The notes under the pieces: generated by a model
What the model saw: the letters and a program-made list of their open reading frames with translations, nothing else
What the model was told of the DNA's origin: nothing
Database searches by the model: none
Shown here: positions 1 to 32,854 of the stretch, piece after piece
Layout of the letters: each line of letters begins with the position of its first letter
Numbering within the stretch: the stretch's first letter is position 1
NCBI RefSeq assembly: GCF_009765865.1
Contig: NZ_LMUQ01000021.1
Span: 63,126-95,979, forward strand
Origin: Acidisoma sp. L85
GTDB lineage: Bacteria; Pseudomonadota; Alphaproteobacteria; Acetobacterales; Acetobacteraceae
Length of the DNA stretch: 32,854 nucleotides
Reading direction: 5' to 3'
Translations under genes and position numbers: made by a program

Positions 1-420
1 ATAACGCGGCCATGTCGTGCGCTCTCTAGAAGCCATGAGACGGCGCAGGAGCGGAGCGCCAGCTTGTCACAGCAGCACACGATCGGCTAACCGCGGTCGC
101 CCGACGACGATATGTTCGGGAGCTACCGGCAAGAACAGGGGAGGGGACAAGGCGGGATCCCTGCGTCGCCAATTAGCCGGGTGTCTGGCAGATTGGTTGG
201 ATCGCCGCGCTAGGATGCAGACAATTAAGTCCCCGGGGCCTAACCTACCGCTTCGAATTTCTAGCTTGCGGCGAGGTCCCGGCGGGCACCGACGCTTGCC
301 GCGGTGGTGGAGTTTCCCGAATCCAGTTCTCGGTCCTAGATCCCATAATTCTTGAGACCTTAGCGGCTTCGTTTGATGCGCTTGAGGCCTTGACTTGTAA
401 GGCCGGCGGCGGCCTGAGGC
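1..420. other. Left-edge stretch without a recognisable gene
   Basis: Several reading frames stay open on both strands here because the DNA is GC-rich, but none gives a protein with a recognisable domain, a convincing ribosome-binding site or sensible composition. The stretch lies just outside the first iteron at 421, so it is probably replicon flank. I see no tRNA, no strong hairpin terminator and no partition gene in it. Confidence 0.4.
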
Positions 421-608
421 GGCTGGTAATCTGCACAAACTCCCAAGGGTAGGCATCAATTCCAGGAGCCCCGAGGCCGCTAACGGCGGCCTGCACTGCA
501 AATCCAGTGGCGATCGGGCGTCTGAGGTGCTGCATGGGACCATCTGAGGGCCTGCATGTGCAGATTATCAGCCGAACATCAGCGTCGGCTTTGTGCAGAT
601 TGTCAGCC
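421..608. repeat. Iteron cluster A (3 copies), 3' side of repA
   Basis: Three 17-bp copies of the element GGCTGRYAATCTGCACA are visible: 421-437 on the plus strand (GGCTGGTAATCTGCACA), and 557-573 and 592-608 on the minus strand (GGCTGATAATCTGCACA and GGCTGACAATCTGCACA). The last copy ends at the first base of the repA stop codon. They match the larger cluster on the other side of repA and are probably RepA-binding sites used for copy control or plasmid pairing. The repeats are seen directly; their role is inferred from iteron plasmids. Confidence 0.85.
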
Positions 609-1675
609 TACGCGCGAGTGAGGCGCTTCTGCGGCATTGGAGGCGGAGAGGGGTGAAGCGTCAGTCCGGTCTCTGTGAGTTCGAGGTTCGCCTCCCGGTA
701 AACGGAATGTGCCGCGATCAGACTTTCCCGAAAATGCGGCTTGAAGTTCTTCATCAGGGCTGCCCCATTACCCAACTGTGCCTTGAGGGCGACCCAGCCA
801 ATCTTGGTCTCCCCCTTTAAGGCGGGGAGCCGCCAAGCGAGCCAGGTGTAAATGTCGAGCGCTGACGGGGAGTCCCGAAGGTCAACGATAGCCGCAGGAT
901 CGAGAACGACGGGGTTGCGAAGAAGCTGCTCATAGTAGCCCTGTGAAAGTGTCACCGATTCGATGAAGCGTTTATTTCCCCGCCCGTAACTGTATTCGGC
1001 TGACTCGACTACGGGTTGGTTGAGGTAGAGGCCACGGCCGCCGCTCTCGAGCGAGAAAGAGATCGTGCAGACTGCCAGCCGTTCAGTCTGTTCCTGGAGT
1101 AGCCGCATGGCTTCGGAGCCGTGGGGCAAGCCCATGCGGCGGAGGGCATCGGTGATGGATTTGCCAATGTGGACGGTTCGGCTGTTATTCCGGATTGCCT
1201 CCGACTGCCAGTCTAGCAGGACCAACCGGGCGTAGGAACCGAAGGGTACGCCAATTGGTACGGCTTCCCCGCCTTCGGCAAGCCGCCGGGTACCAGGCGA
1301 AACCGTCAGCGTCGCGTAATCAGTCTGGACGGTCCAACGCTTCATCGAATCTTTCAAGTCACGTCGCGGAAGGCCTGCGTGGGCCCAAGCTGCGTAAGCA
1401 TACGAACGTAGTTCGTCAGCTGGGAGATTGTCCCCAAGCTGTAATTCCAGAGCCTTCTCCGCTCGAACAGCAGCAGACTTGATAGTCCTAGCACCCCGTC
1501 TGCCAGAGAGGATGTCGATCGGAGAGTTGCGACCAGGTTCCCGAATGTGATTAGAAGCGACCTTCAGGAGGTCGCGGCTCGTGTGCGCCTCCACGAGTTC
1601 ATGTACAGATCGGCCGGCGAAGAGATCGATCTGATCAGCCTTTGGCTTTGTCATCAGCACCATCCTGAGTGACAT
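608..1675 (-). CDS. repA: Plasmid replication initiator RepA (RPA family)
   Basis: This 355-residue protein resembles the plasmid-encoded RepA (RPA) family of alphaproteobacterial replicons. These initiators bind iterons and open the origin. Recognisable stretches are RSYAYAAWAHAGLPRRDLKD (about residues 90-109), GVPFGSYARLVLLDWQSEA (about 142-160), the segment beginning SALDIYTWLAWRLPAL, and HFRESL near the C-terminus. The iterons on both sides support the assignment independently. The longest start is the ATG ending at 1675; in-frame ATG codons at residues 5 and 8 are alternatives, and CAGG lies just before the residue-5 codon. Iterons at 1702-1742 occupy the likely promoter, which suggests autoregulation by RepA. 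No parA or parB gene is visible in the window, so partition functions must lie elsewhere. Confidence 0.88.
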   Translation of the reverse strand: MSLRMVLMTKPKADQIDLFAGRSVHELVEAHTSRDLLKVASNHIREPGRNSPIDILSGRRGARTIKSAAVRAEKALELQLGDNLPADELRSYAYAAWAHAGLPRRDLKDSMKRWTVQTDYATLTVSPGTRRLAEGGEAVPIGVPFGSYARLVLLDWQSEAIRNNSRTVHIGKSITDALRRMGLPHGSEAMRLLQEQTERLAVCTISFSLESGGRGLYLNQPVVESAEYSYGRGNKRFIESVTLSQGYYEQLLRNPVVLDPAAIVDLRDSPSALDIYTWLAWRLPALKGETKIGWVALKAQLGNGAALMKNFKPHFRESLIAAHSVYREANLELTETGLTLHPSPPPMPQKRLTRA

Positions 1676-1701
1676 GTGTTTGACCTGAAGCAGCCTGTCT
1701 A

Positions 1702-2165
1702 TGTGCAGATTACCAGCCGTCGGCCCGTGCAGATTGTCAGCCGAGTTCTAGTAAAGGTTTTTTTGGAGTAGTTAGTAAGTAGGCTGACAATCTGCTGGGG
1801 AAACCATCCCGTAGACTTCTGATTTTGCAGCAAAGTGCAAATCGATTCGGCTGACAAACTCCTGTGTATTTTGGCCGTTGGGCTGGTAATCTGCTCAAAA
1901 CCGGCTGACAAGATGCACGCAGGATTTTTAGTGATTCAAGCTGCGCTTGTCAGGTGACATGCCCGAATCGGGCGGCTGAGAATCTGCACAATCGTTGAGG
2001 CTGGTAATCTGCACTCGGCGCCCAGCTGTGCGGCTCGCAGGGATCGGCGCGGAGGAAGCCGCCGGTCAAGCGACCGAGGCTGACAATCTGCACAACCCTG
2101 GATGCAATGCCGCGGCTGGTAGTCTGCACAAAAGCGGTAACGATATCCGGCTTGCATTCTGCACA
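1702..2165. repeat. Iteron cluster B (about 11 copies), probable oriV
   Basis: Seventeen-bp iterons occur at 1702-1718 and 1726-1742 (minus orientation), then at 1782-1798 (matching over its first 14 bases), 1849-1865 (degenerate), 1881-1897, 1903-1919, 1974-1990, 1999-2015, 2078-2094, 2114-2130 and 2149-2165 (plus orientation). The best copies read GGCTGACAATCTGCACA or GGCTGGTAATCTGCACA. Orientation flips across an AT-richer segment at about 1745-1781, a reasonable place for initial unwinding. I could not identify a clear DnaA box. The array covers the repA promoter side and is the most likely origin. Confidence 0.87.
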
Positions 2166-2282
2166 GCTGGTCATCGCACCACCGCGAGGAAGCCTTCACG
2201 CATAAGAGTAAGCTCACAGCCGGGCGATGAGGGTTGAGTACGTCTACCCTATAGGCCGTTATGGACCTGGTCTGGCTTCGTG

Positions 2283-2530
2283 GCACGGCTGCGGCTCGCC
2301 GCCCTGCGCCAGGACGCAATTGTCGGGGATGTCGACCTGCCCGCGGCCGGTGGCTTCGACCGGGCGTTGTTGCAGAAACTGGCCGCCCGCTATTGGATCG
2401 ACCGCAAACAGATGTGCTGGTGATCGGCCCGGCCGGGGTTGGCAAGTCATGAATCGCTTATGCGCTCGGCCACAAGGCATGACGCAACAACAGATCGGTC
2501 GTCTACCATCGGAAGCCGAGGCTACTAGAG
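2283..2530 (+). pseudogene. istB: Decayed IS21-type istB (transposition helper ATPase)
   Basis: Translated with one frame change, this stretch gives an IstB-like sequence. It begins RLRLAALRQDAIVGDVDL, continues GGFDRALLQKLAARYWIDRKQ, then shifts frame to VLVIGPAGVGKS (the Walker A loop), followed by IAYALGHKA and RSVVYHRKPRLL. Two in-frame TGA codons replace the residues after GKS and after HKA, and a frameshift sits near 2417. Neither istA nor the IS ends are visible. The remnant runs straight into an oppositely oriented IS110 fragment at about 2525. It cannot make a working ATPase. Confidence 0.8.
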
Positions 2531-2910
2531 CCACTTCGTTTCGTGACCGGCGCGACCCCGGTCAGGTTCTGAGAGCATGATAGTTTCGTGCGCGGATGGC
2601 TTGATGCTTGATGAGCCTCCGTGAGCAGCGTGGCGAGGACGATCCTTCCTACCCCCGGCAAGGAGCGCGGGATTGGCGCGTCGCGCTGCTCGGCCTCTTG
2701 CCCCGGCTCGGACCCCGATCTGGCGAGCTGGCCGACCAAGATATCAATGGGCCGCTTAACGCTCTTGATTTGGCGGTTCACAAGGTTCGGCCGCTCAGCG
2801 ACCGCGGCGATGTGAGTTCGGGCCGCGTTTGCTGTGGTGAGCTGCATTTGCGCCGCGTCGGCTAGACTAAAACCTAACCGATATCCCGAACCGAATTTTG
2901 AAACGAGCAA
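2503..2910 (-). pseudogene. 3' fragment of an IS110-family transposase
   Basis: The minus strand encodes the C-terminal Transposase_20-like domain typical of IS110 elements. The stretches SLPGVGRIVLATLLTEA and LTGVAPVTKRSG are diagnostic of the helix-hairpin-helix-like part of that domain. The N-terminal DEDD catalytic domain is missing, and the reading frame opens only at about 2910, so this is a truncated relic. Similarity stops at about 2525, where the istB remnant begins, marking a junction between two dead elements. A separate N-terminal IS110 fragment lies at the right end of the window, but the two do not overlap in content, so I cannot say whether they came from one element. Confidence 0.75.
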
Positions 2911-3102
2911 ACCCGACCTAGCGTGACCCGCAGGCCGACCATAGCAGCGGCAGGTAAGCGATCAGAGTATCGGCATGGCGTGTTTCGGCCAGCCCCTCTA
3001 AGGTTAGAATTGGCCTGTGGCCGCAACTTCTGCAGACGGCTTTGACTGCGTGGTTTGTCCCGGTAAAGCCACGGGGCATTTGGAGTGACATTCCGGAGTA
3101 AA

Positions 3103-3175
3103 TGGAGCGGGTCGCCGGAATCGAACCGACGCCCTCGGCCTGGAAGACTATTGCAATGCACTTTGCTAAACCCGC
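3103..3175 (-). tRNA. Degenerate tRNA-Gly(UCC)-like gene
   Basis: On the minus strand a 73-nt cloverleaf can be drawn. The acceptor arms GCGGGTT and GACCCGC pair with one wobble, and the discriminator T and an encoded CCA follow. The D stem is GCAA/TTGC around a short AGTGCA loop that lacks the usual GG. The anticodon loop CTTCCAG contains TCC, which indicates glycine. The T arm GTCGG-TTCGATT-CCGGC is intact with one wobble. The anticodon stem (ATAGT against GCCGA) pairs poorly. It is either a decayed tRNA gene left by plasmid or island exchange, or an unusual plasmid tRNA. Confidence 0.5.
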
Positions 3176-3981
3176 TCAGTAGGCATACCTTACGCGATTA
3201 GACGTCTTTGGAAAGCTGACGTTCGGGATATTGCCCTTAGACCCAACCATTGAAGCCCGACCTATGACTGGGCCGTGCCTCTCACGGAACCAACCCAAGG
3301 TGACGTTCAGCAGAAAGGGCTCTGCTGACCGTTTTGACGTTGCAGATGGCGCGACAGCGGCAGCTGGTGGCTGAGGTGGTTCGTCAGGTTTCGGGTGATA
3401 CGTTGTCAAGACGATCAGCACGTCGCGATGGCTGCGGGTTAAGTTGCCGACTCGAAATTCGTTCCAAACGGCCAAAGGCTCCTCAGCCTCGTGCGCGGCG
3501 TTAAAGCGGTCAGTCCCGGCGATAGGCATGGCTCATCCTCCGTCACAAGCCTATTTGGGTTAACTTGAGGGCTCGGCCTCGGGCTTAATCGCCTCAATGA
3601 AGGACAGCCTCCTCTACTGCACGTTCGAGCTGGGCGCCGATGGGAACCTCAACCGCCACGACGTCGCTGCGATCATGGGCGAGGTTCTAGGCCGGGGCTG
3701 AGGGCGATATACGTTTGGTAGACGCGCACGGCTTCCTTGGGAATCCGTTAACGCCGCGTGCCGTCCTCGGCCGAGAGGCGTGAACGCGAACTGGCGATTT
3801 CGAGGAGCGTTTTTCGGATGTCCAAGTCTAATATCAGCAGAGGCGGCGAAGAGGATCATCTGGCCGCCGCCGCTCTCGGATGGATTGGACTGGTTCGCCG
3901 AGATCGGAAAGGTCGCCCGGACCACGCGGCAGCGGCGTTCTAGCCTCGGTCAACTCGGCGCAAGTCTAAGTTTGTCGCCGC
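3176..3981. other. Stretch without a supported gene
   Basis: Open frames exist, for example a 117-codon frame on the minus strand (3176-3529) and a 35-codon plus-strand frame at 3597-3704 ending IMGEVLGRG, but none has a recognisable domain or good start signals. The region follows the tRNA-like sequence and is probably eroded DNA of an old insertion. I see no inverted repeats strong enough to call IS ends. Confidence 0.35.
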
Positions 3982-4407
3982 TCAATCAACCTCACCCTTT
4001 GGGCGGACGTGCAGGTTGCGCAGGCGATAGACCGTGCGCAAGCGACCGTCCAGACCCTGAAAGGGAAACGGTGCCTCACCCATGAAGAGCCCCCCGGGAA
4101 CTACGCGCGAGGAGATAGTCCCAATATCGTCCACCAAGATTTTATTAGAATAGACGAAGGCGGAAGTGGTCGTCAGCCACTCAGAAACCTCAAACGGGCC
4201 TCGGAAATAGAAACAACGCGCATTGATGTCGGCTGGTTCAAAGAAAAATAACCTCGAGCCATCGGTTATCTGACTACTGCAGGTCGTCTGTATAAATTTG
4301 AGGGAAGTTGCGGTCCAATAGCCAGGCGATGACTGCCGGTCAGCGCATCCGCTACTCGCGGATGCGGCTATCAGGCCAGCGTAAAGCAACATTCTCCAGG
4401 CTATCAC
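3982..4407 (-). CDS. Small predicted lipoprotein, divergent from gspE
   Basis: I do not recognise the family. From a GTG start at 4407, preceded by AAGGA at 7-nt spacing, the product is about 141 residues. It begins MIAWRMLLYAGLIAAS and then SASSGC, a positively charged start and hydrophobic core ending in a lipobox-like cysteine at residue 21. The rest contains an aromatic-rich segment (SRLFFFEPADINARCFYFRG) and ends with basic and charged residues. The gene is transcribed away from gspE with about 200 bp between the starts. Position makes a secretion-associated lipoprotein or pilotin-like role conceivable, but nothing in the sequence proves it. A longer frame reaches 4488 without a signal peptide. 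Confidence 0.5.
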   Translation of the reverse strand: MIAWRMLLYAGLIAASASSGCADRQSSPGYWTATSLKFIQTTCSSQITDGSRLFFFEPADINARCFYFRGPFEVSEWLTTTSAFVYSNKILVDDIGTISSRVVPGGLFMGEAPFPFQGLDGRLRTVYRLRNLHVRPKGEVD

Positions 4408-4606
4408 GTTCTCGTCCTTGCCGCACCAGTCGAACTTGCCATCATAACAGGCGGCAGTGGGTTGAGCAAAAACCGGGCGCGGGGTCAAAGTTTCGTGCTC
4501 GCAAGCAGTGGATCATAGCTTTCCGGTCTCTCAGGCGGATAATGAGGGCGGCGGATCGCGGCGAAAGCAACACTCGGCTAGAATTGCGTCTATGACCTGC
4601 CTCTGA

Positions 4607-6451
4607 TTGAGCGTCTCAGCCGTAAAGATGGCAAACGGTCGCCCCCGGAGACCGCCTAACGTGATACCCGGACAGGAGGCCAACGTCGCCGCGATGAAAA
4701 TGTTGCCCTGGCGGTTCTCGAGCACTGGCGCTCCACCGAGCGCTCCGCCCTTGGATCCCGATCACGACGAGCGTCTCGACAAGCTGTCGCTGATCATCAT
4801 CGCGCGAGGTGATTGCGACGCTCGCGGGATGGAGCGCGCCCGGCGTATTGCGACCGAGAGTGGACAAAGGCTCGATCGCGTCCTGATCAAGCTTGGCCTT
4901 GTTACGGAACGCGGACTCGTGGATGCCTATGCGGAGCTGCTCGACATCCGTGTCGCGGAAACCGCCCGCTTCCCTTCGGAACCGCTGTTCAAGGAACGCT
5001 TGAGCAGCCGCTTCCTACGCTATGTCCGAGCTATTCCAATTGCCGTAGAGGCGGATCACGTCACGCTCGCCGTCTCCGACCCGCTCGATCGCTTCACATC
5101 GGCGACGATCTCCGCCGCTGTTGGCCTGCCGGTGGTGCTGGAGGTGGCGGTCCCGATCGAATTAGAAGCGGCGTTCGACCGCATCTATCCGAATGTCGCC
5201 CCGGATGGCGAGGGCGCACCGAGCGACCCCGACGGCGATAATATAGAAGAGGATGCGGAGCGACTCAAAGATTTGGCGAGCGAAGCGCCGGTCATCCGCC
5301 TCGTTAGTCAGATCATTTCCCGGGCGGTCGAGGAGCGGGCTTCTGACATTCATTTCGAACCGTTCGAGGATCGCCTACGGGTCCGCTATCGGCATGACGG
5401 TGTCTTGCACGAAGTGGATTCACATCCGGCCCGGTTGACTCCGGCGATCATCTCCCGCGTCAAGATCATGTCGCGGCTTGATATCGCCGAGCGCCGGCTG
5501 CCCCAAGACGGTCGCATCAAGCTCGCCGTGCGCGGACAGGATATCGATCTCCGCGTATCCACCATCCCCTCGTTGCACGGCGAGAATGTTGTTCTGCGCA
5601 TCCTGGATCGCGGCACGGTTTCGTTGAATTATGAAGCCCTGGGGCTCGCACCGGCTGTCGTCAGCCGGTTGAGCAAAGCACTGCACCTTCCGAATGGGAT
5701 TGTGTTAGTGACGGGACCAACCGGCAGCGGAAAAACGACCACACTTTATACGGGAATCATCGAGCTCAACGCGATCATGCGTAAAATCGCCACGGTCGAA
5801 GATCCGATCGAGTATCAGATACCGGGCATCACGCAGACCCAGATCAAGCCGCTGATTGGACTGACCTTCGCGCATGTCCTACGCTCCATTCTGCGGCAGG
5901 ATCCGAATGTCATCATGATCGGTGAGATCCGGGATCTTGAAACGGCGCAGATCGCCGTAAACGGCGCGCTGACCGGCCGACTGGTCTTGTCCACGCTGCA
6001 TACGAATTCCGCAGCCTCCAGCATCACCCGCCTGCGCGACATGGGTCTGGAAGACTATCTCATCACTGCCGTGCTGCGGGGCGTTCTAGCACAACGCCTG
6101 GTACGCAGGCTGTGTGAGGCGTGCCGAACCAGGGTGATGGCACCGCGCGAACTTGTAGATCGCTTCGATCTGGAACGACGTTGTGGTAGCAAGGCAGTTT
6201 GGTTATGGCGGGCTGTTGGCTGTCCCCATTGTCGGGAAACGGGTTATCGCGGTCGGCTCGCGGTGGCCGAATTCCTATCGCCCGACGCGAATATAGAGGC
6301 GATGATCTTTGCGCGCGCGGACCAGTCCGAGATCGAGCGAGCAGCGGTCGCAGCTGGCATGGTGACGATGCTGGAGGCCGGACTTGCTGCGGCTCTGATC
6401 GGCACCACGACGATAGAGGAAGTGGTCCGGACGTTGAGCGGCGACGGATGA
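4607..6451 (+). CDS. gspE: T2SS assembly ATPase GspE
   Basis: GspE is the cytoplasmic hexameric ATPase that powers pseudopilus assembly through GspL and GspF. The N-terminal region (about residues 50-200) has the helical T2SSE_N fold, including RLDRVLIKLGLVTERGLVDAY. The ATPase core has Walker A GPTGSGKTTT at about residues 370-379, Walker B around VIMIGEIRD (about 434-442) and HTNSA shortly after. A four-cysteine zinc site is formed by CEAC (about 503) and CPHC (about 541), as in canonical GspE. The longest frame starts with TTG at 4607. GTG at 4661 (GGAG 10 nt upstream) and ATG at 4694 (AGGAGG 14 nt upstream) are better supported by ribosome-binding sites, so the true protein is probably 585-596 residues. 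First gene of the gsp operon. Confidence 0.95.
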   Translation: MSVSAVKMANGRPRRPPNVIPGQEANVAAMKMLPWRFSSTGAPPSAPPLDPDHDERLDKLSLIIIARGDCDARGMERARRIATESGQRLDRVLIKLGLVTERGLVDAYAELLDIRVAETARFPSEPLFKERLSSRFLRYVRAIPIAVEADHVTLAVSDPLDRFTSATISAAVGLPVVLEVAVPIELEAAFDRIYPNVAPDGEGAPSDPDGDNIEEDAERLKDLASEAPVIRLVSQIISRAVEERASDIHFEPFEDRLRVRYRHDGVLHEVDSHPARLTPAIISRVKIMSRLDIAERRLPQDGRIKLAVRGQDIDLRVSTIPSLHGENVVLRILDRGTVSLNYEALGLAPAVVSRLSKALHLPNGIVLVTGPTGSGKTTTLYTGIIELNAIMRKIATVEDPIEYQIPGITQTQIKPLIGLTFAHVLRSILRQDPNVIMIGEIRDLETAQIAVNGALTGRLVLSTLHTNSAASSITRLRDMGLEDYLITAVLRGVLAQRLVRRLCEACRTRVMAPRELVDRFDLERRCGSKAVWLWRAVGCPHCRETGYRGRLAVAEFLSPDANIEAMIFARADQSEIERAAVAAGMVTMLEAGLAAALIGTTTIEEVVRTLSGDG

Positions 6452-6546
6452 GGAGGGCAGGGCTTGATCTACGGCATCCTCTCCTGGAACTCTGACATCG
6501 TCGGATGCGATACTTTAGACGCACCGACCTTGAACAAGCGCTGAGG

Positions 6547-7764
6547 ATGCCAGCCTACCGTTATGTCGCGATCGATCCCGCCGGGAAAACAGCGCGCGGC
6601 GTGATCGAGGCGGCAGACAAAGAAGCCGTCATTCAGCAGCTTTGGCGCGACGGGCACCTTCCCGTTCGGACGGAGTTAGACCGGGGTGAATCCTTTTGGG
6701 GTCGCCTAAGCTTCGAGTTTGTCCGCGGGAGCTTCCGGCGGCAGGAAGTCGCCAATCTGACGCGTGAATTGTCGATCATGCTCGGCGCGGGCCAGGATCT
6801 GGATCGCGCGCTGAGATTTATGACCGAAACGGCGGTCAACAAACGCGTCATGGATGGGCTCGAGAAGCTTCGGGATGCAGTGCGGGATGGATCTTCACTC
6901 GCCGTCGCTATGGGCCGCCAACCGCGCAGCTTTCCGCGTCTTTACGTCGGGATGGTCCGCGCGGGCGAGGCAGGCGGGACCCTTGCGGCGACGCTTGAAC
7001 GTCTGGCGGTCGTCTTGGAGCGCGAGCGTGGTCTTGCTTCCTCGATTCGGTCCGCGATGATCTACCCTGCTCTGCTGTTGGTCGCTATGACAGGGTCCGT
7101 AGCCTTTCTCTTGACCTCGGTCTTGCCGGAATTCGTACCGCTCTTCGCGCAGAACGGCGCCCGGCTTCCAGCATCAACGCAGTTCCTGATTGCCGCGGGC
7201 CACGCCGTTTCGGCATACGGCCTCTATGCGTTGCTGGCGCTGGCGACACTTGGCCTATTGTTGCGCCAAGCATTGACGCGACCGGGTCCGCGCTTCCTGG
7301 CCGACAGTCTAGTGTTGCGGCTGCCGATTGTGGGCGCCGTGGCGCGTGAGGTTTTAGCCGCTCGATTCAGCCGGACCTTCGGCACATTGATGCTTAACGG
7401 CGTACCGTTGATCGCCGCGCTCGGCATCGTCCGAGAAGCAATTGGCAACACTGCGGCGGTGGCAGCCGTGGACGCTGCGACGATAAATGCCAAGAGCGGC
7501 GCCGGCCTGTCGCGTCCCTTGGCGGAGGCGGGCATCTTCCCGCCGCGCATGATCTATCTTCTGCGTCTCGGCGAGGAAACCGCTCAGCTTGGCCAGCTGG
7601 CGCTGCGCGCAGCCGACATACATGAGGAGGAAACGCGCCTTAAAATTCAACGCCTAGTCTCGCTCTTGGTCCCAGGCATCACGATCGTGATGGGCGCAGC
7701 GGTGGCCGGCATCGTATCCTCCCTCGTCCTGGCGATGCTGAGCCTGAACAACCTTGCAGGTTGA
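6547..7764 (+). CDS. gspF: T2SS inner-membrane platform protein GspF
   Basis: GspF is the polytopic platform protein that couples GspE to the pseudopilus. The start at 6547 gives the family-typical beginning MPAYRYVAIDPAGKTARG and a 405-residue protein of normal length; an upstream in-frame ATG at 6505 adds 14 atypical residues. Two T2SSF repeats are visible, with hydrophobic segments at about residues 170-200, 225-243 and 370-400. The first repeat contains LTRELSIMLGAGQDLDRAL and the second FSRTFGTLMLNGVPLIAAL, with RLGEETAQLG near the end. The stop overlaps the gspH start by 11 nt. In most T2SS operons gspG follows here, but in this window it does not. Confidence 0.95.
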   Translation: MPAYRYVAIDPAGKTARGVIEAADKEAVIQQLWRDGHLPVRTELDRGESFWGRLSFEFVRGSFRRQEVANLTRELSIMLGAGQDLDRALRFMTETAVNKRVMDGLEKLRDAVRDGSSLAVAMGRQPRSFPRLYVGMVRAGEAGGTLAATLERLAVVLERERGLASSIRSAMIYPALLLVAMTGSVAFLLTSVLPEFVPLFAQNGARLPASTQFLIAAGHAVSAYGLYALLALATLGLLLRQALTRPGPRFLADSLVLRLPIVGAVAREVLAARFSRTFGTLMLNGVPLIAALGIVREAIGNTAAVAAVDAATINAKSGAGLSRPLAEAGIFPPRMIYLLRLGEETAQLGQLALRAADIHEEETRLKIQRLVSLLVPGITIVMGAAVAGIVSSLVLAMLSLNNLAG

Positions 7765-8224
7765 GAGTCGAGGGTGGTTGCGGCGCCCAGGCGAGGCGGG
7801 CTTCACGCTAATCGAGGTTCTCGTCGTCATAGCCATTCTTGGCCTCGCCATCGGAATTCTCGTTTCGCGCGGACCTACCCGCAGCGTTGGCTTCGATTTG
7901 CGAAGTTCCGCCGCGGATGTCGCCGAAACGCTTAACCGCGCCCGTTCACAGTCCATCGCGACGGATCGCGTGACAAGTTTCCGAATCGGTTCCGCAGGCC
8001 GGTCCTACGGCATCGACAACGCGGCAACGATAAATCCGCCGCAGGAGGTCGTGTTGGCGATGACGACGGTCGGTACCACGAGACCTCGGACCATCGCTAT
8101 GATCCGATTCGCGCCAGATGGCAGCTCCTCTGGCGGGCAGGTGCTGCTGGTGGCAGGCGCGAGTCGGATGCGGGTGATTGTCGATTGGCTAACTGGCCGA
8201 GTGAGCCTCGCCAATGCGCCATAA
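7754..8224 (+). CDS. gspH: T2SS minor pseudopilin GspH
   Basis: The prepilin motif GEAG|FTLIEVLVVIAILG places the cleavage glycine at residue 16 and the conserved Glu+5 at residue 21, followed by a hydrophobic N-terminal helix. The next part, SAADVAETLNRARSQSIATD, matches the GspH pattern of an amphipathic helix before the beta-rich domain. The protein is 156 residues. It starts with TTG at 7754, inside the end of gspF, and its stop overlaps gspI by 11 nt, so translation is probably coupled. GspH is a minor pseudopilin of the pseudopilus and depends on GspO for leader cleavage. Confidence 0.88.
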   Translation: MQVESRGWLRRPGEAGFTLIEVLVVIAILGLAIGILVSRGPTRSVGFDLRSSAADVAETLNRARSQSIATDRVTSFRIGSAGRSYGIDNAATINPPQEVVLAMTTVGTTRPRTIAMIRFAPDGSSSGGQVLLVAGASRMRVIVDWLTGRVSLANAP

Positions 8225-8645
8225 CAGCGAGACGGGCTTTACTCTGCTTGAGGTGCTCGTGGCCCTGATCATCGCCACTCTCGCACTCACCGCTCTATTC
8301 TCCGGCGCCGTCACTGGCATGCGGTCAGCGAGCCTTGCTGCTCACTACATACAAGCGGTCTCCCGCGCACGGTCTCACCTTGCTGTGCTCGGTGTTGGCA
8401 GCCCGCTAGTAACCAGCACGACGCAAGGTGTTGATGGTAGCGGGTTTCACTGGCGGATCAGCATTCGCCCAGAGGAAACCACGAGCATCGCCATCCGAAC
8501 CGGCGGGTTGGACCGAGCCAGCAAAGCATCGCGTATCGCGATCTACGAGATCAATGTGAGCATAGCCTGGTCGATGGATGGCGGCCTGCGACAGGTTGCT
8601 TTGCATTCCCAGAAAATCGGCCCAACTCCGCGGTTATCCCCGTGA
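8214..8645 (+). CDS. gspI: T2SS minor pseudopilin GspI
   Basis: This 143-residue protein has a very short leader and a textbook prepilin site: MRHNSETG|FTLLEVLVAL, with cleavage after Gly8 and Glu+5 at residue 13. The small size and the position between gspH and gspJ fit GspI, which nucleates the tip complex with GspJ and GspK. The ATG lies inside the end of gspH, and the stop overlaps the gspJ GTG start (GTGA), both signs of coupled translation. The C-terminal domain is poorly conserved, as usual for this family. Confidence 0.88.
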   Translation: MRHNSETGFTLLEVLVALIIATLALTALFSGAVTGMRSASLAAHYIQAVSRARSHLAVLGVGSPLVTSTTQGVDGSGFHWRISIRPEETTSIAIRTGGLDRASKASRIAIYEINVSIAWSMDGGLRQVALHSQKIGPTPRLSP

Positions 8646-9265
8646 CAGACCGCACACGGAAATGCGTCTTCACCCACAGTGCCTGGAAGCAGTGTGGCTT
8701 CACGCTACTTGAGGTGCTGGCCTCGCTTGTCGTACTCGCTTTGCTCGTCTTAGGGTTGGCCCAGGGGATGCGCTTCGGCGTTGCAGCTTATGATCGGCAA
8801 ACACGGCTCACCTACCGCCAAGCCGACCTAGACGCGGTAGACCGCACTTTGCGTCAGCTGATTGAGCAGATCAATCCCGGAACCGCACATGATGCGCCAG
8901 CGATCGCCGGAACACCCGACAGCTTCGAATTTACCTCAGAGCTGCCAGAGGCGGCGGCCGCATGGGGCAGCCGGGACGCGGAGGTCAGGTTGCTGGTTGA
9001 CGGGACTAATCGCCTGCTGATGCGCTGGTCGCCCTATACTCATGCCCTGCCCAACACGCCGCCGGCGGTTGTCGACACTGTACTGCTCGAGCAGGTCGAC
9101 CATGTCGTCTTTAGCTATTGGTCGCGGTCCGGAGAGGCAGGTTGGCGCGGCCGTTGGGACAAAGCGGAGGTGCCTGCCCTCGTCAGGATTCGGATCGTCT
9201 TTCGTGCCGGCAGCGGCAGAGCCTGGCCGGATATCGTCGCGGCGACCCAGCGGGGCCGCCCGTGA
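8642..9265 (+). CDS. gspJ: T2SS minor pseudopilin GspJ
   Basis: The 207-residue product has the prepilin motif KQCG|FTLLEVLASLVVLALL, with cleavage after Gly19 and Glu+5 at residue 24. The segment LTYRQADLDAVDRTLRQLIEQ, and a later stretch with RLLMRWSPY and DHVVFSYWSR, fit the GspJ fold. The start is GTG at 8642, overlapping the gspI stop. Downstream is a 100-nt gap before gspL, the only sizeable gap within this operon, so an internal promoter there is possible. Confidence 0.88.
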   Translation: MTDRTRKCVFTHSAWKQCGFTLLEVLASLVVLALLVLGLAQGMRFGVAAYDRQTRLTYRQADLDAVDRTLRQLIEQINPGTAHDAPAIAGTPDSFEFTSELPEAAAAWGSRDAEVRLLVDGTNRLLMRWSPYTHALPNTPPAVVDTVLLEQVDHVVFSYWSRSGEAGWRGRWDKAEVPALVRIRIVFRAGSGRAWPDIVAATQRGRP

Positions 9266-9365
9266 GTGCATCTAGACGGCGTGACGGCGCGTAAATAAAT
9301 ACCTTGCCTCTTAAGCTGATTGGGGAGGAAGGAGGTCCGACTCTGTAGGAAAGACTTTGTAAAAT

Positions 9366-10430
9366 ATGGCCGACACGATCTTCACATGGTGGGCGCAGCA
9401 GATGCGGAGCCTCGTGCCTGCGCCTCTCGCCAGCCGTGGAGGATGGCGTTCGGTGGTGATTCTTGAGCCCACGGAGGAGCCTGAGGCGACTTCGTTTGGG
9501 GCCGGCGGATTCAGGCTCAGCCTCAGGCGGCGCGGCCGCGAGACAGGGATTGGATACTTCGCCTGCTCTCCTGAAGGTCTCGCCGCGGCCCGGCGTGCTT
9601 GCGGCACGACAAGGCGGCGCCGGAACATACTGCTTCGCCTTCCGAACGGTCGGATCTTAGAACATCGTCTCACCGTCCCCGCGACGGCCGAGGCTCATAT
9701 CGGGCGAGTACTCGCGTATGAGATCGATCGTGTGACGCCTTTTTCCGAGAGCGAAGTCTTTTGGGATTGGGTTATCGAGCATCGCGACCGCAACCGCTCC
9801 CGGCTGTTGGTGAGGCTGTTTCTGATTCCCCGCGCCGCTCTGATCGTGCTGCGGACCGAGCTCGAGAAGGCGAGGTTGCATTTGGCCGCGGTAGAAGGCC
9901 ATGGCTTCTACGGCGACCTCCGTCGCCTCCCTCTCTCCGTCAGGACGCCGGCACGACAGAGGCTAGAGCGCCCTGTGCTGCGGTGCACTGTCGGTGCCTG
10001 CGCTGCTCTGGTGATTGTCGCGCTCGTCTTGCCTTTTGTTCGGCAGCAATTGCGCCTCGATCGACTCGATCAGCGTGTTGCGGAGCTGCAGCCAAAGGTC
10101 TCGGAAGTGCGGCTGCTCCGCAAGCGAATCGCTGGCCAAGCCGCGGGAAGTGAGGTTTTCGAAGCGGAAGAGGCGGAAGTCGGCAGGCCGCTCGATGCGA
10201 TTGCGACTATCACCAAAGTTCTACCGGACAACACATTTTTGACTGCGCTTAATTTGTCGCAGAGAAGCTTGGGTCTGACTGGTCAGTCCGGTGATGCCGC
10301 CGCTCTTATTGCTGCACTGTCGCGCGATACCGAGATTCACACACCAAGTTTTGCAGCACCGGTGATGACGGCCCCGAGTGGGAGTGGGAGCCTGTTCGTC
10401 ATCCGTGCAGAGCTCGTACCCCAACAGTGA
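9366..10430 (+). CDS. gspL: T2SS inner-membrane protein GspL (PilN-type)
   Basis: GspL recruits GspE to the inner membrane and pairs with GspM. This 354-residue protein has a cytoplasmic region (about 1-200) with a GspL/PilM-like stretch (EAHIGRVLAYEIDRVTPF), then one membrane span at about 205-225 (CAALVIVALVLPFV). A short coiled coil (RLDRLDQRVAELQPKVSEV) and a PilN-like ferredoxin-fold periplasmic domain (LDAIATITKVLPDNTFLTAL) follow. This short layout is usual in alphaproteobacterial systems. AGGAAAG lies 12 nt before the ATG; a stronger GGAGGAAGGAGGT at 9324-9336 is too far upstream to serve it. gspM follows after 13 nt. Confidence 0.85.
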   Translation: MADTIFTWWAQQMRSLVPAPLASRGGWRSVVILEPTEEPEATSFGAGGFRLSLRRRGRETGIGYFACSPEGLAAARRACGTTRRRRNILLRLPNGRILEHRLTVPATAEAHIGRVLAYEIDRVTPFSESEVFWDWVIEHRDRNRSRLLVRLFLIPRAALIVLRTELEKARLHLAAVEGHGFYGDLRRLPLSVRTPARQRLERPVLRCTVGACAALVIVALVLPFVRQQLRLDRLDQRVAELQPKVSEVRLLRKRIAGQAAGSEVFEAEEAEVGRPLDAIATITKVLPDNTFLTALNLSQRSLGLTGQSGDAAALIAALSRDTEIHTPSFAAPVMTAPSGSGSLFVIRAELVPQQ

Positions 10431-10443
10431 AGACCGCGGTCAA

Positions 10444-11016
10444 ATGATCGACCTGCTGCCCACAGGACGGCGCGGCCAGTTCCTGGCAATCAGCGTGACG
10501 ATCCTGCTGCTTGCCACCGCATGGTTTGGCATAGCAGTTCCCTTAATCAGCTGGTACGATAGCCGGGCTCAAGCCCTGATGCAGCAGGCAATGCTGGAAC
10601 AGCATATGGAGATGATCGTGCGGGCTGTGCCAACCCTGCTCGACGAAGCGCGGGCGGCGCGTGGCGCTTCATCGCCGCGAGGTATCGTTTTCGATGCATC
10701 AAGCGACGCCGTCGCCGGTGCGACGCTGCAGCAGACAATTCAGCGATTTGCGCACACGGCCGGATTAACCTTGGCGAGCGTGGAGACACTAGCGGCTGCT
10801 CAGCGTGCTGCCTTCCGCCGCATCGCGCTGAGGGTTAGTTTCACCGCATCATGGCCGTCGCTCATACGCTTCCTCCAGGAACTGAACACGGCCGAACCGC
10901 GCGTTCTGGTCGATGATCTGCAGCTTGATGCGGCGCCGGTCATCGGCCAGTTCCATGGTGTCCCGCTCAGTGTCAGCCTTACCATCCTTGCTTTCCGGGC
11001 GGGAACCTCATCGTGA
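10444..11016 (+). CDS. gspM: T2SS inner-membrane protein GspM
   Basis: The ATG at 10444 starts a 190-residue protein beginning MIDLLPTGRRGQFLAISV, with a single membrane span near residues 12-34 and then a periplasmic ferredoxin-like domain. The end is ALRVSFTASWPSLIRFLQEL followed by PRVLVDDLQL, a pattern typical of the T2SSM_b family. GspM stabilises GspL and connects the ATPase platform to the pseudopilus. A longer frame opening at 10378 would overlap gspL and adds an implausible N-terminus. The stop overlaps the next gene's GTG start (GTGA). Confidence 0.85.
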   Translation: MIDLLPTGRRGQFLAISVTILLLATAWFGIAVPLISWYDSRAQALMQQAMLEQHMEMIVRAVPTLLDEARAARGASSPRGIVFDASSDAVAGATLQQTIQRFAHTAGLTLASVETLAAAQRAAFRRIALRVSFTASWPSLIRFLQELNTAEPRVLVDDLQLDAAPVIGQFHGVPLSVSLTILAFRAGTSS

Positions 11017-11687
11017 CCCGACGCGTGATCGTCGGATTTGGTGCTGTAGCAATTGCCTTGGGCGGCGTTATCGCGATCGAGCTGGGGCCGGCGCCATATT
11101 TGGCCCGTTCTTGGCCGCATCGGGTCCCCTTCGAGCATCTGGCCATTGCGGGAACGCTGGGCGCGGCTGCAGATCAGACTCAGGCTTTGGTTTCGACCTC
11201 GCTCGGCCGCCCACTTTTTGAGCCCTCCCGGAGGCCGCCTGAATCCGATGTGCGGAAGGAATCGCACTCGGGCATTCCGCGCCTCTCCGGAATTGTCATT
11301 ACGCCCATAGGTCGATCAGCCATCTTCGAGTCTAAAGACAACCTTGAGACGGTTGTCTCGGCCGGGGCTCATCTCGACGGGTTTCTGGTGCAGTCGATCG
11401 GTGACGGCAGCGTGCTCCTGATCGGGCCTAGCGGACCACGGATAATCGAACCCACTTTCAAGTCCAATGCCCCATCGACGGGCACCACGGCCGTGTCACC
11501 TTCAGGGTCCTTGGCCTCAATACCGTCGACATCCCAGGCGCCCTCGCCATTCGCTAGTTTGAGAGGCCTGACGGGCAGGCCCCTTGGACTGATTGCCCAC
11601 CCTGACGAAGTCGAAGTCCCCTCGGGGAATCAGCTCGAGGTAGCACCACGCATGCCGGATCAATCTGGACTTGGAGCTTCACCTTGA
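11013..11687 (+). CDS. T2SS GspC/GspN-type connector protein
   Basis: A GTG start overlapping gspM gives a 224-residue protein with one N-terminal membrane anchor (about residues 4-26) and then a periplasmic region. SLGRPLFEPSRRPP precedes a compact HR-like domain, RLSGIVITPIGRSAIFE to GSVLLIGPSGPRIIEP, the part that in GspC binds the N0 domain of the secretin. There is no PDZ domain; the last 75 residues are rich in Ser, Pro and Gly and look disordered. The family is named GspN or GspC in different annotations. Its place just before gspD fits a connector between the inner-membrane platform and the secretin. Confidence 0.75.
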   Translation: MTRRVIVGFGAVAIALGGVIAIELGPAPYLARSWPHRVPFEHLAIAGTLGAAADQTQALVSTSLGRPLFEPSRRPPESDVRKESHSGIPRLSGIVITPIGRSAIFESKDNLETVVSAGAHLDGFLVQSIGDGSVLLIGPSGPRIIEPTFKSNAPSTGTTAVSPSGSLASIPSTSQAPSPFASLRGLTGRPLGLIAHPDEVEVPSGNQLEVAPRMPDQSGLGASP

Positions 11688-14011
11688 GACGTCTGGCTGC
11701 AATCGCCTCCGCCTTCTTTGTCGCTGGGTGTACAGCGCAGGCCGATCTTCCTCCCCAGAGGCTGGCGCGCCCGGTGCTCGCCTCCGGCAGTCGGTTCGAT
11801 CCGCGGGTGAATGGCGCGTTGGGAGCGACCGATCTTCCTCCAACGCCCGGCGTTTCCTACGCGACGCCGGCCGCCGTGACTTTGCCGGCAAATGCGCCGG
11901 GTGCGACGGGTGGCGATGTTTCTCTCAATTTTACTGATACTGATATCCGCCAGATAGTTGCTCAGATTCTCGGTTCAATCCTGAAACTTAACTACTCCAT
12001 CGATCCGGCAGTCCACGGCAGCGGAACCTTGCATACCGTCACTCCTGTCGCTCGAATCCAACTCCCGCAAATCTTGCAGGCGCTTTTGGCGCAGAACGGT
12101 GCGGCACTCGTGCAATCCGGCAGCTTCTACCAGGTCGTGCCCACCAAGGTCGCCGCCGCCACGACCTCGCTCTCTGCAGGTGACGCCATGGCGGGCGGCG
12201 GGGTGCTGCCTCTCAGATACGCCTCGGCGCCGGACCTAGCACGAGTTCTGCAACCTTTCGTAGGGCAGGATGCAAAGGTCGTCGCGGACCCGAGCAGCAA
12301 CAGCCTGCTGATCAGCGGTAGTTCTGAGGCGCGAGAGACGCTCGGTGCGTTGGCGAAGGCCTTCGACATCGACGAGCTTGCGGGCCAATCGTATATCCTG
12401 TTGCCCGCCCCGCAAGGTTCCACCAATGATTTCGCGATCTCATTTCAGGACGCTTTGCGCGCTCGCGGAAGTGGCCTCGCAAATGTCGTCCGCGTTGTGC
12501 CGATGGAACGCATCGGATCTGTTTTGGTGGTGGCATCGCAACCTCAACTTATCGAGGAAGCGAGGCGGGTTTATGATCTGATTGAACGACAGCAGCGGCT
12601 CACGGTGAGAAGTTGGCATGTCTTTTACCTGCAGGATACCAAAGCGAATGATGCCGCCTACGTCTTGCAACAGGCTTTCACACCGAACAATGTGACAGCC
12701 GTTCCCAGTGAGAACACGCCGAACCAGGACGCAAGTGGCTCAGGCGCTTCAGCACATGCGGGAGTTGGCACGGGCACAGGTTCCGGGAGCGGCGGGGGCG
12801 CGGGGACGACCAGTAACGGTTTGAATGGCCTTGCAGGCTCTTCGGGAATCGGAGGCGGCAATCCCCTGACGGCGGGAGGCGGGGGCGGCATCATGGGATC
12901 CTCGGGCGCCAGTCCGACAGACAGCGGTTCCTCGAGCAACGGGGGCGGTACGCCGACGGCAACTGCGTCAAATCCGCTGCTCGGCGGCCTTGATTCCGGC
13001 GGCGGCACAACCGACACGAACACGCTGCGGATCATCCCAGACACGCAGAACAACTCGGTTTTCACCTATGCGACTCAGCAGGAAGAAGAGGCGATTGATG
13101 CGATGTTGCACAAGATCGACATTCTTCCGCTGCAGGTCCGCATCGACGCGACGATCGCTGAAGTGACACTAAACAACCAGCTACAGTACGGCACGCAGTT
13201 CTTCTTCAGATCGGGCGGAGTGAACGCGATACTCGACACTACTGCCGCGACCGAGCCTCTGGGTGCCATCCCGCGGAATACCGTATTGGCTACAACATTT
13301 CCCGGCTTCATCTTGGCCGGCAACGGTGGTGGCGGCGCGCCAATCGCACTACAGGCGCTGCAAGCGGTCACCACCGTTCACGTCCTGTCATCTCCCGAGT
13401 TGCTGGTCCTCGATAACCAAACCGCCCATCTTCAGGTCGGCGATTTAGTGCCCTACCTAACCTCAAGCTCCCAAAGTACGCTTGCGAACTCCTCTGTCAT
13501 CAACAGCGTGAATTATCAGCCGACGGGCGTAATCATGAATGTGACCCCCCGCGTCAACAGTGGTGGGCTTGTGACGTTGGACATCTCGCAGGAGGTGAGT
13601 GCCATCAATACCGCTATCCCGACCTCCGCCACGGGCATCATGTCACCGACTTTCTCTGAGAGGAATGTGACGTCGCGAGTTGTGGTGCAGGATGGGCAGA
13701 CCGTTGGCCTGGCGGGCCTTATCACCGACAACCTGAGCAAGAGCAGCTCGGGCATCCCGTTCCTGAAGGACATCCCTATCTTGGGGCTTTTAGCAGGCAC
13801 TCAGAACAACCAACGAACCAGGACGGAGCTTCTCGTCCTGATCACTCCACATGTGCTCTACGATCAGCAGGATGCCCAGGCGCTCACGGCCGATCTGCAA
13901 GACCAACTGCGCAACGCGGCAGGCGTTCCCGCTGAGCTGAACGGTCTAGACACCCCGGGACTCGACGATCCGCAGCAGCGCATCCGTCGAGCGCTGAGAA
14001 CGGGGCCGTGA
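11684..14011 (+). CDS. gspD: T2SS lipo-secretin GspD
   Basis: GspD forms the outer-membrane gate. The 775-residue protein starts at a TTG overlapping the previous stop. Its signal peptide ends FFVAGC, a lipobox with Cys16 and Thr at +2, which predicts an outer-membrane lipoprotein. Domains in order: N0 (about 75-115), N1 (about 120-160), N2 (about 170-220), N3 (about 305-340 and 445-475) and the secretin core (about 485-730). The core contains VLSSPELLVLDNQTAHLQVG and SGIPFLKDIPILGLL, then TELLVLITPHVL. About 105 residues (341-445) of Gly/Ser/Thr-rich sequence interrupt N3. No separate pilotin gene is obvious, which fits self-piloting as known for HxcQ. Confidence 0.95.
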   Translation: MRRLAAIASAFFVAGCTAQADLPPQRLARPVLASGSRFDPRVNGALGATDLPPTPGVSYATPAAVTLPANAPGATGGDVSLNFTDTDIRQIVAQILGSILKLNYSIDPAVHGSGTLHTVTPVARIQLPQILQALLAQNGAALVQSGSFYQVVPTKVAAATTSLSAGDAMAGGGVLPLRYASAPDLARVLQPFVGQDAKVVADPSSNSLLISGSSEARETLGALAKAFDIDELAGQSYILLPAPQGSTNDFAISFQDALRARGSGLANVVRVVPMERIGSVLVVASQPQLIEEARRVYDLIERQQRLTVRSWHVFYLQDTKANDAAYVLQQAFTPNNVTAVPSENTPNQDASGSGASAHAGVGTGTGSGSGGGAGTTSNGLNGLAGSSGIGGGNPLTAGGGGGIMGSSGASPTDSGSSSNGGGTPTATASNPLLGGLDSGGGTTDTNTLRIIPDTQNNSVFTYATQQEEEAIDAMLHKIDILPLQVRIDATIAEVTLNNQLQYGTQFFFRSGGVNAILDTTAATEPLGAIPRNTVLATTFPGFILAGNGGGGAPIALQALQAVTTVHVLSSPELLVLDNQTAHLQVGDLVPYLTSSSQSTLANSSVINSVNYQPTGVIMNVTPRVNSGGLVTLDISQEVSAINTAIPTSATGIMSPTFSERNVTSRVVVQDGQTVGLAGLITDNLSKSSSGIPFLKDIPILGLLAGTQNNQRTRTELLVLITPHVLYDQQDAQALTADLQDQLRNAAGVPAELNGLDTPGLDDPQQRIRRALRTGP

Positions 14012-14808
14012 CTAAAATCGACATCGTTCCGCGATCGCAGCGAGGCTTCGCTCTTCTCATCGTTCTCTGGACGATGGTCCTGCTGTCACTTCTATTTTCG
14101 CGAATTGTCGGGCAGGGGCGTAGCGAGATGGAGATCGCCAGTAATCTTCGCAATGCGGCGGCTCTCGGGGCCGAAGTAGACGGCATCGTATATCGGGCGA
14201 TCTTTGACCTTTTGAGTCCGGCGGCGGCGGTTATGCCCACCGCCAGCATAACATACCGGCTGAAGCTGCCGGACGGCTTGGCGACGGTCGAGATCACCGA
14301 CCTCGGTGGCAGGGTGAATCCCAATATCGCCTCGCCGGCGCTGATGTCGGCCCTCCTACAACAAGTAGGTGCTCAGCAAATGGATGCGGCGTCGGTTGCC
14401 GAAGCAATCTTGGACTGGCGATCACCCGATACCCAAGGTCGATTCGAGGCTCCTGCCTATCAGCAAGCCGGTCTCACCTATGCCCCTGCCGGAGCGCCTT
14501 TCGCCAGCATCGACGAGCTCGGTTTAGTTCTAGGTATGACGCCTGATCTGCTCGAGAAGTTAGCGCCTCATCTTTCTCTCTACAATCGCGACAATCCAAG
14601 TTTCGATCTGGCCGATCCCGTCGTGAGGCACGCACTAACGGCTTTGGGCAGTTCGGAAGGAAATCAGCAAAGGCGGCCTCCCCGTGATGTCACCATTGTC
14701 GCGGCCATTTTGCGTAAGGACGGAACGCGCAGCGAACGGAGATCCGACGTTGAACTCCATATCTCCTCCGTGCCGGAAGGGTTCCGCATTCTCACCTGGG
14801 AGGATTGA
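14008..14808 (+). CDS. gspK: T2SS tip pseudopilin GspK
   Basis: GspK caps the pseudopilus with GspI and GspJ. The 266-residue protein begins at a GTG overlapping the gspD stop. Its prepilin motif is QRG|FALLIVLWTMVLLSLL, with cleavage after Gly13. The usual Glu+5 is replaced by Ile18, as is normal for GspK. The large globular domain includes VEITDLGGRVNPNIASPAL and AILDWRSPDTQGRFEAPAY, then the SAM-like-fold segment FASIDELGLVLGMTPDLLEKLAPHL. It is the last gene of the contiguous gsp run; the ferritin-like gene starts about 100-130 nt later. Confidence 0.92.
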   Translation: MTKIDIVPRSQRGFALLIVLWTMVLLSLLFSRIVGQGRSEMEIASNLRNAAALGAEVDGIVYRAIFDLLSPAAAVMPTASITYRLKLPDGLATVEITDLGGRVNPNIASPALMSALLQQVGAQQMDAASVAEAILDWRSPDTQGRFEAPAYQQAGLTYAPAGAPFASIDELGLVLGMTPDLLEKLAPHLSLYNRDNPSFDLADPVVRHALTALGSSEGNQQRRPPRDVTIVAAILRKDGTRSERRSDVELHISSVPEGFRILTWED

Positions 14809-14813
14809 GCGTT

Positions 14814-14844
14814 TGATCACGAGAACGTGATAATTGTTTAAAAG
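14814..14844 (+). promoter_or_regulatory. Possible ECF-type promoter for the ferritin-like gene
   Basis: TGATCA (14814-14819) is followed after 19 nt by TAAAAG (14839-14844), or after 18 nt by TTAAAA. This resembles the TGATC...TAA pattern reported for RpoE of the RpoE-ChrR system in Rhodobacter sphaeroides. It lies about 60-90 nt upstream of the two possible starts of the ferritin-like gene. An inverted repeat, ATCACG-AGAA-CGTGAT (14816-14831), overlaps it and could instead be an operator or a weak terminator for gspK. One motif match is weak evidence. Confidence 0.35.
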
Positions 14845-14935
14845 TATTAGGGGTTTGGTGATGCATCCGAAATCCACCGATCTTGGTAAACGGTGGTGAG
14901 CCTAAATGAAATGCACGCACAGTGAAGGGTTGAAG

Positions 14936-15832
14936 ATGGCAAACCTATCGCAGAACGACGAACTTGAAGGCATTCCAAGACGCCGCGGGCTTTTGAAAGG
15001 TCTGGGGCTTGGCATCGCTGGCACTGCTGCGCTCGCCGCCGCCGGAACCGCGGGTCTGGGCTTCGGCGTCACGCCGGCCCACGCGGATGCCGCAACGGAT
15101 GCCGAGGTTTTTAATTTCGCGCTGAACCTCGAGTATCTCGAAGCAGAGTACTACCTTCGCGCCGTCACTGGTAATGGAATCCCGGCCAGCAGCGGCGGTA
15201 CTGGCGCTGTTACTGGAGGCTCGCTCGTCCCATTCGAGAATACGGCGATCGCGTACCTCGCGCAGAAGATCGCCGTGGATGAACTTGCCCATGTTAACTT
15301 TATTCGATCAGTGCTTGGCGCGTCCGCCGTCGCCGAACCGGCCATCGATCTCGTGAACAGCTTCACCGAGCTCGCCGTTGCCGCGGGCCTAATCGTCTCG
15401 GGGCAGACGTTCAACCCCTTCGGGAGCGAGGTAGACTTTCTACTTGGCGCTTACGTCTTCGAGGACGTCGGCGTAACAGCCTATGCCGGTGCCGCTGCGT
15501 TGCTGACGCCAGCAACTATCCCGTATGCGGCGAGTGTGTTGGCCGTGGAAGCCTATCACGCCGGTGCCATCCGTCAGCGTCTAGCTGAAATCGGCGGATC
15601 GGCAGCGACCAACCAAATATCGGCACTACGCCAGACGCTCAGCGGCGTCGGTGATAACGGTCTAAATTATCAAAATAACATGTTCAACGTGACCAACGTT
15701 GACTCTCAGGGCCAAGCTTACCGCCGTACGCCGCAGCAGGTCTTGAGTATCGTATACGGCGGAGGCACGTCTAGCGGCCTCTTCTTCCCGAACGGCGTGA
15801 ATGGTGCGATTACATCTACAGCAGCTGCCTAG
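14936..15832 (+). CDS. Tat-exported ferritin-like protein
   Basis: The product resembles the Ferritin_2 family of exported ferritin-like proteins related to plant desiccation protein PCC13-62. From the ATG at 14936 (GAAGGG 6 nt upstream) it has 298 residues; an ATG at 14906 adds ten. A twin-arginine signal, IPRRRGLLKGLGLG, precedes an Ala/Gly-rich core and a probable cleavage site after AHA at residue 50. Candidate diiron ligands in a four-helix bundle are Glu66, Glu69 or Glu71 (LNLEYLEAEYY), Glu116/His119 (DELAH), Glu176 (FEDVG) and Glu205/His208 (EAYH). Tat transport suggests that it folds, perhaps with metal, before export. Lying directly after gspK, it is the best candidate T2SS cargo. 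Iron storage, oxidation or a structural role all remain possible. Confidence 0.88.
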   Translation: MANLSQNDELEGIPRRRGLLKGLGLGIAGTAALAAAGTAGLGFGVTPAHADAATDAEVFNFALNLEYLEAEYYLRAVTGNGIPASSGGTGAVTGGSLVPFENTAIAYLAQKIAVDELAHVNFIRSVLGASAVAEPAIDLVNSFTELAVAAGLIVSGQTFNPFGSEVDFLLGAYVFEDVGVTAYAGAAALLTPATIPYAASVLAVEAYHAGAIRQRLAEIGGSAATNQISALRQTLSGVGDNGLNYQNNMFNVTNVDSQGQAYRRTPQQVLSIVYGGGTSSGLFFPNGVNGAITSTAAA

Positions 15833-15847
15833 CCCAGGGGTGCATGG

Positions 15848-15875
15848 TCGGTGGCGAGTAAGGACTTGCCACCGA
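15848..15875. terminator. Hairpin between convergent genes
   Basis: TCGGTGGCGAGT, loop AAGG, then ACTTGCCACCGA form a 12-bp stem with one G-T wobble. It sits between the stop of the ferritin-like gene (15832) and the stop of the minus-strand methyltransferase (15877). There is no U-run on either side, so it may act as a bidirectional barrier or mRNA 3'-end stabiliser rather than a classic intrinsic terminator. Confidence 0.6.
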
Positions 15876-15876
15876 T

Positions 15877-16932
15877 TCAATGGGGCAAAGCAATGACGTC
15901 GATATGATCTGTTCCTCTGGCTTCATAGACAGAGAGGATGTTGCCGATATCTTGTGTGGGCGGCCCTATCGAACCGTCCGGTTCGATTACAGCGATTTTG
16001 TATCCAAAAGCCACTATCCACATGAGATATTCGGTCCCCTCGATGCCAGAAATGCCGGGCATCATAGCCGGGCTTAGCTCACTCACGATGATGGGCCGAC
16101 AGCGATTGATGGTCTTTGACGCGCCAAGCAGGGCATTATATTCTGCGCCCTCAACGTCGACCTTGATAAGATCAATCATCGCCGCCTCGGGTACGATAGT
16201 GTCGACCGCTAGGCACGGAACCGATTCGGCTGCCAGCATAGCCTCGAGGTCTCGCGGCAAATCAGAGGTCGTTCCATTCGAGTGCGAGGTGTTGAGCACC
16301 AAAGTGCCGGTTCCACGACCGGCTGCCGTCTGGCAAATCGTTATATTTTCAAAGCCATTCTCGCGGCGGCTCGCTTCAATAAGTCGCGCATTTCGAGGAT
16401 TGGGTTCGATCGCCAGGACGTGGCCAGCTGGACGAACGAGGGCCGCCGACAGGAGAGTGAAATATCCGATATTGGCTCCGATATCGATGACCTGCATGCC
16501 CTCTTTCAGAACACTCCGGAATACGGCTGTCACGTCAAGCTCATAGTTGCTGTCGCGGACGTACCGCCCTACGGCTGCATCATCGCGCGCGGAGTAAATC
16601 CGGAAGCCAGGCACTTGCGCCAGCGTGACGTCGCCTAAGCTTGAGTTCCCGATGAGGCTACGTCGAGTGAACTCAAGACTGTTGAGATAACTGGCAACGA
16701 CACCAGCAAGATCCTGACCGACACTCATCGTGTGGCCAATCCATTCTTCCTTGTTAGGATGGCGCCCAAGTAACAACCGGAAGCAGGCTCGAATATCCGC
16801 CTCTGTTGCCGACTGATCAAAAACTCTCTCGCCGGGCAGTGCCAACTGATTATGACGATTGCCGGATGGTCTGGGCCAACGCATTTGGACAGCCATCCTC
16901 CCGGATTTGTGTGAACCAAGTATTGGAACCAT
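15877..16932 (-). CDS. FkbM-family methyltransferase with DUF4214-like N-terminus
   Basis: The C-terminal two thirds form a class I SAM-dependent methyltransferase of the FkbM type. Motif I is QVIDIGANIGYFTLL (about residues 147-161), an acidic ribose-binding segment HVLAIEPNPRNARLIEAS follows, and LIKVDVEGAEYNALLGA is the FkbM signature (about 263-279). FkbM enzymes usually O-methylate sugars or polyketides. The first 100 residues contain ADIRACFRLLLGRHPNKEEW and DLAGVVASYLNSLEF, which resemble a DUF4214-like repeat found in surface and glycan-related proteins. The longest start is 16932; the ATG at 16884, with GGGAGG upstream, is a good alternative. It diverges from the big glycosyltransferase gene and converges on the ferritin-like gene. 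Confidence 0.85.
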   Translation of the reverse strand: MVPILGSHKSGRMAVQMRWPRPSGNRHNQLALPGERVFDQSATEADIRACFRLLLGRHPNKEEWIGHTMSVGQDLAGVVASYLNSLEFTRRSLIGNSSLGDVTLAQVPGFRIYSARDDAAVGRYVRDSNYELDVTAVFRSVLKEGMQVIDIGANIGYFTLLSAALVRPAGHVLAIEPNPRNARLIEASRRENGFENITICQTAAGRGTGTLVLNTSHSNGTTSDLPRDLEAMLAAESVPCLAVDTIVPEAAMIDLIKVDVEGAEYNALLGASKTINRCRPIIVSELSPAMMPGISGIEGTEYLMWIVAFGYKIAVIEPDGSIGPPTQDIGNILSVYEARGTDHIDVIALPH

Positions 16933-17006
16933 AACGGTTCGAGCAGTCCCCGTCGAGAGCGGGTCGTCTGGCGCTGTTGCAGGTCGATCCGCCAGAAGGC
17001 AAGATT

Positions 17007-17022
17007 GCCTCAGAGCTGAGGC
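17007..17022. promoter_or_regulatory. Palindrome in divergent intergenic region
   Basis: GCCTCAG-AG-CTGAGGC is a perfect 7-bp inverted repeat with a 2-bp centre. It lies 34 nt upstream of the start of the 1516-residue glycosyltransferase gene and within the shared upstream region of the divergent methyltransferase. The spacing suits a dimeric regulator, not an RNA hairpin. No regulator gene lies beside it. Confidence 0.35.
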
Positions 17023-17055
17023 GTCGAGACATTAGGCGTCGGAGGAACATGCATC

Positions 17056-20000
17056 ATGACACTTGTCTCCTACGCCCAAAACTTCGAGGATATCCTGCTG
17101 TGGCGTGCCTTAAGGCACGTCGAGAAGGGGTTCTACATCGATGTCGGTGCAGCGCATCCGGACATCGATTCCGTAACTCGCAGCTTCTATGATCGGGGCT
17201 GGAGCGGCATCAATATCGAACCGACGCCTGAGTTTAGCGCCCGACTAGTCGCCGCCCGACCGCGAGATGTAAATCTGAAGGTGGCGCTGGGTGCGGAGGC
17301 CGGCTTGGCGGAGCTTTTTGTAGCCGAAGGAACTGGCCTGTCGACGCTCGATCCGGCTGGGGTCGGATCAATCGAAGAGCACGGCTTTCCGGTACGGCGC
17401 GAGCAGGTAACTCGGGAGACTCTTGCCGAAATTTGCCGCTGTCATGCGCCGCCTGTCATCCATTTCCTTAAGATTGATGTAGAGGGGACCGAGCGCGCTG
17501 TCATTGCAGGTGCCGACCTCAAAGACTACCGGCCATGGATCATTCTTGTGGAAGCAACAGCACCGATGTCTGCCGTCGCTTCGCACGGCCAATGGGAGCC
17601 GATGCTTCAGGCAGCGGGATACCACTTCGTCTGGTTCGATGGGCTCAATCGATTTTATGTTTCCGACGAAAAATTAGCGGAACTCTCGCACGCATTCCTT
17701 GTTCCCCCGAATGTCTTCGACGATTTCATTCGCGCAGCAGATAGCGAATGGGCTCGACGAATCCACGACGCAGAGACACGCGCCGCAGCCCTTCTAAAAC
17801 GCGCTGTTGCGGCGGAGCAACAGATCGCGATAGAGGCTGCCAGGGCCGCGGTCGCAATATCAAGCCTGAGCCAAGCAAGGAAACTGGAGGAGGACCTAAT
17901 CTATCTACGCAAGCATGTTGAGGAGGCCGAGCGCGATCGAATTGCAGCAGAGGTGCGCGCGCAGGAACAGGAGAAGAATGCGGTTGAGCAGTCCATCCGC
18001 GCGACCGCGGAAATGGAACGCGCGGCGTTACTTGAGGGAAGCCAGCGCGAGGCAAGGGAGGCATTCGATGCGATTATCCGAAGCACGTCCTGGCGTGTCA
18101 CAGCGCCGCTCAGGCGACTTCGCGCAAAGAGAGCGATGTCCGGGCCCACGCTGGCGCCGCTCGCGTTGCCGCCTCAGAAGCAACCGCTCGCCCCAGTCCT
18201 TCCATCACTCATGCAGCCCATCACTTTCCGGCCACTACCGCCTCGGGCAGCACGTGGCGTGAGCGGCCAGAATCGGCGCGTCGTCCATCAGTTTCATGCC
18301 GGATCTGCCGTTTCCGACGCGGTTACCAATTCTCTTTTGTTGACCCGGCGGCTGCTTCGGTCGCTAGGCTATGTCAGCGATATATTTGTTGAGCACCGCG
18401 ATGAGAGACTTTCTGATGAACTTCGCCTGCTCGATGAGTTACCGAAACATGATCGCTACGTGCTTATTGCCCACCATTCTATGGGTTATGACGGATTTCA
18501 CCGGGTGGCGACGCTGCCCTGCCCCAAGATTCTTATGTATCACAACATAACCCCTCCGGATCTTCTGGCAGGCGACGCATACCTACAACGCTACGCCGAG
18601 CTTGGCCGGCTGCAGCTTGCGGAGTGGAGGGGTCATGTTGTCGCGGCGCTCGCCGATAGTGAATTCAACGCATTAGAGCTACGGCAGCTAGGCTTCGATC
18701 CCGTGCAGGTTTGCTGTCTTCTTTTCGACCCGGTCGCGCTGCTGGCGCGAGCGGTCGCAGAGGAGCGGGCCGAGGAAGAAGAACCTTTTACCATTCTCTT
18801 TGTCGGACGCGTTTGCCGATCGAAGGGACAGATCGAGCTGGTAGAGGCGTACGCGGCCTTCCGCGCCGAATATGGGACGCCATCGCGCCTCGTCCTCATC
18901 GGCCGCCATGGCGGCGACGAGGACGGCTATTTTCTGGAGATCAGGGAGCGTATCGCCGACTTGGGCCTCGAGGACAGTGTTCTGATGACGGGTCTTGTCT
19001 CGGATGCGGTCCTCCATAGCTGGTACGCCAAAGCCGATATTTACCTTTCCCTAAGTCGTCACGAGGGCTTCGGCGTGCCGCTGGTTGAGGCCATGGCTCA
19101 TCGGGTTCCAGTGCTCGCACTTGCATCGGGTGCTGTCGCCCATACGCTTGTCGGCAGTCAGGGCCTTTTCAGGGAGGAAGATCCGGAGGCGATAAGTAAA
19201 CGCTTATTGGCGGCTGCCAGAGACGACGCCTTGAGGCGTTCGATCCTCGTCGCACAAGGCTGCATAATCGAGCGTTTTTCGCTCGAAAAGCAGCAGCCGG
19301 TGCTTCTGCAGGCCTTAGGCGCCGCGGGCGCTGCTCCTCCGATCCCCTCCGAGACGCGCGAACTGCTTTGCGCGACAATGCAATTTACGGTCATGGGCCA
19401 TGTCAACGGCAACTACAGTTTGGCAGCCATCAATCGAAGCCTCGCCCTTTGTCTCGAGGCATCCTGCCTGGGCTCGGCTAGACTTGTGCCCGTCGAGGAA
19501 GAAGCAACGGATCGGCGCCTCAACATTCCAGACAGCCAAAGATGCGCGATCGAGGCCCTAATTGCGCGTCAACGACCGGGCACCGGTCCCGAAGTCGTTA
19601 TCAGCCAGCATTACCCGGTGCATGTGCCGGCGGACAAAGGTGATCTTGCTCTAGCCTATGTTTTCTGGGAAGAGTCTATCATCCCTCGCAACATCATTGA
19701 GACCCTCAACAACGATTTTCGCGGCGTTCTGTCGCCGTCTCGTTTCGTAACAAAAGTCTTAATCGATTCCGGCCTAACGCTTCCAATCCATTATGTGGGC
19801 TTCACGCCCAATCTCGGTGCCTTTCGAACCATTGCCGATCAGAGGCGACGTTCGGTTCGGGAGGCCCGCCCGCTTACCTTCCTTCACGTGTCTTCGGCCT
19901 TCCCTCGCAAGGGCATTGACCTCCTTCTAGAAGCTTATCGGCGCGCGTTCCGTGCGACCGATGATGTTCGACTCATCATCAAATGCTTTCCCAATCCGCA

Positions 20001-21606
20001 CAACAATGTCGAACGCCAGGTTGCGGCGCTACGCGCCGCCGACCCTGAAGCACCGGCGATCATCCTCATCGACCGTGAGATGACCGAAAGCGAACTACTT
20101 GAGCTCTACCGCGATGCGGACGTGATGGTCCTGCCAACTCGAGGCGAGGGGTTAAATCTGCCGGCGGCGGAGGCTCTTGCATCAGGCCTTTCGCTTATCG
20201 TGACGGGCTATGGCGGACACATGGATTTCTGTTGCAACGAAGCGGTGCGACTGCTGGAATATGATTTTTCTTCCTCCGAAAGCCATCTGTCGAGCGCCGG
20301 CTCCGTTTGGGTCGAACCCCATTTAGACGATTTGACGGATGCGCTGCGGACGGCGTCCGTTACCCGCCCGCCGGCGGAGCCAAGGAAGGGCATCGGAGAA
20401 GTCGCAGATTTTGCGAGCAGAGTCACAAACGCGGCGGCCGATATACTTCTGACACCACCGTCGCCCGGCCTGCGGGTCGGCTGGATTTCGTCCTGGGACG
20501 TGCGATGTGGCATCGCGGAATACTCACGGCATCTGATCGCGGCTCTCCCAGTCAGTGCTGTCACTGAGTCTGTCACGATTTTCGCCGACGACAGGACTGC
20601 ACCACAGGGCCATCTAGACAGCCGGATCAAGGTCTTGCCGTGCTGGGAGCTAGGCCTGGACAAAGGCGTATTCGCTCTCTCACATGCGGTGGCGGCGATC
20701 GATCCGCAGGTTCTTGTCATCCAACATCAGCCCGGGCTCGTTCCTTGGGGCCGCCTTGCAGAGTTTCTCGGATCCTCGGCGATCAGAGCGAGGAGTGTTG
20801 TCATTGTTCTCCATTCGACAAGGCGGTTGACCGATCTATCCCCTGCGGAACGACGCCCAGTGCTCTCATCTTTGAGCGAGGTAGGGCGCATCCTGGTGCA
20901 CACCGTGGACGATCTCAACCGGCTGAAGGCTTTTGACCTGACGGAGAACGTGGCGTTGCTGCCGCATGGGGCCGACGTCAGCGCCGCGCCGCTCGTCGCG
21001 CCACGACATCTGAAACGTGACTCGTTTCCACTGATCGGATGCTACGGCTTCTTTCTACCTGAGAAGGGGATCAGGCAGCTCGTCGCGGCCGTCGCGCAGG
21101 TTAGACAGCACTACCCGAGTGTGCGGCTTCGCTTGGTGAATGCCCGGTACGATATCGACACTTCACTCGAAGAGATCGCGTGCTGTCGAGAACTCGCATC
21201 GAAGGCTGGGGTGGCTGACGCCATTGAATGGCACACAGAGTTCCTGCCTCAAGCACAGTCACTCGCTTTGCTTGCTGATTGTGACGTCGTTGCTCTTCCC
21301 TATCAAACTTCGAAAGAGTCGTCCAGTGCGGCGCTTCGCTCCGCTCTTACTGCCGGTCGACCAGTCGTCGTCACGCCGATTCTAATTTTTGATGAGGCTC
21401 GGGGCGCTGTTCAATATTGCAAAAGTATCAACTCTAGCGACATCGCTGAAACATTGCTCGAGCTTCTCGGGGACCCTGAGCGGCGGGCTGAGCTCCAGCT
21501 CGCGGGTCGGGGGTGGCTTGAGCAAAGAGCTTGGGCGGAGGTCTCGCGGCGGATGCATGATTTGCTTGTGGGTCTGCATGTTCAAGAAGCGGCAAGAAGT
21601 CGGTGA
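17056..21606 (+). CDS. Multidomain FkbM methyltransferase-tri-glycosyltransferase
   Basis: This 1516-residue protein joins four enzyme modules. Residues 1-215 are an FkbM-type methyltransferase (GFYIDVGAAHPDIDSVTRSF; FLKIDVEGTERAVIAG). Residues about 225-340 are a charged coiled coil, followed by STSWRVTAPLRRLR. Three GT4/GT-B modules follow. The first (about 405-760) has ILFVGRVCRSKGQ and SRHEGFGVPLVEAMA. The second (about 775-1125) has FLHVSSAFPRKGIDLLLEAY and PTRGEGLNLPAAEALASG. The third (about 1138-1510) has GWISSWDVRCGIAEYSRHL and GFFLPEKGIRQL. The start is ATG 17056 with GGAGG 10 nt upstream. It probably builds and methylates a short surface or protein-linked glycan; acceptor and sugar are unknown. 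No membrane anchor or signal peptide is evident, so it should act in the cytoplasm. Confidence 0.88.
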   Translation: MTLVSYAQNFEDILLWRALRHVEKGFYIDVGAAHPDIDSVTRSFYDRGWSGINIEPTPEFSARLVAARPRDVNLKVALGAEAGLAELFVAEGTGLSTLDPAGVGSIEEHGFPVRREQVTRETLAEICRCHAPPVIHFLKIDVEGTERAVIAGADLKDYRPWIILVEATAPMSAVASHGQWEPMLQAAGYHFVWFDGLNRFYVSDEKLAELSHAFLVPPNVFDDFIRAADSEWARRIHDAETRAAALLKRAVAAEQQIAIEAARAAVAISSLSQARKLEEDLIYLRKHVEEAERDRIAAEVRAQEQEKNAVEQSIRATAEMERAALLEGSQREAREAFDAIIRSTSWRVTAPLRRLRAKRAMSGPTLAPLALPPQKQPLAPVLPSLMQPITFRPLPPRAARGVSGQNRRVVHQFHAGSAVSDAVTNSLLLTRRLLRSLGYVSDIFVEHRDERLSDELRLLDELPKHDRYVLIAHHSMGYDGFHRVATLPCPKILMYHNITPPDLLAGDAYLQRYAELGRLQLAEWRGHVVAALADSEFNALELRQLGFDPVQVCCLLFDPVALLARAVAEERAEEEEPFTILFVGRVCRSKGQIELVEAYAAFRAEYGTPSRLVLIGRHGGDEDGYFLEIRERIADLGLEDSVLMTGLVSDAVLHSWYAKADIYLSLSRHEGFGVPLVEAMAHRVPVLALASGAVAHTLVGSQGLFREEDPEAISKRLLAAARDDALRRSILVAQGCIIERFSLEKQQPVLLQALGAAGAAPPIPSETRELLCATMQFTVMGHVNGNYSLAAINRSLALCLEASCLGSARLVPVEEEATDRRLNIPDSQRCAIEALIARQRPGTGPEVVISQHYPVHVPADKGDLALAYVFWEESIIPRNIIETLNNDFRGVLSPSRFVTKVLIDSGLTLPIHYVGFTPNLGAFRTIADQRRRSVREARPLTFLHVSSAFPRKGIDLLLEAYRRAFRATDDVRLIIKCFPNPHNNVERQVAALRAADPEAPAIILIDREMTESELLELYRDADVMVLPTRGEGLNLPAAEALASGLSLIVTGYGGHMDFCCNEAVRLLEYDFSSSESHLSSAGSVWVEPHLDDLTDALRTASVTRPPAEPRKGIGEVADFASRVTNAAADILLTPPSPGLRVGWISSWDVRCGIAEYSRHLIAALPVSAVTESVTIFADDRTAPQGHLDSRIKVLPCWELGLDKGVFALSHAVAAIDPQVLVIQHQPGLVPWGRLAEFLGSSAIRARSVVIVLHSTRRLTDLSPAERRPVLSSLSEVGRILVHTVDDLNRLKAFDLTENVALLPHGADVSAAPLVAPRHLKRDSFPLIGCYGFFLPEKGIRQLVAAVAQVRQHYPSVRLRLVNARYDIDTSLEEIACCRELASKAGVADAIEWHTEFLPQAQSLALLADCDVVALPYQTSKESSSAALRSALTAGRPVVVTPILIFDEARGAVQYCKSINSSDIAETLLELLGDPERRAELQLAGRGWLEQRAWAEVSRRMHDLLVGLHVQEAARSR

Positions 21607-21743
21607 GGAGGCGCGAATGAGGACCCGGAGACTTGTTACAAGCAAGACGCTGACAAGAGGCCGCCCTGAACGCCGGTCAGCGAACCGGATCGGATGTCCG
21701 GGTTTCAGCTGCCCAGGTGTGTGGTCGCTCGGAGATCGAATTA

Positions 21744-23852
21744 ATGGCGTTTTCCTTCGTGATACCATTTAGGGTGTCTTGTATCTCTACGGCGGTGGCT
21801 CATCTGCGAGGCAGAGTAACGCAGCGGGATCACGATCCTATTGCTGCATATAGCCCACGGCCGCCGCGATCAGTAGTGGTCATGGATGAGAGCGCTGCTG
21901 ATGCACTTCTGCTAAAGAGGCTGGAAGACCTCCTCGTCCATCAAGGTGAGGGAGACGCCAGAGAGACGGCCATCCCCACGCAGAACCAGAAGGTAACCCC
22001 AACTGACCTCAGCGTGCGGGCGGAGCGGGGTTCGCGTGTTATAGACCTTTTCGATGACGATGCCGTCGCTCGAGCGGTCGGATGGCCTGTCACGCGCATC
22101 TCCCTTGCCCAAACCAGACCGGAGCCGGTTGTCGACAGAGAATCGGCTATCCATTTCGTGATCACGTTGCTGCGGCGCAGGCCAGATCTACGGCGTTGTT
22201 TCCCGCAGGCTTTGTCTGGAGGCATGAACGGAGGCTTCGCACGCTGGCTGACAGGCGAAGGTGCTGATTCTTTTTTTAAACCCGGCTCACCGGCGAAGAG
22301 CCTGATTCGCACGGCCTTCCAAACTTCGCCAGAACGCCGCGGACTACAGGTTGCAGTCTATGACGAGAAGTTGCGGCAGTCTTGTCCCTTGTTTCTGCTG
22401 CCGTCGGGTCGACGGTGGCTGATCGCAACATTGTTCGGAGCTGTCGATGAGCACCTGGTCACTTTGGACGAGGTTTGGTGGACACTTCTAAGTGTCTCTG
22501 AGCAACCTTTCGATCAGCTATCCCTAATTTGGCTTGTGACACCGGAGTGGCAGAAGCGCTTTCCTTCTGGCGGAAGCAGTCTCCACCGACGGGCATTCGC
22601 AAGCTGGTTACATTATAATTATTCGGTCGATCCGTCTGAGACCAGGGGTTGGTCGACGGCGGCGATGGAAGCGCGGCCCGAGAAGGCCGTGGACGGCGCT
22701 TCGACCGCCCTTTCGGCCCGTACGCTACCGGGGCGCGGAGTCAACGTCTTGGGCCACTTCTGCTATCCATCTGGTCTCAGAACTTCGCTACAGAACCTCG
22801 TCGCAAGCCTCAATACCTGCGGAGTAGAGACAGCGCTAAGAAACGTGCCCGCGGCCATTTCAACAGATGAACCCGACTTTGATTCGTTTCTAGACACGGA
22901 GCGGTTCGATATTTCGATCATCCATGTGCAACCGGCACCATTTTTCGTACAGGCCTACGCGCGTGCCGGACTGCGCGAGCGAACGCCTCGAACATATCGG
23001 ATCGGGTACTGGTACTGGGAATCATTAGACATCCCCCCAGATTGGAGTTCCGCGTTCGCGCAATGTGACGAGATTTGGACTGCAAGCCAGTTCGTTGCCG
23101 ACGCGCTGAGCGCATCGTGGGCTAGTCCGGTCAAAGTTCTGCCCCCGGGATATGAATTGCCCGAATTCACGCGAAGGTCACGCGCCGACTTCAAACTTCC
23201 CGAGAACACGTTCATCTTTTGCTTTGCTTTTCATATGACCAGCGCAATGGAGCGCAAAAATCCTCTGGCTGTGATCAAGGCGTTTCGGCAGGCATTCGCT
23301 CCGGACGATGATGTGGTTCTAGTGATTAAGACGACCTTTGGCGACCGGCATCCAGCAGATCTCACGCTACTAAGGGAACACGCTGCCGGTTACCCTATCC
23401 GTATCATCGATTCTACGATGAGCCAGTCTGAGATCCTGAGTATCATCGCAGCATCGGATGCCTATGTGTCCCTGCACCGAAGCGAGGGCTTCGGGCTGTC
23501 GATGCTTGAGGCAATGTTGCTCGGCAAGCCTGTGATTGCGACGAGGTATTCTGGCAACCTTGAATTCATGGATGCCTCGAACAGTCTTCTGGTCGATTTC
23601 GAAATGACTAGGTTGAAGGAGGATCTTCCGAACTATCCACGGGGTTTGCAATGGGCTGATCCGGCGACTGGGCATGCCGCTCGGCTGATGCAGTTCGTGT
23701 TCAAGAATCGTGCCGAGGCGCGCGAACTGGGCCTGAAAGGGCGGAGAGACGTCCTCGCTAAGATGACTTATGAAATTGCGGGGCGCCGGATGGAAAAGCG
23801 GCTGGCTGAGATCGCGCTCATGAAATCAGCGAATGTCCAGGCGAGCTTTTAG
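21744..23852 (+). CDS. Glycosyltransferase family 4 protein with extra N-terminal domain
   Basis: From the ATG at 21744 (GGAG 9 nt upstream) the protein has 702 residues; a GTG at 21717 and an ATG at 21882 are other possible starts, and the first 45 residues may not be translated. An N-terminal helical domain, with RRRPDLRRCFPQALSGGMNG and then FARWLTGEG, and a repeat-like RRAFASWLHYNYSV, is of a kind often seen fused to glycosyltransferases in this group. The C-terminal half is GT-B: LPGRGVNVLGHFCYPSGLR opens it, FCFAFHMTSAMERKNPLAVI marks the nucleotide-sugar domain, and HRSEGFGLSMLEAMLLGKP carries the donor-binding EX7E-like motif. It follows the 1516-residue protein by about 140 nt on the same strand. 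Confidence 0.85.
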   Translation: MAFSFVIPFRVSCISTAVAHLRGRVTQRDHDPIAAYSPRPPRSVVVMDESAADALLLKRLEDLLVHQGEGDARETAIPTQNQKVTPTDLSVRAERGSRVIDLFDDDAVARAVGWPVTRISLAQTRPEPVVDRESAIHFVITLLRRRPDLRRCFPQALSGGMNGGFARWLTGEGADSFFKPGSPAKSLIRTAFQTSPERRGLQVAVYDEKLRQSCPLFLLPSGRRWLIATLFGAVDEHLVTLDEVWWTLLSVSEQPFDQLSLIWLVTPEWQKRFPSGGSSLHRRAFASWLHYNYSVDPSETRGWSTAAMEARPEKAVDGASTALSARTLPGRGVNVLGHFCYPSGLRTSLQNLVASLNTCGVETALRNVPAAISTDEPDFDSFLDTERFDISIIHVQPAPFFVQAYARAGLRERTPRTYRIGYWYWESLDIPPDWSSAFAQCDEIWTASQFVADALSASWASPVKVLPPGYELPEFTRRSRADFKLPENTFIFCFAFHMTSAMERKNPLAVIKAFRQAFAPDDDVVLVIKTTFGDRHPADLTLLREHAAGYPIRIIDSTMSQSEILSIIAASDAYVSLHRSEGFGLSMLEAMLLGKPVIATRYSGNLEFMDASNSLLVDFEMTRLKEDLPNYPRGLQWADPATGHAARLMQFVFKNRAEARELGLKGRRDVLAKMTYEIAGRRMEKRLAEIALMKSANVQASF

Positions 23853-23979
23853 CGGATCGGCGACATTTATGGCGTTCGGCAGGTTATTGGATGGCATAAG
23901 CGCGTATGCACACAGTTGATCGTGGTAAGATCAGGTCCGAAGTGCCCCGTGGATTTCTCGCTCCGGAGATTCCATATGG

Positions 23980-24669
23980 TTGGGTCGTCCAACCGACACG
24001 CAGATCAAATGCGCGGCATCGTGCTTGAGTGGAGGCAGGATCTTTTATGGCCAAGGCAATATATCTGAGCCTTTTAAAGCAAATGTCGGAGACGTAGAGT
24101 TGACTGCTGGGAACGACTCCCTTGCGCATCTCCTCAATAAGCTGGAGGAGAAAGACGAAGCATATCGACTGCTCGTTGATGCCCATGGCCGCTTGCTGCA
24201 CGTGCGGGCGAACCGGTACGCTCGGCTTGAGACGAGACTTCATACTAAGCTGCGGCTAATGGAGGAAGAGCGCACCAGTACTAGGGCGAGCTTGGCGCGC
24301 TTGGCGGACGAGCTTTCGGAGGTAAGATCGGATTTGATGGAAGCTGAGATTGGATCGAAACGAACCGCAGGAGAGTTGGCGGATCTGCGAAAGCAGCTTG
24401 CCCTTGCGGACGCTCGTATCAATGGTCTTTTGTCATCCAAAAGTTGGAAAATGACCGCGCCGTTACGCGGCGGAACACTGTTGTTCGTGGCGTTCCGAGC
24501 GATTGTGCGCAGGCTCTGCCAGCGCTGTTTGCAGTTTGTTAAGGTCGTGGTTCTGCGACTGCACTCGCTTAGGAAGCCTGCGGCAATGCCGCGCGACAGC
24601 AGCTCAGCGGTTGAACGCTTTGAAGATGGGGCTGGCCAAAGGCCGCCGTCTGGGGATCGACGTGAGTGA
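23980..24669 (+). CDS. Coiled-coil protein with the SWKMTAPLR glycosyltransferase-linker motif
   Basis: No enzyme domain is visible. The longest frame uses TTG at 23980; TTG at 24100, with GGAG 8 nt upstream, is a likelier start. Most of the protein is a charged heptad-rich helix (about residues 48-150), for example LAHLLNKLEEKDEAYRLLVD and ELADLRKQLALADARINGLL. Then comes SSKSWKMTAPLR and a hydrophobic, basic tail. The same order, coiled coil then SWRVTAPLR, links the methyltransferase to the glycosyltransferases in the 1516-residue protein. Its stop (TGA, 24667-24669) overlaps the probable GTG start of the next gene, so the two may form one split enzyme. Confidence 0.65.
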   Translation: MGRPTDTQIKCAASCLSGGRIFYGQGNISEPFKANVGDVELTAGNDSLAHLLNKLEEKDEAYRLLVDAHGRLLHVRANRYARLETRLHTKLRLMEEERTSTRASLARLADELSEVRSDLMEAEIGSKRTAGELADLRKQLALADARINGLLSSKSWKMTAPLRGGTLLFVAFRAIVRRLCQRCLQFVKVVVLRLHSLRKPAAMPRDSSSAVERFEDGAGQRPPSGDRRE

Positions 24670-26578
24670 TTTTGCCGGAGCGACTATGAACGTGAATTTC
24701 GAGCGGAAGGAGCTCGGCGTGGAAAATGGCTCTTATGACATATTTATTGACTGGTCCCTTTCTGACGTCAGAACTGAGGATCTCTCTTTCCAGATTGAGC
24801 ATTTCAGGAGAGAAAGCGGCTTCGCTCTTAACGATGACTGCCTCACCATTGCAATGCCGGAACCTCGCCACGATCTTGAGCAACAGGTAGCTTGCGGAGC
24901 GTGGTGGTATGCGATCGCTAGGGCCGCGACGCGGCGGCGTCATCTTTTCGTTGTCATGGGCAAGCTTATCCCTCGATGTGAAATTGTGCCGTCCCTTCTT
25001 CAAGCGCTTTACGCCGACCCAATGCTGGCGACGGCGCAGCCGAGGTTCTCTGACGCGATGACGGATCGCATCTGGCCGCTTTCCGGGGGCGCCAACGCGG
25101 TTGGACATGAATGTCATTTGGGGCGTTCGGCGCTCAGTTCGCTACCGCCCCTCCTGCTAACAGCCGAATTGCTGGCGGCATGCTTTCTCTTGCGCGGCGA
25201 GGTTATCGCGACCGTGGCGCCTTCACATAGGATGCTGAGCTCGGCTGCAGCAATTTGCTACACCCTTTGCCAAGTACGGCGACGCGGCTTTCGAAATATT
25301 GTAGCCAATCATGTCGTGGTGAGTACGCCGCTGACCGTTCAGGAGATTTACCCGGTCTTATCTGAGGACGATACAAAGACAGTTGTCGAGACCTATCCCG
25401 ACTGGCTGCGAGCCATTGGCGAATACAGACAGTTTCCTCAACTCCGTTTGGAGCCACTTCTTGAGGCCGCATTTCCAAACGGTGGAATCGAGCGTGACCT
25501 CCTACTCGATTGTCGAGGTCTGGTTCCTTTCAACAACGGCACTACTCAGTGCATTCTGGGCTTTCTGAGGGGGATAGATGAGTTGAGATGTGATTGGAAC
25601 ATCGACATTGTCTGCCATCCTGATGCTGCTAAATATCATCGACTCCAAGAACGGTTCCCACGCTTTCGGCGCTGGACCAATCATGTTCGGGGCTATTATG
25701 CTGCCGTCTACAAGCCCGACCAGCCCTGGTCGGTTACGGACCTGGTTGATCTACACAACCATGGCTACCTCATTGGGTTCAACATACTGGATACGATATC
25801 CTGGGATTGTGTCTATCCCTCTCCGAGAGAGCTAGATGCCGTTTGGCGTCTAACGGCGCGGTATTCGGACCTGCTGACATACATCTCTGCGTATTCGCGA
25901 GATCGTTTTAGGGCTCGCTTTCAAGTCTCGACAGGAGTGCGAGATGAAGTCATTTACCTCAGTCTCAAGGCGAGCGAACTGGTAAATCCCGCCTATAGCA
26001 CAGCGGCCACCGGGGAGCATGTGCTCATCTTCGGCAATCTTTACGATCACAAGGCAATTGGAGTAACAGTGGGCATTCTGGCGACATCGCTGCCAGATTG
26101 CCTATTGATTGCCCTAGGTGGTGATCCATCGGACAGTTCCAATCTTCTAGTCATGGCCGGAGGTATGGCATCGCGCGATGAAGTTCATCGGCTACTGGCA
26201 AGCGCTCGAGCCATTGTATTCCCGTCCTTCTACGAAGGATTTGGTCTGCCCGTCGTCGAAGGTCTCGCGTATGGCCGATCGGTGCTTGTCCGACGGTCAC
26301 TGCTCTGGACTGAGATCGCGTCACATGCGCGTCTGTCCGGGCGCCTGATTGAATTCGACGACAATGCTGATCTCGTCGAGAAATTGCGGCGGATTATGGA
26401 GGGGAGTAATGACACGCCCACCGTACCTTTCGGAGGTAATCTTGCCGTCGGCGTTGAGCCACCAACGTGGCGCGACGTAGGTAAGAAATTGATCGGACTT
26501 CTCGAGGAACGCCTGCAATCCAAAGACATACGGCACTGGGCTGCGAGAGACGAGACCTTAAGCATGATCGCGCAATGA
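24662..26578 (+). CDS. Glycosyltransferase (degenerate GT2-like plus GT4)
   Basis: The probable start is GTG 24662, inside the end of the preceding coiled-coil gene; ATG 24626 and ATG 24686 are alternatives, and an open frame extends back to 24503. The N-terminal part (about residues 10-160) resembles the second half of a GT2 domain (HLFVVMGKLIPRCEIVPSLL, then ALYADPMLATAQPRF) but shows no convincing DXD, so it may be inactive. The C-terminal part is a GT4/GT-B enzyme beginning LLLDCRGLVPFNNGTTQCI, with HVLIFGNLYDHKAIGVTVGI and FPSFYEGFGLPVVEGLAYG. The stop overlaps the next start (ATGA). It continues the glycan-building series of this island. Confidence 0.8.
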   Translation: MSDFAGATMNVNFERKELGVENGSYDIFIDWSLSDVRTEDLSFQIEHFRRESGFALNDDCLTIAMPEPRHDLEQQVACGAWWYAIARAATRRRHLFVVMGKLIPRCEIVPSLLQALYADPMLATAQPRFSDAMTDRIWPLSGGANAVGHECHLGRSALSSLPPLLLTAELLAACFLLRGEVIATVAPSHRMLSSAAAICYTLCQVRRRGFRNIVANHVVVSTPLTVQEIYPVLSEDDTKTVVETYPDWLRAIGEYRQFPQLRLEPLLEAAFPNGGIERDLLLDCRGLVPFNNGTTQCILGFLRGIDELRCDWNIDIVCHPDAAKYHRLQERFPRFRRWTNHVRGYYAAVYKPDQPWSVTDLVDLHNHGYLIGFNILDTISWDCVYPSPRELDAVWRLTARYSDLLTYISAYSRDRFRARFQVSTGVRDEVIYLSLKASELVNPAYSTAATGEHVLIFGNLYDHKAIGVTVGILATSLPDCLLIALGGDPSDSSNLLVMAGGMASRDEVHRLLASARAIVFPSFYEGFGLPVVEGLAYGRSVLVRRSLLWTEIASHARLSGRLIEFDDNADLVEKLRRIMEGSNDTPTVPFGGNLAVGVEPPTWRDVGKKLIGLLEERLQSKDIRHWAARDETLSMIAQ

Positions 26579-27273
26579 CTGGTTCTAGAATGGAGGTCGT
26601 CACTCTTCTGGCCGACCAAGGCGGTGAGACGTCAAATTTGGCCGAGAAGGTTCTGGCGAGGCTTTTTGCGCATCAGATGCCCGAGGTGCTCCATGAGTTG
26701 GTCAAGGTCGGCAGCAGCGGCGGCTACGCCGGACGGTTCTCAGCCTGGGACAGAGGTGTGGCGCAGTTTGGGAAAGAACTCGAAAGGTTTGACTTCGTCA
26801 ACCTAGTGACGCCAGAGTTTCGTTGGCTAAAAGCAGAGTCGCTTAGCAGGCTCGACGGTGATGTTTTGAGCCTCGTCAGAAGAAGAGCAGTTGCTCTGGG
26901 CGAATTAGGCGTGCATGACGACCCGGTTGGCCACGGCCAACTGACTCGCTGCTGGCTAAGATCATCGTTTCTTCTGATGCCACCGGCAGAACTTCGGCTA
27001 CTACGGACGCTTGAGAGCGTCCAGTGCAGTGGACTATACGGTGCCTCGAAGCCGCCCGAAGGTCTTGCGTGCAGTCACGATCCGGATGACTTGACCTTGT
27101 CGAACGAGCGACTTCTTTCAAGCAGACTGCTCTCGCAGGGGTGCAGTATTGTTGATGTGATCTGGCTTGCGGCACGCGCGGAGAGCTTCATGGAGCTCGA
27201 AAGACCTCTTGGTGTTATCCCGAGTTGGCACGTGCAGCTTTCGACTCGCGATTTGGGCAAGGTATCTCTTTAG
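26575..27273 (+). CDS. Protein of unknown function in the glycan island
   Basis: I do not recognise a characterised domain. The 232-residue product starts at an ATG overlapping the previous stop, so it is translationally coupled to the glycosyltransferase. Striking segments are FDFVNLVTPEFRWLKAESL, RSSFLLMPPAELRLLRTLES and LLSSRLLSQGCSIVDVIWLA. These read like a GT-A-related accessory domain of the type found beside glycosyltransferases in Acetobacteraceae, but this is recollection and cannot be confirmed here. There is no signal peptide or membrane span. The coupling argues for a role in the same pathway. Confidence 0.65.
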   Translation: MTGSRMEVVTLLADQGGETSNLAEKVLARLFAHQMPEVLHELVKVGSSGGYAGRFSAWDRGVAQFGKELERFDFVNLVTPEFRWLKAESLSRLDGDVLSLVRRRAVALGELGVHDDPVGHGQLTRCWLRSSFLLMPPAELRLLRTLESVQCSGLYGASKPPEGLACSHDPDDLTLSNERLLSSRLLSQGCSIVDVIWLAARAESFMELERPLGVIPSWHVQLSTRDLGKVSL

Positions 27274-27365
27274 CTAGCCGCGAGGTGCATTAGCAGTCAC
27301 GAACTTGAAGGACTCCGCGAGCTATGTCTTTCTCACCGCACTTATCGAAATTCTCAATAACAAGA

Positions 27366-27478
27366 GAGGTTCCCCGGCGCTGCCGGTCTCGACTTCCCGC
27401 TTGGGGGCAGCACCCGCGGCGGCAAGGCATGGAGATGAGGGCCAAGCACAATGGGGCGAGATAACGACTTGACACACG
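27366..27478 (-). pseudogene. Frameshifted relic of a lytic transglycosylase 5' end
   Basis: The minus strand just upstream of gspG resembles the first third of the intact lytic transglycosylase gene at 29157-29573. A shared TATCTCGCC lies near the start. One frame then gives ALPPRVLPP against ALPPRVLPS, and a second frame gives VETGSAG against VEGGSAG, which contains the catalytic Glu. Small deletions separate the two frames, and similarity ends after about 110 nt. No protein can be made. The relic overlaps the 5' end of the longest gspG frame. Confidence 0.6.
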
Positions 27479-28011
27479 ATATCCTTAGCTTCACCCCTGA
27501 TGGCCGCAGTCTTCCTGAAGCGACTTGCGACGACGCAAGTATGATCGATGCGATCCCACATTCTCGCGGCTCCTTGCCAGAGGGGGAGGGCCACACGGAC
27601 GGCGAGGGCGGCTTCACGCTGCTGGAAGTCCTAGTTGTCATCGTGATCATCGGCCTTCTCGTCGGCTTTGTCGCGCCGGCCGTGCTGCACCAGCTCGGCG
27701 GCGCACGGATCTCGATCGCGAAGCAGTCGATCACACGCATTGGTACGGTGCTCGACATGTACAAACTCGATGTCGGCGACTATCCCAGCACTTCCGACGG
27801 GCTCCAAGCGCTGATCGACAGGCCCAGCGACGCGCAGAACTGGAATGGGCCTTATCTCAAAAGCGATTCGGGCGCACTCGATCCTTGGAACCATCCCTTT
27901 GTCTATCGCTACCCATCAGATCGCAGCGGGCATGACTACGATGTCTGCTCGCATGGTCCGAGCGCGAACAGCGATAGTGCCTCGGATAGCGGGATGATTT
28001 GCAATCAATGA
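27451..28011 (+). CDS. gspG: T2SS major pseudopilin GspG
   Basis: GspG forms the body of the pseudopilus. The motif GEGG|FTLLEVLVVIVIIGLLVG places cleavage after Gly54 of the longest frame, with Glu+5 at 59. The mature part has LYKLDVGDYPSTSDGLQALI-like content: MYKLDVGDYPSTSDGLQAL, WNGPYLKSDSGALDPWNHPF and DYDVCSHGPSANSDS, the usual GspG core and calcium-binding loop. With ATG 27451 (GGAGATGAGGG about 13 nt upstream) the leader would be 54 residues, far longer than usual. ATG 27541 or TTG 27574 would shorten it to 24 or 13. It is separated from the main gsp operon by about 12.6 kb and is the only GspG in the window. Confidence 0.92.
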   Translation: MGRDNDLTHDILSFTPDGRSLPEATCDDASMIDAIPHSRGSLPEGEGHTDGEGGFTLLEVLVVIVIIGLLVGFVAPAVLHQLGGARISIAKQSITRIGTVLDMYKLDVGDYPSTSDGLQALIDRPSDAQNWNGPYLKSDSGALDPWNHPFVYRYPSDRSGHDYDVCSHGPSANSDSASDSGMICNQ

Positions 28012-28423
28012 GCCGCGGTTTCTGACGTTAGTATAGCGGGAGACACACCCCGGTTTGAAGTCGAAAGCTTGCTTGTTAGGACAGACGGCTTGCGCAGAGC
28101 AGTGCACTGCCGCTATCGCGCGGGCCCTGCTCAGGGAGCTCTCGCTTCTTCGTGCGATCCGAAAGTGCTAGTTCGAGGACGAGTGTTCCCTTTTGTCCAT
28201 CACTGGTCTACGACGCGTGTTATAAAAACCGTCCCTGGTCTCGGCAGTTCTGCTCTGAAACCGGGGTGTTGCCACTCACTTAAGCGCCGCCTTAGACTAG
28301 GTTGTCTATCCCAATGCGTCTCGTATCTCCGGCCCGGATGTCTGTACGGGGTGGGAGCCATATCAAATTGATGACGTTAAGCGGCAGGACATCATAACCC
28401 ACTCCTTTCCCGTCTGGCTGCTG
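28012..28423. other. Intergenic stretch between gspG and gspO
   Basis: No convincing gene. A 100-codon frame (28069-28371) is Arg/Cys-rich with no domain and looks like chance. AGGA at 28386-28389 lies shortly before the gspO frame and could mark an upstream, non-ATG start for gspO. I see no clear promoter or terminator. Confidence 0.4.
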
Positions 28424-29143
28424 ATGCTGTTGCTTGGACCCATCATCGGCAGTTTCCTTGGCGTGCTCATCCGCCGCCTGCCGCGTGGTCGCCCGGTGGC
28501 TTTGGCGCGCTCCGCCTGCGAAAGCTGCGGGACCGTGTTGACGGCATGGGACTTAGTGCCGCTGGTGAATTATGGTCTGCAGCGCGGACGTTGCCGGCAC
28601 TGCGGGGCGGCAATCGGCCGATTTCACCCGGCGATCGAACTCGCAGCGATCGGTGTTGCGCTCTGGGCCATGACAATTGATAACGGAGATTGGCTTATCG
28701 CGGATTGCGTGCTCGGCTGGGTTCTGCTGGCGCTCGCGGTGTGCGACTGGCGGAGTTACAGCTTGCCGGATGCGCTGACGCTGCCGCTCATCCTGCTCGG
28801 TCTTGCCGCGACCTGGTATTTGCGTCCAGGGGAGCTGACGACGCATGCGCTCGCAGCCGCGCTTGCTTACATGGCATTTCGCGCATTGTCCTGGCTATAT
28901 CGCGGGCTGCGTGGACGCGACGGCCTCGGTCAGGGAGATGCGAAGCTGCTAGCGGCGGCGGGCGCTTGGGTCGGGCTTGTGGCGCTCGGCGACGTCGTTC
29001 TCGTGGCGGCGACGATCGGGCTTCTGCTCGCGGTTATCCTCGCGTTGCGCGCGGGCCGCCCGCTATCGGGCCAGACCGTTCTGCCCTTCGGCCCCTGCCT
29101 CGCATTTGCCACCTGGGTCGTCTGGCTCTACATGCCGGCTTGA
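28424..29143 (+). CDS. gspO: Prepilin peptidase GspO (A24 aspartic protease)
   Basis: This inner-membrane aspartic protease cleaves, and usually N-methylates, the pseudopilins GspG, H, I, J and K. The N-terminal domain has the four-cysteine zinc site CESC (32-35) and CRHC (57-60). The catalytic aspartates are Asp108 in AVCDWRSYSLPD and Asp172 in GLGQGDAKLL. About six further hydrophobic segments follow. The ATG at 28424 gives 239 residues but begins inside the first hydrophobic helix (IIGSFLGVLIRRLPRGRP); the open frame extends upstream as HSFPVWLL without a standard start codon. The protein may therefore be slightly longer. It is the only prepilin peptidase in the window and converges closely on the transglycosylase gene. 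Confidence 0.92.
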   Translation: MLLLGPIIGSFLGVLIRRLPRGRPVALARSACESCGTVLTAWDLVPLVNYGLQRGRCRHCGAAIGRFHPAIELAAIGVALWAMTIDNGDWLIADCVLGWVLLALAVCDWRSYSLPDALTLPLILLGLAATWYLRPGELTTHALAAALAYMAFRALSWLYRGLRGRDGLGQGDAKLLAAAGAWVGLVALGDVVLVAATIGLLLAVILALRAGRPLSGQTVLPFGPCLAFATWVVWLYMPA

Positions 29144-29156
29144 TGAGTTTAAATTG

Positions 29157-29573
29157 TCATTGTGATGGTTTGTCGCTTTCGAAGAGAAGACGAGCCGCGC
29201 GCAGCACCTCGCGCCGGTACCCCTCGCCGAGCATAGTGGTATGGGAGTGGTAGTAGCCCACCGCACGTAGCAAATCGCCATGTGCCTGATCGAGATAGGT
29301 CCTCAGGATCGCACCGGCGGCGGCGATGTTGAAGCAAGGCCGGCTGATGAGACGGTTGCGGACGACGACAGCGGGCAGCGTCGTGTAGGCTTCCAACGCC
29401 GGAATCCAGATCGTGTTCACCTGCATTACGCCAAGATCAGCAGTGCCGTTTGTGTCCGGGCGCACCATGCCGGCGCTGCCGCCTTCCACGGCCTGGATCG
29501 AGGGCAGGACGCGCGGCGGCAGCGCGTAAATATGGGCGACTAGCGCCATACAGGCGAGATAGGGGATCGACAT
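29157..29573 (-). CDS. Small lytic transglycosylase (SLT family)
   Basis: The 138-residue protein has a short signal-like N-terminus (MSIPYLACMALVAHIYA), then an SLT goose-lysozyme-like domain. Glu30 in QAVEGGSAG is the likely catalytic acid, followed by TADLGVMQVN (45-53), a signature of IagB/VirB1-type enzymes, and FNIAAAGAILRTYL with AVGYYHS nearer the end. Such enzymes make local gaps in peptidoglycan for trans-envelope machines. It lies 13 nt from the end of gspO on the opposite strand, which suggests service to the T2SS. A broken copy lies beside gspG. Confidence 0.85.
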   Translation of the reverse strand: MSIPYLACMALVAHIYALPPRVLPSIQAVEGGSAGMVRPDTNGTADLGVMQVNTIWIPALEAYTTLPAVVVRNRLISRPCFNIAAAGAILRTYLDQAHGDLLRAVGYYHSHTTMLGEGYRREVLRAARLLFESDKPSQ

Positions 29574-30895
29574 TCAAAGTCCCGAGGTCCGCGGCACTAG
29601 ATGCGGGGTGCGGCCCTTCCTAAACAGCTTGCTACGCGCAACGATAGCGAGATAGAAGAACGAGTATCTGAACGCTTCATTTTCAAGCGAAAATTGTGGC
29701 TCCGAGTTCTCCCTCCCCAAGTTCTTGGGTTGCAACGCCAAACCAGACTGCTCGGGCCTCAGTCCACGTGGTCATTCTGGCTTTAGAAACAACCGCGGCG
29801 GGGCAGATGTGAGGAGTCCTAAGGCAGATTCGTGACGAAGCACAAATAAATCTCACTTAGTGAACGTGCCTACAGGTTGCGCCGAATAAAGGAAATGTCT
29901 CTTCCGTCGTCCAGGCCTGACTTTGAGCCTGTGTTCCGGCACCGATAACCGTTGCCGGCTTGTAGTCGCCGGTGGGCGACTCGCTAATTCAAAGAGCCTG
30001 TCTACGAGACATAACTTGGTTTAGATCGCGTAGCCATGGCAAGAAGTAGATCCGCTCGCTCTGCATTCCACGGACTGGACCATCCCGATCTTGCGGTTGG
30101 CCTCTCACGGACATACCAGTGGGCGGCCATTCAAGCTAGGACAGGACACTGTCTGCCGGAGCGGGACCCCGGCGTGAGGGCCGATCATCAAAGTTACCAT
30201 CCGATAGCTGACTAGTAGAATGATCCTCCACAAATTTATGGTTGTTGCAAGCCACTATGCTTCGATCTTGAGCCTCAATCGCTCTACAGTTTCTACGGCT
30301 CCCGTGATCGTGATTTCGTCACCGTGCGGGTGAGCCGCTACCGGGGAGACTCAAATAGCCGCAAAGCCTGGACAAGCAGATGGTAGCGATGGGGGTGGAT
30401 CCGCGCAGAAACATCCGTCTCTCCGAGGTGATGCTGTGGGCTTGGACCGGCCGGGTAACCGCGTCGGGGGTGTACCAGTCTTGGACATCCGTCCCCAGAC
30501 TGGCCGCAGATCAGCTTTCAGGACTCGTTTTTATTGCCCCGAGGACAGCACACGAGCTGATAGTCGCATTTTATTGGTCGGTGCGGGTTTGTCGGCCTGG
30601 ATCATATGGCAGATTGGCGCTGGTAAGCGCTGGGCGAGAAGCAGCCTGTGCCTGAGACTGGCGGCTGATGTATTGTGGGCGGCGACGCCGGCGTACAACA
30701 ACATTTGTGACTACATCTTCGCGATGTTCGATCTCGGACCCCAGGTCGTAGCGACCCACCTTGCGTATTCTTGCCCTCGCGGGTTATGGTTCGAGGAGAG
30801 CCTAATGGCCCGTGATGATCGCCAAAGAAAACGCGCGATCGGTCTGAGGCAAGAATTGTGATCAATACGAGGGCTCAGCGGGTGTTGAGCGTTCG
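29574..30895. other. 1.3-kb stretch without a convincing gene
   Basis: Open frames exist (for example 30036-30215, 30380-30655 and 30436-30861 on the plus strand), but they overlap one another, lack recognisable domains and have ordinary composition for random GC-rich frames. The 30436-30861 frame has one hydrophobic patch (RILLVGAGLSAWIIWQIGAG) and could be a degraded gene. The sequence is more AT-rich near 29650-29900. It probably contains the sigma-factor promoter, which I could not locate with confidence. Confidence 0.4.
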
Positions 30896-31495
30896 ATGCA
30901 TCTCGGGCCATTCTTGATGCATGGACTCGCCACTCTGATGCCTGAGTTCCGTCCCGCGACTAGACTGGCAGTCTGTATTGAGGCCGTCGCTGTGTCGCGC
31001 GACCGCACAGCGTTTACGGTTCTCTTCCGATACTATACACCTCGCTTGAAGACTTACTTCGGTCGGAGAGGGTTGACACCGACCGCAGCCGACGACCTGG
31101 CGCAGGAGACCATGCTCAGGCTCTGGGACAAGGCCCATTACTTTGACCCCGAGAAGGGCCATCCCTCTGCGTGGGTATTTACAATCGCTCGCAACTTACT
31201 CGTCTCGGGATTTCGAAAACCGCGCCTTCGTGTTGTGGACGCCGATGTATCAGCATTTGAGGATCCCAATCCCCGGCCTGACGAGCAGCTAGCTATGAAC
31301 GAGTCTGACGTAGAATTGCGACAGGCGATGTCGGCGCTGCCCGAGATGCTTGTCGATCTGCTGGAAGCGTCGGTCCTTGACGGGAAATCGCATCAGCAGA
31401 TCGCGCAGCAGCAAAATTTGCCTCTCGGAACGGTCAAATCACACCTTAGGCGAACTTTAAAGCGGCTTCGCCTCGTATTACCTCAAGAGCCATGA
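30896..31495 (+). CDS. ECF sigma factor, RpoE-like (ECF11 type)
   Basis: An extracytoplasmic-function sigma factor of 199 residues. Region 2 spans FTVLFRYYTPRLKTYFGRRG to AWVFTIARNLLVSGFRK and includes DDLAQETMLRLWDKA. Region 4 is ELRQAMSALPEMLVDLLEAS followed by HQQIAQQQNLPLGTVKSHLR, the DNA-binding helix-turn-helix. The stop overlaps the ChrR-like gene (ATGA), the arrangement known for RpoE-ChrR, which responds to singlet oxygen in Rhodobacter sphaeroides. ATG codons at 30917 and 30938 are alternative starts, and none has a strong ribosome-binding site. The target genes are unknown; the ferritin-like gene is one candidate. Confidence 0.9.
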   Translation: MHLGPFLMHGLATLMPEFRPATRLAVCIEAVAVSRDRTAFTVLFRYYTPRLKTYFGRRGLTPTAADDLAQETMLRLWDKAHYFDPEKGHPSAWVFTIARNLLVSGFRKPRLRVVDADVSAFEDPNPRPDEQLAMNESDVELRQAMSALPEMLVDLLEASVLDGKSHQQIAQQQNLPLGTVKSHLRRTLKRLRLVLPQEP

Positions 31496-32196
31496 CAGCA
31501 GATACCGGAATGCAGCCGCAAAGACATCCTTGCGATGCGACGCTGCTCGCTTATGCTACGGGCACTCTTGGCAAAGCGCACCGGTTGATCGTCGAGATCC
31601 ACGCGAAAAGCTGCTCAATTTGCCAGGAAGCAATCCGCGCCGCTGAGCGGGTGGGTGGACTTCTGCTGGAAGAATTGCCGCCTACCTCAATGACGCCGGG
31701 CGCGCTTGAACTTTGTCTGGCTCAGCTGGAAACTAACGAGCGCTTACCATCCTCGCGTGGAGCGACTCGCTCGACATCGCATGACGAAGCTTGGTCAGCG
31801 CTCATGAAGGGAGGCTTTGTGCTTCCGCCGGAACTACAGAACCTCCGGCCTGGACGACTTCGCAGGCTTGCGCCGGGCATTCTCCATGCCACGCTTTTCA
31901 GCGACCGCGACGGTGGGTTGCACTTCATTCGCGTTTCGCCGGATTTCGCAGTTCCGCGGCATAGTCATCCAGCTGGCCTGGAGCTCACTTGCGTGTTGGC
32001 AGGGGCGTTCCACGATGAGAGCGGCCGATATCAGGCCGGGGACGTAAGTGAGCAGCCGGACTGCGACGGATTGGACCACGCGCATTTGGTTAAAGCTGAC
32101 CCACGAGACGGCTGTATCTGCATTTTGGCGGCGACTGGACGCCTTCGCTTCGCGGGCTTCTTACCTCGCATACTGCAACCAATCCTCCCCTTCTAA
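31492..32196 (+). CDS. ChrR-like zinc anti-sigma factor with cupin domain
   Basis: The 234-residue partner of the sigma factor. The N-terminal ZAS anti-sigma domain has His37, Cys41 and Cys44 (HAKSCSIC) plus an upstream histidine (RHPCDATLLAYATGTL). The C-terminal half is a ChrR-type cupin with HSHPAGLELTCVLAGAF (His157, His159, Glu164) and DHAHLVKADP (His196, His198), probable second zinc ligands. The spacing between the second His and the Glu is one residue longer than the pattern I recall for ChrR. In the characterised homologue the N-terminal domain holds the sigma factor, and the cupin is needed for release by singlet oxygen. The ATG overlaps the sigma-factor stop. Confidence 0.88.
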   Translation: MTADTGMQPQRHPCDATLLAYATGTLGKAHRLIVEIHAKSCSICQEAIRAAERVGGLLLEELPPTSMTPGALELCLAQLETNERLPSSRGATRSTSHDEAWSALMKGGFVLPPELQNLRPGRLRRLAPGILHATLFSDRDGGLHFIRVSPDFAVPRHSHPAGLELTCVLAGAFHDESGRYQAGDVSEQPDCDGLDHAHLVKADPRDGCICILAATGRLRFAGFLPRILQPILPF

Positions 32197-32204
32197 GAGT
32201 TCAT

Positions 32205-32353
32205 TCCGACTCTGATAGGCAACGTCCTATGCGCCGGATCAGGATGATGGCTGAGGCTGCGTAGAGGAAGGCTTCTGCGGAGGAGATGAGCCGTTCAACG
32301 TCGCGGTAGAAGCGGCGGTTGCGGCCGAGCCAAGCCAAGAACCGCTCGACATG
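32205..32353 (-). pseudogene. 3' end of an IS5-family transposase
   Basis: The minus strand reads AHVERFLAWLGRNRRFYRDV and then ERLISSAEAFLYAASAIILI, RRIGRCLSESE and a stop, the C-terminus of IS5-family (IS427-like) DDE transposases. The rest of the transposase is missing; the sequence changes abruptly at about 32353 into an IS110-type element. It begins only a few bases after the anti-sigma gene stop. Confidence 0.75.
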
Positions 32354-32426
32354 CGCTGATCGCGACCCGGCGGTTTAGTCTGCTGCACTGGAAGCGAGAC
32401 AAGCGGATGGGCCGCTTGCAGCGTCC

Positions 32427-32745
32427 TTGGAGGCGATCATGGCACACTATGTCGGGCTCGACGTTTCTGATAGAGACACCGCTATTCACGTCATCGACGA
32501 GACCGGAAAAATGGTCTGGCGGGGCAAGCGGGCCAGCGAGCCGGAGGTGATTGCCGCTGCCCTGCGGCGACACGCTCCGCACCTCGAGCGGGTCTGGCTC
32601 GAAACCGGACAGTTGGCACCCGGCTGTACCATTCTCTGAAGGACCTTGGTTTTCCGATTATCTGCCTCGATGCCCGTCATGCACGGGCGGCGACGGCCCT
32701 GCAGCGAAACAAAACCGATGCCCGCGACGCCGAGACATTGGCGCA
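32427..32745 (+). pseudogene. 5' part of an IS110-family transposase, frameshifted
   Basis: The ATG at 32439 starts MAHYVGLDVSDRDTAIHVID, the N-terminal DEDD domain of IS110 transposases, and continues to VWLETGQLAP. A one-base loss near 32620 (CCCGGCTG where a tryptophan codon is expected) shifts the frame; the +1 frame then continues LYHSLKDLGFPIICLDARHA and NKTDARDAETLAQ before a stop. After about 32750 the similarity ends. It is not functional. Confidence 0.8.
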
Positions 32746-32753
32746 GCGATGAA

Positions 32754-32854
32754 CCGCCTTATACCAAGGCCCGTTGATCGCAACCGCTATGCCCAGTCCC
32801 GAGAACCGATTGAGATGATCGTCCACGGCTGATCGGCGAGCTTATTCCAGGCGT
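32754..32854 (-). pseudogene. Probable 3' end of an IS630-type transposase
   Basis: The minus strand gives AWNKLADQPWTIISIGSRDWA, close to the C-terminal end I associate with IS630-family transposases (tryptophan, then proline, then SIG and RDW). The element runs off the right edge of the window, so the upstream part and its integrity are unknown. It abuts the IS110 remnant. Confidence 0.45.

Follow-up and report, generated by a model that had tools for sequence, protein, structure and literature searches.

A Tat-type ferritin-fold protein recurrently linked to type II secretion genes in Acetobacteraceae is a probable secretion cargo

Introduction

Why a gene for a ferritin-like protein should adjoin the genes of a type II secretion system (T2SS) is the question raised by a terminal stretch of 32,854 nucleotides (hereafter the window) in a 96-kb contig of Acidisoma sp. 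L85, whose genome belongs to the Acetobacteraceae. An earlier note, made from the sequence alone, had proposed that the protein is the dedicated cargo of this T2SS and reaches the exterior as a ferritin after export by the Tat pathway. A RepA_C gene identified by Pfam (608-1675, minus strand) suggests that the contig is plasmid-borne; the nearest relative locus (L002) resides on a plasmid, and the T2SS module appears to be plasmid-borne in Acidisoma.

Results

The secretion genes of the window

The features relevant to the question are listed with strand and family matches.

4607..6451, plus strand: gspE, secretion ATPase with an N-terminal MshEN domain (T2SSE 5.3e-134, MshEN 2.6e-9)
6505..7764, plus: gspF (T2SSF 1.8e-43)
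7754..8224, plus: gspH, pseudopilin (GspH 7.1e-5; XpsH-like 1.3e-18, below cut-off)
8214..8645, plus: gspI, pseudopilin (N_methyl; XpsI-like 5.1e-13, below cut-off)
8642..9265, plus: gspJ, pseudopilin (N_methyl; GspJ-like 7.4e-8, below cut-off)
9366..10430, plus: gspL (PilN domain 1.7e-7, and position)
10378..11016, plus: gspM (T2SSM_b 3.4e-23; NF040576 above cut-off)
11013..11687, plus: gspC-like protein (motif RPLF..RRP..PRL.G, kept in six T2SS loci)
11684..14011, plus: gspD, secretin with lipobox VAGC (TIGR02517, 382.9 bits against a cut-off of 351.35)
14008..14808, plus: gspK, minor pseudopilin (T2SSK_1st 1.7e-15)
14863..14888, plus: ECF-type promoter-like motif GCATCC-N17-GTA, also upstream of other Acetobacteraceae homologues
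14936..15832, plus: FER, Tat-type Ferritin_2 protein of DRB0118 type, 298 residues from the likely start, proposed T2SS cargo
15877..16932, minus: FkbM methyltransferase (PF05050 4.7e-21), recurring in FER loci
17056..21606, plus: FkbM methyltransferase fused to glycosyltransferase domains, 1516 residues (PF05050, PF00534)
21717..23852, plus: glycosyltransferase (PF00534)
24503..26578, plus: glycosyltransferase (PF00534)
27451..28011, plus: gspG, major pseudopilin, start probably further in (T2SSG 6.4e-30)
28424..29143, plus: gspO, prepilin peptidase (A24_N_bact 7.4e-23, Peptidase_A24 3.1e-18)
29157..29573, minus: lytic transglycosylase-like protein, LT (SLT 20.6 bits, just below the cut-off of 21.3)

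Pfam and NCBIfam searches define a T2SS run at 4607-14808 with the gene order E-F-H-I-J-L-M-(C-like)-D-K. GspE and GspF score far above their Pfam cut-offs and below those of the NCBIfam equivalogs (592.4 against 630.25 and 342.5 against 424), and the pseudopilins G, H, I, J and K together with the peptidase O are all found in the window, H to K scoring below their NCBIfam cut-offs. The gspC-like gene, for whose product Pfam and NCBIfam searches returned no family above cut-off, is assigned to gspC by inference. About 12.6 kb beyond the main run, and separated from it by the FkbM gene, the FkbM-glycosyltransferase fusion and two glycosyltransferases, lie gspG and gspO. The gsp run described earlier is thus present, yet not complete in itself, since gspG and gspO are found at 27451-29143 and the gspC position has no Pfam match, while the lipo-secretin is borne out by the lipobox at the start of the GspD product. 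LT adjoins gspG in many T2SS loci of Acetobacteraceae. The secretion machine itself is an ordinary T2SS.

Besides its MshEN domain, the window GspE carries a weak match to a c-di-GMP motif below cut-off. A small conserved lipoprotein-like gene (3982-4488, minus strand), divergent from gspE and 40% identical to its counterpart at L002:9110-9568, is a possible T2SS accessory, and the tRNA-like gene that ARAGORN called at 3103-3175 (minus strand), its anticodon undetermined, is probably spurious.

A dinuclear-metal protein with a Tat-type leader

FER matches Ferritin_2 (PF13668) with an E-value of 9.6e-36 and 123.4 bits against a cut-off of 24.7. The starts of its orthologues and the promoter-like motif make position 14936 a likelier start than the listed 14906, and the gap to gspK is accordingly 127 or 97 nt, in agreement with the initial description of a twin-arginine protein of this family within about 130 nt of the gsp run. 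The predicted set of diiron ligands was also confirmed, as the two-metal ligands are complete: E76, E126, H129, E186 and E215 do not vary among the 62 homologues that were aligned, and E79 and H218 are kept in 57 of these. Gly189 occupies the position of Asp135 in helix 3 of RvFeMP-1, a tardigrade metabolite phosphatase. In paralogues of FER, mostly in tandem, E79G, G189C and H218Q are changed jointly (12 rows, 8 distinct genes; loci L082, L083, L084, L085, L087, L003, L092 and L173), and three further paralogue rows carry changes but keep H218. Judged from these replacements, the second metal site of the paralogues has apparently been lost, and they may perhaps act as a partner subunit.

A sequence search of solved structures with the single FER protein as query gave no match. 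Repeated with a FER profile, it returned nothing beyond a designed helix bundle (E 0.11). Foldseek found nothing below E 0.001, its best hit (0.049) being the apo form of RvFeMP-1, and in VIA-align the likeness of the fold to RvFeMP-1 is clear and the top-ranking structure is something other than a cage ferritin. Since the structure sequence search gave nothing, the relationship to RvFeMP rests on Pfam membership, on the fold and on DRB0118 of Deinococcus radiodurans, a PF13668 protein that is 43% identical to FER over 276 aligned columns and shares with it the E-x-x-H motifs, the RR leader and a glycine in place of Asp135. If an upstream start is assumed, DRB0118, in contrast to FER, has a lipobox, and the annotation of the surrounding 6.7 kb contains no gsp gene. 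RvFeMP-1 (PDB 8KCE, 8WAI, 8W9K), with 15% identity, contains an Ig-like domain and Asp135, whereas FER has another C-terminal extension. FER thus shows the homology and fold of the DRB0118/RvFeMP metabolite phosphatases with Gly189 in place of the helix-3 aspartate, a residue that is essential in RvFeMP-1, whereas DRB0118, with Gly194 at this position, still has activity (RvFeMP-1 paper). The ferritin fold and the two-metal ligands are therefore retained from the original proposal, and a role in iron storage is not, as the nearest relatives are DRB0118 and RvFeMP-1 rather than iron-storage proteins. The features of the sequence are best explained by placing FER in the DRB0118/PCC13-62 branch of PF13668, as a dinuclear-metal protein instead of an iron-storage ferritin.

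The leader of FER contains RRRGLLKG, a hydrophobic stretch and a cleavage-like AHA end; this assignment, like all Tat and lipobox calls, was made by eye and script. An RR pair is found in the leader of 45 of the 46 Acetobacteraceae FER proteins examined and a lipobox in none, while a lipobox is present in 9/20 Acidobacteriota and 2/2 betaproteobacterial homologues. In Acetobacteraceae, a soluble protein exported by Tat and followed by a T2SS would therefore form a coherent route, whereas homologues from Actinomycetota should need only Tat.

Linkage between FER and T2SS

For a survey within the family, 200 Acetobacteraceae genomes were searched for Ferritin_2 and T2SSM_b, the stretches around matches were mapped with window genes by tblastn and their open reading frames grouped by conservation-ranked clustering; besides the FER loci, T2SSM_b loci were taken in part (60 stretches plus two). 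FER is present at 100 bits or more in 25 of the 200 genomes, with 13 of the 38 genomes with a Ferritin_2 match falling below 100 bits and counted as lacking FER. In 12 of the 25, at most 700 bp separate FER from a T2SS gene, with LT included among these genes and a distance of about 0.1 kb in the window; in a 13th genome the distance is 3.3 kb. By rough arithmetic, about 0.3-0.4% of a genome of 4-5 Mb belongs to a T2SS cluster with such margins, and chance would therefore predict a fraction of one linked case. The 13 genomes span 10 genera, and one of them contributes an Acidisoma plasmid (Acidisoma sp. PAMC 29798) with the order gspEFHIJLM-hyp-DK, FER, gspG, LT, FkbM, FkbM-GT (the FkbM-glycosyltransferase fusion) and GT (glycosyltransferase). 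Across the linked loci FER is placed after gspK, beside LT or gspG, between gspH and gspL (the type of L070 and L118) or before gspD. In the remaining 12 genomes there is no T2SS gene near the strong FER match in the sequence examined, which covers about 10 kb on each side in G056, G086, G071 and others and ends with short contigs in some.

The association extends to whole genomes: T2SSM_b is found in 23/25 genomes with FER compared to 53/175 others (p 3e-9, kinship ignored). The two exceptions contain only secretin matches below cut-off, in G128 a fragment resembling gspD (226 bits) on a different contig and in G108 a weaker match of 129 bits. Co-occurrence merely through kinship or large genomes is made less likely by catalase, which as a control shows no association (14/25 compared to 102/175, p 0.67). 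On a FER tree of 79 out of 134 rows, in which 28 rows of other groups were drawn at random, linkage changes 10 times, and the linked rows divide into 14 and 3 between two large groups. On a GspE/F/D tree of 57 loci, which left out 21 of 78 for too little sequence (five of them FER-linked), it changes 6 times, at least four of these forced by starred branches; both counts cover gain and loss alike. The link is thus clustered but recurrent. Together these observations support the view that, within Acetobacteraceae, this FER subfamily is recurrently linked to T2SS, both physically, in at least four arrangements of the genes, and at the level of genomes. While the linkage implied by the earlier note was found, the word 'dedicated' was not sustained. 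As the window genome contains only one T2SSM_b match and one secretin above cut-off, its T2SS may serve other cargo too.

Beyond this survey the picture is different. A contig scan confirmed at least 569 FER loci, and among the best 80 of the 569, two or more T2SS genes are found in the flanks of six: L107 (a Proteobacteria MAG), L109 and L111 (Acetobacteraceae MAGs), Pararoseomonas, a Rhodopila MAG and Aerophototrophica. L107, L109 and L111 are taken to be the same DNA as survey contigs of G053, G132 and G181. The other 74 include loci from Actinomycetota, Acidobacteriota, rhizobia and sphingomonads, and also from Acetobacteraceae. From Alphaproteobacteria 289 genomes were sampled, and 18 of them besides that of the window contain Ferritin_2 at E 1e-12 or better. 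T2SSM_b is present in 7 of these 18 compared to 19/270 others, and in none of the 18 on the same contig as Ferritin_2, a result that applies to T2SS of the T2SSM_b type only. Ferritin_2 as a whole is therefore not a T2SS family. According to the earlier note, a family found mostly away from gsp genes would refute the proposal; the entire family speaks against it in this sense, but the Acetobacteraceae, where 13/25 genomes are linked, do not.

A promoter-like motif upstream of FER

Of 39 sites with GCATCC-N14..17-GTA in 694 kb, 19 are located ahead of FER genes. The motif precedes 19 FER genes in total, with L072, L074, L082, L085 and L110 among the loci besides the window. GCATCC itself is found in 26/45 upstream regions of Acetobacteraceae FER genes (shuffled mean 3.3, largest 9) and in 16/89 of other groups (shuffled mean 7.0, largest 15), while within the window alone the motif is not significant (2 found compared to 0.5 expected). 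Since it is common to T2SS-linked and unlinked genes, FER probably has its own control. The consensus pattern of general-stress promoters is absent, and downstream of gspK there is a terminator-like hairpin of a kind whose matches there are little above chance (4 compared to 1.9). In L074 the motif also occurs upstream of an ECF sigma match, at a distance of 222 nt. Behind gspO in the window (30896-32196) lie a gene for an ECF sigma factor and, after it, one resembling ChrR-cupin (26.0 bits, just below the cut-off of 27); this pair also follows FER in Paracraurococcus (L122).

Other occupants of the same place

In the 62 T2SS loci without FER, exported-type neighbours were sought, ten were named by Pfam and their relatives within 3 kb were counted; the families were picked after seeing the neighbours, the counts have no background rate and the script did not list the window FER itself. 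GH32 proteins are found in 8 of the 62 (in six the distance to LT is 20-89 bp, in two that to gspK is about 2.1 kb), PF04185 phosphoesterases in 6, molybdopterin enzymes in 3, SCO1-type proteins in 3 and a solute-binding protein in 1, whereas 41 contain none of the counted families. Among the 17 GH32, phosphoesterase and molybdopterin neighbours, the distance to LT or gspG is 20-350 bp in 11 cases; two others adjoin gspK and two gspO. FER takes up the same position, with a distance of 52-152 bp to LT or gspG in eight loci. The FER cluster L066 (G053) also holds a phosphoesterase gene 1.9 kb from gspO, and the occupants are therefore not strictly exclusive. In Aerophototrophica FER faces gspK, and a PhoX gene is located inside the T2SS cluster of Aerophototrophica crusticola (L131:12516-14909). 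Tat-type molybdopterin enzymes, encoded beside T2SS clusters in L216:4099-6228, L235 and L242, are possibly another cofactor-loaded cargo.

A report on the acetic-acid bacterium Gluconacetobacter diazotrophicus describes a T2SS operon, lsd, that is needed for the exoenzyme LsdA encoded nearby, which is a levansucrase and, unlike FER, not a metalloprotein; for the GH32 exolevanase LsdB, the passage concerned mentions only transport to the periplasm (PMC2765452). A neighbour of a T2SS thus need not be its cargo, and the place is a suggestive guide rather than proof.

The FkbM-glycosyltransferase module

A long match to the FkbM-glycosyltransferase fusion is present in 14/25 FER genomes compared to 6/175 others, where 20 of 34 matching genomes, picked by eye, were counted as having the long match, and in none of the 62 T2SS loci without FER. 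The fusion also stands beside FER in L082, L084, L087 and L106, which have no core gsp gene nearby in the sequence examined. The link of FER to the FkbM-glycosyltransferase is as tight as its link to gsp; glycosylation before Tat export or a surface glycan as partner would be obvious ways to account for the former.

Discussion

The combined evidence suggests, with a probability that we put at roughly 0.6, that FER is a Tat-exported metal protein of the DRB0118 type and a T2SS cargo with a hydrolase or protective role, which occupies an exchangeable cargo place. The protein would fold and acquire its metal in the cytoplasm, cross the inner membrane by Tat, as its leader predicts, and leave the cell through the co-located T2SS, of which its linkage and co-occurrence make it a probable cargo. 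Outside the cell or on its surface it may act as a metal-dependent phosphohydrolase or as a protective enzyme during drying or oxidative stress, as the two characterised relatives suggest. Transcription of its gene would probably start at a separate promoter of ECF-sigma type and not at that of gsp, and the T2SS of Acetobacteraceae would provide a cargo place, often beside LT and gspG, with FER as one of at least four occupants.

Several observations count against FER as cargo: the 12 of 25 genomes in which it is unlinked, the abundance of the family without T2SS, the promoter-like motif of its own, the equally tight link to the FkbM-glycosyltransferase, the glycine in place of Asp135 and the 41 of 62 loci without any counted family. 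Some of these would suit a periplasmic stress protein kept inside the outer membrane, which shares a plasmid-borne envelope island with T2SS and glycan genes and is not secreted, as would the homologues that are lipoproteins, the RepA_C gene on the contig and the plasmid location of the nearest relative locus. We regard such confinement as rather unlikely in light of an adjacency found repeatedly, on separate T2SS branches, in varied arrangements and in 10 genera, even inside the gsp cluster, of the secreted-type enzymes that hold the same place in 17/62 loci and of the association with T2SS in 23/25 genomes. The module next to FER raises another possibility, compatible with its role as cargo, namely that the FkbM-glycosyltransferases modify FER or build a glycan to which it binds, with the T2SS merely delivering FER or a common partner to the surface. 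The distribution of the long fusion, its presence beside FER where core gsp genes are missing and an acyltransferase_3-type gene in four FER loci speak for this proposal, which we nevertheless consider tentative and doubtful, since 11/25 FER genomes have no long match and loci of the L070/L118 type no FkbM-glycosyltransferase in the sequence examined. That FER would instead form a true ferritin cage oxidising, storing or scavenging iron outside the cell appears highly improbable, despite the complete two-metal ligand set and the ferritin fold.

With FER as probable cargo, its route would resemble that of the PhoX-type phosphatases and the phospholipase C of Pseudomonas, which reportedly leave the cell by folded Tat export followed by T2SS and belong to different protein families. 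No T2SS with a ferritin-like or desiccation-related cargo is described among the matches listed in the open-licence literature, and in passages of an Asaia secretome paper the only ferritin is one of the Dps type. The new part is thus the proposed cargo and its exchangeable place.

A more far-reaching combination, which we judge unlikely, would be a mobile surface module under control of an ECF sigma factor, in which the cargo place of the T2SS is held by a Tat-exported FER that is loaded with metal in the cytosol, glycosylated or glycan-anchored by the FkbM-glycosyltransferases and active as an extracellular dinuclear phosphohydrolase against drying and oxidative stress. If true, it would be the first T2SS built around a ferritin-fold protein and would offer a general way to infer T2SS cargo from gene order in Acetobacteraceae. 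For the 'desiccation-related' proteins of PF13668, for which both the actual substrate and the physiological role are described as open (PMC11616004), FER as a probable T2SS cargo would provide a location and a delivery route that can be tested by a single deletion, and our results suggest that in the poorly studied T2SS of Acetobacteraceae the cargo may be read from the gene beside the LT/gspG pair.
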